Below are positions 1 to 64,000 of a stretch of 64,000 nt of DNA, piece after piece. A program made the position numbers and the translations under genes. The stretch spans positions 124,001 through 188,000 of the forward strand of contig NZ_AP022333.1 in NCBI RefSeq assembly GCF_009936375.1. Direction: 5' to 3'. Origin of the DNA: Methylosinus sp. C49. Lineage in GTDB: Bacteria > Pseudomonadota > Alphaproteobacteria > Rhizobiales > Beijerinckiaceae. The notes beneath the pieces were generated by a model. It was not told the DNA's origin. It made no database searches and saw nothing but the letters and a program-made list of their open reading frames with translations. Within the stretch, counting starts at the first letter, position 1, and each line of letters opens with the position of its first letter.

Positions 1-241
1 GCGCATCCATGTTACAGGCGCGGACTATCTCTTTCAGGAGAGCCTGTCCTCGCTCGAACGCCGCCTCGACGGCGGAGAATTCCTGCGCATCCATCGCGGG
101 GCGATCGTGCGCCGGGGAGCCATCATACGTATCAAGCAGGCGCCTTTCGCGGCGCTGATCGCTGTTTTGAGCGACGGTTCGGAAGTGCGCGTGGGACGGA
201 CATACGCGCCGACGATCCGCGCGAAGCTGATACGCACATAG
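1..241 (+). CDS. LytTR DNA-binding domain, C-terminal end of a response regulator (partial)
   Basis: Only the last 79 codons are present; the reading frame enters from outside the window and ends with TAG at 239-241. The peptide contains the LytTR signature: a FLRIHRGAIVRR block (residues about 28-39 of the visible part) and a C-terminal strand with DGSEVRVGRTY. This domain binds direct repeats in promoters and usually follows a receiver domain in LytR/AlgR-type regulators. A LytS-type kinase lies 3.5 kb downstream (3806-4933) and may be the partner, but the genes between them are on the other strand. The domain call is firm; the full architecture cannot be seen. Confidence 0.8.
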   Translation, partial: RIHVTGADYLFQESLSSLERRLDGGEFLRIHRGAIVRRGAIIRIKQAPFAALIAVLSDGSEVRVGRTYAPTIRAKLIRT

Positions 242-268
242 CCGAAGGCTCCCTTTGCGTAATCCCGC

Positions 269-1009
269 TCAATGTTCGACGGGCACACCGTGCTGCGTCA
301 TCCAGTCGATGATCTCCCGCCGGGCTTGCCGAGCTTCGGCGTTGAGCAGACGCTCTGGCGTCATGAGGAGATAGGTCTGGAATGTCTTGCCCTGCCGGTT
401 GCGCGCCGCCGCAGGGGCTCCTTTTTGCAACAATCTCAGAACGCGCGCCGCATCGTTAATTTGCGCCGCGACATGCAGAATGGTATTGCCCATGTTGTCG
501 GCATGGGTCAAACGCGCCCCGGCTGCGAGCAACATTTCGAACTGCCGCTCCCGTTCCCCGATCAAGGCCACCATCAAAGGCGTTCTGCCGGACTGATCAT
601 TGCGGGTGTCGACATCGACCTCGCGCACGAGGAGGAGACGCAAATATTCCAAATCATTCGCCGAGGCAGCGAAATGGATCGCCGTATCGCCATCGACGCC
701 GGGCTGTGCAGGATCGGCGCCGACATTCAGCAGCACTTGGAAGGCAAAGTGGCTTTTGTTGAGCATTGCCCATTGCAGCAGCGTGACGTTCTTGTCGCCT
801 CTCGCCCTCACATCGGCGCCCGCCGCCACGAGCTCGGCGGCGCGCTTGCTGTTCCGCTGAAAGGCCGCGCGGAGCAATGCGACAATCTTCGGATCGGAAA
901 ATACCTCTGCGGCTTCGGGGGCGGCGACACTCGCCGTCGGATAAGCGAGCAGAGATGAGCTCAGAACGCCGATAACGAAATTCCGCCGCGACAGAGTCGT
1001 CTGCGTCAT
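269..1009 (-). CDS. Ankyrin-repeat protein with twin-arginine-like signal peptide
   Basis: A 246-residue protein. The start is the ATG at 1007-1009, which overlaps the stop of the upstream gene (ATGA), so translation is probably coupled. The N-terminus has an SRRNF twin-arginine-like motif, a hydrophobic stretch and an AXA-type cleavage site near residue 28, so it is probably periplasmic. The rest is ankyrin repeats: GADVRARGDKNVTLLQWAM, GADPAQPGVDGDTAIHFAA, RNDQSGRTPLMVAL and HADNMGNTILHVAA at roughly 33-residue spacing. Such repeats bind proteins. Exported ankyrin proteins beside small secreted proteins are sometimes immunity or stress factors, but no function can be fixed here. Confidence 0.85.
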   Translation of the reverse strand: MTQTTLSRRNFVIGVLSSSLLAYPTASVAAPEAAEVFSDPKIVALLRAAFQRNSKRAAELVAAGADVRARGDKNVTLLQWAMLNKSHFAFQVLLNVGADPAQPGVDGDTAIHFAASANDLEYLRLLLVREVDVDTRNDQSGRTPLMVALIGERERQFEMLLAAGARLTHADNMGNTILHVAAQINDAARVLRLLQKGAPAAARNRQGKTFQTYLLMTPERLLNAEARQARREIIDWMTQHGVPVEH

Positions 1010-1509
1010 GGCGCGGACTTCATCCAAGGCTCGAACGTGCTCAAAGTATAGCCCGTCTCTCCGCTGATGTGGAGGGTGGCGCCTCTGCATTCCCGGAGGC
1101 GTGTGTCGAAGCTGTGGCTCGTTTCGATCTGTCCGAGATCGGCTCGAACGCGCCCATGGTGATGCCATATGGTCGCCTGATAATGGACGCTGTCGGTCCC
1201 CGTCCGCTCTATGCCCGATGTTTCCAACGAAGTCTCTCGGCTGGAGCCGTCGGCGGCGATCGTCCTTTCGACGATGCTTCTCTTGTCCTCGGCATATTGG
1301 CGCTCTAGCTCTTCGACGCATGCGCGATGCGACGCGAGCGCTTGCGAAGACGGCGGGACCGGCAGCCTGCCGCTCGCATGGGCGGGCAATGACGCGCGAA
1401 AGATCTCGAGTCCCAAAGAAATCACCAGCGCTCCAGAACGTATCAACGCCATAGACGCTGCTTCAGCGACATTCGATCTGCGTCTTCGACCTTCATCGCG
1501 TCTCGCCAT
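1006..1509 (-). CDS. Hypothetical exported protein
   Basis: A 167-residue protein of unrecognised family. I chose the ATG at 1507-1509 because it gives a short basic N-terminus followed by a hydrophobic segment and an A-H-A cleavage site; an in-frame ATG 30 bases upstream and one 57 bases downstream are alternatives. The mature part has several acidic/Ser-Thr-rich stretches and two cysteines. It overlaps the ankyrin gene by four bases and the preceding gene by about 17 bases, so the three are probably co-transcribed. Confidence 0.6.
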   Translation of the reverse strand: MARRDEGRRRRSNVAEAASMALIRSGALVISLGLEIFRASLPAHASGRLPVPPSSQALASHRACVEELERQYAEDKRSIVERTIAADGSSRETSLETSGIERTGTDSVHYQATIWHHHGRVRADLGQIETSHSFDTRLRECRGATLHISGETGYTLSTFEPWMKSAP

Positions 1510-1918
1510 AATAGGGGGACTCTCCGCCTCGCGAATCATTCGTGTGCTCTTTTAAATTTGCGCAGACGCAAACGGTGTCGACGCAATTATTGGAAAGCTC
1601 CTTGTGAACAAAGGAGCAGTCCGGCTTCGAATGTACCGTTTCCCTCTTGGCGCCGTTCTCATAGGCGTAAACGGCGGCCTTCGTGTCCAGGATTTCCATG
1701 AGCCTCAATCCGCCGTTTTGGCAGATCAGCCGCTCGATCGGCTTTTTCCGCCTTTGACAGTCGAGGCAGGACGGCACGTCGCCGTAGAACTCCGACAACT
1801 CGCTGATCGCGCGCTTGACCTTGTCGACGTCCACGTTCGGGCAATCGACCGCAAGGGCGCGCCCCGCGACGCCGCCAAAAGACAAGATGAAGAGGGAGAG
1901 CAACAAAGCTGTTCGCAT
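1493..1918 (-). CDS. Small secreted cysteine-rich protein, LprI/DUF1311-like
   Basis: A 141-residue protein with a clear Sec signal peptide (MRTALLLSLF..., cleavage after ALA near residue 23). The centre has CLDCQRRKKPIERLIC followed by a predicted helix LRLMEILDTKAAVYAY. This resembles the C-x-n-EKAIC...L..LD..L...Y pattern of LprI/DUF1311 proteins, some of which inhibit lysozymes. The C-terminal part has additional cysteines (CSF, NNC, CVC). The family call is an inference from this short motif. It sits in a minus-strand run of exported proteins with short gaps. Confidence 0.6.
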   Translation of the reverse strand: MRTALLLSLFILSFGGVAGRALAVDCPNVDVDKVKRAISELSEFYGDVPSCLDCQRRKKPIERLICQNGGLRLMEILDTKAAVYAYENGAKRETVHSKPDCSFVHKELSNNCVDTVCVCANLKEHTNDSRGGESPYYGETR

Positions 1919-1957
1919 ATCATCATCCTTTGCATTTCTGTTTCGCGCGCTGAAGAC

Positions 1958-2638
1958 TCATCGAGTCGGCTCGACGCGGTCGACGCAGGCTCTCTTCGTC
2001 AAATCGCTCCCGGGCGTGAACAGAGAAAAGGAAAAGAATGTTTCGCCTGGACTGTTTTTTCCGCCGGCTTCGTTGCGGCCGGCGCGGACAAAAACCGGCG
2101 TCGTCGCGGCGGGAAGATCGATCCGAAAGAAAGCTGTGTGCTCGTCATCGGGCAGATCGCCAAATCCGCCCGTTTTGCAATTGTCGGCGAGCAAGGTCAC
2201 GGTCCCGCCGCTCAGCTGCCGTTGGAGAATTTCCTGATAATTGCCGCTCGGATAGAACTTCTGAAGCTCTATCGCGCGAACGCCCTTGGCGCTGTGGAAA
2301 ATGACATCGATCGAAGCGTCGCCTTCGTTGCCCTTTTTGTGCGTAGCGTTCGCGCCGATTCCGATCGGTAGATCGACCTCGCCAAATCCATTCAGGCGCA
2401 GTCGTCCGCGCAAATGGTATGTCACGCCGAGATCTTTTTCGGAATCTTCGGGATAGGCGAAGCCCTGCCATTCGATGTTCGAAAGCGCGGCGATGTCCTT
2501 CTCGCGCTTGCCCTGCGTGAAGGCGATGAGCAGCGTCTCGAGCGGGCCGGCTGCGGCGCGCGCCTCCGCCGAAGCGCCGAGAGCCAAAGCGAGAACGAGG
2601 GAAAGTGCAAAGCGATAGGTGCGGCAAGCGACAGCCAT
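1958..2638 (-). CDS. Hypothetical exported protein
   Basis: A 226-residue protein of unrecognised family. The start at 2636-2638 is preceded by a GAGAGA ribosome-binding site about 5 bases upstream; a longer in-frame start at 2686 has no comparable site. It has a signal peptide (RFALSLVLALALGASAEARA) and a beta-rich mature part with phrases such as VTYHLRGRLRLNG and DADCK-like cysteine pairs near the C-terminus. It overlaps no neighbour but lies 44 bases from the next upstream gene, probably in one operon. Confidence 0.65.
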   Translation of the reverse strand: MAVACRTYRFALSLVLALALGASAEARAAAGPLETLLIAFTQGKREKDIAALSNIEWQGFAYPEDSEKDLGVTYHLRGRLRLNGFGEVDLPIGIGANATHKKGNEGDASIDVIFHSAKGVRAIELQKFYPSGNYQEILQRQLSGGTVTLLADNCKTGGFGDLPDDEHTAFFRIDLPAATTPVFVRAGRNEAGGKNSPGETFFSFSLFTPGSDLTKRACVDRVEPTR

Positions 2639-2682
2639 GGTCTCTCTCGTTGTGCGAGATTCTCTTCCCAAAGGCGGAAATC

Positions 2683-3324
2683 TCATTTTTCAGAAGGAAA
2701 AAGCACGAAGCGCTCGCCTTTCAGCCGACTGGCTTTGTCCGGCCCGAGACTGCGTTCGCTGAAAGGGTCCACCTCGAACCAAGACAGCGAATAGGCGCCG
2801 GCATTGTGCTGAAAGCGCCACGAACCCCGCTCCCCGGCGTCCGCATCGGCGCCCCAAGGCTCATTGCTCGTAATCTCCAGGCTGTTTGGATCGATTTTCC
2901 CATTCTGAAGTCTGGTCACGACCTCGTATCCGGTCGCCCCGGGCTTCTCCGCCAACTCGGATCCGATGTCGTCGACCCAGCGAAGCTCATATGCAGGCTT
3001 TGCGAAATGCATCAGCCGATAGCCGGTGAAAGTCCGCCACAGGAGAAACACGCGTGTCCGAGCGGCGGAATACTCGCAATAGAGGTCGTAGATGATCGTG
3101 GCGACGTTGCCGTTCCGCGAGACCACGATCATTCGGTCATCCTTGATGAGGTTTATGTTATCGGTGTCGTCGCATCCGGCGTCGGTATGTGAGATGACGA
3201 ATTTGCGCGCCTCATTCACCGTTGGAGCGCCGGGCGGCGGTTCTGCGCTGCAGGCCGAGGCTTGCGCGAAGAGGGCCAGGGCGCAAAGAGGCGGGGCGAG
3301 CCGGGCGGAGATTTTATACCTCAT
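2683..3324 (-). CDS. Hypothetical exported protein (weakly DUF1176-like)
   Basis: A 213-residue secreted protein with an N-terminal signal peptide ending near CSA (residue 26). The mature part has CDD...NLIKDDRMIVVSRNG near its start, then YDLYCEYSAARTRVFLLW, and ends with a GSWRFQHNAGAYSLSWFEVDPF motif. The arrangement slightly recalls DUF1176 proteins, where a C-terminal W..DG..F strand closes the fold, but I cannot confirm this. It is the first gene of the minus-strand run that ends with the ankyrin protein. Confidence 0.6.
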   Translation of the reverse strand: MRYKISARLAPPLCALALFAQASACSAEPPPGAPTVNEARKFVISHTDAGCDDTDNINLIKDDRMIVVSRNGNVATIIYDLYCEYSAARTRVFLLWRTFTGYRLMHFAKPAYELRWVDDIGSELAEKPGATGYEVVTRLQNGKIDPNSLEITSNEPWGADADAGERGSWRFQHNAGAYSLSWFEVDPFSERSLGPDKASRLKGERFVLFPSEK

Positions 3325-3805
3325 GCAAGTTTCGACCTTCCCGCCTTCGCTTTTCCAAGATCATTGCGACGAGACGGGGAACGCGGCTATCGGGAAATCT
3401 CCCACCAGCGTCCGCAATTGGTGGGGACCGGACTGCCGCCAAGCTACGGGAGATGATCGAGCCGACCAAGAAATATGATGTACCGGTGCTTGCGAGCGGC
3501 AAAGCGGCGCCGTCGATATTGTCGCAGCTCTGGTCGGGCTACGTCCGCGACAAAATCGAGGCGGTCCGCTTCAGCAAACCCCAGCGGAGATCCGCTCGAA
3601 ATCTGCGGGGACTGTCCAGACAACCGGGGTCGGCTCTCGGCGATCCCGAGCCGCCGCTCGAAAAGCCGATAATGGATTGGCGTCGACAACCAAACCCTAT
3701 TTTATTAAAGCGCGTATGCACGCTCGTCACCGTTCCGATCCACCCTGCGTGAATGAGACGGGCTAGCGTAGCTCGATACAGGCGGGACGCCTCGAAGGAG
3801 CACTC
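3325..3805. other. Intergenic region without a convincing gene
   Basis: About 480 bases between divergent genes. Several short open frames exist on both strands but none has family resemblance, a good ribosome-binding site or consistent codon use. An AAGGAG ribosome-binding site for the downstream kinase lies just before 3806. The region must hold promoters for both directions, but no clear element can be named. Confidence 0.5.
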
Positions 3806-4933
3806 ATGACCCTGGACGACATGATTTCAGACGGCGAATTCAAAAATGGCCAGTCCAATTTGCGGGGCATTAAGATTGCTACCGTGCGGTTTGGTGCATT
3901 TTATCTTATTGTATTGATAATAGTTGTTTTTGGATTTTTATCTTCTGTGGAGGAAATATCAGCACAATTTATCGGATTAAGATTAATACAGTTTCTATCT
4001 ATTATTGCGCTTTCAGCGCTATTATCATATGCTATTTATTTTATACATGACAAATTGACGAAAAAAATGACGTCAGAAGATTCATTGCCGATGTTGCTAA
4101 TTGTCTCATTTGTGCTGTCATTGATGGCGGCTGCGCTATGGGCTGGGGCCCATAATTTCTATCCGGCTCTCCTCGGGACGCCGCCTTCCGCGCCGCAGTC
4201 CCTCGACAATTTTGGGGGCCTTGTCGTCATTTCCTGGGGGTTTCTGTTCGGCTGGTCGTGCCTATTCGTAGCGCTTGTTTTTGCCTTCGAGCTCAATGAT
4301 CGCAAGCTGCGTCTGGGGGCAATCCGTGAAGAGGCGCTGGGGGCTCAGATGCGCGCGCTGCGCTATCAGATCAATCCACACTTCCTGTTCAACACGCTCA
4401 ATTCGATCGCGGGGCTGATCGAGGAAGGCGCGGCCACGCAGGCCGAGCGCATGGTCCTGTCGCTCTCGACCTTTCTACGGACCACGCTCGCGCTCGATCC
4501 ATTTCACGATGTGCCGCTCGCGGATGAGATCGCGCTTCAAAAAGAATATCTGGGCATCGAGCGGGAGCGGTTTTCCGACCGCATGACCTTCTCCATCACA
4601 ATGGATCCGAATGCCGCCGAAGCGCTGGTTCCGAGCCTGATCCTGCAGCCGCTCATCGAAAACGCCATCAAGCATGGCGTAGGCGTGCTGCCCGGCAGGG
4701 TTGAGATATCGCTGACGGCCCGCCGGGAGAATGATCGTCTGCGCGTCACGATTGAAAACGACATGCCCCGGAACGAGGCAGAGATAACAAAGCCGTCAGG
4801 GGTGGGAGTTGGCCTCAGGAACGTTGCCGATCGCTTGCACGCCCGCTTCCAGAACGAGTGCGTCATGCGGTCTGGACCCATGGGCAATGATCGATTCGAG
4901 GTTTCACTCGAGCTGCCATGGCGAACGGCATGA
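3806..4933 (+). CDS. LytS/YehU-type sensor histidine kinase
   Basis: A 375-residue membrane kinase. Four to five hydrophobic segments occupy residues 25-165. They are followed by the His_kinase motif RYQINPHFLFNTLNSI, with the phospho-acceptor probably His192, and a HATPase_c domain (LILQPLIENAIKHGV; GVGVGLRNVADRL) ending in ELPWR. This class normally pairs with LytTR response regulators; the fragment at the window start is such a protein. A good AAGGAG precedes the ATG. The first 330 bases are strikingly AT-rich compared with the rest of the gene, which may reflect selection in the membrane part or a recombined 5' half. Confidence 0.9.
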   Translation: MTLDDMISDGEFKNGQSNLRGIKIATVRFGAFYLIVLIIVVFGFLSSVEEISAQFIGLRLIQFLSIIALSALLSYAIYFIHDKLTKKMTSEDSLPMLLIVSFVLSLMAAALWAGAHNFYPALLGTPPSAPQSLDNFGGLVVISWGFLFGWSCLFVALVFAFELNDRKLRLGAIREEALGAQMRALRYQINPHFLFNTLNSIAGLIEEGAATQAERMVLSLSTFLRTTLALDPFHDVPLADEIALQKEYLGIERERFSDRMTFSITMDPNAAEALVPSLILQPLIENAIKHGVGVLPGRVEISLTARRENDRLRVTIENDMPRNEAEITKPSGVGVGLRNVADRLHARFQNECVMRSGPMGNDRFEVSLELPWRTA

Positions 4934-5233
4934 CGGGGCGGGGGGCGTTCATGGTTGAAAGCCGGTCCGCTGCGCTGCAGCGGATCATCCACGGGCGCTG
5001 CGCCCTGCTTTGCCGGGAGACGCCGGCCCTGCGAACGATCCCGATGACTCTGGATTATTGTCGCGCGCGAGAGGCCGGCGGGCGCCTTCGGCGCGGCAAG
5101 CGCACAGCAGCCTTGTCGCATAGATACGATTTCTCGACGCCTGTGGCGGAGGCGCAACAGTCGCTCGACCGCGCGTAGACCCCTAGGTATCGCGGGGGCG
5201 GGCGTGAATCACGGCGGAAACATGTCTATCGTT

Positions 5234-5259
5234 TGACTATTGGATGAAGTTCATAGTCA
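5234..5259 (+). promoter_or_regulatory. Inverted repeat, candidate operator upstream of exbD
   Basis: TGACTAT (5234-5240) and ATAGTCA (5253-5259) form a perfect 7-base inverted repeat with a 12-base spacer, about 65 bases before the exbD start. Spacing and symmetry suit a dimeric repressor or activator. No known consensus (for example a Fur box) is matched. Confidence 0.5.
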
Positions 5260-5286
5260 TTAATCTGTATCAAAGGCTCTCCTATG

Positions 5287-5310
5287 GGTAGCGCGAAGTC
5301 GAGCGCTACC
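5287..5310 (+). promoter_or_regulatory. Hairpin abutting the exbD ribosome-binding site
   Basis: GGTAGCGC (5287-5294) pairs with GCGCTACC (5303-5310) across an 8-base loop. The AAGGAG ribosome-binding site begins at 5312, only two bases after the stem, so the hairpin could influence ribosome access or stabilise the 5' end of the mRNA. No U-tract follows, so it is not a standard terminator. Confidence 0.55.
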
Positions 5311-5324
5311 TAAGGAGTTCGTCG

Positions 5325-5732
5325 ATGCGGAATTGGCCCGAGCGCCGTGAAAGACATGCGCGCATCGAAATCATTCCGATGATCGATGTGATGATGTTTC
5401 TGCTGGTCTTCTTCGTATTGATCAGCATCAATGTCCTTCCAGCGCTCGGGCTCAAAGTCACGCCGCCCAGTTCTGCGCATCCAGACAAGGTGGTCGAGCG
5501 CACGCGCGTGACCATCGGCATCGATCGGGCCGGCGAAACCTATCTCGACGGCAAGGCCATCCCGCTCGCCGAGCTCGCCGAGCGCTTGCGCGGCCTCGCC
5601 ACCGAGGACAAGCCGCTCGCCGTGGTGATCAGCGGCGACGAAGGCGCGGGCCTTCAGAGTCTCGTCTCCGTTCTGGATGCGCTGAAAGCGGCGAAGGTCG
5701 CGAGCGCCTCCATTGTCACGAGGCCGAAATAG
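5325..5732 (+). CDS. exbD: ExbD/TolR-family proton-channel subunit
   Basis: A 135-residue protein with one N-terminal transmembrane helix (residues about 18-40; IPMIDVMMFLLVFFVLISINV). The conserved aspartate of IPMIDVMM is the proton-carrying residue of the ExbD/TolR family. The rest is a periplasmic domain with the usual ending: ISGDEGAGLQSLVSVLDALKAAKV. It works with ExbB and TonB in the inner membrane to energise outer-membrane receptors. First gene of the operon exbD-tonB-receptor-exbB-phosphodiesterase. Confidence 0.92.
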   Translation: MRNWPERRERHARIEIIPMIDVMMFLLVFFVLISINVLPALGLKVTPPSSAHPDKVVERTRVTIGIDRAGETYLDGKAIPLAELAERLRGLATEDKPLAVVISGDEGAGLQSLVSVLDALKAAKVASASIVTRPK

Positions 5733-5749
5733 TGCGGCCGAGACGAGCG

Positions 5750-6430
5750 ATGGACAGGCTCGACGTCGCGAGCAACGGCGCCGGCCTCGCCGGCGTGCTG
5801 ACGCTGCTCGCGTTGGCGCTGACGATGGGGCCGCAGACGACTTTCGTCGCGCCCGCCGATCCGGGCGGGCAGACGGAGATCGCGCTCGATCTCCCTGTCG
5901 AGGCGGAAGCGGCCGAGCCCCCTCCGCCCGAGCCGCCGCAAGAGACGCCGATCGAGGCGCCGCAGCCGCAAATCCTAGAGGAGACGCCGCCGCCGAGCGA
6001 CGCGCCCGCGCCGATCGCCGCGCGACCAAGGCCGCAAAAGCTCGAAAAGCCGAAGCCGAAAGTGGATGAACATCCGCGCAGGGAGCGCAGCGACGATTCC
6101 AAGGCCGATGCGAAGAAGGAAGCGCGTGAGAAGCCCGCGGCCGTGCGGCGGGGCGAGGCCGGCGCGACCGAGCGGACGTCCCACGCTTCGGGCAATGTCT
6201 CCGCCTTCCGCGCTTGCCTCGCCGGCGCGCCCTACCCGAGCTCCAAGGACGCGCGGCTGCAGAAGCCTTCGGGCGCCGTCGGCATAGCGGTCTCAGGCGG
6301 CTCGGCTTCCGTCACCAGCAGTTCAGGTTCCGCCATCCTCGACGCCGCGGCGCGATCGCGCGCGGTCGCCTGCGCTTCCGCCGCGGGCGGCGGCGCGCTC
6401 AGCGGCGTCGTCGTCTTCCACCCGAGATAG
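5750..6430 (+). CDS. tonB: TonB-like energy transducer
   Basis: A 226-residue protein from the ATG at 5750; a GTG at 5732 that overlaps the exbD stop by one base is an alternative. One transmembrane helix near residues 10-30 is followed by a long Pro/Glu-rich and Lys-rich linker (PPPPEPPQETPIE, PKPKVDEHPRRER) that spans the periplasm. The C-terminal domain of about 70 residues starts at APYPSSKDARL and ends ALSGVVVFHPR, a divergent TonB_C fold. It should carry proton-motive-force energy from ExbB/ExbD to the adjacent receptor. Confidence 0.85.
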   Translation: MDRLDVASNGAGLAGVLTLLALALTMGPQTTFVAPADPGGQTEIALDLPVEAEAAEPPPPEPPQETPIEAPQPQILEETPPPSDAPAPIAARPRPQKLEKPKPKVDEHPRRERSDDSKADAKKEAREKPAAVRRGEAGATERTSHASGNVSAFRACLAGAPYPSSKDARLQKPSGAVGIAVSGGSASVTSSSGSAILDAAARSRAVACASAAGGGALSGVVVFHPR

Positions 6431-6449
6431 TCGCAACCGAGGTCCTCCG

Positions 6450-8933
6450 ATGAAGTTCCGTGTCCTTACGCTCGCCCTGCTCGCCGGCGCCTCGACGCCG
6501 ACGCTCGTTCTCGCGCAATCGGCGCAACAGCCGCAAAAGCCGGCGCATGACAGCCGCTCGCAGAGCGGCCTCACCGCAGCGCCGACCGATTTCGGCCGCG
6601 TCGATATCTACGGCAATGGCGCGGCGGAGCCGGCGCCGGACGGCGTCAACCGCCAGGACCTCGGCGGCGGCTATATGATCGAGGAAGAGGCGGTGAAGAC
6701 CCGCTCGACGGTGACGCGTGACGCCATCGCGAAAATGTCGCCGACGGCCAACCCCTATCAGATGATCAATCTTCTGCCGGGCGTCGTCATCACCAGCACC
6801 GACAACTCCGGCCTCAATGGCGGCAACATACGTATCCGCGGCTACAACAGCGATCAGCTCGGCCTCACAATCGAGGGCATGCCGGTCAACGACTCCGGCA
6901 ATTACGCGCTCTATCCGCAGGAATATGTCGACAGCGAGAACATCGAGCAGATCTCGATCGCGCAAGGCTCGCCCGATCTCGACAGCCCGCACATCGGCGC
7001 CTCCGGCGGCGTCATCAACATCTACATGCGCGATCCCTCGAAGACGCGCGGCGGCTTTGTCGATTTCTCCTATGGCATGCACAGCACGGCCCGCGAATTC
7101 GCGCGCGCCGAAACCGGTCAGATCGGCGATTTCCGCGGCTATGTGTCCTATTCGCATTACACGGAGAATCACTGGTCGGGTCCGGGCTCGAACGAGCGCC
7201 AGCATGTCGACTTCAAAGGCGTGTGGGAGCCGAGCCAGGGCAATCGCATCGGCCTCTCGGTGATCTTCAACGACGCGCTGAATAACTTCTATCAATATCC
7301 GACGCTCGGCAGCTACAATACGCTCGGCGCGAGGTCGGTCGGCTACAACACGGCGCTTCCGGCCTCCTATTTCGTCCCTTCGGCGGGCGCCTGGGATCGC
7401 TCCGCCAATCAGGCGAATCTCTACTACAAATGGCGCATCAACCCGTTCCGTAATCTGATCGTCAGCGCGCCTTCGACTTTCACGATCAGCAAGGATGTGA
7501 CCTATGACGCCATTCCTTATTTTTGGTACGGCTATGGCAATGGCGGCGGCGTGACATCGGTGACCGAGAATGCGACGGCCTCGGGAAGCTCGTTCTATTA
7601 CGGCCGCTTCAACATCGGCGCGGCGGATTGGAACAACAATGGCGTCGTCACCAAGAACGACAAGGGGATGTATTACAACCCCTCGATCACCGAGACGCTG
7701 CGTCCCGGCCTCATCAATAAATTCACCTTCGATCTCGGCGATCACAAGCTGATGCTCGGCTATTGGTTCGAATATGCGAACCATCGCCAGACCGCGCCTT
7801 ACGCTTTTCTCAACGCCGACGGCTCGGTCGCCGATCCCTATATCGACTCCGGCGCGATCACCATTCCGGGCGTCGGCGCGCCGCAGTATCGCGATCTCCT
7901 GACGCAAACGGTCACCAACACCGGCTTCGTCAGCGACACATGGTCATTGCTCGACGACAAGCTGACGATCGAATCGGGCGTGAAGGTCGCGTCCATTCAT
8001 CGCTCGGTCTATAATTTCCTTCCCGGGGTGACGCCGCTCAACACGCAGAGTGATCTCGTCGCGCTGCCGCAGGCGGGGTTCCGCTATAAGTTTTGGGATT
8101 ATCACCAGATTTTCGGCTCGGTCGGCACCTCCTTCCGCTCGACGCCGAATTTCGCGCTCGCGGATTCGGTGAACACCAGCAGCGGCGCGCTGACGCCGGC
8201 CAATCGGCTCGCCCCAGAAAAAGCCGTCACCGTCGAGATCGGCCATCGCTATCAGAGCCCGCTATTCGCCACCTCGGTGTCTCTCTATGGCTCGCATTAT
8301 GAGAACCATCAGATCAGCACCTCCGTGTTCCTGCCGAACTCCAGTTCCTCGGTGAGCACGACGATCAACGCCGGCGCGGTCGATCTCTGGGGCGTCGCGG
8401 CGGAGATCGGCACACGGCCGATCTATAATTTCCGCCCCTATCTCTCGGCCAATTATCTACAGACACGCATTCTCGACAATCTGTCGACCTCGGGCACGAC
8501 GCCGGCCGGCTCGCCTGTGTCCTCGATCAACGACTTCCTGCCGACCAAGGGCAAGCATCTGCCGAATTCGCCGACCTGGACGGGCGCGCTCGGCGTCGAC
8601 TATGACGACGGCCATATTCTCGGCAATCTCGCCGCCAAGGTGACGAGCCGACAATATTCGACCTTCATGAACGACGAGTCCATCTCGCCCTACGCCCGCA
8701 TCGACGCGATGGTCGGCTATCGCTTCGATGATATCGCCTTCGGCAAGAAGCCGGAGCTGCGGGTCAATCTCTACAACATCACCAACACGCATTCATTGAC
8801 CGGCGCCAACAGCATCAAGAACAATGCGGTGGCGACGCGCGGCGTCTATGGCAACATGGTTTCCGCCAGCGCCCCGACCTATTACGTCGGCCAGGGCTTC
8901 TCGGCGACGGCGACCTTCTCCATGGGGTTCTGA
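6450..8933 (+). CDS. TonB-dependent outer-membrane receptor
   Basis: An 827-residue protein with signal peptide (cleavage after VLAQ, about residue 23). A plug domain follows (VTRDAIAKMSPTANPYQMINLLPGV; IRIRGYNSDQLGLTIEGMPVND; ISIAQGSPDLDSPHIGASGGVI), and then a 22-strand-type barrel ending in a C-terminal FSMGF. A few bases separate it from tonB and two from exbB, so this receptor travels with its own energy module. The substrate is not evident. The operon's last gene cleaves cyclic nucleotides and nucleotides, so a nucleotide or organophosphate ligand is possible. Confidence 0.92.
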   Translation: MKFRVLTLALLAGASTPTLVLAQSAQQPQKPAHDSRSQSGLTAAPTDFGRVDIYGNGAAEPAPDGVNRQDLGGGYMIEEEAVKTRSTVTRDAIAKMSPTANPYQMINLLPGVVITSTDNSGLNGGNIRIRGYNSDQLGLTIEGMPVNDSGNYALYPQEYVDSENIEQISIAQGSPDLDSPHIGASGGVINIYMRDPSKTRGGFVDFSYGMHSTAREFARAETGQIGDFRGYVSYSHYTENHWSGPGSNERQHVDFKGVWEPSQGNRIGLSVIFNDALNNFYQYPTLGSYNTLGARSVGYNTALPASYFVPSAGAWDRSANQANLYYKWRINPFRNLIVSAPSTFTISKDVTYDAIPYFWYGYGNGGGVTSVTENATASGSSFYYGRFNIGAADWNNNGVVTKNDKGMYYNPSITETLRPGLINKFTFDLGDHKLMLGYWFEYANHRQTAPYAFLNADGSVADPYIDSGAITIPGVGAPQYRDLLTQTVTNTGFVSDTWSLLDDKLTIESGVKVASIHRSVYNFLPGVTPLNTQSDLVALPQAGFRYKFWDYHQIFGSVGTSFRSTPNFALADSVNTSSGALTPANRLAPEKAVTVEIGHRYQSPLFATSVSLYGSHYENHQISTSVFLPNSSSSVSTTINAGAVDLWGVAAEIGTRPIYNFRPYLSANYLQTRILDNLSTSGTTPAGSPVSSINDFLPTKGKHLPNSPTWTGALGVDYDDGHILGNLAAKVTSRQYSTFMNDESISPYARIDAMVGYRFDDIAFGKKPELRVNLYNITNTHSLTGANSIKNNAVATRGVYGNMVSASAPTYYVGQGFSATATFSMGF

Positions 8934-8935
8934 CC

Positions 8936-9547
8936 ATGCAGATCGATCACGCCTTCTTCCACGAAATCTGCATAGACATCCTCTACGGATGTCTCGTTCT
9001 GCTCGCCTTCGTGCTCATCGAGCGGCTCGTCTATTACGGGCTGCTGGCGTTGCGCTCGCGCAGGATCAGAGCCGCGATCGAAGCGCATGCGCTCGGAAGC
9101 TCGACGACGCCGCAATCTTTCGGTCCCGACGCGCTGAGCCGCAGCTTCGCCGAATATGTCGCCGCGCAGAATGAGCCGGGCTGCACCCGCTCCCGCGTCG
9201 AGGATTTGTCCTCGGCGCTGTTCATCCGAGTCGACGCCAAGGTCAGCGCGCGCCTATGGATGCTCGACACGATCGTCACCGCGGCCCCGTTGCTCGGCCT
9301 GCTCGGCACGATCCTCGGCATCATGGACACGTTCAACGCTCTGTCGTCGGGCGGCGTCTCCGATCCGGCGGCGGTGAGCCGCGGCATCGCCGCCGCGCTC
9401 GTCGCCACCGCGGTCGGCATCGGCACGGCGCTCGTCGGGCTTCTCGCCCATAATCTCCTGCACCGCCAGGCCGACGTCCTGCTCGAGGGATTCAAGAGCG
9501 CGCTGCTCGCCGCGACGCGTGATAGGCTGCCGGCGACGGCCGAATAG
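8936..9547 (+). CDS. exbB: ExbB/TolQ/MotA-family proton-channel protein
   Basis: A 203-residue protein starting two bases after the receptor stop. One transmembrane helix near residues 14-38 and two more in the C-terminal half (LDTIVTAAPLLGLLGTILGIMDTF and GIAAALVATAVGIGTALVGLLAHNLL) form the MotA_TolQ_ExbB domain. The threonine-bearing last helix and the PLLGLLGT loop are typical of ExbB. It assembles with ExbD and TonB. The gene order, with exbB after the receptor and separated from exbD, is unusual. Confidence 0.92.
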   Translation: MQIDHAFFHEICIDILYGCLVLLAFVLIERLVYYGLLALRSRRIRAAIEAHALGSSTTPQSFGPDALSRSFAEYVAAQNEPGCTRSRVEDLSSALFIRVDAKVSARLWMLDTIVTAAPLLGLLGTILGIMDTFNALSSGGVSDPAAVSRGIAAALVATAVGIGTALVGLLAHNLLHRQADVLLEGFKSALLAATRDRLPATAE

Positions 9548-9569
9548 GAATAAAACTGGAGGAACGCCC

Positions 9570-11483
9570 ATGCCGATCACGCGACGTGAGCTCCTCGTCG
9601 GCGGCGCCGCGCTCGCCACGGGCTTTCCGACCATTGCGCGCGCCGCGCCGCGCCTCGAGCTGCGTCTGCTCGAGACCTCCGACCTGCATATGTTCGTGCT
9701 GGATTGGGATTATTATCACGCGCGGCCCGATCCGACGGTCGGGCTGAGCAAGATCGCCAGCCTCGTCGCGCAGGCGCGCGCGCAAGCGCCAAATGCATTG
9801 CTCTTCGACAATGGCGATCTTCTCCAGGGCAGCCCGCTCGGCGATTATGTCGCGCGCGACGGCGGGCTCGCGCCGGGCGCGCCGCATCCCGTGTTCCGCG
9901 CGATGAACCACATGCGCTATGACGCGGCGACGCTGGGCAATCACGAATTCAATTTCGGATTGGACTTTCTGGAGCGCGCGCTCGGGGGCGCCGCCTTTCC
10001 CTATGTCGGCGCCAATATAGAGCGCGCCGACGGCGAAGCCTTTCTGCCGCCGTTCCGCATTCTCACGCGGGAGCTGCTGGATGACCGCGGCGTCTCGCGG
10101 GAGCTGCGGATCGGCGTCATCGGCTTTGCGCCGCCGCAGATCATGATGTGGGACAAGTCGCATCTCGAAGGCCGTCTGCGCTGCGGCGACATGGTCGCTG
10201 CAGCGCGCCGATATTTGCCCATTCTGCGCGAGCGATGCGATGTGCTGGTCGCACTCTGCCATTCTGGGATCGACGCCCGCGCCGGGGCCGGGGCCGAGAA
10301 CGCCTGTCTGCAGATCGCCGCCATTCCCGGCGTCGACGCGATCATGATGGGTCACGCCCATCGAGTCTTTCCCGGCCCCGATTACGCCGGCGTCGCGGGC
10401 GTCGACGCCGAGCGCGGAACACTCGCGGGAGTGCCGGCGGTGATGCCCGGCTTCTGGGGCAGCCATCTCGGCGTCATCGATCTCACGCTCGCGCGCGACG
10501 GCGACCGCTGGATCGTCGACACGTTCGAGACGCGAGCGCGGCCGATCTACAAGCGAGAGGCGGGCAAAGTCGTCGCGCTCGCTGACGCCGATCCCGCCAT
10601 TGCGACGATCGTCGCGCCGGAGCATGAGGCGACGCGGCGTTGGGTCGACGAGCCGATCGGCGAGATCGCGACGCCGCTTTTCTCCTATTTCGTCTGGATC
10701 GGGATCGATCCTGTCGGCGCGCTCGTCAATGCGGCGCAGATCGCCTATGCGCGCCCGCTGCTCGAAGGAACGCCGCATGCGAAGCTGCCGCTGCTGTCGG
10801 CCGTCGCGCCATTTCGCGCGGGCTACACGCCCGACGCCTATATCGATCTCGAGCCCGGCGGCGTGGCGCTGCGCCATGTCGCCGATATCTACCCTTATCC
10901 CAACACGCTCGTCGCCGTGCGCGTGACCGGCGCGCAGCTGCGCGAATGGCTCGAATGCGCAGCGCGCGTGTTCCGGCGCATCGATCGCGACGCGGCGGAG
11001 CCGCAGCTGCTGATCGATCGGCGCACGCCGTCTTACAATTTCGACGTCATCGCCGGCCTCGAATACCGGATCGACGTCTCGGCGCCGGCGCGCTATGATT
11101 CGAGCGGCAATCTTTTGTCCGCCGACACGGCGCGCATCGTCGATTTGCGGCACGATGGCCGCGCGATCGATCCGGCGCAGGAGTTCGTCGTGGTGACGAA
11201 CAACTACCGCGCCGACGGCGGCGGAAAATTTCCCGGCCTCGATGGACGAAATATCGTGCTGCGCGCGCCGGACTCCAATCGCGACGCCGTCGAGCGATTC
11301 CTGCGCCGGGGCGGCGCGATCCCCGATGCGAGGCCTTGGTCCTTCGCGCCGCTCGGCAGGCGCGTCACGGTCGCCTTCGACGCCGCGCCGGCGGCCGCCC
11401 GCCGCCTCGCCGAGGCGCCCGGTCTGCGCGCGACGGTGCGAGAGGAAGCCGGCTATTCGCGTTACGAATATGATCTCGCCTGA
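9570..11483 (+). CDS. Periplasmic 2',3'-cyclic-nucleotide 2'-phosphodiesterase / 5'-nucleotidase (CpdB/UshA family)
   Basis: A 637-residue protein. The start at 9570 has a GGAGG site 8 bases upstream and gives an ITRRELLVGGAALATG twin-arginine signal. The calcineurin-like phosphatase motifs are in order: ETSDLHMFVLDWDYY, FDNGDLLQGSPLGDY, TLGNHEFNFGLDFL, CHSGID and MMGHAHRVFPG. The 5'-nucleotidase C-terminal domain follows (SYNFDVIAGLEYRID; VVTNNYRADGGG). The DWDYY and LQGSPLGDY forms favour CpdB. It hydrolyses periplasmic cyclic nucleotides and nucleotides to nucleosides and phosphate. Last gene of the TonB operon, 22 bases after exbB. Confidence 0.9.
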   Translation: MPITRRELLVGGAALATGFPTIARAAPRLELRLLETSDLHMFVLDWDYYHARPDPTVGLSKIASLVAQARAQAPNALLFDNGDLLQGSPLGDYVARDGGLAPGAPHPVFRAMNHMRYDAATLGNHEFNFGLDFLERALGGAAFPYVGANIERADGEAFLPPFRILTRELLDDRGVSRELRIGVIGFAPPQIMMWDKSHLEGRLRCGDMVAAARRYLPILRERCDVLVALCHSGIDARAGAGAENACLQIAAIPGVDAIMMGHAHRVFPGPDYAGVAGVDAERGTLAGVPAVMPGFWGSHLGVIDLTLARDGDRWIVDTFETRARPIYKREAGKVVALADADPAIATIVAPEHEATRRWVDEPIGEIATPLFSYFVWIGIDPVGALVNAAQIAYARPLLEGTPHAKLPLLSAVAPFRAGYTPDAYIDLEPGGVALRHVADIYPYPNTLVAVRVTGAQLREWLECAARVFRRIDRDAAEPQLLIDRRTPSYNFDVIAGLEYRIDVSAPARYDSSGNLLSADTARIVDLRHDGRAIDPAQEFVVVTNNYRADGGGKFPGLDGRNIVLRAPDSNRDAVERFLRRGGAIPDARPWSFAPLGRRVTVAFDAAPAAARRLAEAPGLRATVREEAGYSRYEYDLA

Positions 11484-11696
11484 GGCGTCGACCGCTTCTG
11501 CGTGAATTGCAGGCCGGCCTCGTTCGGCGAGCGACGCTCATGCGGCGGCATTTCATCCGCGCAGATGCGTTCGCCTCGAAGACAGCCGACCATGCTGCGA
11601 AGCGCTCGTCCATCGGCGATCCATCGCTCATCGAGGACGAATCTCGCTGCGGCTCGGCCCATCATCGACTTCCTTATTGCGAGCCGGCTTTTTGCG

Positions 11697-11718
11697 ATAT
11701 ATAAATCAAATATATAAA
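11697..11718 (+). promoter_or_regulatory. AT-rich near-palindromic motif at the LLM gene start
   Basis: ATATATA (11697-11703) and ATATATA (11710-11716) flank AATCAA directly before the chosen ATG. In this very GC-rich DNA such a run stands out and resembles a motif at 17951-17971 in front of the receptor gene at the other end of the gene cluster. It could serve as the -10 region and/or an operator. No ribosome-binding site is visible between it and the ATG. Confidence 0.4.
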
Positions 11719-12882
11719 ATGGAGGGCGTTCGATTGAGACCCGAGGCTGTTGAGAGTGTGGACGACAGACTCGGTCGTGCGAGCCCGTCGCTCGAATCCC
11801 CGCGACCGAGCGAGCGATTCCGCATCGGTCTGTCTGGCTGCGGCGGTGGGCTGGAGTCCGTCTCGACATCGCAATTGCTCGATCTCGTCGAGAAGGTCGA
11901 GGCGCTCGGCTTCGACGCGATGTGGATCAATGAGGAGCATTTCCAAGGCAGCATCATCGAGGTGGAAGGACGGCGTTGCCATTCTCCGATCGCGCTCGCC
12001 GCGGCGATGCTCGCGCGCACCAAAAGGCTACGCGTCGGCTTTTCGGTGCTGCTGCTCGCGCTGCATCATCCCATCCGCCTCGCCGAGGAAATCGCGACTC
12101 TCGACGTGCTCTCGGACGGTCGCGTGGATTTTGGAATTTCGCGCGGCGGCAACGGGCGCTATCTCGAGGCTTACGGCGTTCCGGCCGAGGATGTGAACAC
12201 GCTGTTTCGCGACAATCTCGCGCTCATCCGGCGCGCCTGGAGCGACGAGAAGATCGCTTTCGGCGAAAATCTGCTCTCCATCGAGCCGAAGCCCACGCAG
12301 CGGCCGCATCCGCCGATCTTCATGGGAACCTATACGGACGAGACTGCCGCCTGGGCGGCGCATGAGGGCCATTCGCTCATCCTGCACGGCATCACCAGCA
12401 TGGCCAATCAACGGCGCTTGCTGAACGCCTATGTCGTGGCCGGCGGCGATCCCGGCCGCGCGCCCTTCGGCCGCTTCGTCTATGTGAGCGAAACGGATGC
12501 GCGGGCGCGGGAGGAGCTCTGGCCGACGGTCGAGAAGCTGACGACGCGTTTGCGCGGCTTCGGCCTGTTCAATCGTAAGGGAGTCGTCGCCGAGGCGGAT
12601 TTGGAGCCGGAGAACTTCTATCGCGACATGGTGATCGTGGGCTCGCCCGAGACCTGCGCGCAAAAAATTCTCGCGCTCAACGCGGAGCTCGGCGTCACCT
12701 ATCTCAATGCGCTGAGCGCCTTCTTCGGATTTCTCCCGCTGCCGCTGCTCGAGAAGTCGCTGGCCCTGCTCGCGAGGGAGGCGCGGCCGCTCGTCGACGC
12801 CGGTCTTCAGAAAAGCTCGGGAACGAAGGCGACGACGCCCCTCGCCTCCGCATCCTCGAGCCTCAGCAGCGGCGCGCCATAG
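11719..12882 (+). CDS. LLM-class flavin-dependent oxidoreductase (bacterial luciferase-like)
   Basis: A 387-residue protein of the luciferase-like monooxygenase fold that uses reduced flavin. Family features: FRIGLSGCGGGLESVSTSQLLDLVEKVEALGFDAMWINEEHF at residues about 35-75, then LLLALHHPIRLAEEIATLDVLSDGRVDFGISRG and PPIFMGTYTDETAAWAAHEGHS. The first 30-35 residues are an unusual extension, and no good ribosome-binding site precedes 11719, so a downstream start is possible. The 3' end overlaps the convergent ABC ATPase by 76 bases. Location beside a chelate importer suggests a role in modifying the imported compound, as inference. Confidence 0.85.
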   Translation: MEGVRLRPEAVESVDDRLGRASPSLESPRPSERFRIGLSGCGGGLESVSTSQLLDLVEKVEALGFDAMWINEEHFQGSIIEVEGRRCHSPIALAAAMLARTKRLRVGFSVLLLALHHPIRLAEEIATLDVLSDGRVDFGISRGGNGRYLEAYGVPAEDVNTLFRDNLALIRRAWSDEKIAFGENLLSIEPKPTQRPHPPIFMGTYTDETAAWAAHEGHSLILHGITSMANQRRLLNAYVVAGGDPGRAPFGRFVYVSETDARAREELWPTVEKLTTRLRGFGLFNRKGVVAEADLEPENFYRDMVIVGSPETCAQKILALNAELGVTYLNALSAFFGFLPLPLLEKSLALLAREARPLVDAGLQKSSGTKATTPLASASSSLSSGAP

Positions 12883-13601
12883 AGGCGGCTCATCGACTCG
12901 CGGTCGCAGACGTCCAGCGCGCGGCCTTCGGCGATCAGCCGGCCGCCGCGCAGCAGCGCCACGCGCGCATCGAGATTGAACGCCTGATCCGGGAGATGCG
13001 TCGTCATGATCACGGCTTTTCCGTCGGCGGCGAGGCTCTTCATCAAGCCGAGAACGCGGCCCTGATTGCCGAGATCGAGGCTCGACGTCGGCTCGTCCAT
13101 GATGATGATCGGCGCATCCTGCGCGACGGCGCGGGCGATGAGCGCGAGCTGGCGCTCGCCGCCGGAGAGCTGCGTGACGGGCTCGGCGCGCAAATGATCG
13201 ACGCCGATGTCGCACATCGCTCGGCGAGCGATCTCGCGATCGCGTAGCGATGGCGAGCCGATCCCGTCGATATGCGCGGTGCGGCCCATCAGCACCAATT
13301 GCTCCACAGTGAAGGCGAAGGCGCTATATCCCGATTGCGGCACATAGGCGATGCGCCGGGCGATATCCCGGCGCGAGAGGCCACGCAGCTCGTCGCCTTG
13401 CGCGCGGACCGTTCCGCGCTCGGGCGTCGCGAGACCGAGCAGGCAATGCACGAGCGTGCTCTTGCCGGCGCCATTGGGGCCGAGCAGCGCGAGCAGCTCG
13501 CCGGCGCGCAGCGCGAAGGAGACCGAATCGAGCGTGAGCTCGCGCTTCGCCCCGCGTCGGAAGCAAAGATCGACGATTTCCAGCGCCGCCGTCACGACCA
13601 T
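12807..13601 (-). CDS. ABC transporter ATPase, iron-complex/cobalamin importer type
   Basis: A 264-residue nucleotide-binding protein with Walker A GPNGAGKST (41-49), Q-loop YVPQSGYSAFAFTVEQ, signature LSGGERQ, Walker B IIIMDEPTSSLD and the H-loop TTHLPDQ. It matches FecE/BtuD-type subunits in length and layout. Its ATG overlaps the permease stop by about 10 bases. It is the last gene of a minus-strand operon (receptor, binding protein, permease, ATPase), an uptake path for a metal chelate or corrinoid. Confidence 0.93.
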   Translation of the reverse strand: MVVTAALEIVDLCFRRGAKRELTLDSVSFALRAGELLALLGPNGAGKSTLVHCLLGLATPERGTVRAQGDELRGLSRRDIARRIAYVPQSGYSAFAFTVEQLVLMGRTAHIDGIGSPSLRDREIARRAMCDIGVDHLRAEPVTQLSGGERQLALIARAVAQDAPIIIMDEPTSSLDLGNQGRVLGLMKSLAADGKAVIMTTHLPDQAFNLDARVALLRGGRLIAEGRALDVCDRESMSRLYGAPLLRLEDAEARGVVAFVPELF

Positions 13602-14617
13602 TGCTCGGCTCTGGTCCGCATGACCAGGAAAAGAAAGAAAGGCGCGCCGATCACCGCCGTCATCACGCCGAGTGGAATCTCGATGGCGGAGGCCGAGCGC
13701 GCGATATCGTCGACGCCGAGCACGAAAAGCGCGCCCAAAGCCGCGGTGGCGACAAAGGCGCGTCCGGGCTCCATGCCGAACGCCATCCGCGCGATATGCG
13801 GAATGAGCAGACCGACCCAGCCGATGATGCCCGCGACGCAGACGGTCGCCGCCGTCATCGCTGTCGCGCAGAGGATCACGATTGTGCGGAGCCGGGTCAC
13901 ATCGGCGCCGAGCGCAGCCGCCTCTCGCTCGCCGAGCGCGAGCAGGCTGATGCGCCATCGCAGCGCGTACAGAAGGCCGCCGCCGAGGAGAACGGGCGCG
14001 GCGACGGTGGCGGCGTCCATCGCATTGGCCTTGGCGAGACTCCCCATCAGCCAGAAGGTGATCGTGGCCAGCGTGTCGATCGGATCGGCGACATATTTGA
14101 CGAGCGAGATCAGCGCCTGAAACAGCGCCGACATCGCCATCCCGCAGAGGATGAGGGTGACGAGGGAATTGCCGCCGACGCTGCGGGCCGCGAGATAGGC
14201 GGCGCCGACGGCGGCGAGCCCGCCCGCGAAAGCCGCCGCTTCGACGCCGAGAGTCGGGAGATGGAACAGCAGCGCCAGCGAGGCGCCGTAGCCGGCGCCG
14301 GCGGAGACCCCGAGCAGCGCAGGCGAGGCCATGGGATTGCGGAAGACGATCTGATAGGCGGAGCCCGCGATCGCAAGCCCCGCGCCGATCATTATGGCCG
14401 TCGCGATGCGCGGAAGCCGCACCATCAAGATGATCGTCTCCGCCGTCGCGCCGACCTGCGAGCGCTCGTTGCCGCCGAGAAGCGTCGCGGCGATCGTCGT
14501 CAGCGATAGGGGATAGCGACCGATCGCCAGTGACGCGACGATCAGCGCGCCGAGCGCGAGGATCAGCGCAGCGATCGGCGCGCGGTCAACGCCCGGGAGA
14601 GTCCGCCAATATCTCAT
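13592..14617 (-). CDS. FecCD-family ABC permease
   Basis: A 341-residue integral membrane protein with about ten hydrophobic segments. FecCD motifs are present: RLPRIATAIMIGAGLAIAGSAYQIVFRNPMASPALLGVSAGAG near residues 65-110, and WVGLLIPHIARM in the C-terminal third (the ATPase-contact loop). The ATG at 14617 overlaps the binding-protein gene by 32 bases and has an AAAGAG-like site. It forms the homodimeric membrane channel of the importer. Confidence 0.93.
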   Translation of the reverse strand: MRYWRTLPGVDRAPIAALILALGALIVASLAIGRYPLSLTTIAATLLGGNERSQVGATAETIILMVRLPRIATAIMIGAGLAIAGSAYQIVFRNPMASPALLGVSAGAGYGASLALLFHLPTLGVEAAAFAGGLAAVGAAYLAARSVGGNSLVTLILCGMAMSALFQALISLVKYVADPIDTLATITFWLMGSLAKANAMDAATVAAPVLLGGGLLYALRWRISLLALGEREAAALGADVTRLRTIVILCATAMTAATVCVAGIIGWVGLLIPHIARMAFGMEPGRAFVATAALGALFVLGVDDIARSASAIEIPLGVMTAVIGAPFFLFLVMRTRAEQWS

Positions 14618-15593
14618 CGATCTGCTCTTTGCCGAGCGGCACATGAAAAAAGCGATCGTAGAAGGATCGCATCTCGTTTTCGAGCGCTGCGCGGGGGAAT
14701 TTCTCGGGATAGAGAATCGAGGCGGCCCAGAGCACGGTGAGCGGCTGCTCGATCGTGCGATTGGCCCAAAGATGCGCGCCGCCGGGCGCCACATGCACAC
14801 GGCCGTTGCGCACAGCCGCGACGTCGCGCAGCCGCGGCTCCGCCTTCACCAGCTCGACCTCCGCGCGATCAGGAACGATCACCACCTCGGGGTTCCAGCC
14901 TATCATCTGCTCGAGCGAGAAAGTGACGCTCTCCTCCGTCCTTCGGTCGTCGGTGACGCTGTGTCCGCCGGCGCGCGCCATCCACCATTCGGCGATTCGG
15001 TGCGGCTGCGTGAGGCGGCGATAATTCACATAGAGCACGCGCGGTCGTTGCGCTTCCTCGATCGGGCCGAGCGTCGTCGCGACGCGCGCGAGCGTCTCGT
15101 CGAAATAGCGGATATAATCCTCGGCGCTCTTCCGCTCGTCGAGGATTTCTCCCAAGAGCCTCATCAGCGTCTTGACGTCGTCCGGCTCACGCCATTTCAG
15201 CAGCACGGCGGGCAGGCCGAGGGCCGAGAGCTTGTCGGTTGCGCTGCGATCCATCGTCAAAACGAGATCGGGCCGCAGCGCGACGATATCCTCCACCGCG
15301 AGGCCCGCGGAGCTCTGCACCACCGGCCGCGTCGCGAGATCGGGGGCGAAGACGAATTGATATTTGCGCGTGAGCTCGCGCGGCAGCCCATTGGCGATCG
15401 CCTGCTGCCGGCCGAAGGCGAAGAGAAAACCGTTGAGAACCGGAACCGGGCCGATCGTGACGATGCGCGAGATCTCGTCGGACAGCGTCACGCGGCGCCC
15501 GTCCATGTCGAGGATCGTTCGACATTCGCCCGGCGCGCCCGACGCCAGCAGCGCCAGAGCGAGGCAGACGATGCGCGTCAAATGCATCGACAT
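14586..15593 (-). CDS. Periplasmic chelate-binding protein of an iron-complex-type ABC importer
   Basis: A 335-residue secreted protein. The start at 15593 follows GAGGGG at suitable spacing; an ATG 18 bases upstream and one 6 bases downstream are alternatives. The signal peptide ends near GECR. The two-lobed fold is indicated by RRVTLSDEISRIVTIGPVPVLNGFLFAFG, the EDIVALRPDLVLTMDRSATDKL block and YRRLTQPHRIAEWWMARAGGHSV. The lobe-linker helix and ANRTIEQPLTVLWAASILYPEKF end are typical of this class (Peripla_BP_2). It lies between permease and receptor and delivers the receptor's cargo. Confidence 0.88.
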   Translation of the reverse strand: MSMHLTRIVCLALALLASGAPGECRTILDMDGRRVTLSDEISRIVTIGPVPVLNGFLFAFGRQQAIANGLPRELTRKYQFVFAPDLATRPVVQSSAGLAVEDIVALRPDLVLTMDRSATDKLSALGLPAVLLKWREPDDVKTLMRLLGEILDERKSAEDYIRYFDETLARVATTLGPIEEAQRPRVLYVNYRRLTQPHRIAEWWMARAGGHSVTDDRRTEESVTFSLEQMIGWNPEVVIVPDRAEVELVKAEPRLRDVAAVRNGRVHVAPGGAHLWANRTIEQPLTVLWAASILYPEKFPRAALENEMRSFYDRFFHVPLGKEQIDEILADSPGR

Positions 15594-15616
15594 GGACGGG
15601 TCCCCTCGCATGGCCG

Positions 15617-17914
15617 TCAGAAAGACGCCGACATGCCGGCGAAGATCGTCCGCGGCGCGCCGACGAAATAGGAGGTGCTGTTCAGATTTGTCTCGGTGAC
15701 GGAGATCGCGCTGATGTAGCGATGATCGAAGAGATTGCTCACTCCGGCGGAAACGGTCATCGGCGTCAGGCCGAGCTTGCCGCCGAACTCATAGGACGCC
15801 GTAACGTCCACGAGCGCGTACGGGCTCACCGCCTGCGTATTGTCGGCGAGGCCGTAGCGCGTGCTGTTGAAGCGGAAGACCGGCGTGATCGAAAAGCCGT
15901 CGCGATAACAGGTCGCTGCGAGCTTGGCCGAATAGCGCGGGGTATAGGGCGTCTGCTTGCCGCCGACGCGCATGATCGAGGAAGCGCCGGCGGCGACATC
16001 GGCGACATAGGTTTCGGCGGCGATTGTCGCGCTGCCGGTCAGCGTCAGCCAATCGGTCGCCTTCCAGCTCGTCTCGAGCTCGAAGCCGCGGCCGACAGTG
16101 GCGGCGTTGCTCTGATAATAGCTCTGTCCGACGGCGGGATCGAAGACCAGCACTTCCTTCTTATGCGTCCAGAAACCGAAGAAGGTCGGCGCGATCGTCA
16201 GATCGCCGGTCTGATAGCGCAGGCCGACATCGACCGCGTCGACCGTCTCGGGCCGAATCCGTCCCATGAGCGTCGCGAGATTGATTCCCTTCGCGAGAAA
16301 GGCCGCCTCGGCGCCGAGGAAAGCGCTCGCCTGCGGCCCCCAGTCCGGGCGGCCGACCTTGCGAGAATAGCTGGCGCTGGCGCTCCATTCCTCCGAAAGG
16401 CGATGGCGCACGCCGAGATTGGGCAGCCATTCGTAATAGGTCAGCTCGGGCGCGCTGGCGTTCGTGTCCGGCGACGGGCGGAAGCTCCACACATCTGAAT
16501 AGGCGACGTCGGGCAGACCTGCCGTGTTGAAATACTGCAGATTGGGCGTGCTCTCTATGTGGAGGCGCACGCCGCCGGAGACGGTCGTCGGGCCAAAGGT
16601 CTGCGTATATTGCGTGTAGGGACTGAAGAGCTTGTGCGTGTCGCTCGTCGCGAGCGTGGAATAGCGCAAGAAATTCAGCGTGCCGAGCGGCGTCGCCGTA
16701 TAGAGTTTCTGATGCAGGGGCGGCGGCTCCGGCTCCGTCGACTGAGCCCAGAAGCCGAGCAGGAAATCGGCGTCCCACGGCAGATGCTTGCTATATTCGA
16801 TCGTGCCGCCGAGATTGTAATTGCTGATCGGCCACAAGCGGACATTCGCGCCGGCGACCGTCTCTTGATAGCCGGTGTTGCGCCAGTAATAGGGCTTTGC
16901 GACGATCGTTTGAGTCGGATCGATGTGATAGGCGATCTCGGCGAAAATCGCATTCGTCACATGGCGGGTGCGGTTGAATGTGTAATAGCTGGCGTCGATC
17001 CCCGATCTTCCTGTGAGGCTCGTGTTATAGTCGAAAAAGGCCGTCGCGCCGAGATTTTGCGTCTGCGCGAATGTCAGCGGCATATAGCTGTTCGCCTTCT
17101 GATCATTGTGGACGCCATAGACAGCGACCTCCAGCTGGTCGCCGAGCGATTGTGTGAGGCCGAAAGCGACATTCTTGCGTCGCGCATCGCCCTCGCCCTT
17201 CCATTTCTCCGCGTCGGCAATCGACCCGGAGACGAAGAAGGACGTTCCTGTCGGCAAGCGCCCGGAGTCGATGCGCGCAAAAGTGCGATGAAATCCGTTG
17301 GAGCCGACGCCCTGAGAGATCGTCCCGCTCAATTTTTCTTTCGGCGGAAGCAGATTGAGGTCGAGCACGCCGGCTGCGTTGGAGAAGCCGAGGCCCTGAT
17401 TTGCGGGAATGCTTCCGCGATAGAGGTCGATGCGGCCGATGTCGTCGAGATCGAATAGATCGGCGCCGCCGACAATGCCTTGGATCGGCAATCCGTTGAT
17501 CGTTCGCGCCAGAAAGAAGTCCGACACGCCGCGCACCGTGATGCTGCGGTTGAAGGACAGGCCGTAAGGATCGGCCGAGTCCTCGATGACGCTCGGCATC
17601 ATGTCGAGCGCCTTGTAGGAGCTCGCTTGCGCTGGACCGCCGAGAATCTCGATGCCTTCGCGCGTCACCGAGGTCTTGGGAGTCGGCATATTGTCTGTCG
17701 CCGGATCGCTCAATGCGTCGCCCGGTCGCCCGGAGCGAAAGCGATCGTTGGCGCTTCTCCCTCGATCGGGTCGAGGCGCGCTGTCGACGCCGATATCGAT
17801 CGACGGCAGAACTTCCTGGCCTCGCGTGGGCGAGGCGGCTCCGAGCAGCGCCAGGAATGAGACGCCATATATTTTGCTCAGACGAGAGCAATGTGTCCTG
17901 CTATTTATGTCCAT
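15617..17914 (-). CDS. TonB-dependent receptor of the chelate importer
   Basis: About 765 residues from the ATG at 17914; an upstream in-frame ATG at 17953 adds 13 residues. A signal peptide (LSKIYGVSFLALLGAASPTRGQ) is followed by a TonB-box-like VLPSIDIG. A plug follows (TSVTREGIEILGGPAQASSYKALDMMPSV; RSITVRGVSDFFLARTINGLPIQG), and then a beta-barrel closing with an aromatic C-terminus (FAGMSASF). The plug sentence SIPANQGLGFSNAAGVLDLNLLPP is unusual. Its stop lies 23 bases before the binding-protein start, so it heads the operon. Ligand unknown; Fe-siderophore, corrinoid or another metallophore are all possible. Confidence 0.9.
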   Translation of the reverse strand: MDINSRTHCSRLSKIYGVSFLALLGAASPTRGQEVLPSIDIGVDSAPRPDRGRSANDRFRSGRPGDALSDPATDNMPTPKTSVTREGIEILGGPAQASSYKALDMMPSVIEDSADPYGLSFNRSITVRGVSDFFLARTINGLPIQGIVGGADLFDLDDIGRIDLYRGSIPANQGLGFSNAAGVLDLNLLPPKEKLSGTISQGVGSNGFHRTFARIDSGRLPTGTSFFVSGSIADAEKWKGEGDARRKNVAFGLTQSLGDQLEVAVYGVHNDQKANSYMPLTFAQTQNLGATAFFDYNTSLTGRSGIDASYYTFNRTRHVTNAIFAEIAYHIDPTQTIVAKPYYWRNTGYQETVAGANVRLWPISNYNLGGTIEYSKHLPWDADFLLGFWAQSTEPEPPPLHQKLYTATPLGTLNFLRYSTLATSDTHKLFSPYTQYTQTFGPTTVSGGVRLHIESTPNLQYFNTAGLPDVAYSDVWSFRPSPDTNASAPELTYYEWLPNLGVRHRLSEEWSASASYSRKVGRPDWGPQASAFLGAEAAFLAKGINLATLMGRIRPETVDAVDVGLRYQTGDLTIAPTFFGFWTHKKEVLVFDPAVGQSYYQSNAATVGRGFELETSWKATDWLTLTGSATIAAETYVADVAAGASSIMRVGGKQTPYTPRYSAKLAATCYRDGFSITPVFRFNSTRYGLADNTQAVSPYALVDVTASYEFGGKLGLTPMTVSAGVSNLFDHRYISAISVTETNLNSTSYFVGAPRTIFAGMSASF

Positions 17915-17950
17915 TCGAGTTGATGCCCCGCCGACCGCGCCGCTTTTCGC

Positions 17951-17971
17951 CATATAACTAGAATATATATT
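17951..17971 (-). promoter_or_regulatory. AT-rich near-palindromic motif upstream of the receptor operon
   Basis: An ATATAA...AGAATATATAT run lies 37-57 bases before the chosen receptor start. It resembles the 11697-11718 element at the opposite end of the convergent cluster, both being interrupted ATATA palindromes. This suggests a shared regulator or similar strong -10 regions. Confidence 0.4.
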
Positions 17972-18585
17972 CATGTCCACGGACCTGGGCGCGGCGCGGC
18001 GAATTTTTTTAAAAAATGTTACGGTATTGCAAGTGGTTGCACTAAATCGTGGCGATCCTGACCGCAGGGGCGGCAATATGCCCGGTTCGGCGGCTGAGGG
18101 ATCCTATCATCGACGCCGGCTAGCGGCGGCAGCGCCGCGTTTCCCCCGAACAAGAAATCGCGGGGCCTTTCCCGCGCCGACCTGCGCGACCAGATATCGG
18201 ACTCCGAGCCGTGCGGCGATTTTATGCTCTTGCCGCATATGCTCGGCTCTCGTGACGAGCCGCGACCGTATATACGCGAGCTCGCGTCACAGATGCGCCG
18301 CCGGCCGGCGCCGTTCCGCCGCGCGCAATTTCGGCTCGAAGGGCGGCTGCAAAAATCCTGGGACGAGCACGACCGTATCGTCCAGTCGATTCTCGCGCGC
18401 GATATTGCCGCCGCCGGATCGGCCTCCCGAGATCATTAGACCGTCGTCGGCGCCGCGAGCGTGATTTTTGTCAACGACGCCGCCATCGCCACATGATTGT
18501 CGAGACGACGGCCGAGTTCCCGTAGCCGAGCCGACGATGAGCAAGCGGGCCGGTCGAGACTCGCCCGACGAGCTCTCGACGCGCG
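17972..18585. other. Intergenic region without a convincing gene
   Basis: About 610 bases. A short AT-rich patch (18001-18050) contains a T7A6 stretch and a repeated TTGCA word (18028-18041), probably part of the receptor-operon promoter. The remainder is high-GC with only unsupported open frames. No RNA gene or mobile element was recognised. Confidence 0.5.
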
Positions 18586-19416
18586 TCAGCGACTTCGCGT
18601 CTTGGCGAAGGCGGCTTTTCCGGCGTCGCTCATATCTTGCTTCAGCCCGACGAACATGCTCTCGATCATTGTCGTGACCGCGCGCGGCGCCGTCTCGGGC
18701 TCGCCGGCCGAGAAAGGCGGCTCCGGCGCATATTGCGCGAGAAGCTGCACGCCCTCTGCGTAAGTCCGGTCGCGCAATCGCGCGACGAGCGCGAGCGCGA
18801 AGTCGAGCCCCGCCGTCACGCCTTCCGCCGTGATCCGGTCGCGGTCGTGCACGACGCGCCCATCGGCGGGCGTCGCGCCGAAGATCGGCAGCAGCGGCTT
18901 CGTCACCCAATGCGATGTCGCCCGGTAGCCGTCGAGCAGGCCCGCCGAGCCGAGCAGCAGCGAGCCGGTGCAAACGGAGGTGATATGGCTCGCCTTGCGC
19001 GACGCCGTGCGCAGATAGGTGAGCGTCGCCTCGTCGCGCATGGCGGCGAGCGTCCCGTTCGAGCCGCCGGGAACGCAGAGTATATCGACCTCCGTCGCAT
19101 CCTCGAAACGCGCCGAGGGCGTGAAGACGAGCCCGGTGTCGCTGCGCACAGGCTCTTTCGTCTTGGCGACGATCTCCACTTTCGCGCCCATGAGGCTCGC
19201 CAGCATATATTGCGGACCGACCATGTCGAGCGCGGTGAAGCCTGGATAGATCAGAAAGGCGATCTTCTCCTTTCCCATCCAATGCGCCGGCATGGCGGAC
19301 ATGTCATGCGAAGGCGGCGGAGCGGCGGCCTCCGCCGCCGTGAGCGAACCGCTCGCCAGCAGCGTCGCAAAGGCCGCGATTCCTTCGCCGAAACGGCGGC
19401 GGTCGATCTCGCTCAT
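18586..19416 (-). CDS. Exported DJ-1/PfpI-family protein, isonitrile-hydratase-like
   Basis: A 276-residue protein. An IDRRRFGEGIAAF twin-arginine-like signal and an AEAA site near residue 31 indicate export. The glutamine-amidotransferase-like domain begins at IAFLIYPGFTALDMVGPQYML (51-71). It has the nucleophile elbow SVCTGSLLLGSAGLLDGYRATSHW with Cys149 as probable catalytic residue, and Asp64 in LDMVGP. It ends with ITAEGVTAGLDFALALVARL and LAQYAPEPPF. This set of motifs matches isonitrile hydratases of the DJ-1 superfamily more closely than chaperone DJ-1. The gene lies eight bases after the receptor gene, in the same operon. Confidence 0.85.
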   Translation of the reverse strand: MSEIDRRRFGEGIAAFATLLASGSLTAAEAAAPPPSHDMSAMPAHWMGKEKIAFLIYPGFTALDMVGPQYMLASLMGAKVEIVAKTKEPVRSDTGLVFTPSARFEDATEVDILCVPGGSNGTLAAMRDEATLTYLRTASRKASHITSVCTGSLLLGSAGLLDGYRATSHWVTKPLLPIFGATPADGRVVHDRDRITAEGVTAGLDFALALVARLRDRTYAEGVQLLAQYAPEPPFSAGEPETAPRAVTTMIESMFVGLKQDMSDAGKAAFAKTRSR

Positions 19417-19424
19417 CGTCGCTC

Positions 19425-21671
19425 CTACATTCGCGCAGAGACGGTGACGAAGAAGGTGCGTCCTTCCGCCGGCGCCAGATTTCCCGAGAGATAGGGGTAT
19501 TGCACGAGATAGCGCCGATCGCCGAGATTCTTGGCGTTGAGGGCGAAGGTGAAATTCTCGTGCTTATAGGTGAGCGCCGCGTCGAAGACGACATAGCCGC
19601 TCGTCGTCCATGGTTGGCCGAGCTCGACGACCTGACCTGAAGCGGCGTAGAGGCCCGCGCCGAGCGACCAGCCCGCCAGCGCGCCGGTGAAGGCGTAATT
19701 ACCCCACAACCGCCCCGAATCCGGCGGCGCGAGATTGAGCGGAACATTTTGCAGCTTCGGATTCGCATTGCGCGAGATTTTCGCGTCGATATGCGCATAG
19801 CTCGCGAGAATGGAGAGCTCGGCGGTCGGCTGCCACACGAGGTCGGCCTCGAAGCCGGAAGAATGCCATTCTCCCGACTGCGTCTGCGTGAGGGCGCCGA
19901 GCGCCGTCGTCGGCACATTGGTGCGCTTCAGATCGAAATAAGCGAGCGTGCCGGAGAGGCCATAGAGTCCGTCGAGCTTGACGCCCGCCTCGAATTGCTC
20001 CGAGCCCTCGGGCTTGGGCGCGGCGCCATTCGGACCGTTGAAGAAGGTGACGGCGCGCAGGCCCTGCGAATAGCTTCCATAGACGGACAGCCAATCGAGA
20101 ACGTCATAGGTCGCGCCGGCGCGCGGCAGCACTTTGGTCTCGCTGGTCGAGAAGGTGCGCGGCGGCGTATAGGCGCCCTCGTAACTGTCGATGTCGATCA
20201 TGGCGACGCGCAAAGCGCCGAGGAAATGCAGGCGATCGAAGATCGTCGACTGCAATTGCACGGTCGCGCCGGCGTTCTGATACTGATTATTGCTCGCATT
20301 GAAGACCGCATAGCCGGACTGGCCGGGCAGCGGATTGGCGTAGAGCGGAAAGACGGGCGCGCGGAAATCGGTCGGCTGCGGGAAGCCGAACAGACCATAG
20401 ATGCTCGAATCCGGGCCGGTCGCATAGGCCGCAGCCATCCGTCCACGCTCCCAGACGCGATTGAAATCGCCGCCGACGAGCAAGCGATTTTGCGTCGGCC
20501 CCATGTCGAATTTGGCGACGACATTGGAGGTAATCGCGAATTCGTCGAGCTGCTGCGCGAGTATCACGTTCAGCATAGCGAATTGGCTGGGCCCGCCATA
20601 GGCGCCGAAGGACGGGTCGACCGAAAAGGTGGGCAGATTGCCGGAGAAGGGAATTTGCGACGGCTCGTACATTCGCGAAGAGGTCCAACGCGCGCTGGTG
20701 AAAGTCGAGAACGTCTCGTCGAAGCGATGATCGAATCGAACGGTCACGCCCGACGATTCCGTGGTCGCGTCGGGCATGTGCGAATTGGCGAGGAAGCTCG
20801 TCGGGCGCAGCGAATAGAAGGAGCGGTCGATGGTTCCCGTGGCCGGAAGACCAGGATAGTCGGGCTGATCGCGACGCGAGATATGGCCTTGCACGACGAG
20901 CGACGTGTCCTCGTTCGGCGCGATCTTCAGCGTCGGATCGATCGAATAGCTGCGGCGGTGAACGACGTCTATGTTGGAATGCGTCGACTCATATTGCGCG
21001 GTCAGACGGAACAGCACGCTCTTATCGTCGGTGAGCGGCTGATTGACGTCGATATAGGGGCTGACAAAACGATAGCCGCCAGCGCGCACGCCGGCCTCGG
21101 CGAAGCATTCCGCTGTCGGCATTTTGGACACGACATCGACGACGCCGCCGACGGGGCTCGCGCCGCCCTGGAACAAAATGCTCGCAGGGCCTTTCAGCAC
21201 CTCGATGCGCTCGACATTGGCGAGCAGATCGCGCACGCCGAGATCATAGTAATTGGGCAAGCCGTCGACATAGCGCTCGGCGCGCATGCCGCGCAGGCTC
21301 GGCCCGGTTCCGCCCGGAAACAGCGGATCGACCGCATGCAGGCCGGAGACGTTGCGGAAGGCCTCGCTCTGCGAGATCGCCTGTTGATCGTCGATGAGCT
21401 TGCGCGGGATCACCTGGATGGACAGCGGCAGCTCGCGGATGGGCGTCGCCAGACGCGTCGCCGTCGCGGTCTCCGCTCGATAGCCGCGCACCGGACCGGC
21501 CGTCGTCTGAACGGTCGGGGTCCCCTGCCCCACGTCCTCCGTCCCGCGTCGCGGACGGGCGCCGTCGATCTCGATCGGCGGCAGCAGCTCCTGGGCGAGC
21601 GCGCCGCCGCCCAGGCAGAATATGGCCAGCGCATTCGCGCCGACGCTTCGCAGAAGATCGCGATCGAGCAT
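19425..21671 (-). CDS. TonB-dependent siderophore receptor (FhuA/FpvA type)
   Basis: A 748-residue protein whose ATG is preceded by an excellent AGGAGG five bases upstream. The signal peptide ends near ALAQ and is followed by a TonB-box-like PPIEIDG. The plug has the siderophore-receptor pattern TPIRELPLSIQVIPRKLIDDQQ, SEAFRNVSGL, RGMRAERYVDGLPNYYDLG and VERIEVLKGPASILFQGGASPVGGVVDVVSK. The barrel ends with VTVSARM. It is transcribed with the DJ-1/PfpI gene and away from an OmpR-type two-component system, which may control it. Confidence 0.93.
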   Translation of the reverse strand: MLDRDLLRSVGANALAIFCLGGGALAQELLPPIEIDGARPRRGTEDVGQGTPTVQTTAGPVRGYRAETATATRLATPIRELPLSIQVIPRKLIDDQQAISQSEAFRNVSGLHAVDPLFPGGTGPSLRGMRAERYVDGLPNYYDLGVRDLLANVERIEVLKGPASILFQGGASPVGGVVDVVSKMPTAECFAEAGVRAGGYRFVSPYIDVNQPLTDDKSVLFRLTAQYESTHSNIDVVHRRSYSIDPTLKIAPNEDTSLVVQGHISRRDQPDYPGLPATGTIDRSFYSLRPTSFLANSHMPDATTESSGVTVRFDHRFDETFSTFTSARWTSSRMYEPSQIPFSGNLPTFSVDPSFGAYGGPSQFAMLNVILAQQLDEFAITSNVVAKFDMGPTQNRLLVGGDFNRVWERGRMAAAYATGPDSSIYGLFGFPQPTDFRAPVFPLYANPLPGQSGYAVFNASNNQYQNAGATVQLQSTIFDRLHFLGALRVAMIDIDSYEGAYTPPRTFSTSETKVLPRAGATYDVLDWLSVYGSYSQGLRAVTFFNGPNGAAPKPEGSEQFEAGVKLDGLYGLSGTLAYFDLKRTNVPTTALGALTQTQSGEWHSSGFEADLVWQPTAELSILASYAHIDAKISRNANPKLQNVPLNLAPPDSGRLWGNYAFTGALAGWSLGAGLYAASGQVVELGQPWTTSGYVVFDAALTYKHENFTFALNAKNLGDRRYLVQYPYLSGNLAPAEGRTFFVTVSARM

Positions 21672-21929
21672 TTGGCCTCCTGATTTGCTCAATTCCCTCG
21701 ATTGGACGCGCCGCATCCGCGTCGGGCGTAGGGAGCCAACCTTTCACGGAGATAACATGGAGCCGCGAGGACGGGGATTTCTCGCTCGCAGCGCCAGAGG
21801 TTGCGCGCCGGATGCGCCATGCCTTATGATCGAGCCCTTCGCGTGCGGCGGAGCGACAGAAAAAATGTATCGCAGCTTCCTATCCGGCAGCGCCCGCCTC
21901 GGGCTGTGCTCTAGCTTCCGCGTGTCCTG

Positions 21930-22607
21930 ATGCGCGTCCTGCTGGTCGAGGACGAGGCCGAGATGGCCCATGCGCTGGCCCTGCGGCTCGGGCGCTCGGG
22001 CTTCATAGCCGATCATGTGGGCGCGGTGGGCGACGCCCGCGCCGCGCTCGCCTGTCACCGCTATGGTCTGGCGGTTCTCGACCGACGCCTTCCCGATGGC
22101 GACGGGCTCGACCTCCTGCCTGAAATTCGGCGTCTTCAGCCGGATGTCCGCATTCTGATCCTCACCGCCTGTGAGGCGGTGAGCGAGCGGGTCAGCGGGC
22201 TCGACGCCGGCGCCGACGACTATCTCGCCAAGCCGGTGGATTTCGACGAGCTGATGGCGCGCGTGCGCGCCTGCCTGCGCCGCGCCGGCGGCCCCGTCAC
22301 GCCGCCCGTCGTGATCGGCCGGCTCGCCTTCGATCTCGCCGCCCGCGAGGTCTTGGTGGACGGCGCGCCCGTCGTGCTGCATCGCCGCGAGCTCGCTCTG
22401 CTGGAGGCGCTGGCGCGTAGCGCCGGACGCATCGTGCTGCGCGGTCGGCTCGTCGAGGAGGTCTATGGGTTCGACGACGACGTCGAGGTCAATGCGCTGA
22501 ATATTCTCGTGTCGCGTCTGCGCAGACGACTCGCCGAGCTCGGCGCCGAGGTGGAGATTCATTCGGCGCGGGGGATCGGCTACATGCTCGCGAAAGCTTC
22601 GCCGTGA
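21930..22607 (+). CDS. OmpR/QseB-family response regulator
   Basis: A 225-residue protein: receiver domain (MRVLLVEDEAEMAHAL; probable phosphorylation Asp51 in LAVLDRRLPDGDG; signature Lys in DDYLAKPVDFDEL) and a winged-helix DNA-binding domain (VVLHRRELALLEALARSAGRIVLRGRLVEEVYG; VEVNALNILVSRLRRRL). Its stop overlaps the kinase ATG by one base. It is divergent from the siderophore-receptor operon and 258 bases away, so it probably regulates that operon. Confidence 0.93.
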   Translation: MRVLLVEDEAEMAHALALRLGRSGFIADHVGAVGDARAALACHRYGLAVLDRRLPDGDGLDLLPEIRRLQPDVRILILTACEAVSERVSGLDAGADDYLAKPVDFDELMARVRACLRRAGGPVTPPVVIGRLAFDLAAREVLVDGAPVVLHRRELALLEALARSAGRIVLRGRLVEEVYGFDDDVEVNALNILVSRLRRRLAELGAEVEIHSARGIGYMLAKASP

Positions 22608-24055
22608 TGCGCCGCCGGTCGCTCGCGCTGCGCCTGATGATCTATCTCGCGATCACGCAGATCGCCGGCACATTGCTGCTCGTTCCGATCGTGGATTTCC
22701 TGGTCTCCGTGTCGGGCGTCCTGCCCGGCTGGGAGATCTCGCGCGACGATTGGGGCGAGCATCGCCTGCAGGCCCTCGTCGCTCGCTCGTTGACGCGCGA
22801 CGAGGCTGGCGCGGCGCGCCTCGAGCCGACGCCGGAGCTGCGGGCCTATCTCGCGGAAAATCCGCTGGCGCGCTACGCCGCCTTCGATTGCCGGAGCGGC
22901 GCCCTGCCCGGCTCGTCGCCGGAGCTGGTGCAGGCGCTCAGCGGCCTCGACCGTCTCGAGGCCGCGTCTTTGAAATTCCGCCTCGCGGGCGATGGCGACG
23001 CGCGGGCGCGTGGCGCGTTGCGGCGCATGCCCGCCGGCTCGGCGGCCTGCGCCATCGCGGCCTATGGCTATCGTTTCGCCTGGAGCGATCTCCACGCCGT
23101 CTCGGGGCTGTTCCTGACGTTGCACAGCGCCATCGTCATCGCGCCCGCCGTGCTTATCGCGCTGGCCATCGCATGGCTCGTCGTGCGCCGGGGGCTCGCG
23201 CCGCTTCGCGCCGCTGCAGCGGATGTGGCGGCGATCGACATGGACACGCTGCACAAGCGCCTCGGCGTCGATGACGCGCCCAAGGAGATCGCGCCCTTCG
23301 TCGAGGCCGTCAATGACGCGCTCGGTCGGCTCGATGCGGGCGTCGCCGCGCAGCGCCGCTTCACGGCCAATGCGGCGCATGAGCTGCGCACGCCGATCGC
23401 GATCATGCGCGCGCACGCCGATAATCCCGATGACGCCGCCTTTCGCTGCGACATGAAGCGCGACATACGCCGCGTGCAGACGATCGTCGAGCAATTGCTG
23501 GCGACCGCGCGCTTCTCGATCCGCGAGGCGCCCGCGGATGTGGACATAGATCTCGGCGAAGCCGTCCTCGCCATCGTCGCCGACTACACGCCGCTGATGA
23601 TCGAGAACGGCCGCCGCATCGCCTTCGAGCCGCCGTCGACGCCGACGATCGCGCGTGGCGACAAATGGGCGCTCGAATGCGTCGTCGCCAATCTGCTCGA
23701 CAATGCGCTGCGCGCCGAGCCCCCGGGGGGCGTCGTCGACGTTCGCGTGCTGCCGAGCGCCATCGTCGAAATCGCCGACCATGGCGCCGGCGTTTCGGAC
23801 GCGGACCGCGACAGGATTTTCGAGCCCTTTTGGCGGCGCGACGCCAAGGGTCACGGAACCGGCCTCGGCCTCGCGATCTCCAAGACGCTCGCGGAGCTGA
23901 TGGGGGGATCGATCTCGATCGTCGAAACGTGCGGCGGCGGCGCGACCTTCCGCATCGCGCTGCGCAAGAGTCGCGCCCCACAACCGATCAGATCCTCGAG
24001 CCGAGTGGAGTTCCAACGCGCGGAAGGCGGAGCAGAGGAGCTGCGCTCGGCCTGA
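22607..24055 (+). CDS. Sensor histidine kinase
   Basis: A 482-residue kinase with two transmembrane helices (about 9-35 and 165-195) around a 130-residue periplasmic sensor. Then come a HAMP-like linker, a HisKA domain with the H-box AANAAHELRTPIA-type (probable His258) and a HATPase domain (NLLDNALRAEP, DHGAGVSDADRDRIFEPFWRRD, GTGLGLAISKTLAEL). The ATG shares its first base with the regulator's stop (TGATG). The periplasmic domain has two cysteines (YAAFDCRSG and SAACAIAAYG), but the signal cannot be predicted. Confidence 0.92.
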   Translation: MRRRSLALRLMIYLAITQIAGTLLLVPIVDFLVSVSGVLPGWEISRDDWGEHRLQALVARSLTRDEAGAARLEPTPELRAYLAENPLARYAAFDCRSGALPGSSPELVQALSGLDRLEAASLKFRLAGDGDARARGALRRMPAGSAACAIAAYGYRFAWSDLHAVSGLFLTLHSAIVIAPAVLIALAIAWLVVRRGLAPLRAAAADVAAIDMDTLHKRLGVDDAPKEIAPFVEAVNDALGRLDAGVAAQRRFTANAAHELRTPIAIMRAHADNPDDAAFRCDMKRDIRRVQTIVEQLLATARFSIREAPADVDIDLGEAVLAIVADYTPLMIENGRRIAFEPPSTPTIARGDKWALECVVANLLDNALRAEPPGGVVDVRVLPSAIVEIADHGAGVSDADRDRIFEPFWRRDAKGHGTGLGLAISKTLAELMGGSISIVETCGGGATFRIALRKSRAPQPIRSSSRVEFQRAEGGAEELRSA

Positions 24056-24134
24056 GCCGCGCGGCCAGAACATCAACGAGCCGACCGCTCGCGAAGCGTG
24101 CTCCGTCTTCGCCGGCGGACGCCGATCGATTGCT

Positions 24135-24566
24135 TCAGCCTCGCGCTGTGGTCCCGCGCGCCTGGCCTTCTGCCTGCGGGAGCCCGACGGCGAAGGCGCC
24201 GGGGCCGAGCAGAGCCTGCACGATGAGGAGCGCCGTCCATAGCGCCGGAAACTCCCATCCGCCATTGGCGTTGGAGAACAGCCAGCCGTTGGGCAGATGC
24301 ACGATCAGCGCGCCGATCATCAAAGGAATGAGCGTGAGGGACACGACGCGCGTGAGAATGCCGAAGATCAATGCGAGGCCCCCGCCGATCTCCGCGGCGA
24401 CGACGACATAGGCGAGCAGCGACGGATAGCCGAGCGACACGAAGAATTTCGCCGTTCCCGGCAGGGTGAACACGAAGACTTTGAGCAGCCCATGTGCGAG
24501 AAACAGCGCGCCGAGACTCACACGCAGCAGCGGCGCCGCGTTATCCGCGTTACGAACATTGGTCAT
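24135..24566 (-). CDS. DoxX-family membrane protein
   Basis: A 143-residue protein with four predicted helices. DoxX markers: LLRVSLGALFLAHGLLKVF, FFVSLGYPSLLAYVVVAAEIGGGLALIFGILTR and LPNGWLFSNANGGWEFPALWTALLIVQALLGPGAFAV. The family is linked to quinone-dependent or oxidative-stress functions; the exact role varies. It lies about 46 bases downstream of a pirin gene on the same strand, a common pairing. Confidence 0.9.
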   Translation of the reverse strand: MTNVRNADNAAPLLRVSLGALFLAHGLLKVFVFTLPGTAKFFVSLGYPSLLAYVVVAAEIGGGLALIFGILTRVVSLTLIPLMIGALIVHLPNGWLFSNANGGWEFPALWTALLIVQALLGPGAFAVGLPQAEGQARGTTARG

Positions 24567-24612
24567 TGTCTCGATCCTCTCGTCATGATTTGCGATGGGG
24601 CCAGCCCTGAAG

Positions 24613-25311
24613 TCACGCGGCGTCGACGAGAACGATCTCGCTGTCCTCCAGCGCTGTGACGCGTAGGACGTCGACGTCGCTGATGGCGGCGCTGTCGCGG
24701 GCGTTCACGCGCAGATCGTCGATCCGCACGGCGCCGCTCGCCGGCACGAGATAGGCTTTGCGCTCGCGGCCGAGCGCGTATTCCGCCGTCTCGCCGGCTC
24801 TGAGAGTCGCGGCGACGACGCGCGCATCGGCGCGGATCGGCAGCGCGTCGCCGTCATTGTCGAAGCCGGAAGCGAGAGTGACGAAACGGCCCGAGCGCTC
24901 GCCCTTGGGAAAGGGCCGCGATCCCCAGCCAGGCGCGCCGCCGCGCGTCGTCGGCAGGATCCAGATCTGAAAGATCCGGGTCGTCTCATTCTTGAGATTA
25001 TATTCGGAATGCGCGATCCCTGAGCCCGCGCTCATCACCTGCACATCGCCTGCGGCGGTGCGGCCCTTGTTGCCGAGACTGTCCTGATGCGTGATCGCGC
25101 CCTCGCGGACATAGGTGACGATCTCCATGTCGCGATGCGGATGCGTCGGAAAGCCGGAGTGCGGCGCGATCGTGTCATCGTTCCAGACGCGCAGATTGCC
25201 CCAATGCATCCGCTCGGGATCGTGATAGTCGGCGAATGAGAAATGATGCTTGGCGTCGAGCCAGCCGTGATCGGCGCCGCCGAGGCTGTCGAAAGGTCTG
25301 AGTTCGATCAT
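24613..25311 (-). CDS. Pirin-family bicupin protein
   Basis: A 232-residue protein starting with MIELRPFDSLGGADHGWLDAKHHFSFADYHDPERMHWG, the standard pirin/YhhW opening. The metal-binding first cupin has FPTHPHRDMEIVTYVREG and AGSGIAHSEYN, with His and Glu ligands. YhhW-type pirins can oxidise quercetin; most others are uncharacterised. An AUG further upstream (25371) is less consistent with the family start. It forms an operon with DoxX. Confidence 0.92.
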   Translation of the reverse strand: MIELRPFDSLGGADHGWLDAKHHFSFADYHDPERMHWGNLRVWNDDTIAPHSGFPTHPHRDMEIVTYVREGAITHQDSLGNKGRTAAGDVQVMSAGSGIAHSEYNLKNETTRIFQIWILPTTRGGAPGWGSRPFPKGERSGRFVTLASGFDNDGDALPIRADARVVAATLRAGETAEYALGRERKAYLVPASGAVRIDDLRVNARDSAAISDVDVLRVTALEDSEIVLVDAA

Positions 25312-25523
25312 TTGCAATCGCCTATCGAAACAGGATTTTTGGAACGACCTCGAGCGCGAGCACCGGTACATCTTATCCCTTTGTCGGCACGCTCATCCGC
25401 CATAGCTTGCCTCGGCGATTTTTTTCGCCTCGAGGGCGGAGGCGGTCGCGAGCATTGCCAGGCTGCGACAACGAGGCCCGTCGGAATGCTTCATCGCGCG
25501 ATGCGGAGAGACCAGGGTCGAAA

Positions 25524-26279
25524 ATGACAAGGCAATTCCAATTTTCGTACGGCCTTCTATTCTTCCTCTGGGCGTTTTCGGGCGCAGATCGCGCATCCGC
25601 GGAAGGCGCCTGTCCGCCCGGATTCATTCCGGGCGGCGCTATGGTTCCAGGGCAAGAAAATGCCGGATGGACGGGTTGCCTCCACGTCTATGACGCGGAC
25701 AATGGCGGCTCTGGATCGAGCGGAGGGGGAGATTCCGGCCCTCCCCCCTTCAACGCCGATGAGTTCCGCGCCCTTCTCGAATGGGAAAAGCAAGTCGCTC
25801 AGCAGAACGAAGAACGTCTTTTGGCGAAAGACCCTGTTCTGCGTGAATTAAAGCGGGGCATATGGAGATTCTCTCGATCACAGCCGAAAGATCCTCGCCA
25901 CATATGCACTGCGTCATACCTTCAGTCGAATGGCGGAGTCTTGATCATGGATTGGGTGGGCGAAGCCAAAGGCACGCTCCTCGCCTTTTTCGGCGGAGCG
26001 ATCCCGCCGACGCCGGAGATCCGTACCGAGACGGTCAGTCTTACCCAGTCCGGGGAGGTCCAGAGGGTTCGCGCTTCTCATGCGAGCTTGCCCTGGTCCG
26101 CGAAGATCGGAATGATCATATTCGCGGTCCCCTCCACGCAGGCGCTGCTCGATTCGATCGAAGAACAGCAGGATTATTCGGTGGAATTGGACGGTCAGGA
26201 AGTCATTCACGGCAAGTGGCGCAGCGGCGCGACGGCGCGCAGATGGTTGAGCAATTGCGTCGGCAAGCGTCCCAAATGA
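25524..26279 (+). CDS. Hypothetical secreted protein
   Basis: A 251-residue protein of unrecognised family. The ATG at 25524 opens a signal peptide (FSYGLLFFLWAFSGADRASAE). The start of the mature protein is a Cys/Pro/Gly-rich segment (CPPGFIPGGAMVPGQENAGWTGCLHVYD), followed by a Gly/Ser linker and an acidic helix (DEFRALLEWEKQVAQQNEERLL). The second half is a compact domain with two cysteines and WVGEAKGTLLAFFGG. No neighbour explains its role. Confidence 0.7.
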   Translation: MTRQFQFSYGLLFFLWAFSGADRASAEGACPPGFIPGGAMVPGQENAGWTGCLHVYDADNGGSGSSGGGDSGPPPFNADEFRALLEWEKQVAQQNEERLLAKDPVLRELKRGIWRFSRSQPKDPRHICTASYLQSNGGVLIMDWVGEAKGTLLAFFGGAIPPTPEIRTETVSLTQSGEVQRVRASHASLPWSAKIGMIIFAVPSTQALLDSIEEQQDYSVELDGQEVIHGKWRSGATARRWLSNCVGKRPK

Positions 26280-26556
26280 AATCGCTCTCGAACGGACTAG
26301 CGTGATCCGGGAAGCGAGGTGGGGCGCCGGCGCCGTGACGAATGGCGCTATCATCGACTTTAAAATGAGCGAAGACCGGATGGTCGAACCTTAGGTGATC
26401 TCCGCGCTGTTCGCCACGCGCCTTTTGCCGTGGCTCTCCTCACGACGACCTCGCCCGCTCACGCCGCGTCGTCGAACGTGACCATTGACGAAAGCGGCAT
26501 TGTGGCCACCGGCGTCTTGGTGAGGTGCGCAGAGCTTACGCGCCTTTGCGCGCGGC

Positions 26557-26793
26557 TCACGTCTTGCTGCGCAGAAACGCCGCCTCGGCCTCTTCGCCCA
26601 GCTCGTCGTCGAAGCGCCACATCATCTGCTCGAGATGCGCGCGCACTCGCGGATCAGCGCGAGCCGGATCGCCTTCGAAAGGCGGCGCGGGCGCATATTC
26701 GGCGAGGAGCTGAACGCCTTGGGCGTATCTGTCGTCGCGCAACTGCGCGATCAGGCCGAGGCCGAAGTCGATTCCCGCCGTCACGCCTTTCGC
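26557..26793 (-). pseudogene. C-terminal remnant of a second isonitrile-hydratase-like DJ-1/PfpI gene
   Basis: The frame encodes KGVTAGIDFGLGLIAQLRD, YAQGVQLLAEYAPAPPF and a charged tail. These parallel the C-terminal third of the intact protein at 18586-19416 (VTAGLDFALALVARL, LAQYAPEPPF). The catalytic elbow and the N-terminal half are missing upstream, where the open frame continues without similarity. It is therefore a truncated second copy, not necessarily derived from the intact one. Confidence 0.7.
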
Positions 26794-26971
26794 CTCGAAC
26801 CCCAACCCTTCGAGGAAGCGCTTGACCGGGAGATAAAGGCTCGTCTCCAACCTTCGACCTCGATGCGCGCCGCGAGCCAGCGCTCGACGACGAATCGGTA
26901 ATCCGTGAGCATAACTGCCGCGCCCGGTTTTTGCGGCACGAAGGGAGCCGAGTTGGCGCAGTTGCTTGACG

Positions 26972-27006
26972 CTATCAAGTGCCATATATTGATAGCATCA
27001 CTATCA
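26972..27006 (+). promoter_or_regulatory. Three-half-site operator before the toxin-antitoxin operon
   Basis: CTATCA (26972-26977), TGATAG (26990-26995) and CTATCA (27001-27006) lie 20-55 bases before the antitoxin ATG. The last two form an inverted repeat with a 5-base spacer. Ribbon-helix-helix antitoxins of the FitA/VapB type repress their own promoter through such repeats; binding here is inferred. Confidence 0.6.
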
Positions 27007-27026
27007 CCCGAGACAGAAACGCCATC

Positions 27027-27281
27027 ATGCCTGCTGTCACCATCCGCAACCTCTCCGAAGAGACGCATCGCGCGCTGAAGGTCCGTGCGGCGCAGCACGG
27101 ACGCAGCACGGAAGCGGAGATACGCGACATCCTGGAGAACGCTGTGCGCCCGGCCAATCGTCTCCGCCTTGGAAGCGCGCTGGCGGAAATGAGCCGGAAG
27201 ATCGGCCTGACCAACGCCGACGTCGAAGCCCTCGAACAGGCCCGCGAGCAGAAGCCGGCAGAACCGCTGCGCTTCGAATGA
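27027..27281 (+). CDS. FitA/VapB-type ribbon-helix-helix antitoxin
   Basis: An 84-residue protein from the ATG at 27027. The N-terminal ribbon-helix-helix is MPAVTIRNLSEETHRALKVRAAQHGRSTEAEIRDILENAV, the FitA-like sequence. The C-terminal tail (LRLGSALAEMSRKIGL...) would wrap around the toxin. Its stop overlaps the toxin start (ATGA at 27278-27281). It should neutralise the toxin and, with it, repress the operon. Confidence 0.92.
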   Translation: MPAVTIRNLSEETHRALKVRAAQHGRSTEAEIRDILENAVRPANRLRLGSALAEMSRKIGLTNADVEALEQAREQKPAEPLRFE

Positions 27282-27700
27282 TCCTGCTCGACACCAATGT
27301 CGTCTCCGAGGCGATGAAGCCCGAACCGGACCCGGCGGTCCGCCGATGGCTCGATGAGCAGGCGGCGGAAACGCTCTATCTCTCGAGCGTCACGATCGCT
27401 GAGCTGATGTTCGGCGTCGGCGCGCTTCCCAAGGGCAAGCGCAAGGACAGGTTGACCGCCGCGCTCGAAGGCGTGCTGGAGCTGTTCGCGGACCGCATCC
27501 TCCCGTTCGAGACGAACGCGGCGCGCCGCTATTCCGATCTGGCGGTGAAGGCGCGCGCTGCCGGAAAGGGGTTCCCCACACCGGATGGCTATATCGCCGC
27601 CATTGCCGCATCGCATGGTTTCGTCGTTGCATCCCGCGACCGCAGCGCATTCGCGGCCGCCGGCCTGAGCGTGATCGACCCCTGGGCCGCCGGGGCCTGA
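27278..27700 (+). CDS. FitB/VapC-type PIN-domain ribonuclease toxin
   Basis: A 140-residue PIN protein. The catalytic acidic residues are visible in LLDTNVVSEAMKP (Asp5), SSVTIAELMFGV (Glu), TPDGYIAAIAASHGF (Asp) and VASRDRSAF (Asp). The family cleaves RNA, commonly initiator tRNA, in the VapC/FitB branch. It forms a complete pair with the preceding antitoxin and may stabilise the replicon. Confidence 0.93.
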   Translation: MILLDTNVVSEAMKPEPDPAVRRWLDEQAAETLYLSSVTIAELMFGVGALPKGKRKDRLTAALEGVLELFADRILPFETNAARRYSDLAVKARAAGKGFPTPDGYIAAIAASHGFVVASRDRSAFAAAGLSVIDPWAAGA

Positions 27701-27859
27701 ACTGGCGGTTTGCAACGGCGCGAACATCGCGAGGTGATCGGGCGTTTCGGTCTCGGTCGCCAGTATTTCGCTCAGCGCGCCTAATGCTCAGAAGGCTTTG
27801 TAATCAAGTATGAAGCTCCCGGACAGATGGGGTGATCGGGGTCTACTCCCGGGATGGGT

Positions 27860-28019
27860 GGCTGCTCCTGTCAGGATGCAGGAACGTGGTCGATGTCGAA
27901 TCGTCACATGCATCGAGAAGGAGCAGCCATGAGATACTTTGCCGGACTTGACGTCGACGAGACGGGCCGGATCGTGAAAGAGCTTGGAGCCGCGAGTGAG
28001 CCGGAACCTCTCGTCAGAG
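27860..28019 (+). mobile_element. IS110-family remnant: left end and deleted transposase N-terminus
   Basis: From the ATG at 27929 the peptide reads MRYFAGLDV followed directly by DETGRIVKELGAASEPEPLV. In IS110 transposases these two blocks are separated by roughly ten residues containing the DEDD-type catalytic start, so there is an in-frame internal deletion. Similarity stops after about 30 codons. Upstream, GGCTGCTCC (27860-27868) pairs with GGAGCAGCC (27920-27928), burying the GGAG ribosome-binding site of the transposase. The element is dead but preserves that control hairpin. Confidence 0.7.
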
Positions 28020-28285
28020 AAAAACAGAGCTTTCGCTCGATAGGGCGATCTGGATCGTTCCCTTGGGGACGATGGGCGAGGCGATCTCGTCGACAGTCTC
28101 GAACCTGCGGACGAAAGCCTCCAAAGTCGTGAAACAGATTGAGACGCCTCGCCTTTCTGACCCCATCATGCGGCGGCCCGACCGCGAAGAGAAGCGTGTG
28201 ACCCAGGGGCACGACGTCAGCAATTAGGAGAGCTACGATCACGACAGGACGGCTCGACGCCAACCACCCCAATCAGAGAAGACTC
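28020..28285. other. Sequence between IS110 remnant and the SRPBCC gene
   Basis: One plus-strand frame (about 28019-28227) reads LSLDRAIWIVPLGTMGEAISSTVSNLRTKASKVV and ends at TAG, but it has no start codon in context and no recognised family. It may be a gene fragment truncated by the insertion. Nothing else is supported. Confidence 0.35.
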
Positions 28286-29440
28286 TCAGGTCTCCCCGCG
28301 CTTCAGGCGCGCCAGATACTCCTCGCGCGTCATGGAACTCGATCCGGCCTCCTCGCGCCGAACCCGATCCCGGCCCGGGAGGACGTCACGGAGGACGTCC
28401 AGATTCTTCCAGGGCGCCATCTCGTTCCCGCGCGGCTCGCCCGGCACGAAGGGGGATGTTTCCGCGCGCTGATAGCGATGCACATAGCGCGGGCAGTTCA
28501 CGAAGGCCTCATAGACCTTCACCACCAGCAAAAGCTCCGCGCCGGGAAAGGCGGCGAGCTCCGCCTCGTCGCGCACGAGGCGCGCGGCGCCGTGGATGCG
28601 CAGCCGGTGCGGCTGCTCGAAATCGATGAACAGCAGTCCGACCTTCGCATTGGCGGCGACATTGCCCGCGGAGAGATACATGCCGTTGCCATCATAGCTC
28701 GGCAATGCGAGGGTCTGGTCGTCGAGCACCCGCACGAAGCCCGGCGCCCCGCCCTTGTAGGAACAGGTCGGAAAGCCGCGATGGTCGACGGTGGTGAGGA
28801 ACACCATGTCCCGCCCGGCGATGAAGGCCCTGTGCTCGGTCGTCAGCGTGCTCGTCACCATCATCTTGCGCAAGGTGTTGGCCAGCCGCCGGCTGTCGAA
28901 GGCGTCCTGCAGCAAGCGGTGCGACTCGCCATAGAGCTCGGCGATCGCCCCGAGCGACGGGCGAAAGTCGGGCTCGTCCGGCGGCGGAACGAGCGACCAG
29001 ACGAGACGGTCGAGGCAGATCGTCCACAATATGCGGTGCGTCGCAGCCGCTTCCTCCCCCTGGAGCTCGCCATGAGTGAGCGTCAGCTCGCAAGCGTCGG
29101 CGCCCATTGGGCGCAGTTCGACGTCGACCCGCGTCGGCGGCCCGCGCAGGCCGGCCGCGGCCCCCTCATATTCCCAGCTCGAGGAGATCCGCCGCTCCGG
29201 CGCGACGTCGATGTAACGGCCGCAGAGCTGATAGCGCGTTCCATCTGGATCGAGGCCTTCCAGCCGGTAGGCGCCGCCCGGACGCGGGTCGATGACCGCC
29301 TCCCGCAGCGCCCCGGCTCCCGGAATCAGCCAGCGGACCAGCCATTTCGGGTCCGTCCAGGCGGTGAATATCTGTCCCGCCGACGCATTGATGCGGCGGA
29401 CCAGGACGAGCGAAACTGAACGACCCCCAGCGCTGGTCAT
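28286..29440 (-). CDS. SRPBCC (AHSA1-type) / PNPOx-like flavin-binding fusion protein
   Basis: A 384-residue two-domain protein. Residues about 1-150 are an AHSA1/SRPBCC lipid-pocket domain (VLVRRINASAGQIFTAWTDPKWLVRWLIPG; FRPSLGAIAELYG linker). Residues about 185-360 are a pyridoxamine-5'-phosphate-oxidase-like split barrel (FIAGRDMVFLTTVDHRGFPTCSYKGG; NVAANAKVGLLFIDFEQPHRLRIHGAARLV; VNCPRYVHRYQ). The ATG overlaps the transporter stop (ATGA). AHSA1 genes commonly sit beside ArsR regulators, as here. The fusion with a flavin/F420-type reductase fold is unusual. Confidence 0.85.
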   Translation of the reverse strand: MTSAGGRSVSLVLVRRINASAGQIFTAWTDPKWLVRWLIPGAGALREAVIDPRPGGAYRLEGLDPDGTRYQLCGRYIDVAPERRISSSWEYEGAAAGLRGPPTRVDVELRPMGADACELTLTHGELQGEEAAATHRILWTICLDRLVWSLVPPPDEPDFRPSLGAIAELYGESHRLLQDAFDSRRLANTLRKMMVTSTLTTEHRAFIAGRDMVFLTTVDHRGFPTCSYKGGAPGFVRVLDDQTLALPSYDGNGMYLSAGNVAANAKVGLLFIDFEQPHRLRIHGAARLVRDEAELAAFPGAELLLVVKVYEAFVNCPRYVHRYQRAETSPFVPGEPRGNEMAPWKNLDVLRDVLPGRDRVRREEAGSSSMTREEYLARLKRGET

Positions 29441-31149
29441 GGCGCGCGCTCCAACGTCACGCGGTCCAGGGCGCGGCCGCGCGTCTCGGGCAGGAACAGT
29501 CCTCCGACCACGAGCGCGACCAGCAGGACGCCGACTGCGTACCACAGACCCGCATAGAGATCGCCCGTGGCGGTGAAGGCGGCGAATGAGATCGCAGGGA
29601 GGAAGCCGCCGAACCAGCCGCCGATATTGTAGGACATCGCGAAGGCCGTGGTGCGGATGCGGGTCGGGAACATCTCCGCCATCCAGGCCGAGAGCGGGGC
29701 GGACGCCATTGCGACGAAGACGCTGAGGGCGGCCATGAGCGCGATCAGCATCGACACATTGGTCGTCTCCGGCGCGGCGCGGGCAGGATATCCCGCATCG
29801 GCCAATGCCGCCGTGAGGGCGACGTCGAAGGCCTTGGCCTGCTGCGTGAAGACCGCCCGGTCGAGCCCGACGCCGTCGAAGGCGGGAACCACCGCGGCGC
29901 CGATCTCGACCTCGGCGACGTGGCCCGGCGGCTCGGCGCGATTTGTGTAAGGGACGCCGAGCTTGGCGACGGCGCGTCGGGCGATATCGCAGGGGCTGCG
30001 GAACTCGGCGAGGCCGAATGGATCGAACTGGCGGCTGCACGTCGTCGGATCGGCCGCCACCGTCACCGGATGCGTGGTCATCGCCGCCGCGAGGCGCGGG
30101 TGCGCATAGTGGGTGACGCCAAGGAACACCGGATAGGCGGCGAGCGCCGTGCCGATGAAGCCGGCGAGCACCACCGGCTTGCGGCCGACTCGGTCCGAAA
30201 CCCAGCCCGCCAGGATCATCGCGGCGATGAAGACCACGCTGTAGCCGAGGATGGTGTAGTGCAGCAGGAAGGGATCGATCTTCAGGTTCAACGCCAGGAG
30301 ATAGATCGGATAGGAGCCGGTCGCGATCGCGACCGATTGGCCAGCGGCGGCGCCGAACAGGACGAGCAGCGCCACGCGCAGATGGTCCCAGCGGCCGAAC
30401 GCCTCGCGTAGCGGCGTCCGCGAGCCGCCGCCCGACCGCTTCATGGCCAGGAACACCGGAGATTCCTGCAGTCGCAGCCGGATATAGACCGAGACCAGCA
30501 TGAGCACGGCGGAGAGCAGGAATGGAATGCGCCAGCCCCAGGCCTCGAACGCCGTCTTTCCGAGCGCCAGCTCGCAGGCGAGCACGACCAGGATCGCCAG
30601 AGCCAGGCCGCTCGCCGCGGTGACAGCGATCGCGCTGGTGGCGAAGCCGCGCCGGTGGGCGGGGGCATATTCGGCGATATAGGTGACTGCGCCGCCGAAC
30701 TCGCCGCCATAGGCGAGGCCCTGCAGAATGCGCAGCGCCATGAACAGCAGCGGCGAAGCGACGCCTATGGCCGCGTAGCTCGGCAGCAAGCCGATGAGCA
30801 CGGTCGACAGGCCCATGATCAGTATGGTGAGCAGAAAGGTGAATTTGCGCCCGGCCCGGTCGCCGAGGGGGCCGAACACCAGCCCGCCGAATGGGCGGGC
30901 GACATAGGTCACGGCGGCGGAGAGCAAGGTGAAGATATAGGCATAGGCGGGATCGAGCCCGGAGAAGAATTGGGCCGCGACGATCGCGGCCATCGGCCCG
31001 TAGAGCACGAGATCATAAGCTTCGAAGACGGCTCCGAGAGAGGAGGCCGCCACCACCCGGCGAAGGCTGCCGGGATCGGCCGCCTGGTCGGCCGCGGGCG
31101 CGGGCACGGACGTTGCGGCCCGTTCACTCGAGAGGGCATTCTGGGTCAA
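29437..31149 (-). CDS. MFS transporter, metabolite:H+ symporter (MHS) family
   Basis: A 570-residue transporter with about 12 helices. MHS-family motifs: SSLGAVFEAYDLVLYGPMAA near residue 40, RPFGGLVFGPLGDRAGRKFTF, RILQGLAYGGEFGGAVTYIAEYAP, and WVSDRVGRKP in the second half. A long soluble insertion (about residues 350-455) with several cysteines interrupts helices 9-10 and is larger than in typical members. It is coupled to the downstream SRPBCC-PNPOx gene and follows an ArsR regulator, suggesting regulated uptake or export of an organic acid or small ligand. Confidence 0.9.
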   Translation of the reverse strand: MTQNALSSERAATSVPAPAADQAADPGSLRRVVAASSLGAVFEAYDLVLYGPMAAIVAAQFFSGLDPAYAYIFTLLSAAVTYVARPFGGLVFGPLGDRAGRKFTFLLTILIMGLSTVLIGLLPSYAAIGVASPLLFMALRILQGLAYGGEFGGAVTYIAEYAPAHRRGFATSAIAVTAASGLALAILVVLACELALGKTAFEAWGWRIPFLLSAVLMLVSVYIRLRLQESPVFLAMKRSGGGSRTPLREAFGRWDHLRVALLVLFGAAAGQSVAIATGSYPIYLLALNLKIDPFLLHYTILGYSVVFIAAMILAGWVSDRVGRKPVVLAGFIGTALAAYPVFLGVTHYAHPRLAAAMTTHPVTVAADPTTCSRQFDPFGLAEFRSPCDIARRAVAKLGVPYTNRAEPPGHVAEVEIGAAVVPAFDGVGLDRAVFTQQAKAFDVALTAALADAGYPARAAPETTNVSMLIALMAALSVFVAMASAPLSAWMAEMFPTRIRTTAFAMSYNIGGWFGGFLPAISFAAFTATGDLYAGLWYAVGVLLVALVVGGLFLPETRGRALDRVTLERAP

Positions 31150-31191
31150 GCGCTTCCTCCATCCTATTTTCTACCGGTTGGCGCCGGACTC

Positions 31192-31539
31192 CTAGGGGCC
31201 CGTGTCCTCCGCCTTCATCTGAGCGACCACGGCGTCCAGGGCGTCGAGCCGCTCGCTCCAGAAGCGTTCATGCGCATCGAGCCAGTTCCGGGCGGCGTCG
31301 AGACCACGGCGGTCGAGGCTGCACATCTGGTGACGGCCCTGCTTGCGTCGGATGACGAGACCCGCCTGCTCCAGCACCTTCATGTGGTTGGAGACAGCGA
31401 CGAAGGAGATCGGAAATGCGGGAACGATTTCTCCGATGCTGCGCTCGTGTTCGGTCAGCATGCGCAGAATCGCCCTGCGGTGCGGGTCGGCCAGAGCGTG
31501 AAAGACCGTGTCGAGCGTCGCCTCAGAACATTTAATCAT
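31192..31539 (-). CDS. ArsR-family transcriptional regulator
   Basis: A 115-residue winged-helix protein: LDTVFHALADPHRRAILRMLTEHERSIGEIVPAFPISFVAVSNHMKVLEQAGLVIRRKQGRHQM. This is the ArsR subgroup that regulates SRPBCC/AHSA1 genes; it lacks an obvious cysteine metal site. It lies 42 bases upstream of the transporter in the same orientation and probably controls the operon 28286-31539. Confidence 0.93.
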   Translation of the reverse strand: MIKCSEATLDTVFHALADPHRRAILRMLTEHERSIGEIVPAFPISFVAVSNHMKVLEQAGLVIRRKQGRHQMCSLDRRGLDAARNWLDAHERFWSERLDALDAVVAQMKAEDTGP

Positions 31540-31717
31540 TTCATTAAATATTGTCGCCTGCGACGTCGGTTGTCAAGATGGAGTGCGGGGCGACGCTCTG
31601 TGGAAGGACGAAGGGCGCCGCCAAGACGATTGGCGCCACGTCGCCGATCAGCTCCGGCCGACGCTCCCAGGGGCTCGCCGCCTTCATGGACAACGCCGAA
31701 TGCGCGCGGCCGCCTAT

Positions 31718-31868
31718 AGGCGTTGTGGAAATGCGCGCGAAGGACGAACGCCTCGCCAACGGGACTGGAACGAAGCCGCTCGTCGAAACGCGCGAGAGCG
31801 TCCGACGCGCTCTCGAAGGGCGCTTGCAGGCGCTCGAATGAGAACGAGGCGGGAAATGAAAATCCCAT
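31718..31868 (-). pseudogene. Truncated N-terminus of a rhizobial DUF1612-type (RHE_PE00001) protein
   Basis: The first 50 codons from an ATG at 31868 encode FERLQAPFESASDALARFDERLRSSPVGEAFVLRAHFHNA. This is the opening typical of plasmid-borne RHE_PE00001/DUF1612 proteins in rhizobia. After that the frame loses similarity. Those proteins are usually above 300 residues, so this is a remnant. It supports a plasmid history for this region. Confidence 0.5.
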
Positions 31869-32192
31869 TTTAATCCTATGGGAATCAAGATTATTATCAA
31901 TTTATCTCAAATTTAGCTTGAGTGATAGAAGATGCATTTGTCTGTTCGTCGCCCGGATCGAAATGCGTCGCCACGGCTGGCCAAAAGCAAGCCTCGGTAC
32001 GGCTCTGGAGGCGAGCTTTCGGCCCGCAAATCGACGAAAAAGCCTGTTTTTCAGGCCCTTCTCCTGCTCGCGCCTACGTGGCGGCCGCGGATTTCGGCCT
32101 TCGGATGCGATTTCAAACGACCGGTTTGTGATAACTTACAATTTTGGAATTCTATCCAGTGACACATCCCATAGGATGTATTATATCAAGCT
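31869..32192. other. AT-rich intergenic region upstream of the second toxin-antitoxin pair
   Basis: About 320 bases, visibly AT-richer than its surroundings, with no supported gene. The end contains a likely promoter (TTGTGATAACTTACAATTTTGG near 32127-32148 and TATTAT near 32179) and the inverted repeat at 32164-32179. Confidence 0.5.
32164..32179 (+). promoter_or_regulatory. Inverted repeat before the PIN toxin gene
   Basis: ACATCC (32164-32169) and GGATGT (32174-32179) form a 6-base inverted repeat with a 4-base spacer, 14 bases before the toxin ATG. The position suits autoregulation by the RHH antitoxin; this is inferred. Confidence 0.45.
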
Positions 32193-32618
32193 ATGAAGCG
32201 CCTCGTTCTCGATACCTCGGTCATCGTCTCCGCATTCCGCAGCTCGCGTGGCGCGAGTTTCGTAATTTTGAGCCTCGTGGCCAAACGACGCCTCGTCCCA
32301 CTCGTCTCGACGGCCTTGTTCCTCGAATATGAGGACGTTCTGCAGAGACCAGAGCAGCGGGATGCGCATGGGCTCGATCCGAACGCTGTCTCGAAAGCTC
32401 TCAGGGAGCTGGCGGCGCTGTGTGAACCCGTGGAGCCTCATTTCAGCTGGCGTCCACAACTGTCGGACCCGGCCGACGAAATGGTTCTGGAGGTCGCGTT
32501 GAACGAAAGAGCCGACGGTATCGTGACGCATAATGTGCGCGACTTCCATCAAGCGGTCCCGAAATTCGGGATTCCGGTTTTGACGCCAGGAGCCTTGCTG
32601 GAAAGGATCGGAAAATGA
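32193..32618 (+). CDS. COG1569-type PIN-domain toxin
   Basis: A 141-residue protein with the opening KRLVLDTSVIVSAFRSSRGASFVIL (Asp7 catalytic), then LVSTALFLEYEDVLQRP and the acidic block DPADEMVLEVALNERADGIVTHNVRDF. This matches the COG1569 'putative toxin, PIN family' branch, distinct from FitB. It overlaps the antitoxin gene by four bases (ATGA). Toxin-first order is usual for this branch. Confidence 0.88.
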   Translation: MKRLVLDTSVIVSAFRSSRGASFVILSLVAKRRLVPLVSTALFLEYEDVLQRPEQRDAHGLDPNAVSKALRELAALCEPVEPHFSWRPQLSDPADEMVLEVALNERADGIVTHNVRDFHQAVPKFGIPVLTPGALLERIGK

Positions 32619-32875
32619 GCAAAGCGACATATCCCCTAAAGCTGCCCACTTCCCTCAAAAAGGAAGCGGCCAGACTCGCGAAACAGGACGGCGTTTCATT
32701 GAATCAATGGATTGCGACAGCAGTCGCTCAGAAAATCGGCGTCGTCGAAACGACGGCTGAGTTCCTGAAGCGTCGCGCTGGAAGCGCGAGCGGCTCCGGT
32801 TTGTCGGAAATTCTTCGGCAAGCGCCCAACCGCGCGCCAGATCCCGGCGACGAGTTGCCTCCTGATTGGGTTTAG
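32615..32875 (+). CDS. Ribbon-helix-helix antitoxin, partner of the PIN toxin
   Basis: An 86-residue protein whose first 45 residues (YPLKLPTSLKKEAARLAKQDGVSLNQWIATAVAQKIG) form an Arc/HicB-like RHH domain. The Pro-rich acidic tail probably contacts the toxin. It is translationally coupled to the toxin and 47 bases before the recombinase gene. Confidence 0.88.
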   Translation: MSKATYPLKLPTSLKKEAARLAKQDGVSLNQWIATAVAQKIGVVETTAEFLKRRAGSASGSGLSEILRQAPNRAPDPGDELPPDWV

Positions 32876-32922
32876 TCGTGAAGACGCCTCCTTCGCCGAT
32901 CTCCAAGCCGGTCCCCTGACCC

Positions 32923-33837
32923 ATGCCCCTGATCGGCTACGCCCGCGTCTCGACCGAGGATCAGGTCACGGACGCTCAGACCGATGTGCTGAAGGCCGCC
33001 GGCTGCGTCGAGATTTTTCGCGAGCATATGTCCGGGGCGAAGGCCTCGCGGCCGGAACTGGCCAAGGCGCTAGCGCGGGTGCGCCGCGGCGACGTGCTGG
33101 TCGTCGCGCGGCTCGACCGCTTGGCCCGCTCGCTGTCTCATCTCCTCGCCGTGATCGCCGAGCTCGACGCCAAGGGCGCGCATTTCAAATCGCTCGCCGA
33201 TCCCATCGACACCACGACGCCGCAAGGTCGTTTCGCCCTGCAGGTTCTCGGCGCTGTGGCCGAGCTGGAGCGCGCTCTGATCCGGGAGCGCACCAAGGAC
33301 GGCCTGCGCGCCGCCAAGAAGCGCGGCCGCACCGGCGGCAATCCAAAACTGCGCGCCGGCGACCGCGACGCCATCCAGCGCATCGTCGACGCCAAGGCGG
33401 CGAATTATTTCGAGCGCGTCAATCGATCGGCCGAACATTGGCTGCCCGTCGTCCGGCAAATGCGCCCGGATCACCGCTGGCAGGATGTCGTGCGCGTGCT
33501 CAACGCCAAGCGCGATGGCGCCACCGGCGCTCCCCTGCCCCAATGGACCGTCGAGCGCCTGAAGCGCGCCGTCAAATGCTTCGTCGCCGAGGGCTTGATC
33601 GAGCCCCGCCTCCTTCATCAGGCCGCCAGCCGAAAAGTCAGCAGCGAGCGCCTGGTCACGCTCGTCGCCGGGATCAAGCGGGCCAATCCCGATCTGACGC
33701 TCGCGCAGATCGGCGCGCAGCTCGAAGCCATGTATGAGCGCACGCCGCGCGGAGGAGCCCGCTGGGCGCCCTCCTCCGTCAAAAGCCTGCTCGACCGCGC
33801 CGAAAAGCTCCGGTTGCTCGACGCCGAAACGCTGTGA
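32923..33837 (+). CDS. Serine recombinase (resolvase/invertase family)
   Basis: A 304-residue protein. The catalytic domain has LIGYARVSTEDQ (Ser10 nucleophile), RRGDVLVVARLDRLARSLSHL and GRFALQVLGAVAELERALIRERTKDGLRAAKKRGRTGG. The extended C-terminal half (residues 145-304) is longer than the small HTH of Tn3-type resolvases and resembles rhizobial plasmid resolvases. It lies beside repC and probably resolves replicon multimers or belongs to a lost transposon. Confidence 0.92.
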   Translation: MPLIGYARVSTEDQVTDAQTDVLKAAGCVEIFREHMSGAKASRPELAKALARVRRGDVLVVARLDRLARSLSHLLAVIAELDAKGAHFKSLADPIDTTTPQGRFALQVLGAVAELERALIRERTKDGLRAAKKRGRTGGNPKLRAGDRDAIQRIVDAKAANYFERVNRSAEHWLPVVRQMRPDHRWQDVVRVLNAKRDGATGAPLPQWTVERLKRAVKCFVAEGLIEPRLLHQAASRKVSSERLVTLVAGIKRANPDLTLAQIGAQLEAMYERTPRGGARWAPSSVKSLLDRAEKLRLLDAETL

Positions 33838-33879
33838 GCGAGCGGACCGCCGAGGGCGTCCGAAAAATGCGCCGCCACG

Positions 33880-35193
33880 TCACCCCGTCCTCTTGCGCTC
33901 TCGCGCCGCTTTCCCAGCCTTGCCGCGCAACAGGGCCATCAGCACGGGCCCGAGCGAGAACTCCCCTGCCCTCGCCTTTTCGGTCAGGACGCGGAGATAA
34001 CCGCCGGCGCTCTTGATCTCATCGCCGCGTTGCAGGATCGCGGCGATGACGATCGCGGCGTCATGCTCGCCCAAGACGTCCAGGGCCTGCGACCAGGCGT
34101 CTGGCGAAACGCCGAGCGCCGAGCGCACTGTCGCCGCCGCAGCAGCCAAGTCTCGCCACGAGGAGATTTCGCCAACCGGACCGTAATCGAGGATATCAGG
34201 ACAGGCCTCCAGCACCATTCCGAGCGGATAGGCTCGAAGCGCCGGCTTTGGATCGGCAGTCCGAGAGCGATCCGAGGAAGGCCCCCTGCCCTCTTCGAGA
34301 TTTGGCTGGGATGGCCGAGCCCTGCCTTCTTGAAGGCTAGGTTCAAGATCAGAAAAGTTTGTGGTTTGATTCTGTATGTGACGCTCAGTTTGAGACTCAT
34401 TGCCGCTCATATTTTGAGCTTTTATGTGCGTTTCCAGCGTCTTGTGGATTTCGGCCGCCAGCGCGACGAGCTCGCTGGCCAAAACCTCCAGATCGGCGCG
34501 GCAAAGCCTTCGACCGTAGCGCCCCGAGAGCATCGCATATTGTTGGTGCGCGTTGTCCCAGTCGCCCGCGACGCCCTCCTCCAATGCGGTCTCGATCATT
34601 TTGACGATGTCGCGCCGAGTGAGCGTGATCTTTTCGCGCAGCAGCGCGATCGCGCGGTTCTCGGCCCGCACCTCCTCGGCGAGGTTCTCGATTTCGCTCG
34701 AGCGCGCGACGAGCGGCGCGAGGTCGAAGCCGAAAGCGTCCTCTATGGTCCCCCCCTGCCCTTTTCTGGCGAAGCGTTTGCCATTCGGAGAATCGCGGCG
34801 AATGATCAGTCCGGCGTCGACGAGGCAGGCGAGATGTCGCCGCAACGTCGCCGGCGCCATGCCATGAGCGCGGATCGAAAGTTCCTTGTTCGAGGGAAAC
34901 ACGACGATGCCGCCGCCGGCGGAACCCGCTTCGGCCGGCTTCGAATTTTTCTCCGGCAGGCTGAGCGCTGTCTCCTGGTGGAAGCTCAGCAGCGCGTGCA
35001 ATACGGATAGCGCGCGGTCGGTGACGCCGAGCGGCTCCTTGGCTTCGGTGAGCGCGCGAAACAGCCGCCATTTGTGGACGACGGTCTCGGATGCGCCCGG
35101 CTTTGCGGCGAAATTTTCGGTCGCGGTCTGGCTCGCCACCATGGCGAGCGACAACGGCCGCCGCCCGAAGGGCGTCGTTGGACGTGTCTGCAT
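33880..35193 (-). CDS. repC: Plasmid replication initiator RepC
   Basis: A 437-residue protein; the ATG at 35193 follows AAAGGAAC. RepC family traits: PFGRRPLSLAMVASQ at the N-terminus, the winged-helix segment NKELSIRAHGMAPATLRRHLACLVDAGLIIRRDSPNGKRFARK, and a C-terminal domain ending LRVLTEKARAGEFSLGPVLMALL. RepC opens the origin located inside its own gene. It is last in a repA-repB-repC operon and is limited by an antisense RNA in the repB-repC gap. Confidence 0.95.
   Translation of the reverse strand: MQTRPTTPFGRRPLSLAMVASQTATENFAAKPGASETVVHKWRLFRALTEAKEPLGVTDRALSVLHALLSFHQETALSLPEKNSKPAEAGSAGGGIVVFPSNKELSIRAHGMAPATLRRHLACLVDAGLIIRRDSPNGKRFARKGQGGTIEDAFGFDLAPLVARSSEIENLAEEVRAENRAIALLREKITLTRRDIVKMIETALEEGVAGDWDNAHQQYAMLSGRYGRRLCRADLEVLASELVALAAEIHKTLETHIKAQNMSGNESQTERHIQNQTTNFSDLEPSLQEGRARPSQPNLEEGRGPSSDRSRTADPKPALRAYPLGMVLEACPDILDYGPVGEISSWRDLAAAAATVRSALGVSPDAWSQALDVLGEHDAAIVIAAILQRGDEIKSAGGYLRVLTEKARAGEFSLGPVLMALLRGKAGKAARERKRTG
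34340..34445. other. Candidate replication origin (AT-rich block inside repC)
   Basis: The middle of repC contains a markedly AT-rich stretch, with repeated TTTGAG words at 34389 and about 34412, encoding a Gln/Asn/Thr-rich linker (HIKAQNMSGNESQ...). In studied repABC replicons the origin lies in an AT-rich region within repC. The placement is by analogy; no initiator sites were verified. Confidence 0.45.
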
Positions 35194-35248
35194 GTTCCTT
35201 TGCCTCATTCAGGCAAAAGAAATCCGCTCGCCGAAACGGCGCCGACTC

Positions 35249-35277
35249 TTGACAGTGATTCGCGGAAGTGGGATTCT
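35249..35277 (+). promoter_or_regulatory. Promoter of the antisense RNA (ctRNA) between repB and repC
   Basis: A perfect -35 TTGACA (35249-35254) is followed after 17 bases by GATTCT (35272-35277), facing opposite to repABC. Transcription would begin near 35284 inside the repB-repC gap, where ctRNAs of repABC plasmids are encoded. Confidence 0.75.
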
Positions 35278-35283
35278 CTCAGT

Positions 35284-35340
35284 CGCAACACATCGAGAAG
35301 GGCTTCCGGGGCGTGATCGTTTCGGGGGCCTTTTTCTTTT
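35284..35340 (+). ncRNA. Counter-transcribed antisense RNA (incompatibility RNA) of repABC
   Basis: About 55 nt antisense to the repC leader. It ends in a strong intrinsic terminator: GGCTTCC (35301-35307) pairs with GGGGGCC (35324-35330), the inner GGGGC pairs with GTTTC around a GTGATC loop, and a T-rich tract follows (35331-35340). Size, location, orientation, promoter and terminator match the ctRNAs that block repC translation and cause incompatibility. The start point is estimated from the -10. Confidence 0.75.
35301..35340 (+). terminator. Intrinsic terminator of the ctRNA
   Basis: A 12-bp stem with several G-U pairs (35301-35312 with 35319-35330), a 6-base loop and a T5CT4 tract. In the sense repABC mRNA the complementary hairpin lies about 110 bases before the repC start. 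Confidence 0.75.
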
Positions 35341-35364
35341 GCTGGATTCTCCTCTCGTCGACTT

Positions 35365-36381
35365 TCATGCGCCTTTCGATGCGCCGTCGCCGGCGTCGAA
35401 AGAACGATACTCCTCGAGCAATTCGGGCAGGCGCGCGGCGAGGAATCGCGCGAACGCGCTTCCCTCCGCTTTCGCCAGCGTCACTCTGACATCGCGCTCG
35501 GAGGCGCGAATTTCCGCGATCGATTGACCTGCGGAATTCTTGATCTCGATGAAGGGGCGGGCAGGGCGCTGCTCCGCCTCCGCCCGCTTGGCGGCGGCGA
35601 GCGCGCGCGCAAAACGCGCGTCGCCGTCGAGCGCCGAGAAGCCGGGGAGGGCGGTCGCCGCCCGTGATCGCTTCAGCGCCGGCGCGTCGCGCAGCAGCTC
35701 GGCGAATTCCTGCCAGCGGCCGCGGCCGATCCTCGGCGCCTTTCCGATCGCTCGAACGATATCCTCCGGCACCGCCTTGGCGACCGAAATCAGCTTGGAG
35801 GCCTCCGCCCGGTCGATTGCCAGCGCCTGCTGGATGACCGAGCGGCTGCGCCCGGCCCCTTCCAGCCGCCAGGCGAAAACCGCCCGCTCGATGAAGCTCA
35901 AATCCTCGCGCGCCGAATTCTCGACGCCCTGCGCGATGACGAGGTCATCGTCGCCGAGCGCGCGAATGATGGCGCGTACCGGACGGCCGAGCTGGAGCGC
36001 CGCGCGAATGCGGCGATGGCCGAAGGCGGTCTGATAGCGATCCGGCGCGGCCGGACTGACCCGCAGCAGAACGGGGATTTCCTGCCCACGATCGGCGATC
36101 GATTGCTTCAGCGCCTCGAAGGAGGCGTCCTGCTCCTGCGGGAAACGATCGGCGAAAGGGGAGGGGTCGATCGACCCGGGGTCGATTTCGACCACCTGCT
36201 CTCCAGCGGCGATGCGGGCCCGAAGCGTCTCGTTTTCCCGCTCTATGTCGGAGAAGGTCTCCTTCATAGAGCGCACCGCCCCGGCAGCGACGCGGCGCGG
36301 CTCCAGATTGTTGTCTGCAGACAACATCGGGGCAGGGGGCTGCGCGAAGAGGGAGCGTATCGTATCCGTGCGCTTGCTCAT
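35365..36381 (-). CDS. repB: Plasmid partition protein RepB (ParB-type)
   Basis: A 338-residue protein. The ATG at 36381 overlaps the repA stop (ATGA). RepB traits: MSKRTDTIRSLFAQ start, the ParB N-terminal domain (EIDPGSIDPSPFADRFP; QSIADRGQEIPVLLRVSP; YQTAFGHRRIRAALQLG), and the HTH segment SRSVIQQALAIDRAEASKLISVAK. It binds parS sites and cooperates with RepA. No GTT-N10-AAC parS palindrome was found in the neighbourhood. Confidence 0.95.
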   Translation of the reverse strand: MSKRTDTIRSLFAQPPAPMLSADNNLEPRRVAAGAVRSMKETFSDIERENETLRARIAAGEQVVEIDPGSIDPSPFADRFPQEQDASFEALKQSIADRGQEIPVLLRVSPAAPDRYQTAFGHRRIRAALQLGRPVRAIIRALGDDDLVIAQGVENSAREDLSFIERAVFAWRLEGAGRSRSVIQQALAIDRAEASKLISVAKAVPEDIVRAIGKAPRIGRGRWQEFAELLRDAPALKRSRAATALPGFSALDGDARFARALAAAKRAEAEQRPARPFIEIKNSAGQSIAEIRASERDVRVTLAKAEGSAFARFLAARLPELLEEYRSFDAGDGASKGA

Positions 36382-37595
36382 CGACCCCAAACCTTCTCCA
36401 TGAGACCGAGGATCTCGCGATTGACGCCATTGACCGATTCGAGCCCCCGTTCGAAAGCGGCGCGCCCGACCGAGCCCCTCTCGAGCTCATAGAGCGACTG
36501 CTTGGTGAGCCCCGCATTGGCGATGGCGGTGGACTTCCACACCGTCGCGCCAAGCACGTCCTGGCCGAAGAGATTGCGCAGCAGGGCGACGATCTGGGTT
36601 TCCGGCACGTCATTGGGATCATGCCGGGTCACGACATATCGGATGAAATCATAGTCCAGCCGGCCGCCGGCTTCCTCTATGACCGTCATGACGTCCGAGG
36701 TCATGAGCAGAAATTGATTCATCGAGGCCACATCCACCATCTGCGGATGAATGGTCACCAGCATGGCTGTCGCGGCGTTCAGCGCGCCCATGGTGAGATA
36801 GCCGAGTTGCGGCGGGCAATCGATCACGACGACGTCGAAATCATCCGCGATCTCGGCGATCGCGCTGCCGACCCGCCGAAAAAACAGATCGCCGCCGCGC
36901 AGCGAGCGCTCCGCCATGGCGCGCGGCGTATGATGCTCGAATTCCATGAGCTCGAGATTGCCGGGAACGAGCGCGACCCCTGCGAAATAGGTAGGCCGCA
37001 CCACCTCCCGCATCGGCCGGCGCGCTTCGTCATAACGAATAGCGCCGTAGAGCGTCTCGCCCTCGCCGATGTCGAACTCCGGCTGATAGCCGAACATGGC
37101 CGAAAGCGACGCCTGCGGATCGAGGTCGATGGCCAGCACCCGATAGCCCTCGAGCGCGAGAAACTGCGCGAGGTAGAGCGAGGTCGTGGTCTTGGCCGAC
37201 CCGCCCTTGAAATTGGCGACAGCGACCACCTGCAGCTTGTCGCCGGGGCGCCGATGCGGCAAAAAGCCGAGCGCCTCCTTCGGCCGCGCGCCGGCGAGAT
37301 AGACGCGCAGCTCGCCGATCTGGGCCGGCGTGTAGGATCGTCGTCCGCCGCCCGCCACCGCGGGCGTAGGGCCGAGTCCGTCGAGCGACAATTGCCGGAG
37401 ATATCCGTCCGACACGCCGAGAAACCGCGCGACCTCGCCGGAGGAAAAGGAGCGCAACGTCTTTCGCGCCGCAGGCGGGAACAGCGTGGCGCTCAACGCC
37501 TGCATCTGCCCCGACAAGACTTTTGCGTGGCGGGTCATGCGCTGCAGCGCGCTCTCCGGCGCCGACAAGGGCAGGGCGTCCAAGTTGCTCGTCAC
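36378..37595 (-). CDS. repA: Plasmid partition ATPase RepA (ParA-type)
   Basis: A 405-residue protein. The N-terminal HTH/dimer region has SSGEVARFLGVSDGYLRQLSLDGLGP. The ParA ATPase has a deviant Walker A in VVAVANFKGGSAKTTTSLYLAQFLAL, DLDPQASLSAMFGY and a VVVIDCPPQLGYLT motif. It partitions the replicon and represses the repABC promoter. First gene of the operon; the region before it carries the GCGTTA repeats. Confidence 0.95.
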   Translation of the reverse strand: MTSNLDALPLSAPESALQRMTRHAKVLSGQMQALSATLFPPAARKTLRSFSSGEVARFLGVSDGYLRQLSLDGLGPTPAVAGGGRRSYTPAQIGELRVYLAGARPKEALGFLPHRRPGDKLQVVAVANFKGGSAKTTTSLYLAQFLALEGYRVLAIDLDPQASLSAMFGYQPEFDIGEGETLYGAIRYDEARRPMREVVRPTYFAGVALVPGNLELMEFEHHTPRAMAERSLRGGDLFFRRVGSAIAEIADDFDVVVIDCPPQLGYLTMGALNAATAMLVTIHPQMVDVASMNQFLLMTSDVMTVIEEAGGRLDYDFIRYVVTRHDPNDVPETQIVALLRNLFGQDVLGATVWKSTAIANAGLTKQSLYELERGSVGRAAFERGLESVNGVNREILGLMEKVWGR

Positions 37596-37610
37596 AGAAA
37601 CGGTTCCTGA

Positions 37611-37695
37611 GCGTTAAACGGCTAATTTCCGTCTGTGACTAGAGGGCGATTCTCGATTCGATGCAAGACATATTGCGTTAATGGAAACCTAACGC
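37611..37695 (-). promoter_or_regulatory. repA: repABC promoter region with GCGTTA half-sites
   Basis: GCGTTA occurs at 37611-37616 and 37675-37680, with its complement TAACGC at 37690-37695; the last two form an inverted repeat with a 9-base spacer. They lie 15-100 bases upstream of repA, where RepA/RepB complexes autorepress. Binding is inferred from position and symmetry. Confidence 0.45.
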
Positions 37696-37758
37696 CCCTG
37701 GCGTCGCCAGAAAGGCTACGCGGCCTGGACGAAGGGATGGGCCTCGCGAGCAGCCCGA

Positions 37759-39519
37759 TCAGCCTCGCGGCTGCTTATCGCGACGCGGCTTCTGCTTATG
37801 CTTCGGCGGCGCGTCTCTGCGCGGCGTCCTGACCTGTAGCGGCTCGGAATAGCCGTCGAGGCGCTCGACGCGAATATTGTCGCCGCCCGGCCGGCGCATG
37901 TCGACGACGAATTGCGCCGCCGCCGGCTCGGCGATCTCGACCTGCGTCTCGTGCTCGAAGATCTGGATCGCGCCAATGTCTTGCCGCGTGAGATTTCCCT
38001 TGCGGCAGAGCATGGGCAGCAGCCATTTCGGATCGGCGTTCTTCGCGCGGCCGATGTCGAGACGAAACCAGACGGCGCCGCCGGGCAGGCGGGACGGACG
38101 CGGCTCCTTGGCGGGCCTTGCGCCTGCCGCCCGGGAGGGGCGGGGCTCTCGATCCCGAGACTCTCGGGGCTCCCGAGACTCGCGGGGCTCCCGACGCGCG
38201 GGTTCGTGCCCGGGGTCGACGACGGCTTCGGTCGCGGGAAGCCGCGCACGGTAGAGTCGAACGAGCATGGCGCCGAGCTGCTCGGGCGATCGCTCCGCGA
38301 GAAGCAGCTTGGCCGCCTCGAAATCCTCCTCGCTCGGCGGCTCCAGCAGCAGCGGGTCGCTCATCATGCGCTTGCGATCGAGCTCGCTGATTTCCTCGGC
38401 GGAGGGCGGCCCGCTCCAAAATGCGTGAACGCCGGCGTCGCGCAGCAGCCGCTCGGCGCGCTGACGTCTCGCGGAGGGAATCAGCAGCGCGCTGACGCCC
38501 TTGCGCCCGGCGCGCCCGGTGCGACCGCTGCGGTGCTGCAGCGCTTCTGCGTCATGCGGCAGATCGGCGTGAATGACGAGGTCGAGATTGGGCAGGTCGA
38601 TGCCGCGCGCCGCGACGTCGGTGGCGATGCAGACGCGCGCCCGCCCGTCGCGAAGCGCCTGCATGGAGTGATTGCGCTCGTGCTGGCCGAGCTCGCCCGA
38701 CAATAGCACGGCCGCAAATCCACGCTCCAGCAGAGTTGCGTGCAGATGGCGAACGGACTCGCGCGTGTTGCAGAACACGATCGCCGTCGGCGCCTCGAAA
38801 TAGCGCAAGAGATTGACGGTCGCGAGCTCCGTCTCCTTCGGCGCGACGCGAACCGCGCGATAGTCGATGTCGCCGTGACCGCGCTCCCCGCGCGCCACGT
38901 CGATCCGCCGCGCGTCGCGCTGATAGCGCTTGGCCAGAGCCGCAATGCCCTTCGGCATCGTGGCCGAGAAGAGCAGCGTGCGCCGATCCTGCGGCGTCGC
39001 CTCGAGAATGAACTCGAGATCCTCCCGAAAGCCCAGATCGAGCATCTCGTCGGCTTCGTCGAGAATGACCGCGACGATGCGCGTCGTGTCCAGCCCGCCG
39101 CGCTCTATGTGATCGCGCAGACGTCCGGGCGTTCCCACGACGATATGGGCGCCCTCGGTCAATTTGCGGCGCTCGAGGCGCGCGTCCATGCCGCCGACGC
39201 AAGAGACGATTCGCGCCGCGGCGTGCTCGTAGAGCCAGCCCAGCTCGCGCTCGACCTGCAAGGCGAGCTCGCGCGTCGGCGCGACGACGAGCGCGAGGGG
39301 CGCGCGCGGCTCCGGCAGGCGATCCGCCTCGCCGAGAAGCGTCGAGGCGATGGCCAAGCCATAGGCGACCGTCTTTCCCGATCCGGTCTGAGCGGAAACG
39401 AGAATGTCTCCGTCTTGCGCTTCGGCGGACAGCACCGCCGCTTGAACCGGCGTGGGCGAATTGTAATTGCGCTCCGCCAAGGCTTTGGCGAGCGGGGCGC
39501 GGGCGTTCGGGAAGGTCAC
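37759..39519 (-). CDS. DEAD-box RNA helicase (DbpA-like)
   Basis: A 586-residue helicase: Q-motif (NYNSPTPVQAAVL), Walker A SAQTGSGKT, PTRELALQV, GTPGRLRDH, DEADEML, SATMP, IVFCNTRESVRHL and RSGRTGRAGRKG. After an Arg/Glu/Pro-rich linker, the C-terminal domain (VWFRLDIGRAKNADPKWLLPMLCRKGNLTRQDIGAIQIF) is a DbpA-type RNA-binding domain. Such helicases act on rRNA or mRNA and are usually chromosomal, so finding it next to repABC suggests a chromid or an integrated replicon. Confidence 0.93.
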   Translation of the reverse strand: MTFPNARAPLAKALAERNYNSPTPVQAAVLSAEAQDGDILVSAQTGSGKTVAYGLAIASTLLGEADRLPEPRAPLALVVAPTRELALQVERELGWLYEHAAARIVSCVGGMDARLERRKLTEGAHIVVGTPGRLRDHIERGGLDTTRIVAVILDEADEMLDLGFREDLEFILEATPQDRRTLLFSATMPKGIAALAKRYQRDARRIDVARGERGHGDIDYRAVRVAPKETELATVNLLRYFEAPTAIVFCNTRESVRHLHATLLERGFAAVLLSGELGQHERNHSMQALRDGRARVCIATDVAARGIDLPNLDLVIHADLPHDAEALQHRSGRTGRAGRKGVSALLIPSARRQRAERLLRDAGVHAFWSGPPSAEEISELDRKRMMSDPLLLEPPSEEDFEAAKLLLAERSPEQLGAMLVRLYRARLPATEAVVDPGHEPARREPRESREPRESRDREPRPSRAAGARPAKEPRPSRLPGGAVWFRLDIGRAKNADPKWLLPMLCRKGNLTRQDIGAIQIFEHETQVEIAEPAAAQFVVDMRRPGGDNIRVERLDGYSEPLQVRTPRRDAPPKHKQKPRRDKQPRG

Positions 39520-39630
39520 GGGTGAGCTTGCCTGGCGAGTGGGCGATGCAGAGAGTAGGGACAGATACGCGCTCGAGCGGGTCTCGTCGAGCCATCTGCT
39601 CGTTGGAAGGTCGGAGCCGCCGAACGGAAT

Positions 39631-39972
39631 CTAGAGGAGGTCGTCGATCTCCTCGATCTTGTCGTCGTCGTCGATCGGCGGCGGGACGCTGTCGTCGGCT
39701 TCTGCGTCTTCGTCCACCTCTTCCTCGGTCTCCGTTTCCTCCTCGGCTTCCGTCTCAGTCGATGAGACGGCGTCGCTCGAAGACTGGTCGCCGATGCGCG
39801 AGTCGCCGGCCATGGCGCGATACGGAGCCCTCCGCGGAAGCGAGCGCGGCAGCTCAACGACCTGGAATATCGCCGCGCATTTCGGACAGGCGATCGGCTC
39901 GCGATTGAGATCGAAAAATGCGGCGCCACAGCTCAGGCAGCGGCGCTTCGCGCCGAGTTCGGCTTTCGCCAC
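39631..39972 (-). CDS. FYDLN-acid domain zinc-ribbon protein
   Basis: A 113-residue protein starting at a GTG (39970-39972) with AGGAG upstream. The zinc-ribbon core is RRCLSCGAAFFDLNREPIACPKCAAIF; the C-terminal half is highly acidic (EEEVDEDAEADD...). This is the TIGR02300/FYDLN_acid family found in alphaproteobacteria; its function is unknown. Confidence 0.88.
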   Translation of the reverse strand: MAKAELGAKRRCLSCGAAFFDLNREPIACPKCAAIFQVVELPRSLPRRAPYRAMAGDSRIGDQSSSDAVSSTETEAEEETETEEEVDEDAEADDSVPPPIDDDDKIEEIDDLL

Positions 39973-39995
39973 GGCCTTCTCCTCTTTTTCGAGCT

Positions 39996-40136
39996 TCAGG
40001 CGACCTGCGGCTGGTCGGCCGAGGATTCGCCGCTGCGCTCGTCGATGACGGTCTCGCAAGAAATCTTCTGGCTTTCCGCGAGGCCGTGAAGCCCGAAGCC
40101 TCGAGAGTCGAACCACTTCACGACGCCGGTTTGCAT
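39996..40136 (-). pseudogene. Cold-shock (CspA-family) gene with an internal deletion
   Basis: The peptide begins MQTGVVKWFDSRGFGLHG, the CspA first strand and part of RNP1. It jumps directly to AESQKISCETVIDERSGESSADQ, the normal C-terminal part. The central segment carrying the VFVH (RNP2) motif is missing, so only about 46 residues of the usual 67-70 remain. The ends are clean, as for an in-frame deletion rather than random decay. Confidence 0.75.
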
Positions 40137-40316
40137 GCGTTTTCCTTCTTCGCGCGAAGACATTGGGCGGCCGCGGTCGCGCGGTCGCATGTAGATCGAA
40201 GCTCTGGGAGGAAAGTCGCACGCCGACGCGCCAAAAGGCGGGAAAGCTCGTTCGTTCGGCCGAAACTCGATTTACGAGATATAGGGCGTCGGGACGAAAA
40301 TGCAACAGATGGGTTT

Positions 40317-40339
40317 GGTGGTGGGGCAGTTTGAAATTT
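40317..40339 (+). repeat. Left terminal inverted repeat of the IS1-like element
   Basis: Twenty-three bases beginning GGTGGTGGGG and ending TTTGAAATTT. They match the reverse complement of 42981-43003 at 22 of 23 positions; the inner 19 bases are identical. The fic stop codon starts at its last bases. Confidence 0.85.
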
Positions 40340-40967
40340 AAACCGATGACGTTCCGTTATAGGGCAACCCGTCGTCTTCAAGCTGCTCCTGCAGCAACGC
40401 GGCCAGATACTCTTCCATTTTTGTAAAATCCAAATGCCCATCGTCCCACGCCCGATCGGCGTGTTTTAAGGCTTCTTCATAGCCATCCCGGTTTTCGCGG
40501 ATGCGCTCAGGAACAATTTTCCTGCCTGGCAAAAGCTTCTCCGATCTAGCGCACAAAAGATAATAGCAAACAGCCCTGGCGGTGCGCCCATTCCCCTCGA
40601 TGAATGGATGAATCCAATTGAGACGCCAAAGCCCATACGCCGCCAATTCTGTAGGCGTCCAAACAAACCAATTTTCTTGCACGGTTGATATAAATCTATC
40701 CATCCAATCTGGGACTTCCTTGAAGTGAGGAGGCTTATGGTCGCCAACATAGATGGGCTCGTTCCGAAACCTGCCGCCAAACTGCGATATATTCGCCACG
40801 GCAACGTGGTTTAATGCCCAAAGCATATATTTATCAAAGGCGACGGGTCCCTTCATTAATCCTATTTCTATGCAATTAATTAGTAATTCGTACTGCCTAT
40901 TCAGGTTTTGCTCCTGAATACGATCGTATAAATTCTGATCTTCTTGTTCTAAGACAAACATATTCAC
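40338..40967 (-). CDS. Fic-domain protein (probable AMP transferase)
   Basis: A 209-residue Fic protein. The catalytic loop HPFIEGNGRTAR (120-131) matches HPFx(D/E)GNGRxxR completely, so the enzyme is probably active. The flap-like segment GGRFRNEPIYVG is at 64-75. The start is GTG at 40967, with an in-frame ATG two codons later. No inhibitory (S/T)xxxE(G/N) helix is visible within the protein, so inhibition should come from a partner: the small protein 35 bases upstream. Fic toxins modify proteins such as gyrase or topoisomerase IV. Confidence 0.93.
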   Translation of the reverse strand: MNMFVLEQEDQNLYDRIQEQNLNRQYELLINCIEIGLMKGPVAFDKYMLWALNHVAVANISQFGGRFRNEPIYVGDHKPPHFKEVPDWMDRFISTVQENWFVWTPTELAAYGLWRLNWIHPFIEGNGRTARAVCYYLLCARSEKLLPGRKIVPERIRENRDGYEEALKHADRAWDDGHLDFTKMEEYLAALLQEQLEDDGLPYNGTSSV

Positions 40968-41002
40968 CGGCTTTTGGCAACGGTGGGGCTTATCGCCCCG
41001 CC

Positions 41003-41221
41003 TTATTCGATATCAAGGCTCGTCACCCGCACGCGGTCAACGGCGCTCATAGCCGAAGCTTTCGTTATGCGAGAGCCTTTTGGTGCGTTCCCGTAAACGA
41101 AACTTGCGCGTTGCTCACGAAGCATCGCTTCCGTGATCTGGGCTGTTTTCGCGCGCTCTAGAAGCTTTTCCAGGTCAGGCCGCGGTGGCGCGCGGTTTAG
41201 AGCCGATTTGCGCTCAGCCAT
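41003..41221 (-). CDS. Small protein upstream of fic, candidate antitoxin
   Basis: A 72-residue charged protein, 35 bases before fic on the same strand. Residues 33-45 (MLREQRASFVYGN) are a helix with SxxxGN, close to the (S/T)xxxE(G/N) inhibitory motif of class I Fic antitoxins but with Gly in place of Glu. The C-terminal part (SRITKASAMSAVDRVRV) is basic. It may be the Fic antitoxin or an unrelated regulator. The family is not named with certainty. Confidence 0.65.
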   Translation of the reverse strand: MAERKSALNRAPPRPDLEKLLERAKTAQITEAMLREQRASFVYGNAPKGSRITKASAMSAVDRVRVTSLDIE

Positions 41222-41266
41222 TGATTCTCCCCTATTTTAAGTTAGGCGACCATACTATGGTAATGG

Positions 41267-41569
41267 TTACCGGCAAGCATCGTTCCCGCTTCGAACGCAA
41301 AAAAATGTCGCCTGCGTCATTAAGGCTCGGGAACAGGGGGCCAGATTATCCATGAACCACATGGCGCACTCAGAGCATCGTGGATAGGCCATACACGCCT
41401 TTCCCGCATCGACGAGCCGCTTCGAGACCGTGTTCTTGGACGCGCCATCACGCCCGTCACAGCGCAAATGGACTGGCCTTCGCAAAGAAGGTAGGAATTT
41501 GCGCGTGCGCTTTCGATATCGAGCTTGTTCGTAGCCCGATATAATATGACCCTTATGCTTGACCATCAA
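41267..41569 (-). pseudogene. IS1-family transposase N-terminus (InsA-like), frameshifted
   Basis: In one frame: LLCEGQSICAVTG. After a frame change: GASKNTVSKRLVDAGKACMAY. Together these give the HTH part of IS1-type transposases (CEGxSIRxxxRxTG.SKNTV.KLLVDAGKAC). The downstream catalytic DDE part is absent. It lies near the middle of the IR-bounded element, so the element cannot now move by itself. Confidence 0.75.
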
Positions 41570-41796
41570 GCATTAAGTGTCTTTTTGAATGCGGCACCCA
41601 CAGGCTCGCGCAGGGTGCCGAGATTTTGTCTTCGCTCGCCCCGGTCGGAAAATGGCGGAGACAAGTCATATCCGCTAGGCGGGATGCCCTGCTCTCGAAG
41701 TTGTTTGATCAGGGCCAGCGCACCATTCAGCGCGGCTTTGCCCTTAGCAGCACCTGGGTTCCTCGCGATGAGCGCAGCGGCCTTTTGCTTAGACAT
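41566..41796 (-). CDS. Small hypothetical protein downstream of the SDH_sah gene
   Basis: A 76-residue protein with a good GAGGAG site 6 bases before its ATG and only 11 bases after the SDH_sah gene. It is basic and Ala-rich at the N-terminus (KQKAAALIARNPGAAKGKAALNGALALIKQLREQG), then SGYDLSPPFSDRGERRQ. The hairpin ATGCTTGA/TCAAGCAT (41555-41573) overlaps its stop and may mark the operon end. No family recognised. Confidence 0.65.
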   Translation of the reverse strand: MSKQKAAALIARNPGAAKGKAALNGALALIKQLREQGIPPSGYDLSPPFSDRGERRQNLGTLREPVGAAFKKTLNA

Positions 41797-41807
41797 ACGC
41801 TATCTCC

Positions 41808-42698
41808 TCACAGCCCTAGATATCGCCCTGGCGCATGGACAACAATGCTCTGCCGTACGCGCGCCATAAAATCCTGTAGGAGCCGGTAGTACGCGCGCAC
41901 GCACGCCCTTAACTCCAGATCCGCTCCAAAGTCTTCTATAATCAAATTGAGTTCCTTGTCAAGAACTTCTTTCGATAGGCCGCGCCCATGCGATTTCCAT
42001 TTCTTTGTATCGTTGAGCAACCGCGCTATTTTAGACGCTCTATCTTCCTTCATTTTTTGTGTTACAACTTTACATGTTGTTCTAGTCTTTTCCCAATTCT
42101 TAAACTTATACTGAACAAGCCATCGCTTAAGCAATTCTACAGATAGCTCGCGCGCCTGTTCAAATTGATGAAGTTCGGCCGGATCAAATTTTTCAACCAA
42201 GAAGGCTATCTCCGCCGCTGTAAGCTTACCGCTGGCTGACTTCTTAATCAATTCGTCATACTTTGCTAAATATCCAAGCGCCGGCACAAACCTGTCGCCC
42301 ATAGATGGTCGCCTAACCTGTGGATCGATAGGGCCAAGCACCGAAAAATAGTCCATCAAAATATTATCACCAGACATTGCTAATATCGTTCCGGCAGACA
42401 TGGCGTAATTCGGAATAATAAAATTAATCTCTTTTGAATAGTGGTAGCGGAACACATCGGCTATGCGCTCAACTACCTCAATTGACCCGCCTTCTGTCTC
42501 AAGCATTACCGTTAAGCTATCTTTGCGGTTCTCAACGCCCTCGACGCTGTCTCTAACAAGCTCGTCGATTGGCGGTCTCATTGGCGCGATTAGCACAAGA
42601 ATATCCGAGTCGAACCGCTTTCCGAGCGTCGAAAGCTTCTTGTCTAACTCTTTCTCGATAAATCTATTCGAGGAAACCCCATCTTCTTCAAGTGCCAT
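41808..42698 (-). CDS. SDH_sah-family ClpP-fold serine protease-like protein
   Basis: A 296-residue protein of the serine dehydrogenase proteinase (SDH_sah, PF01972) type. It has the ClpP-like glycine ridge LETEGGSIEVVERIADVFRYHY, the probable nucleophile Ser101 in IIPNYAMSAGTILAMSGD, and FSVLGPIDPQV following the active site. The start at 42698 overlaps the stop of the upstream small gene by 11 bases. It lacks a signal peptide and transmembrane helix in this form. Function in the mobile element is unknown; protease-type passengers can be defence or regulatory factors. Confidence 0.85.
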   Translation of the reverse strand: MALEEDGVSSNRFIEKELDKKLSTLGKRFDSDILVLIAPMRPPIDELVRDSVEGVENRKDSLTVMLETEGGSIEVVERIADVFRYHYSKEINFIIPNYAMSAGTILAMSGDNILMDYFSVLGPIDPQVRRPSMGDRFVPALGYLAKYDELIKKSASGKLTAAEIAFLVEKFDPAELHQFEQARELSVELLKRWLVQYKFKNWEKTRTTCKVVTQKMKEDRASKIARLLNDTKKWKSHGRGLSKEVLDKELNLIIEDFGADLELRACVRAYYRLLQDFMARVRQSIVVHAPGRYLGL

Positions 42699-42919
42699 CT
42701 TTGCGCCACCTTGCGGCAGCGGCCTTTCGAGCGATCTCGGCTCGCGCTTCTGCCGATAGGCTTTCAGCTCGAGCGCGACCAAGCCGCCAACTCTCCCCAA
42801 AATTGACATCGGACCCTTGTCCGAATCTGCCTCATCTTGAGCGGTGCCGGTGACGATATCAACAACCAGTTTCGCGAGTGGTTCAGGTCGCGTGGGCGTT
42901 TCGGCCTTTTCGTGCTCAT
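42688..42919 (-). pseudogene. Small basic histone-like/KGG-type gene with two frameshifts
   Basis: Three frames join into one family sequence: MSTKRPKRPRDLN, then PLAKLVVDIVTGTAQDEADSDKGPMSILGRVGGL, then GRARAESLSAEARAEIARKAAAARWRKDG before TGA. This is the layout of a small alphaproteobacterial protein with a Lys/Arg-rich start, an acidic centre and an Ala/Arg-rich end. Two frame changes are required, near 42880 and 42776. It ends within the SDH_sah start, so the pair was probably translationally coupled. Confidence 0.7.
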
Positions 42920-43232
42920 GCCTAACCTCTTAGCGTAGAGCGTCCAAGGTGGGGAAAAGTCGGAGGCCGTCAACGCCAGCAAATTTCAAACTGCCCCACT
43001 ACCGTTTCGGCCGGCTCGCGTGCGGGCGTCGCACCCGGATGCGATCGGCGCCCATTTTTCCGCGACATGCGAATTCCGGCGCTCAAAAAACAGTTGAACC
43101 TCGGGACACAGGCTGCTTACTGCTCGGAGATTCCCCTTCTGGAGCGCTTGTCGATCCAATCGGCAGCGTTCTCTCATGGACGCGCGCTCCGTCGATCGGA
43201 ACGCGCCCGAGCAAAAGAATGAGCCGTCCCGA
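42920..43232. other. Intergenic region spanning the element's right end
   Basis: About 310 bases. It contains the promoter side of the SDH operon and the right inverted repeat (42981-43003); beyond 43004 the sequence is high-GC host DNA before YchJ. No gene is supported. Confidence 0.5.
42981..43003 (-). repeat. Right terminal inverted repeat of the IS1-like element
   Basis: Read on the minus strand it begins GGTAGTGGGG and continues identically to the left repeat. The flanking DNA on the right returns to high GC. Confidence 0.85.
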
Positions 43233-43748
43233 ATGACCGATCAGCCCTGTCCCTGCCGCGCCCAGGACGCCGAGCCGGCGTCTCTCTCCGCTTGCTGCGG
43301 TCCTCATGTCGAAGGGGCGACGCCCGCGCCGACCGCCGAGGCGCTGATGCGCTCGCGCTACACGGCCTATGTTCTCGGCCGCATCGATTATCTGGAGACG
43401 ACTCTGGCGCCCGAGCGTCGGGCCAGCTTCCACCGCGCGGCGGCCACCGATTGGTCGAAAAAATCGCAATGGCTCGGCCTCGACATAGAAGCGACGGAGG
43501 CGGGCCAGCCCGGCGACGCCACCGGCCATGTGGAATTCACCGCGCATTATATTTCGGAAGGCCTGCGTCTCACGCATCGTGAGAAATCCCTGTTTCGTTT
43601 CGACGAAGCCGATCAGCGCTGGTATTTTGTCGAGGGCGAGGGCCGCAAGAGCGCGCCGATCGTCCGGGAGCCGAGGCCGGGACGCAATGACCCTTGTTCT
43701 TGCGGATCGGGCAAGAAATACAAAAAATGCTGCGGAGCGGCGGCCTGA
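43233..43748 (+). CDS. YchJ/UPF0225-family SEC-C metal-binding protein
   Basis: A 171-residue protein: an N-terminal CPC...CC cysteine motif, [27 protein letters not shown], a cystatin-like/NTF2-type middle with WFVEGEG, and a C-terminal SEC-C motif [20 protein letters not shown]. The family binds zinc at both ends; its function is unknown. The start at 43233 gives the family N-terminus, although the ribosome-binding site is weak. Confidence 0.93.
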
Positions 43749-43845
43749 GATCGCGCCGCGCGCCGGATCGACCCTGGCGCCAGCGCTGTAGCAAAAGGCG
43801 TCGGCGCTCGCTCTCTCCTCAGTCGGCGCCAAAGGCCCGCATCGC

Positions 43846-45783
43846 ATGATCGACCGGCGACGCCAGCTCGAACGCCTTCTCACGGCGCCGGCCGTCGTCG
43901 GCGGCGTCGGCGCGCTGATCTTCGCAGCGTTCTGGGCCACGGATATCCACGGATTCGCGAGCGTGCTGCGCGAGCGCGCGATCGACGCTCTGCAGCGGGT
44001 CGCCCCGCGCGAGACCGGGCGCGCCGGCGTGCTGGTCGTCGATATCGACTCGGCGACCGTCGCCCGCGCCGGCGGCTGGCCGCTCCCGCGCGACGACATG
44101 GCGCGGCTCGCGGCGCGCATTCTCGACGGACGTCCCGCGGCGCTCGCTTTCGACATTTTCTTCGACCGAGCCGATCGACATTCCCTGCGCGCTCATATCG
44201 CGGGCGTGTCCGATCCGAAATTGCGCGCAGCGCTCGCGCCGATTCTCGCGCAGGCGCCCGATCCAGATCACGAATTCGGCGAGACGCTCGAGCGTGGCCA
44301 GACGGTTCTGGCGGCGCTGGCCGGCGGCGCGGCGCCGCCCGCCGCGTTCAATTTCGTGGAGCTCCAAGAGCCGTCCAGCCTGAAATATGCGCGTCCCATC
44401 TCTGGCGTAATCGCTCCATACGAGCCGCTCGCGGGCGAGGCTCTGGGTCTCGGCGTGTCGTCGCTGTTCGGCGAGGAGGGCGGGGTGGTGCGCCGGGCGC
44501 CGCTGCTGTTCTCGGTCGGCGATCGGCTCATTCCCGGCCTCGCGCTGGAGGCGACCCGCGTCGCCGAAAACGTCGCCATGCTCTCTGTCGAAGGCGGTCG
44601 GCTCGAGATCGGAGCGCGCCGCGCGCCTTTGGGCGAGGGCGGCGCGCTGCGCCTGCGCTGGTCCGATCCCGACCATTGGGCGCAGCGCACGATCTCTGCC
44701 GCCGACCTGCTCGAGGGGCGCGTCGCGCCCGAGCGATCCGCGGGACAATTGGTCATCGTCGGCGCCAGCGCGCCGCAGGCGGGCGCGCTGCGCCCTACGC
44801 CGCTCGGCCCGCTGACCCCCAGCGTGCAGATCCACGCCGAAGCGGCGGAGCAGATCCTCGCCGGAATAGCTCCGCTGCGCCCGAAGCAGGCGGTCGCGGT
44901 GGAAGTCGGCGCGGCCCTCGTTCTCGCCGCCGTCGCCGCCGCCGTCGCCGCGCGGGTCGGCCCCATGACGGCCTTCGCCCTGCAGTCGGCCCTGTCCGCG
45001 TTCTGGATCGCCGTCGCCGCGACGGCGCTGATCTTTCAGAATATCGTCCTCGATCCCGCCGGACCTCCGCTCATCGTCCTGCTCTCCGGCAATATGGCCG
45101 CGGCGGCGGCCTTCGCCCGCACGCGCCAGATGAAGGCGTTCATCTCGCGCAAGTTCGAGCAATATCTTTCTGTCGATGTGGTGCGCGAGATCATCGCCCA
45201 TCCCGAGCGTCTGCGCCGCAAGGGCGAGATGCGCGTCATCACGGCGCTTTTCACCGATATCGAAAATTTCACCCCCATGACGCGACGCCTCGCGCCGCGC
45301 GACCTCATCGCTCTGCTCGACGTCTATCTCGGCGGCCTGGAGCGCATCGTCACCGATCACGGCGGCATGGTGGACGGCGTGACCGGCGACGCCATTCACG
45401 CCTTTTTCAACGTGCCGCTGGAGCGCGCCGATCACGTCGACGCCGCCATCGCCTGCGCCGCGGCGATCGTCGAATTTTCGGAGAGCTTCCGCAAGGAGCC
45501 GCTGGCGGCGCAGGCGGGCTTCGGACGCACGCGCGTCGGCGTCGAGACGGGGCCGGCGATCGTCGGCGATGTCGGCGGCGCGCGCCGATTGAACTACACC
45601 GCCTATGGCGATGCAGTGATCGTCGCGGCGCGGCTGGAGCAGGCGAACAAGCAGCTCGATTCGCAAATCTGCATCGGGCCCGGCGCCGCGGCGGCGGCGC
45701 GACGCGCTCTGGCGCCGCTCGGCGCTCTGCGGCTCAAAGGCCTGCCGGAAGACACGATGATCTTCACGCTTCCCAAAGAGTGA
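43846..45783 (+). CDS. CHASE2-domain adenylate/guanylate cyclase
   Basis: A 645-residue protein. An N-terminal helix is followed by a periplasmic CHASE2 sensor (VLVVDIDSATVARAGGWPLPRDDMARL; ALAFDIFFDRADRHS), about three transmembrane helices (residues 345-430), and a class III cyclase domain. The cyclase has EQYLSVDVVREII, the metal Asp in ALFTDIENFTPMTRRLAP, GGMVDGVTGDAIHAFFNVP with the second Asp, and a GDVGGARRLNYTAYGDAVIVAARLE loop. It makes cyclic nucleotide in response to an extracytoplasmic signal. It converges on the FecR gene. Confidence 0.92.
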   Translation: MIDRRRQLERLLTAPAVVGGVGALIFAAFWATDIHGFASVLRERAIDALQRVAPRETGRAGVLVVDIDSATVARAGGWPLPRDDMARLAARILDGRPAALAFDIFFDRADRHSLRAHIAGVSDPKLRAALAPILAQAPDPDHEFGETLERGQTVLAALAGGAAPPAAFNFVELQEPSSLKYARPISGVIAPYEPLAGEALGLGVSSLFGEEGGVVRRAPLLFSVGDRLIPGLALEATRVAENVAMLSVEGGRLEIGARRAPLGEGGALRLRWSDPDHWAQRTISAADLLEGRVAPERSAGQLVIVGASAPQAGALRPTPLGPLTPSVQIHAEAAEQILAGIAPLRPKQAVAVEVGAALVLAAVAAAVAARVGPMTAFALQSALSAFWIAVAATALIFQNIVLDPAGPPLIVLLSGNMAAAAAFARTRQMKAFISRKFEQYLSVDVVREIIAHPERLRRKGEMRVITALFTDIENFTPMTRRLAPRDLIALLDVYLGGLERIVTDHGGMVDGVTGDAIHAFFNVPLERADHVDAAIACAAAIVEFSESFRKEPLAAQAGFGRTRVGVETGPAIVGDVGGARRLNYTAYGDAVIVAARLEQANKQLDSQICIGPGAAAAARRALAPLGALRLKGLPEDTMIFTLPKE

Positions 45784-45793
45784 CGCGCGCCCG

Positions 45794-46423
45794 TCAGTGG
45801 ACGGAGGCGAGCGCCTCCTCGATGCGCTTTTCCCCCCATTTCGTCACCGGGCCCGGCTCCGATGGCGCGCTGTCGAGCAGCCCGGGAAGAAAGACCACGC
45901 GAGGCGGCGGGAAATCGACGCCCTCGCCGGCCGTCAGCCGAACGGAGCCGAAGCGGGTGGCGACGTCGACAGCGCCTTTCTGGACGAAAACGCCGAACAC
46001 TCCGCGGCTGGGACCGGCGAAAAACACCGTGCCGCGCGCCGACAAAAGACCATAGGGCGTCTCGAGGTCGAAGCTCTTCTCGGCCCCATTGGCGCGGTCG
46101 ATCAGAACCGCTCCTTCTTCCAGAGTGGTGCGGGCGGACAATTTCCCGACGAATTTGTCGACCTTCAGCACCGCATTGGCGCCGAGCCGCAGTCGCGTCG
46201 CCGCGCCCAGCTTGAGATCGAGCCGCGACGCGTCCCCAGTGGTGGCGCGATCGTTCAGCATGACGGCCGCGCCCGCCTCCGCCGGCGAACGCCCATCCGC
46301 CCGCTCCAACGCTGCCTCTCCTCGCGCCGCGACCACCGAGCCGACCGGCTCCGCGCGCGCGAGCCCGAGGGAGCCGACCATGGCGACGGCCGCAGCGATA
46401 ACAGCAAAGTGACGGTTGGACAT
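45794..46423 (-). CDS. Secreted FecR-domain protein
   Basis: A 209-residue protein from the ATG at 46423; a signal peptide precedes residue 24. The FecR domain has VGSVVAARGEAALERADGRSPAEAGAAVMLNDRATTGDASRLDLKLG, RLRLGANAVLKVDKF and YGLLSARGTVFFAGPSRGVFGVFVQKGAVDV. Stand-alone FecR proteins of this kind accompany CHASE2 cyclases; here the pair is convergent with a 10-base gap. It is not the sigma-regulator type, since no cytoplasmic domain is present. Confidence 0.88.
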   Translation of the reverse strand: MSNRHFAVIAAAVAMVGSLGLARAEPVGSVVAARGEAALERADGRSPAEAGAAVMLNDRATTGDASRLDLKLGAATRLRLGANAVLKVDKFVGKLSARTTLEEGAVLIDRANGAEKSFDLETPYGLLSARGTVFFAGPSRGVFGVFVQKGAVDVATRFGSVRLTAGEGVDFPPPRVVFLPGLLDSAPSEPGPVTKWGEKRIEEALASVH

Positions 46424-46560
46424 GACGCAGCTTCCCTTTCGCCGCACTTTGCTGCGGCGACGCTGGCGTTGCAAGCCCAATGGGGCAAAAGGCGCAGCGC
46501 TCGCGCCATCAGACGCCGAGTCGGAGCCGGCGTCTCGAATTCTGCCGCAGCAGCTTCTCT

Positions 46561-46662
46561 TAGAGCGCTATCCGATCCAATTGGATCGGATAGCGCTCTA
46601 GATTCTTTCGTTGGAAGCGAATTCTGATCGATCGAACGATTCCGTTCGATCGGAAAGCGCTA
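46561..46662. repeat. 40-bp perfect palindrome and adjacent imperfect palindrome (interspersed-type repeat)
   Basis: 46561-46600 is a 20+20 base perfect palindrome centred at CCAATTGG. The spacer 46601-46629 is GATTC-rich; then GATCGAACG and CGTTCGATC (about 46630-46653) form a second, imperfect palindrome, and the block ends GGAAAGCGCTAGC. The structure resembles the repetitive palindromic units common in intergenic regions of several methylotrophic and rhizobial genomes. It lies between FecR and an aminotransferase-like gene and could form a strong hairpin in RNA. Confidence 0.8.
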
Positions 46663-46783
46663 GCGCCCCGGGGCTGAATTGCGCCCGCCACGCGGCCTGT
46701 GGCTCCACTCTTGCTTGTCGATTCGCGACAGAGGCGGGGCAGGGCGCCTCGCAAACGCGAGCCTCGTCCTCGAACAGTGGAAC

Positions 46784-47842
46784 ATGTCAGGCGCATCGTC
46801 AGATTCGGCCAATGAGCCCAGCGACCCGATCGACCTCGCCGGCGACGGGGCCATGGCGACGCCGCTCGACTTTTCGGGCGCATCGCCGGAGAATTTCTCG
46901 GGATTTGCGGCGCTATCGGATGAGCATGAGGAGGCGGCCTCACTCTCCGACGCGCTCTGCGCCAAAATCACGCCGCTTTCCTTTGGCGATCGCGTCTTCT
47001 TGTTTCCGTCCGAGGCGGAAGCTTGGCGTTACGCCGTCGAGACGATGCGGCGTCACCATCGAATCGTCGGCCGTCCGAAGCGTCGCCGGCTGATCGTCTG
47101 CGCAGGCGCTTGCGGAGGCTCGCCCCCCGGCTTGGAAACCGATGGCGATGTCGTGCTGCTCCAAACCGACGATCCTGGCGCCTTGGCCGCAGCGGTCGAC
47201 AATCGCACGGCCGCGATCCTGATCGCTCCGGCGAGGACGAAAGCCGGTTTCGAAATTGTTCCGGGAGGGCTGCTGGCGCGACTGCGCGAGACGGCCGACG
47301 AATATGGGCTCGTGCTCGCCTATGATGAAAGCTCCTGTGGCTTCGGCCGTTCCGGCATGTTGTGGACGCATGAGTGGACGGGCGTGACCCCGGATGTGAT
47401 GGTCGCGCTTCACCGGCCGCAAAGCGCTCCGCCGCTGGCCGCTTTGGTCCTCACGCAGAGATTGGCGCGCGGAGCGCCGGAACGCCCATCTCTCCTCGCT
47501 CGGGAAACCCTCATGAGCGGGCGCGCTCTGATGGATATGCTGACGGCGCCCGGCTTTCTGGAGCGCGTGCAGAACCGCGGCTGGCGGCTCGAAGACCGGC
47601 TCACCGAGCTATTCTATGCGCGCCGCGGAGCGTTCACGGCGCTGAGCGGTCTCGGCCTGCTGCAAGGCCTGGCGCTCCCCACAGAGGCGGAGCCGATGCG
47701 CGCGACGCTGGCCGAGCGCGGGCTCCTCACCTACGCCATGGGATCGTTCCTCGGCCTCTTTCCTGCCCTCACGGTCGAGGATGATGAAATCGACGCGGCG
47801 GCGTCCATCATCGACGCCATGTGCGCGCAAGACGCGCGATGA
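46784..47842 (+). CDS. Class III aminotransferase homologue without the PLP lysine
   Basis: A 352-residue protein (start at 46784; an ATG at 46853 is an alternative). The aminotransferase fold is marked by LAYDESSCGFGRSGMLWTHEWTGVTPD (PLP-ring Asp and the DExxxGxGRxG motif) and AALVLTQRLA. The position of the catalytic Lys in the family motif LAKGLAGG is occupied by His210 (VALHRPQSAPP). The N-terminal part is short and the usual TGSEA pattern is PSEAEA. It is probably not a transaminase; binding or regulatory function is possible. It lies upstream of the export locus on the other strand. Confidence 0.75.
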   Translation: MSGASSDSANEPSDPIDLAGDGAMATPLDFSGASPENFSGFAALSDEHEEAASLSDALCAKITPLSFGDRVFLFPSEAEAWRYAVETMRRHHRIVGRPKRRRLIVCAGACGGSPPGLETDGDVVLLQTDDPGALAAAVDNRTAAILIAPARTKAGFEIVPGGLLARLRETADEYGLVLAYDESSCGFGRSGMLWTHEWTGVTPDVMVALHRPQSAPPLAALVLTQRLARGAPERPSLLARETLMSGRALMDMLTAPGFLERVQNRGWRLEDRLTELFYARRGAFTALSGLGLLQGLALPTEAEPMRATLAERGLLTYAMGSFLGLFPALTVEDDEIDAAASIIDAMCAQDAR

Positions 47843-47889
47843 GAACGCCGACGCCGCTTTGATCCGCGCGGCGCGCTCGGAGCCCGCGG

Positions 47890-49317
47890 TCAACGCGCGG
47901 CGGGCAGATCCAGACCGATCCAGAGCTCGCGCACCTGCTCGAAGCTTTTCGCCGGGTCATAATGTTCGACGTCGAGATTCAAACCCTCTGCGGACAGGCC
48001 GCCGATCCCTGCGAGAACGGCGCAGGAGGCGACGACGCGATCATGCTGCGCCGAGACCATTTTCACCCGCGCGTCGAACAGCGCCTGCTGCGCATTCAGC
48101 ACGTCGAGAAAAGTTCTTTGGCCGAATTCCGCCTCATTACGAATCTGCTCGAGAGCCCGCTCCGAGGCGCGCACCACCGTTGCGCCGTAATGCAACGCGG
48201 CTTTGGCGGTCGCGAGGCGGCTATAGCTCACGGCGAGCTTGGCGCGAACTGCGCTGCGCTGCGCCGAGACATGCGCCTGGGCCTGAGCGAGCTGCTGCTT
48301 GGCCTGCCTCACCGCGGAATATTCGGCGCCGCCATCATATAATGGCACGTTGAGCGTTCCCGTCACCTGCGCCGAAAACTGCCGCGTGCCGGGATAGCCG
48401 AGATAAGAATCATATTGCTGGAAGACCTGCCCGCCCAAAGAGAGCGACGGCATGAGCGCGCCCTCGGCGACCTTCACCGCCATTGTCGCGGCGTCTACTT
48501 GATGCAGTGAGGAGATCACCTGCGGATGCAGAGCGACGGCCCGCTCGACGGCGTGCTCCGCCGTCGCCGGCAGATCGCGCTCATAGCCTTTCGCAGGCTC
48601 GAGATGGTCGGGCGCGCGGCCGATCACTTCCCTATATTCGACGATGCTGGCGCGCAAGGACTCGCGCGCCGCCGCATGGTCGGACTCGGCTTGCGCCAGC
48701 GCCGCCTCCGCCTGCGCGACATCGGCGATCGTCGCCATTCCCATTTCCGCCCGATCGCGCGCCACGCGCAGCTGTTCCATCAGAACAGCGCGATTGTGCT
48801 TACGCAGGCCGAGCGCGGCGGTGTCGCGCAGAACATCCATATAGACGGTCGCCGCGCGCAGCAGCACTTCCTGCTCGGCGGCCAGCAGAGTCGCGCGCGC
48901 GGCGAGCACGCCGGACTCCGCCTGACGCATCGAATTATCCGAGCGCCAGCCGTCGAACACCGTCAGTGACAGATTCAGCGTGCCGCTACGCGGATGGCCG
49001 AAATTTTCGTCATTGGTATAGAGGCGGTTGCGTAGCTGATCGCGGCCGCCCGGTTGACGCACGCTCGATTTTTGCGGACCCGCGCTGAAAGACGCATGGG
49101 CCTTCGGCCGGTGTCCCGCGGCCGCCTTGGACACGTCCTCGTCGCGAATCCGCACGATGACGCGCTGCTCCTCGAGATCGGGATTATTGGCGTAGGCCGC
49201 GGCCAGAGCGCTCTGCAACGTCTCCGCGCGGCTTTCTTGCGCCGCGAGAGCCGAGACGCATGAGAGGAACACGCACAGGCGCCGCGCGCGGCGAGGCTCG
49301 GCGAGATCGTTCTTCAT
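47890..49317 (-). CDS. TolC-family outer-membrane channel protein
   Basis: A 475-residue protein with signal peptide (cleavage near ESRA, residue 31). TolC/OEP helices: ETLQSALAAAYANNPDLEEQRVIVRIRDEDVSKAAAGHRP, the repeat VALHPQVISSLHQVDAATMAVKVAEGALMPSLSLGG, and FGQRTFLDVLNAQQALFDARVKMVSAQHDRVVASCAVLAGIG. It forms the outer-membrane duct of type I or RND-like export. It is the last gene of the minus-strand export locus and follows the periplasmic adaptor by about 30 bases. Confidence 0.92.
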   Translation of the reverse strand: MKNDLAEPRRARRLCVFLSCVSALAAQESRAETLQSALAAAYANNPDLEEQRVIVRIRDEDVSKAAAGHRPKAHASFSAGPQKSSVRQPGGRDQLRNRLYTNDENFGHPRSGTLNLSLTVFDGWRSDNSMRQAESGVLAARATLLAAEQEVLLRAATVYMDVLRDTAALGLRKHNRAVLMEQLRVARDRAEMGMATIADVAQAEAALAQAESDHAAARESLRASIVEYREVIGRAPDHLEPAKGYERDLPATAEHAVERAVALHPQVISSLHQVDAATMAVKVAEGALMPSLSLGGQVFQQYDSYLGYPGTRQFSAQVTGTLNVPLYDGGAEYSAVRQAKQQLAQAQAHVSAQRSAVRAKLAVSYSRLATAKAALHYGATVVRASERALEQIRNEAEFGQRTFLDVLNAQQALFDARVKMVSAQHDRVVASCAVLAGIGGLSAEGLNLDVEHYDPAKSFEQVRELWIGLDLPAAR

Positions 49318-49348
49318 GGCCTCGCCGTCCGATGCGCTTGCGCCGCGA

Positions 49349-50203
49349 TCATTTCACATCCCTCTCGCCCGCCGGCTCGTCTAAATCGAGCTTGCAGCGT
49401 TGGCCGCCCGGCAGGCGATTGTCTGGATTGGGCAAAAGAAGGCGCACGCCGAATGTCGCGCTCGCCGGATCGAAAACGCGATCGATCACCGAGACCCTCG
49501 CGGCATGTCTCCCGCCGATCGGCTCATCCGGCGAGACCATGATGGTCTCGCCGATCGCGATCTTCGGATACATTGCGACCGGGAGAAACGCCTCGACATG
49601 CAGTGGATCGAGATGCACGACGCTCATGATGAAACTGTCCTGATGGACGAACTCGCCCGGCGACAGCTTGCGCTCGGCGATCACCCCCGCGATGGGGCTG
49701 CGTATCGTCCTTTGCTCGAGCACGGCGCGAGACCTTTCCACCTCGAGCTCGGCGAGCCGCAATTCGACCTTCTCGCGCGCCAGATCTTCCTCCGCGACGC
49801 GCATGTCGGCTCTCTGCTCGTCGAATTTGTCCCGCGTGACGCTGTTGCGCGCGAGCAGCTCGCGCGCGCGGCCCATGCGCGCCCGGCTGAGCGTCAGCCG
49901 CGCGGCCTGCGCCTCGACTCGCGCGGCGCTCGCGGCGCGGGCCCTGTTCAATTCCAGCGTCGCAGCTTCGACGCTCGATTCCAGCCGCGCGACCACTTGA
50001 CCCGCGGCGACGACGTCTCCGCGATCGACGAGCACCTCGGACACCAGACCCGCCGTCGGGCTGCCGAGCTTGACGGTCATCGTCGGATCGATGACGCAAT
50101 CGATTCGCCGATTTTCGGCGCGCGCCGCGCCACACGCCGCCAGCGCGGCAGCGAGCGCCATTATCGCGCGATTATTCGGCTTTTCCCGTGAAGGCGAGCG
50201 CAT
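49349..50203 (-). CDS. Periplasmic adaptor (HlyD/RND membrane-fusion family)
   Basis: A 284-residue protein; the ATG at 50203 lies inside the end of the SecA gene (32-base overlap). It has a signal/lipoprotein-like N-terminus (ALAAALAACGAARA, with a lipobox-like LAAC). A lipoyl half (GLVSEVLVDRGDVVAAGQVVARLES), a long helical hairpin (residues 75-165) and SPIAGVIAERKLSPGEFVHQ follow. It would connect the inner-membrane export machinery with the TolC-like channel. Confidence 0.88.
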   Translation of the reverse strand: MRSPSREKPNNRAIMALAAALAACGAARAENRRIDCVIDPTMTVKLGSPTAGLVSEVLVDRGDVVAAGQVVARLESSVEAATLELNRARAASAARVEAQAARLTLSRARMGRARELLARNSVTRDKFDEQRADMRVAEEDLAREKVELRLAELEVERSRAVLEQRTIRSPIAGVIAERKLSPGEFVHQDSFIMSVVHLDPLHVEAFLPVAMYPKIAIGETIMVSPDEPIGGRHAARVSVIDRVFDPASATFGVRLLLPNPDNRLPGGQRCKLDLDEPAGERDVK

Positions 50204-52169
50204 GATCGAGAGTCTCGTCTCTGTCCAATAATTCGCGACGCATATGAGCATGAAGCCGCTCCGCGCGACGTTGCGCTGTGCGGAGAGCCAAACGCGCGGG
50301 CCATGACCAGCCGGCTCGAATCATTACGCACATTACGTACTGTTCGAAAGGTAAAGCGTTGGTGTCCGTCAAAGCGTTCTCGAGCGACAAGATCGCTTGA
50401 AAGGAGCCGCGCTGCCCTTGCCGCGCGCATCGTCCGGCGAGCTGTCGATCGATTCTGCGCGCCTCGTGAAGCTCCGACATTATGACGTGCAATCCGCCCA
50501 ATTCGATCACATCGGAGTCGAGCTTTATGTCGGTCCCGCGGCCCGCCATGTTCGTCGCGACGGTGATGCGGCCGCGCCGCCCGGCGGCGGCCACGATCTC
50601 CGCCTCCGCGGCGTCCTGCGCGGCGTTGAGAACCACATGCGCCAAGCCGGCCGCGGCGAGCGCTTCGCTCGCTCGGCGCGACGAGGCGACAGACCTTGCG
50701 CCGAGCAGCACGGGCGCTCCCCGCCGATGATGCTCCGCGACCGTCTCCGCGATGGCGCGCCATTTTTCCGACTCTGTCGCAACGATGCGATCAGCGAGCA
50801 GCTCACGACGCGAGGGCTTGTTGCTCGGCACGCGCGCGACGGCGAGCCGATAGACGCTCCAGAGCTCGCCCGCGACCTCGGCGGCGGTGCCTGTCATTCC
50901 CGCGAGCCGCTGATAGCGTCGGAAGAAGCGCTGATAGGTCATTCTGGCGATCGTCGCCCGCACGCCAGAAATCGCGCATCCTTCCTTGACCTCGATCATC
51001 TGATGGAGCCCATCGCTCCAGAAGCGGTCGGCCATGACGCGTCCGGTATGCTCGTCCACGATCTCCACCTTCCCGCCGCGCACGATATAATGCTCGTCGC
51101 GGTGGAAGAGGCGCATCGCCGTGATCGCCTGAACCGCCCATTCCTCGCGCTGCGCCGTCATGCGCCAACGGCTTTTGAGCGGCTGCGCGAATTCGGCGAG
51201 CAATGCGCGGCCGGAAGCGGTCAGCTCGACACGACGCTCGTCGAGACGGATCAGATAGTCACGTCCCTCGCTCATCCGCTCCGCAATCTCGAGCGCGCGA
51301 ACGAAATCCTCCTGCTCGGTGGTCGATTGCAGCTCGCGCGAGAGAATGAGCGGCGTGCGCGCCTCGTCGATGAGTATGCTGTCCGCCTCGTCGACGATCG
51401 CAAAATGAAGGCCGCGCAACAAGAGATCGCGCCCCGGCGCGACCGGCGTCGTCAGCCTCTCGAGCTTGTGCCGAAGATCGCCGCTCCGCCGCCCGAGCGC
51501 CAAACGATCACGCAAATAGTCGAAGGCGAGGGTCTTATTCGTGCAATAGGCGATGTCGCAAGCATAGGCCGCCATTTTTTGCTCGGGCGCCATCTCCTGC
51601 GTGACGACGCCGACGCGCAGTCCGAGAAACTCGTAGAGCGGCCGCATCAGATCGGCGTCGCGTCGCGCGAGATAGTCATTCACGGTGACGACATGGGTCG
51701 GGACGCCGGCCAGCGCCGCTGTCGCGGCGGCCAATGTCGCCGTGAGCGTCTTGCCTTCGCCCGTGTCCATCTCGGCGATCATGCCGCCTAGAAGAATATC
51801 GCCTCCGATCAGCTGCACGTCGAAATGTCGCATTCCCAGCACGCGATCCGAAGCCTCGCGGATCACCGCGAATGCTTCCGCGATCGCCTTCGGGTCGCGC
51901 GCGCGACAGCGATACAGCGTTTCGCGCAGCGCTCGGCCACGCAGGCGCAGTTCGGCGTCGGACAGCGCGCGCAGCTCCGCCTCATGCGCGGCGACACGTT
52001 CCACAATGCCGCCGGCGCCGCGCCCCGCGAGCCATCCGATCGCCGGCGCAAATCGCGCCACCGCCGCTTCCGCCATGCGTTCGAGCACGCCGGATCGGGG
52101 CCAGCGCCGCTCGGGATAGATCCGCGGTCGGGGCAGGGGAGGGCGCGCCCGCGCCGGCGCGTCAGACAC
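50172..52169 (-). CDS. SecA paralogue lacking the C-terminal domain
   Basis: A 665-residue ATPase, clearly shorter than SecA (about 900). Walker A in AEMDTGEGKTLTATL (136-141), VVTVNDYLARRDADLM, the DEAD box VDEADSILIDEARTPLI (260-263), YFRLY-type TYQRFFRRYQRLAGMTGTAAEV, ATNMAGRGTDIKL and QLAGRCARQGQRGSFQAILSLEN are all present, so ATP hydrolysis is likely. The C-terminal helical scaffold extension and Zn-binding tail are missing. It overlaps the M50 gene and adaptor gene, indicating a dedicated role in this locus rather than general secretion. Confidence 0.9.
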   Translation of the reverse strand: MSDAPARARPPLPRPRIYPERRWPRSGVLERMAEAAVARFAPAIGWLAGRGAGGIVERVAAHEAELRALSDAELRLRGRALRETLYRCRARDPKAIAEAFAVIREASDRVLGMRHFDVQLIGGDILLGGMIAEMDTGEGKTLTATLAAATAALAGVPTHVVTVNDYLARRDADLMRPLYEFLGLRVGVVTQEMAPEQKMAAYACDIAYCTNKTLAFDYLRDRLALGRRSGDLRHKLERLTTPVAPGRDLLLRGLHFAIVDEADSILIDEARTPLILSRELQSTTEQEDFVRALEIAERMSEGRDYLIRLDERRVELTASGRALLAEFAQPLKSRWRMTAQREEWAVQAITAMRLFHRDEHYIVRGGKVEIVDEHTGRVMADRFWSDGLHQMIEVKEGCAISGVRATIARMTYQRFFRRYQRLAGMTGTAAEVAGELWSVYRLAVARVPSNKPSRRELLADRIVATESEKWRAIAETVAEHHRRGAPVLLGARSVASSRRASEALAAAGLAHVVLNAAQDAAEAEIVAAAGRRGRITVATNMAGRGTDIKLDSDVIELGGLHVIMSELHEARRIDRQLAGRCARQGQRGSFQAILSLENALTDTNALPFEQYVMCVMIRAGWSWPARLALRTAQRRAERLHAHMRRELLDRDETLDHALAFTGKAE

Positions 52170-54309
52170 CGAACTGCCTCAGCAGCAATTGGCGCGCGGC
52201 GCGCCAGAGACGCCAGGCGACGGGCTCGGCGCCGTGATCGAAACGCACATAGACACGCTCGCCTATGTTCATCCGCTCCTCTTGCGGCGGGACATGAAGG
52301 TCGAGATGGAACTGCGTTTCGAGCGCGCGCGGCGCGTCTGTCTTGGTCGGATCGATCGCAATCTCGCCGCCGCCGCGCTTGCTGAGCGCGAGACTCGGCA
52401 ATTCGTCCAGAGCCGCCGGCGCCTCGCGCGCGACGACGGCGGGAATCGCGCGATCGACGCGGCCGGCGAATCTAATCTCCACCTTCATCGTCCGGCTGCG
52501 CACGAGATCGATATCCGATTGCGGAACCACGACGCGCACGACGGGATCGCCTTCGGCGATGACATAGCCGAGGAGATCGCCCTTCTTCAGGAATTTTCCC
52601 GGTAGGTCCGCAGCGCGCGGCAGGATGAGGCGGCCGGAATTCTCGGCGACGATCTCGAGATCGGCCATGCGTCGCCGATTGAGCGCCAAGGCGCCTTCCA
52701 GACGACGCAGCTCCTCGCGAAAAATATTGGCCTGCACGAGATCGGAGCTGGCGACCGCCTCGAGCCGCAGGCGATAAGCTTCCGTCTGCGCCTCCAGCAC
52801 GGCGGTCTCGCCGGCGAGGATCGGGTCCGCCAGCGTCGCGACGCGCGTTCCCGCTTCGATGCGGCGATCCTCGGCGAGAAGCGCGTCGAGCGCTTCTCCG
52901 TCCGTGCGCACGCGAAGCGTGGACTTCTCCGGCGCGACGACGACGCCCTGCGCCATGGTCGCATAAGGAGCGGGAATCACAGTGGCGAGGATGACGAGCG
53001 CCGCCGTCGCGAGACTAGAGACGAGGATCGCGCGCCCACGCACGCTGCGCAGCTGCGGATCGGTGAGAAGGCGATTGAAGCCTTTCGCGAGCGGCAGCGC
53101 GACGCCGGTCGCGAGCCCCCAGAGCGCGAGCAGAATGCCGAGGATGAAGAAGCGCGAGCCGATGAACAGCGCTATGCCGAAAGTCACGGTCATTCGATAG
53201 ACGAAGGACGCCGCCGCATAGGCGAGAAGCCAGCGCGCCTCGCCGGGCGCCGTCGCCGGCGAGGCGAGATGCGCGAGGCCGAAGGCGTGACGCTGCAGCA
53301 GATAGAGGGCATAGGCGTTGGCGCGCGCGCCGAGATTGGGAATCTCGATCAGATCGGCGAGAATATAATAGCCGTCGAAACGCAGCAGCGGATTGCCGTT
53401 GACGAGCAATGTCGAGGCGCTGCCGATCAGCATGACGTCGAAGGCCGCGGCCCGCACGAAGCCTTTCTCGACGAGCGCCCAGACCATCATCGCCACTGCG
53501 GCGAGGAACATTTCGACCATGATCCCGGCCGCTCCGACGATGATGCGGCGCCGCTTCTCCTGAAAGGCGGCCGAGGAGGAGGCGTCGACATAAGGGACCG
53601 GCATCAGCACGAGCAGCATGACGCCGAGCTCATGGACCTCGCCGCCCCAGCGCGCCGTCGCCATGCCGTGGCCGATCTCATGCAGCGCCTTGACGAGCGG
53701 ATAGACCAGCAGCAGCAGAGCGATGTTCTCCGCCGACAGAACGCGATCGGCGACATTATGCGTCAGCGCCGTCCATCGCATGCCGGCGAGCGCGAGCCCG
53801 ATCGCGATCGTCGTGAGCCAGAAGCCGAAGCCCCACCAGCTGAACAGGAGTCTGCCGAGCGGCGCCGTGGCGGCGAGGAAGCGCTCGGGATCGATCAGCG
53901 GAATGCGGATCGCCAGCGGATTGCGAATGTTCTGCACGAAGCTTCGGCGACTGTGCCGGTCCGCCCGATGCGCCAATTCGTCCATATCCGGCGGAACGTC
54001 GCCGATCAGAAGATCCGCGGCGTGGACCTGGGCGAGAAGACGAATGGTCTCGTCCTGCGTGGGCTGATCGTCGCCATAGCGCTCGCCCATCATCTCCCAA
54101 ATCTGGTCGATGGTGCGGCGACCGTCCATGAGGCAGACGATATGATGCGCCAAGGGCGAGAGGCGATGAAACTGGCCATTCTGCCGGTCCTGCAGAACAT
54201 ACCACAGCTGGCCCCTGTGCCGCTGGCGATGGATGCGCGCATGCGCGCGCAATCTCGGCTTGAGATCGGCGACGCGATACCAGGAGGAGCTGCGCAGCGA
54301 CGCGACCAT
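52162..54309 (-). CDS. PqqD-like / M50 zinc metalloprotease / HlyD multidomain membrane protein
   Basis: A 715-residue protein. Residues 1-110 resemble a PqqD-type peptide-binding domain (QDRQNGQFHRLSPLAHHIVCLMDGRRTIDQIWEMMGERYG). About seven transmembrane helices follow, with the M50 site HEIGH (210-214) and the distal NPLLRFDGYY (306-315) in the membrane core. The C-terminal part (about 430-690) is an HlyD-like adaptor with PAPYATMAQGVVVAPEKSTLRVRTDGEALDALL and a coiled-coil hairpin. The layout suggests binding of a substrate leader, intramembrane cleavage and coupling to periplasmic export. Confidence 0.88.
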   Translation of the reverse strand: MVASLRSSSWYRVADLKPRLRAHARIHRQRHRGQLWYVLQDRQNGQFHRLSPLAHHIVCLMDGRRTIDQIWEMMGERYGDDQPTQDETIRLLAQVHAADLLIGDVPPDMDELAHRADRHSRRSFVQNIRNPLAIRIPLIDPERFLAATAPLGRLLFSWWGFGFWLTTIAIGLALAGMRWTALTHNVADRVLSAENIALLLLVYPLVKALHEIGHGMATARWGGEVHELGVMLLVLMPVPYVDASSSAAFQEKRRRIIVGAAGIMVEMFLAAVAMMVWALVEKGFVRAAAFDVMLIGSASTLLVNGNPLLRFDGYYILADLIEIPNLGARANAYALYLLQRHAFGLAHLASPATAPGEARWLLAYAAASFVYRMTVTFGIALFIGSRFFILGILLALWGLATGVALPLAKGFNRLLTDPQLRSVRGRAILVSSLATAALVILATVIPAPYATMAQGVVVAPEKSTLRVRTDGEALDALLAEDRRIEAGTRVATLADPILAGETAVLEAQTEAYRLRLEAVASSDLVQANIFREELRRLEGALALNRRRMADLEIVAENSGRLILPRAADLPGKFLKKGDLLGYVIAEGDPVVRVVVPQSDIDLVRSRTMKVEIRFAGRVDRAIPAVVAREAPAALDELPSLALSKRGGGEIAIDPTKTDAPRALETQFHLDLHVPPQEERMNIGERVYVRFDHGAEPVAWRLWRAARQLLLRQFGV

Positions 54310-54318
54310 GCGGCGCTC

Positions 54319-56214
54319 CTAAGCCAGCCATCGCCAGGACCAGACCTTCAGCCAATCGACCAGCGATCGGGTCCAGATCCAGCCGATGCGTCTGCGGCCC
54401 GCATCCACTTTGCCGACGCCTTTCATGCCGGGCCGCAGCTTCGGCGAGCTCGCCCGCAGCGCGGCCTCGATGCGGAAAGTGTTCGCCCCTTCATCCGCCT
54501 TCGCCACAGGCGTGATTTTTTCGACCGTGAGCGGGAATGTCTCGTTCGGCAGCGCCGCGATCAGCAATTCGCCGCCCGCGCCATCGACGATCTCATTGAC
54601 CTGCGATTCGTCGACATCCAGCACGACACGCCAATCGTCGAGCGGCGCGATCTCGAACAAAAGCTGCCCGCGCTGCACGGCGGCGCCGATGGACTGGCTG
54701 AGATCGCCGGAGACGACGAGTCCATCGAAAGGCGCTTGCAATTTCGTTCGCGCGAGCTGCTCGTCCGCGAGCTTGATCTGCGCCTCCGACTCCTGCATCT
54801 CGGCACCGAGCACGCGCGCATCGGCGCGATTGCGCGCGCCGCCGGCGCGCTCGAACTCATATTGCTTTTTCTGTCTCTCCGTGACCCAGCGCAAGCGCTC
54901 GAGCGCGAACTCCCGATCGTCGAGAGTCGCCAGCAGGTCTCCGCTGCGCACCACGTCGCCGGCGCGCACATGCGCGTCCTTGATGAATCCATTGAAGGGC
55001 GCGACGATCGCGCGCTGCACCCGGCCTTCGATCACGGCGTTGGCGCTCACGCGATAGACGTCGGTCACGAGATAGAGAAGCAGGCTCGATGCGATCAGCG
55101 CGAGAGCGACGAGCTTGCGCGCGACATGCCCCGGCCCGACGAGATCATGCGCCTGCGCGCGAAGCGACTCCCACGCCTTGAGGATCAGCCAGCGATCGTC
55201 GCGGCGGCGAATGTCGAGCACGGGACCGAGAGCGGAGGCGAGACATTCGAGAAAAGCGATTTCGTCCGGCTGAAACGGCCGGTCCTTGCCGCGCTCGAAG
55301 CTCAAGGCCCCGATGAATTGGTCCTTGGCGAACATCGGCGTCGTCAGAATGGCGGCGCAACCATGCGCCTCCGCCAATTCGGCATGCGCGCGGACGATCG
55401 TCGATTCGTCCCGCTGCGGAGGATAGAGGACGATCGCGTGCTGATCGACCGCCTCGTTCATCGCGCCGTTCAGGAGCCGGACGAGATTGAGGTCTTTTCC
55501 GAAATGAGCGCTGTGGGAGATCGCGACGACGCGCACGCCCGACTCTTGCGCGAAGCCGACGCTCACACGCTCGCAAGCTTGCAGAGACGCGAGCTCGGTG
55601 ACGCAGGCGCGACAGGCGGGCGCAAAGCCTTCCTCCTCCAGCGCCACCGCGAGCATGTCGAGAACGCCGGTCACGCGGCGCAGACGCTGCGTCGATTCCG
55701 CAGCGGCGTCCATGCGCAATCGCTCGCGGACCCGCGCGACGCCCCATTGCAGCTGCCGCGCCGCGAGCCGCGCTTGCGCAGAGCCATCGCCGTGAATCTC
55801 GATGGCCGCGGCGCCGAGCACTTTATCGTCGATAATGATCGGAAAAGCGATTTGCGCAACCGGCGACGGTGCGCCGGAGTCGAGGGCGGGCTTGCTCACC
55901 ACGCCGCGGCGCTGCGCGACGGCGAGATCGATCGTCGAATGAAGGCGCGAGACGGCGTCGACGCCTTCCGGCCATGAGGCGATCTTGCGATTGCCGCCAT
56001 GATCCCGCAGGGCGATCGCGCCGCAGGTCGCATAGGAGATCATTCCGCATTGCAGCGCCAGCCATGCGGCGAGAACGGCGTCGAGATCGGCCGCATCGTC
56101 GAGGCGCTTCCACAGCGCCTGCTCGAGGACGGAAACACGCTCCTCGTCGAGCAGCCGCGCTCTTTCAGGGGGCCGCGGACCGCCGACCCCCTCTGTGCTC
56201 GCGAGCATTGTCAC
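54319..56214 (-). CDS. GAF-domain HlyD-family adaptor
   Basis: A 631-residue protein; starts are GTG 56214 (better spacing to GGTGG) or ATG 56208. The cytoplasmic N-terminal half has one or two GAF domains (VAQIAFPIIIDDKVLGAAAIEI; ACERVSVGFAQESGVRVVAISHS; LTTPMFAKDQFIGALSFERG). One transmembrane helix follows (LVALALIASSLLLYLVT, about 375), and then an HlyD part (VEGRVQRAIVAPFNGFIKDAHVRAGDVVRSGDLLATLDD; RPGMKGVGKVDAGRRRIGWIWTRSLVDWLKVWSW). It pairs with the M50-HlyD protein as a second adaptor with a possible regulatory sensor. Confidence 0.9.
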   Translation of the reverse strand: MTMLASTEGVGGPRPPERARLLDEERVSVLEQALWKRLDDAADLDAVLAAWLALQCGMISYATCGAIALRDHGGNRKIASWPEGVDAVSRLHSTIDLAVAQRRGVVSKPALDSGAPSPVAQIAFPIIIDDKVLGAAAIEIHGDGSAQARLAARQLQWGVARVRERLRMDAAAESTQRLRRVTGVLDMLAVALEEEGFAPACRACVTELASLQACERVSVGFAQESGVRVVAISHSAHFGKDLNLVRLLNGAMNEAVDQHAIVLYPPQRDESTIVRAHAELAEAHGCAAILTTPMFAKDQFIGALSFERGKDRPFQPDEIAFLECLASALGPVLDIRRRDDRWLILKAWESLRAQAHDLVGPGHVARKLVALALIASSLLLYLVTDVYRVSANAVIEGRVQRAIVAPFNGFIKDAHVRAGDVVRSGDLLATLDDREFALERLRWVTERQKKQYEFERAGGARNRADARVLGAEMQESEAQIKLADEQLARTKLQAPFDGLVVSGDLSQSIGAAVQRGQLLFEIAPLDDWRVVLDVDESQVNEIVDGAGGELLIAALPNETFPLTVEKITPVAKADEGANTFRIEAALRASSPKLRPGMKGVGKVDAGRRRIGWIWTRSLVDWLKVWSWRWLA

Positions 56215-56245
56215 GCGTCACCACCGCGCCAAAGCTGCGGCGCGC

Positions 56246-56566
56246 TCAGCGCCCGTCGATTTTCAGCGCGCCGTGACGGCTCTCATATTCCTTGAGAACG
56301 CCCGCCAGCGCGACGCTGAGACGCTTGGCCGCATGGGGGCTGAGAATGACGCGATCGGTCAATTCCACATGCACCTGGCGCTCATTGCCGATGTTCCAGG
56401 TCTTATTGGTGCCGAAGAACAGATCCACCTGCTCGAGCGTGCTCTGAATGTTCACGACATTGGCGAAATGCGTGACCATGTTGCGATCGTCCCAAAGCAC
56501 CGCCGACTGACGGACGCCGTCTGCAATATCGGCTGTGGGCTGCGCATTCGACTCGACCTGATCCAT
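56246..56566 (-). CDS. DUF3467 protein
   Basis: A 106-residue protein; ATG 56566 with GGAG seven bases upstream. DUF3467 sentence: THFANVVNIQSTLEQVDLFFGTNKTW, VHVELTDRVILSPHAAKRLSVALAGVLKEYESRHG. This family occurs scattered beside secretion and metabolic genes and is functionally unknown. It lies between the giant protein and the GAF-HlyD gene with the same orientation. Confidence 0.9.
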   Translation of the reverse strand: MDQVESNAQPTADIADGVRQSAVLWDDRNMVTHFANVVNIQSTLEQVDLFFGTNKTWNIGNERQVHVELTDRVILSPHAAKRLSVALAGVLKEYESRHGALKIDGR

Positions 56567-56682
56567 AACCACACTCCGTTTTGAAAACGAGCACGCTCTA
56601 CTTCAAGCTTTTAAAGCGCAGGTCACGATTCGCATCATTGTATGACGGACATATTACAGCGCTGCGCGGCCCTCCCACGCCG

Positions 56683-59600
56683 CTACCAATCGAATCGCCA
56701 GCCATCGCCCGCCTGCGCGTGTCCGCCGTGATCGGCGTGATTGCGCTTGTGCTCGGCTTCCCACAGCCAATCGTCGAGGTCCGAGCAATGGGGAGCAGGG
56801 GCGGGCGGAGGCGGGGGAACGAAAGTGATGGGAACATCGACGCTCGCCACGCCGAAGGCCCCCGCGACGGCGGCCTGCTGGATTTGATTGGCGGTGAGCG
56901 CCTGCCCGAAGAAGGCGACCTCGTCGATATGGCCGTCGAAGGACTTGGTGATTTTCAGCTTGGAGAGATCGCTCGCCGCCCCGACATTGGCCTCGTCTGA
57001 GCCGCCGATCACGATCGCGGATTGGTTCGCGGTCAGACCGCCGGCATAGGCGTTCGAGCCGACCAGCACGCCATCGAGATAGAGCTTCATGCCGCCTGCG
57101 CCGAAGGTGAAAGCGACATTGCGCCACGACCCGGCGGCCACCGTCGTCGACGAGCGGATCGTATAGACGCCGCTCGGCCCTTCCATTTGCACGACGAGAT
57201 GATTTCCATCGAGGCCGATCGTCAGCCCGCTGCTAAGGCCGGCGCCGTCCTTGGCGAATAGCGTCTGCTGTCCGAAGGTCGAGCGCGCGTCGAACCAGAG
57301 CGTGATCGCGCCATTGGCGACGGCGAAAGCCGGATCATTGGCGACCGCGACATATTCGCGGCTGGAGTCGTGGAAGTCCGCCGACGCTCCCGCGCCGAAG
57401 GGCGCGATCGCCGTCGATGGGCCGGCGTCGTCGCGATCGGGCTGGCCGTTCGCGTAGAACACGCCGTTCTGCGCAGCGCCGGCGCTGTCCGCGACAATGG
57501 AGCCGGCGCCGTCGAAGGTCCAATAGGCGATCGGCGTCAGCAATTGCTGATCGGCCGTCACCTGCACGCCGGATTGCACGAGCAGCTGCGCGCTGCTGTT
57601 GTGATAGACATCATAGAGAACATTGCCGATGGCGCGCTGGCCGATATCGCCCCAGGCGCCGGAGAGATGCAGCGGCTGGCCGCCGTCGCCGAGCACGATG
57701 AGCTGGCCATTGCCGGCGAGAGACTGCACATCCGCCGCGCTCAGCGTCGAAGGGTTGGCGCCGCCGAGCACATAGGCGGACGTTCCATCGCCGAAGACGA
57801 GACGCTCGACGCCTTCGAGCTGATCCGTGCCGTCGATCGTCGGCCCGGCCGCGCCTTCGGCGATCAGCTTTTGCGCGCCCTCCTTCATCAGCCGGCGCAC
57901 GAAGGCTTGATCGACGGAGCCGCCGAAGATCGCCACCTCGTCGATGAGCCCGCCGAAGGCGTTGGTCACGCGCTGCTTGGAGAGATCGCCGGAGGCGTCG
58001 GAATTGCTCGCATTGGAGCCGCCGATCACAATGGCCTCATGATTGCCGGCGAGACCGCCCGTGTAGGAATCCTCGCCGACGAGCACGCCATTGAGATAGA
58101 GCTTCATCCCGCCTCGGCCGAAGGTGAAGGCGAGCTGATTCCACGAGCCGGCCGAGACGATGTTGAGCGTGTCGACGACATGCCCGTCGAGCGACGCCTC
58201 GAGACGCTGCCCGACGAGGCTGATGGTGAGGCCGTCCTGCGCATGGGCGCCGTCCTTGGAGAACAAGGTCTGCGTTCCCTGCGTGCTGGTCGCGTCGAAC
58301 CAGAGCTGGATCGCGCCATCGTCGAGCGCGAAATCGGCGGAATTGGCGACGGCGATATAGCCGCGCGGATCCTTGTGGAAGGCCGCCGATGTTCCCGCGC
58401 CGAAGGACGCAACGCTCGCGGAAGGCCCGGCGTTGCCGAGGTCCGAGGCGAGCTTCGTCACGAAAGTGGCGTTCTGGGCTACGCCGGCGCTATCGGCCAG
58501 CGTGGTCGAGCCGCGCGCTTCATCGAGCGACCAATAGGCGACGCCTTGCGGCAACGCCGGACGCGTGTCGGCCACCTGCAGCGCGCCTCCGACGAAGGAC
58601 AGCTGATAGTCCGAAAGCGCGCCGCTGAGGCCGGGGCCGGCGCTCGCCAGCCGCGGACCCGAGACGACGAGACGGCGGATTTGATCGCCGTTGAGCGCTT
58701 GGCCGAACACCGCCACCTCGTCGATGGAGCCGCGGAACGCCTTGCTGATCGTCAGCTTGGAGAGATCGCCGCTCTGGTTCTTGTTCGTTTCGTCCGAAGC
58801 GCCGATCACGATCGCCTGGCGATTATTGGCGAGGCCGCCGCTATAGGAATTGGCGTCGACCAGCGCGCCGTCGATATAGAGCTTCATGCCGTCGGCGCCG
58901 AAGCTGAAGGCGAGCTGACGCCAGCCGCAGCCGATATCGTCGCAGCTCGTCACCGTATAGGAGGTCGTCCCCGTCTCGAGCCGCGCATAGACCTTGCCGT
59001 CGGCGACGCCGATGGTGAGATCGCCCTCATTATTGCCATATCCGTTCTTGGCGAACAGCACCTGATCGCTATGGCGTCCATCGTCGCCAGCGTCGAACAG
59101 GAAGGCGATCGTCCCATTCGCCGAATGCAGCGCGGCGTCGTCGGCGACCGCCACATATTGCCGCGTATCGCCGGAGAAGCTCGCATTGGCGCCGGCGTCA
59201 TAGGAGACATTGTCGGCTGTCGCCGCGCCGTCGTCCGATCCGTGCAGCGACGCGCCGTAGAAGGTTCCGTTCTGCGGCGTTCCGACCGAGTCGGCGACGA
59301 CGCCATTCGTAACCTTGTCGAAGGACCAATAAGCCGTCGGCTGCACGATCGGCATGGAGACGGTGTCGATTCCGTCGCCGCCGTCGATGAGATCATTCCC
59401 GCCGCCGCCGACGATATAATCGGCGCCGTCCCCGCCGAGAATGACGTCATTGGCGCGTCCGCCGATCAGCGTGTCGTCGCCGAGGCCGCCGAGCAGCGCC
59501 GACGCGCCCGAGCCCGCGCGAACCGTGTCATTGCCGTCGCCGGCCTTCACCGTCAGCGGCGCGTCGACGCTCGCATCGACAGTCACATTGTCGTTTCCGC

Positions 59601-62600
59601 CGCCCGTGGCGATGAGGATGGATTTCACATCGGCGGCGTTGAACGTCTTGATGACATTCTGCCCGATGATCGGCAGGAAGCTCGCATAGACCTCGATGGT
59701 CGCGCCACTCGGATCATTGGCGCCGCGCGCGCCCTTCTGCATCGCATCCATCACCTGCTGATCGCTCAGCTGGCGGCCATAGACGGAGACCTCGTCTATG
59801 TGACCGGAGAAAGGATCGCTGATCGTCAGCTTGGAGAGATTGCCGGAGGCGTTGCGATTATCGGCGTTGGAGGCGCCGATGACGATCGCCTCGTGATTGC
59901 CCTGCAATCCGCCCGTATAGGCGTTCTCGCCGACGAGCGCGCCATCGAGATAGAGCTTCATGCCGGCTTCGCCGAAGGTGAAGGCGACATTGTGCCAATC
60001 GCCGCAGGCGACGTCGTCGCAGCCCTCTACGCGGTAGACATTCAGTCGCCCGGTCGCATCGGCGCCCTCGAGCTCGGCGAACAGCGTCCCATGATCGACG
60101 CCGATCGTCAGCTGGCCGGCATCGAGACCGCTCTTGCTCTTGGAGAACAAGACCTGCGTGTCGCCCCAGCCATGATCCTGATCATTGGCGTCGAACCAGA
60201 GCTGCACCGCGCCGCTCGCGAGATTGAAGACCGCATCGTCGGCGACGGCGACATATTCCTTCTTGTCGTCGTGGAACTCGATCGAATTGGCCGCGCCGAA
60301 GGGCGCGAAAGCCGCGGACGGCCCCGGATCGGCGCGGTCCGGCGCGCGATCCGTATAGAGCGTTCCATTCTGCGGCGTTCCGGCGCTGTCAGCGACGGCC
60401 GTTCCGCTCGTCTCATTGAAGTTCCAATAGGCGATCGGCTCGAGCGGCTTGCGCACGATCACCGTGTCATTTTGCGGCGTTCCGGCGATGCGCAGCACGC
60501 CGTCGAGCAGAGCGACGCCGGTGAGCCGCGCCTCGGTGGTCGCGGTCGCGACGCCGAGATCATCATCGGAAAGATGCGCCGAGATCGTCCAGAAGCCCGG
60601 ATCGCGATAATTATGCGTCAGCTGGAAGTCGCGCGTTCCGGCGGCGTAAGCGAGAGTCTCGGCCGCTGTCCCATCGCCCCAATCGACGATGAGCGTATAG
60701 CTGTCCAGCGTGCCCGGATCGGAGAAGGCGCCGGTGAGCACGACCGGCTCGCCCGGCAGCACATTGCCGACTTCCGCCGCATTATTGGTGAATGTCGCGA
60801 AGACCGGCGCGACATTGGCGACCGTCACCGCCGCGCTGATCGTCGCCGAGCCGCCATCCTTGTCTACGAGCGTCAGATCGATGCGATAATCATCGGCCGC
60901 GGTTCCCGTCGGATTGTCGTCGAGATAGCGATGCGTCGCCGTGAATGTGTGGCTCGCCTCGTCGATCGTCAGCGCAGAGGCGCCGCCGTCGCCCCAGACC
61001 ACAGCGCCCGAATGCGTGTCGAGGACGCCGGCGTCGGCGAAGCGACCCAGCAAGGTCACGGTCCCATTCTCGTCGATGGTGAGGCTGGAAGCGAGCGCGC
61101 CGCCGATCGTCTGCTTTTGTGCGGCGACGCCGTTCAGTGTGAGATCGGCGATGATCGGCGCCGCATTCGTCACGATGACAGCGGCCGTCGAAACATTGCT
61201 CTTGGCCCCGGCGTCGTCGGTCACGATCGCGGAGATCGTGTAGTTCGCGCCCGCGGCCGGATTGTCGAGATAGACATGGGTCGCGGTGAAGGCGCGATTG
61301 ACCGCATCGACGATAATCGTCGCGCCGGCGCCCGCGCTCGCGGAGCTCGAGCCATCGCCCCAATCGATCGCGACCGTATGGAGATCGAGCGGTCCCGCAT
61401 CCGTGTAGACGCCGGAGACGGTGACGGATGAGCCCTCTCGAGATGTGCTCGGAACGACGCTCAATGCGCCGGCGACGGGCGCGACATTATCGACCTTCAG
61501 GCTGACAATCGTCGGCGCGCTGGCGCCCTGATCCTTGTCGACGATATTGGTCGTGATCGTATAGACGCCATCCTGAACATAGCGATGAGCGACATCGAAA
61601 TTGAGCGCCCCGGCGGAAAGATCGACGATCTCGCTCCGCCCATCGCCCCAGGCGACATTCAGCCGGAAGCTGTCGAGCCTTCCCGGATCGACGATGCGGC
61701 CGCTGAGACGCGCGAATTCGTTCTCGGCGATCTCGGCCGGCCCCGGTCCCGCGGCCGGCGTGACGGCGACATTCTGCAGCGTCGGCGCCACATTGAGCAC
61801 GGTGACGTTTTGGTCGGCGGCGACATAAGAGCCATCATTGTCGGTCGCGCCGGTCTTGATCGTATAGGCGCCATTGTCCGCATAGCTATGCGTCGCGACG
61901 ACATTGCCATTGGCGGCGGCCGCATCGATCAGAATGTGATCCTGCGCGCCATCGCCCCAATTCACATCCCACCATTTGATCTTATCGGCGCCCGGATCGG
62001 TCGCGGACAGCGACAGGCTATACACGGCGCCTTCATCCGCCGTGGCGGCGCCCGCGACGGTCAAAGTCGGCGCGACCTCATTTATGGTGATCGTCGTATA
62101 GGCGTCGGCGACGCCGCCATCCTTGTCGACGATCTGGCCATGAACGAGCAGCGCGCCGCTCTGCCGCAAATATTGGCCGGGAACCGTCGCCGGCCCCGCG
62201 CCCTGCACGAGATCGAAGGTTCCATTATTGTCGAAGTCGTAGCGATAGGTCAGCGACGCCGCGTCCACCGGCGACGGATCGGTCACGCCGGAGAATGTCA
62301 CTGTCGCGGAGGCGGCGCCTTCGCTCACCGGGCCGCTATTGACGAAGGTGGCGAAGCTCGGCGGCGCATTGTCCACCGTCACACCGACCGCCTTGGAGAT
62401 CGTCGTCGGCGTCGCCGAGCCGATCGTCGCATAGCCGACGATCACATGCGGGTTGGAATAGACGCCGCTGTCATTGACGCCGAGCGCCGTCAGCTCGCTC
62501 CAGGAGAAGCTCGCCGTCGCGCCGCTCTTGTCGATCGTCCCATCATTATTGATGTCCCAACCATAGGAGAGCGGCGCGCCGGTCGCTTGCGCGGTAAGCG

Positions 62601-64000
62601 TGAGCGATTGGCCCTCCGCGATGCGATAGGGGCCGCCCGCATCGATATTATTCGCCGTGAGACCGACCGTCACCGCATAAGCGGCGGAGGTCGCTCCGGT
62701 CGGAGCCGTATCCTTGTCCAGCGCCGTGGCGCGGATCGCGACATTGCCGGGCGCGGCATAGACATGGCTCGCCTGTGTGGCGTCGGCGCCGAAGGTCTCG
62801 ACGGCGGAACCATCGCCCCAATCGACGCGCCATTCGAGAACGCGATCGATCGGCGAAGGATCGGTCGCCGTGAAGCCGATGGTGAAGGGCGTTCCGACCG
62901 TCGCCGAATGCGAGGCGCCGGTGACGGCGACCGTCGGAGGCGTGTCGGCGATCTCAATTTTCGACACGGCCGTGGTGGAGAGACCATCGGAATTGGTCGC
63001 GCGCACCGCGATCGTATAGAGGCCATTGTCGGCGAGGCCGAGATCGACGAGGCGATCCCAGGGAAGCGTCACGCGATAGACGCCGCCGAGAGCCGTTCCG
63101 ATCACTTCGCCGAACTGGCCGTCGCCGTCTATGTCGAAAGCGACCGGACCGGACAGCGAATTGGTGGAGCCCAGCGCCTGAACATTGGCGGTGAGAGTCA
63201 CGGTCGAGCCTTCCGACGTCGAATAGCTCGGCGCGGAGAAGGACACGATCGGCGAGGACAGAACCGTCAGCCCTTCGAAAGTGTCATAGGCGACCGCGCC
63301 CTTGCCGGCGAGGCTGATCGAGCCATTGGTCTGCGGAATCGGCAGGCCGGCGACGCCGCCGACGAGGATGGAGGCGTTCGGATCCTGCGGATCGACGATC
63401 AGCGTGTCGCCGGGCAGCGCGCCGGGCGCGTCGCCATGCAGCGTCGTCACCGCATCGGAGGGCAGGTTGGGAAGCGAGACGCGCACGATGTCCGCATCGG
63501 CGTCGCCGGAGACGATCGTATGCGCCGCGGCGCCCACCTTCTCTATGGTGATCGCATCGGAGCCGGCGTCGCCGTTGATCGTCGTCGTCGCGCCTGCGCC
63601 CGTGTTCTGCACATCGATCGCATCGGCGTCCGCGCCGCCATGAATGGCGAGCGTGTCGGCCGCCGTCTTGGCGTTGACGACGCGCAGATCGAGGCTGTCC
63701 GCGCCGGCGCCGAGATCGACGCTGGTCGCGCCGCGATAATCGGCGACGACGACATGGTCGGAGCCTTCGCCCGTGCTCACCTTGGTCGCGCCGACGATCG
63801 CCGGCGGCGCGGAGACGAGCGACACAATGTCGTCGCCGACGCCCGTCGTGACGCCGATCGACTCTATATCCGTGTGCTCCGTCGTGAATGCGACCGGCGG
63901 CGCTTTGGGCGAGAGATCGACATTGAATGTCGCGAGGCCGCCCTGCTGCGTCGCCGAGCCGAGGCTACCCACATAAGCGGTGAGCGAGGAGCCGTTCTGC
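56683..64000 (-). CDS. Giant secreted surface protein with PKD, RTX-like and LamG-like repeats (5' end outside window)
   Basis: At least 2,438 codons are visible, open to the window edge, so the N-terminus is missing. In reading order: an N-terminal region with GEGSDHVVV/GADADAIDV-type Asp/Gly repeats; about six PKD-like units each with a WGDG motif (near 62815, 61950, 61650, 61355, 60990 and 60675); a Ca-binding RTX-like block (GGLGDDTLIGG, GGNDLIDGGDG; 59355-59615); and four LamG-like domains of about 220 residues (starts near 60430, 59335, 58540 and 57530). The C-terminus is Pro-rich, then His/Asp-rich (HADHGGHAQAGDGWRFDW). It is the probable cargo of the adjacent export locus. Confidence 0.9.
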   Translation of the reverse strand, partial: QNGSSLTAYVGSLGSATQQGGLATFNVDLSPKAPPVAFTTEHTDIESIGVTTGVGDDIVSLVSAPPAIVGATKVSTGEGSDHVVVADYRGATSVDLGAGADSLDLRVVNAKTAADTLAIHGGADADAIDVQNTGAGATTTINGDAGSDAITIEKVGAAAHTIVSGDADADIVRVSLPNLPSDAVTTLHGDAPGALPGDTLIVDPQDPNASILVGGVAGLPIPQTNGSISLAGKGAVAYDTFEGLTVLSSPIVSFSAPSYSTSEGSTVTLTANVQALGSTNSLSGPVAFDIDGDGQFGEVIGTALGGVYRVTLPWDRLVDLGLADNGLYTIAVRATNSDGLSTTAVSKIEIADTPPTVAVTGASHSATVGTPFTIGFTATDPSPIDRVLEWRVDWGDGSAVETFGADATQASHVYAAPGNVAIRATALDKDTAPTGATSAAYAVTVGLTANNIDAGGPYRIAEGQSLTLTAQATGAPLSYGWDINNDGTIDKSGATASFSWSELTALGVNDSGVYSNPHVIVGYATIGSATPTTISKAVGVTVDNAPPSFATFVNSGPVSEGAASATVTFSGVTDPSPVDAASLTYRYDFDNNGTFDLVQGAGPATVPGQYLRQSGALLVHGQIVDKDGGVADAYTTITINEVAPTLTVAGAATADEGAVYSLSLSATDPGADKIKWWDVNWGDGAQDHILIDAAAANGNVVATHSYADNGAYTIKTGATDNDGSYVAADQNVTVLNVAPTLQNVAVTPAAGPGPAEIAENEFARLSGRIVDPGRLDSFRLNVAWGDGRSEIVDLSAGALNFDVAHRYVQDGVYTITTNIVDKDQGASAPTIVSLKVDNVAPVAGALSVVPSTSREGSSVTVSGVYTDAGPLDLHTVAIDWGDGSSSASAGAGATIIVDAVNRAFTATHVYLDNPAAGANYTISAIVTDDAGAKSNVSTAAVIVTNAAPIIADLTLNGVAAQKQTIGGALASSLTIDENGTVTLLGRFADAGVLDTHSGAVVWGDGGASALTIDEASHTFTATHRYLDDNPTGTAADDYRIDLTLVDKDGGSATISAAVTVANVAPVFATFTNNAAEVGNVLPGEPVVLTGAFSDPGTLDSYTLIVDWGDGTAAETLAYAAGTRDFQLTHNYRDPGFWTISAHLSDDDLGVATATTEARLTGVALLDGVLRIAGTPQNDTVIVRKPLEPIAYWNFNETSGTAVADSAGTPQNGTLYTDRAPDRADPGPSAAFAPFGAANSIEFHDDKKEYVAVADDAVFNLASGAVQLWFDANDQDHGWGDTQVLFSKSKSGLDAGQLTIGVDHGTLFAELEGADATGRLNVYRVEGCDDVACGDWHNVAFTFGEAGMKLYLDGALVGENAYTGGLQGNHEAIVIGASNADNRNASGNLSKLTISDPFSGHIDEVSVYGRQLSDQQVMDAMQKGARGANDPSGATIEVYASFLPIIGQNVIKTFNAADVKSILIATGGGNDNVTVDASVDAPLTVKAGDGNDTVRAGSGASALLGGLGDDTLIGGRANDVILGGDGADYIVGGGGNDLIDGGDGIDTVSMPIVQPTAYWSFDKVTNGVVADSVGTPQNGTFYGASLHGSDDGAATADNVSYDAGANASFSGDTRQYVAVADDAALHSANGTIAFLFDAGDDGRHSDQVLFAKNGYGNNEGDLTIGVADGKVYARLETGTTSYTVTSCDDIGCGWRQLAFSFGADGMKLYIDGALVDANSYSGGLANNRQAIVIGASDETNKNQSGDLSKLTISKAFRGSIDEVAVFGQALNGDQIRRLVVSGPRLASAGPGLSGALSDYQLSFVGGALQVADTRPALPQGVAYWSLDEARGSTTLADSAGVAQNATFVTKLASDLGNAGPSASVASFGAGTSAAFHKDPRGYIAVANSADFALDDGAIQLWFDATSTQGTQTLFSKDGAHAQDGLTISLVGQRLEASLDGHVVDTLNIVSAGSWNQLAFTFGRGGMKLYLNGVLVGEDSYTGGLAGNHEAIVIGGSNASNSDASGDLSKQRVTNAFGGLIDEVAIFGGSVDQAFVRRLMKEGAQKLIAEGAAGPTIDGTDQLEGVERLVFGDGTSAYVLGGANPSTLSAADVQSLAGNGQLIVLGDGGQPLHLSGAWGDIGQRAIGNVLYDVYHNSSAQLLVQSGVQVTADQQLLTPIAYWTFDGAGSIVADSAGAAQNGVFYANGQPDRDDAGPSTAIAPFGAGASADFHDSSREYVAVANDPAFAVANGAITLWFDARSTFGQQTLFAKDGAGLSSGLTIGLDGNHLVVQMEGPSGVYTIRSSTTVAAGSWRNVAFTFGAGGMKLYLDGVLVGSNAYAGGLTANQSAIVIGGSDEANVGAASDLSKLKITKSFDGHIDEVAFFGQALTANQIQQAAVAGAFGVASVDVPITFVPPPPPAPAPHCSDLDDWLWEAEHKRNHADHGGHAQAGDGWRFDW
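56840..60445 (-). repeat. Four tandem-type LamG-like coding repeats
   Basis: Repeats start at AYWNF (about 60430), AYWSF (59335), AYWSL (58540) and AYWTF (57530). Each carries VADSxGxxQNGxF, YVAVADDAxF, GGMKLYLDGxLVG-type and NxxAIVIGxS then SGHIDEVxxFGQ elements. Units differ enough to encode diverged domains but are clearly homologous at DNA level. The RTX-like block separates unit 1 from unit 2. Confidence 0.85.

Follow-up and report, generated by a model that had tools for sequence, protein, structure and literature searches.

The window analysed here, a 64,000-nucleotide stretch of DNA from Methylosinus sp. C49, lies on the 322-kb contig C2 of a host genome of five contigs and 4.7 Mb, the nearest named relative of which is Methylosinus sp. 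Sm6. The host is regarded as a methanotroph because a profile search of its genome identified three AMO-family (PF02461) genes and two mbnB genes above cut-off, and it carries two methanobactin operons. The features of the locus are as follows.

18586..19416, minus strand: predicted Tat-exported DJ-1/PfpI, isonitrile-hydratase-like enzyme of 276 aa (P0001), from the ORF, Pfam PF01965, 3EWN and ICH relatives, a structural model and its superposition on ICH
19327..19416, minus strand: twin-arginine (Tat-like) signal region, residues 1-30, DRRRFGEGIAAFATLLASG, from the sequence and the RR/KR motif in relatives
19225..19227, minus strand: codon of Asp64, counterpart of catalytic Asp17 of PfICH (PMC10971408), from alignment; invariant in 38 relatives
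18970..18972, minus strand: codon of Cys149, counterpart of the nucleophile Cys101 of PfICH, from alignment; invariant in 38 relatives
19425..21671, minus strand: TonB-dependent receptor, 748 aa from the ATG at 21671 (the ORF extends to 21716), from the Pfam Plug and barrel domains, the AGGAGG at its start and its clade of DJ-1-paired receptors
21672..21929, no strand: divergent intergenic region between receptor and response regulator, from the sequence
21930..22607, plus strand: response regulator of a divergent two-component pair, from the ORF; in the same position in the C4 cassette, in genus relatives and on Methylocystis iwaonis plasmids
22604..24055, plus strand: sensor histidine kinase, 483 aa, with HisKA and HATPase_c; one of 13 paralogues in the host genome
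26560..26799, minus strand: C-terminal remnant of a third exported DJ-1 copy, 46-51% identical to residues 195-275

The receptor start at 21671 has AGGAGG just 5' of it, and the junction from receptor to enzyme consists of the stop codon TAG, 8 bp and an ATG, with TAGGAG as the Shine-Dalgarno sequence of the enzyme. Since all of these elements are in place, the coordinates of both genes stand, as does the statement of the earlier note that the enzyme starts eight bases past the receptor gene; a good Shine-Dalgarno sequence is present at both. No sigma-70 consensus was found in the intergenic region between receptor and response regulator. Elsewhere in the window, the ORFs 26979-27281 and 27278-27700 beside the DJ-1 remnant have, by eye, the look of a FitA/VapC-type toxin-antitoxin pair. 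On the minus strand at 47890-56214, a short SecA paralogue (665 aa) adjoins PqqD-domain, GAF-HlyD, second HlyD and TolC-like proteins, and a repetitive, calcium-binding-like protein of 2429 aa is encoded upstream of this cluster (56683-63972, minus strand); together they perhaps constitute a dedicated export system.

The response regulator and kinase genes diverge from those of the receptor and the DJ-1 protein, forming a four-gene cassette, a second example of which is located on host contig C4 and encodes a DJ-1 protein 67% identical to that of the window. Plasmids of two Methylocystis iwaonis strains carry the cassette too, with its genes annotated, and eight of ten genomes of the host's genus, its own among them, encode relatives of the enzyme at E < 1e-110. 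On the Methylocystis plasmids (L231 and L232), the cassette adjoins a pqqA gene and an mxa methanol dehydrogenase cluster, a neighbourhood that makes lanthanide or another metal possible for methylotrophs. The two-component pair was considered as a link to copper and set aside. Its OmpR-type regulator/kinase family has 13 copies in the host, including that at 22604-24055, and 3-13 in most other genomes of the genus; several of the host copies lie 1.5-7 kb from siderophore-type receptors, and the window kinase is 47% identical to the kinase beside the receptor at the plasmid methanobactin operon. As the family is general and receptor-linked, the regulator is uninformative on copper specifically and was treated as neutral.

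The window enzyme belongs to DJ-1_PfpI (PF01965, 94 bits in Pfam), and its best solved relatives are 3EWN (250 bits) and the isocyanide hydratase of P. fluorescens (185 bits). It holds SVCTGSLLLGSAGLL and LDMVGP, which the earlier note had read as isonitrile-hydratase motifs. Their presence is borne out, but they are common to the whole family, and the best NCBIfam match is the GlxA/AraC-type regulator GbdR (79 bits, far under cut-off), so that the motifs alone do not demonstrate an isonitrile hydratase. Moreover, the enzyme falls outside the ICH clade: in a quick tree of 85 sequences, a 98%-supported branch splits a signal-less clade holding the assayed ICH/InhA enzyme from a mostly Tat-exported sister clade, which contains the window protein, 3EWN and all 31 receptor-paired proteins. 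The window enzyme is therefore related to the isonitrile hydratases without being a proven member of that group. The host also encodes a further, InhA-like paralogue that has no signal (L007).

The signal of the enzyme starts with MSEIDRRRFGEGIAAFATLLASG and comprises an N-terminal RR motif followed by a hydrophobic stretch, an arrangement conserved in relatives. An RR/KR motif is found in 30 of the 31 receptor-paired relatives, and the RR motif occurs in 55 of 65 members of the exported clade versus none of 18 in the InhA clade, so that chance does not account for the motif. The Tat-like export proposed for this protein is thus upheld as a prediction from a conserved motif.

An AlphaFold2 monomer model of the enzyme (mean pLDDT 91.6) superposes on PfICH with an rmsd of about 1.0 A over 225 residues and a TM of 0.97, at 41-42% identity in the structural alignment, and scores far better on PfICH than on DJ-1; it has the DJ-1 fold with an ICH-type C-terminal region. 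Asp17 and Cys101 are the catalytic residues of PfICH (PMC10971408), and the enzyme correspondingly possesses a Cys nucleophile (Cys149) and an Asp general acid/base (Asp64). Together with Tyr229, these two residues are invariant in 38 relatives, while Asp205 is nearly so. The position of PfICH Gly150, a residue whose mutation to Thr slows ICH (PMC10971408), is taken by Glu198 rather than by a small residue in all three Methylosinus copies compared (window, C4 and Sm6), whereas the remaining sequences with a recognisable motif have Ala or Gly there.

The loci surveyed comprised 80 related loci from named genomes and the two cassettes of the host itself, 82 in all. A same-strand receptor gene lies directly upstream of the DJ-1 gene in 31 of them, spanning alpha-, beta- and gammaproteobacteria and one acidobacterium (a Pyrinomonadaceae MAG), and a real, widespread functional pairing of receptor and DJ-1 protein is thereby supported. 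That a single family of enzymes recurs beside these receptors is an argument for the imported molecule being what the enzyme acts on. As a separate observation, L184 carries at 853-3474 two genes for a membrane cytochrome unit, with a weak match to Cyt_bd_oxida_I, some 7 kb away from the methanobactin operon of the plasmid, and similar genes are situated near receptor–DJ-1 pairs in L049 and L092.

Same-strand copper genes were found near 14 of the 31 pairs versus 1 of 35 siderophore-type receptor loci (Fisher p = 5e-5), a comparison in which the control loci were drawn from the window's order, the pair loci are not fully independent, and the copper profiles take their seeds from these very loci, with the main families checked with Pfam. 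The genes concerned are PCuAC, SCO1/SenC, MbnP, CCP_MauG/MbnH, CopC/CopD, DUF1775, CusF and DUF2946-like, and every one found lies on the strand of its pair. PCuAC is the most frequent neighbour family in Pfam scans (seven in total), followed by SCO1/SenC, and it is present in 10-11 of 29 pair loci, against 0.16 expected from genome copy number. In L062, the PCuAC, SCO, receptor and DJ-1 genes are co-directional with overlapping or 29-bp junctions, the gene order in L073 is SCO-PCuAC-receptor-DJ-1-DUF1775, and MbnPH genes lie near three pairs. In 12 pair genomes that were selected because they contain copper genes, roughly 150 receptor plug domains are listed; by eye, about three of those that do not belong to a pair locus lie within 7 kb of a PCuAC match. 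The DUF2946 calls are just under the Pfam cut-off in L062 and L069 and without Pfam support in L103; L103 is counted via PCuAC, and leaving out DUF2946 altogether would cost L079 alone. Weak CopD-profile matches on PCuAC ORFs were ignored, one seed being a CopD-PCuAC fusion. The remaining 17 of the 31 pairs have no nearby copper gene, and the pairs of the window, of contig C4 and of Methylosinus sp. Sm6 adjoin none. The recurrence of the pair, often within copper-handling operons, suggests the uptake of a copper-carrying molecule and the release of its copper. A copper role for the receptor–DJ-1 family is considered probable, and we infer a role in copper acquisition for the window copy.

The reading preferred here, with a probability of about 0.5, is that the pair constitutes a copper-acquisition module in which the enzyme breaks down the chelator, most plausibly by isonitrile hydration. 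In this scheme, a copper chelate that other microbes probably produce would cross the outer membrane through the receptor. In the periplasm, the Tat-exported enzyme of ICH fold would then use Asp64 and Cys149 to destroy the chelator, the most plausible reaction being hydration of isonitrile groups to formamides, and the freed Cu(I) would pass to chaperones of that compartment, for example PCuAC and SCO. Isonitriles suggest themselves as the candidate substrate, since the enzyme has a hydratase fold and catalytic residues and isonitrile natural products, described as copper-binding chalkophores (PMC10792529), chelate copper. Taken by itself, isonitrile hydration as the step of chelator breakdown is a tentative proposal drawn from homology, at somewhat less than even odds. 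An isonitrile synthase gene of the PF05141 type was found neither in the host nor in 29 pair genomes by a search that covered this family, as distinct from ScoE-type oxidases, and was positive elsewhere, so that endogenous isonitrile synthesis of this type was rejected and an isonitrile ligand would be foreign. A more specific version, in which non-producers import the copper-isonitrile complexes of their neighbours and the Tat-exported hydratase branch destroys the ligand, handing Cu(I) to PCuAC/SCO-type chaperones, may hold but is on the unlikely side. The idea of an isonitrile metallophore processed after uptake, advanced as speculation in the earlier note, is thus supported in part, by the export signal, the TonB pairing, the ICH fold with its Asp and Cys, and a copper link that comes from the neighbourhoods of other bacteria; the enzyme belongs to a sister clade of ICH, and an isonitrile substrate and a copper function of the window copy itself would be conjecture.

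Copper uptake may also be coupled to another substrate, such as thioamide, nitrile or small metabolite chelates, or the protein may act as a Cys-based Cu(I) carrier. This is the less likely case, although the copper context is solid while the isonitrile chemistry derives from homology alone, and CrtA imports carboxylate chelates, with no chalkophore found for it (PMC12914433). The ICH fold at 1 A and the full Asp/Cys/Asp/Tyr set, on the other hand, favour hydratase-type catalysis. In line with a carrier or another copper ligand, the mature N-terminus ahead of the fold is enriched in His/Met (13% vs 5.6%), but most of this stretch is modelled at pLDDT 81-94 and need therefore not be a metal-binding tail; as it is mostly ordered in the model and 3EWN has no His there, it was rejected as a weak candidate for a copper site.

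A conventional role of the receptor in ferric-siderophore uptake, with a partner in the periplasm that would process the siderophore and so release iron, is regarded as improbable. With its Plug and barrel domains (Pfam), the window receptor matches TIGR01783 (siderophore subfamily) at 219 bits, just under the cut-off of 223.5, and scores with FhuA/FetA/FoxA, and further downstream the window holds an operon for an iron-type ABC importer. This operon (12807-18076, minus strand), in which a second TonB receptor is followed by a Peripla_BP_2 binding protein, a FecCD permease and an ABC ATPase, is co-directional with the pair, but a gap of about 0.5 kb separates it from the DJ-1 gene upstream, it is not a recurrent neighbour of such pairs, and it has the appearance of an independent import operon of the iron/corrinoid type. 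In a FastTree phylogeny of 29 usable paired receptors and 35 comparison receptors (34 siderophore-type receptors and the second receptor of the window), 25 of the 29 form one clade (support 92) free of all 35; of the other four, which lie outside it, L042, L068 and L073 make up a second clade (support 100), and the fourth is L077. Most paired receptors thus stand apart from the 34 siderophore-type ones, and the recurrent neighbours of the pairs are copper genes. A direct copper site made of receptor Met/Cys was likewise considered and rejected, as no Met or Cys beyond the start Met is conserved in the receptor clade; TIGR01778 (OprC/TonB-copper) is absent among the matches of the window receptor (P0002).

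Isonitrile hydratases have been discussed as defensive (PMC10971408, PMC10792529), and the enzyme might serve to detoxify isonitrile antibiotics for which the receptor is a route into the periplasm. Such a function appears more doubtful still, since it leaves the recurrent co-direction with copper chaperones and the dedicated receptor clade unexplained, and the signal-less InhA-like paralogue (L007) of the host is available for that role. Uptake or processing of methanobactin, to which the two mbnB loci above cut-off and the kinase paralogue by the receptor near the plasmid mbn operon might point, is highly improbable, given that the window receptor is only 25-29% identical to receptors near the host mbn operons, that MbnT1 and MbnT2 are reported to be the sole receptors for two tested methanobactins in M. 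trichosporium OB3b (PMC9601215), and that the pair is present in lineages without a reported methanobactin link.

Open-licence titles and abstracts on isonitrile hydratase with copper or TonB contain no receptor–DJ-1 pair, and an earlier description elsewhere is possible. To our knowledge, few TonB-linked copper importers are known. For CrtA, the best-studied new receptor family, no high-affinity ligand could be found (PMC12914433). If the chelator-destroying copper module proposed here is real, the combination of a dedicated receptor and an exported enzyme that destroys the ligand would point to both a substrate class and a mechanism of copper release, isonitrile hydratases, so far thought defensive, would gain a nutritional role, and methanotrophs would have a copper route besides methanobactin.

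Among known systems, MbnT/MbnPH uptake resembles the pair in combining a receptor with periplasmic processing genes for a copper chelate, and differs in that the pair has an ICH-like partner enzyme, no mbn genes beside it and the low receptor identity given above. Copper-responsive TonB receptor operons have been described with DUF2946, SCO, PCuAC, YcnI, CopC and MbnPH (PMC9426467, PMC12914433), and, like Bordetella CruR (DUF2946)-CrtA-PepSY, the pair loci join a TonB receptor with copper genes. The accounts of CrtA-type operons make no mention of a DJ-1 partner (PMC9426467, PMC12914433), and the window receptor is not of the CrtA family, CrtA (9RVQ) matching it weakly, over the plug (residues 74-230 alone, 61 bits, far below FhuA/FetA). 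The P. syringae ThiJ/PfpI protein 3EWN, whose entry title gives no function, belongs to the same exported clade, its nearest row being an Achromobacter receptor-paired protein. Unlike the window enzyme, the ICH clade lacks a signal peptide and, in the present sample, a receptor partner; the window enzyme in turn has Glu198 in place of Gly150 and sits in the sister clade, yet, like Pseudomonas InhA/ICH, it keeps the DJ-1 fold and the counterparts of Asp17, Cys101, Asp157 and Tyr181.
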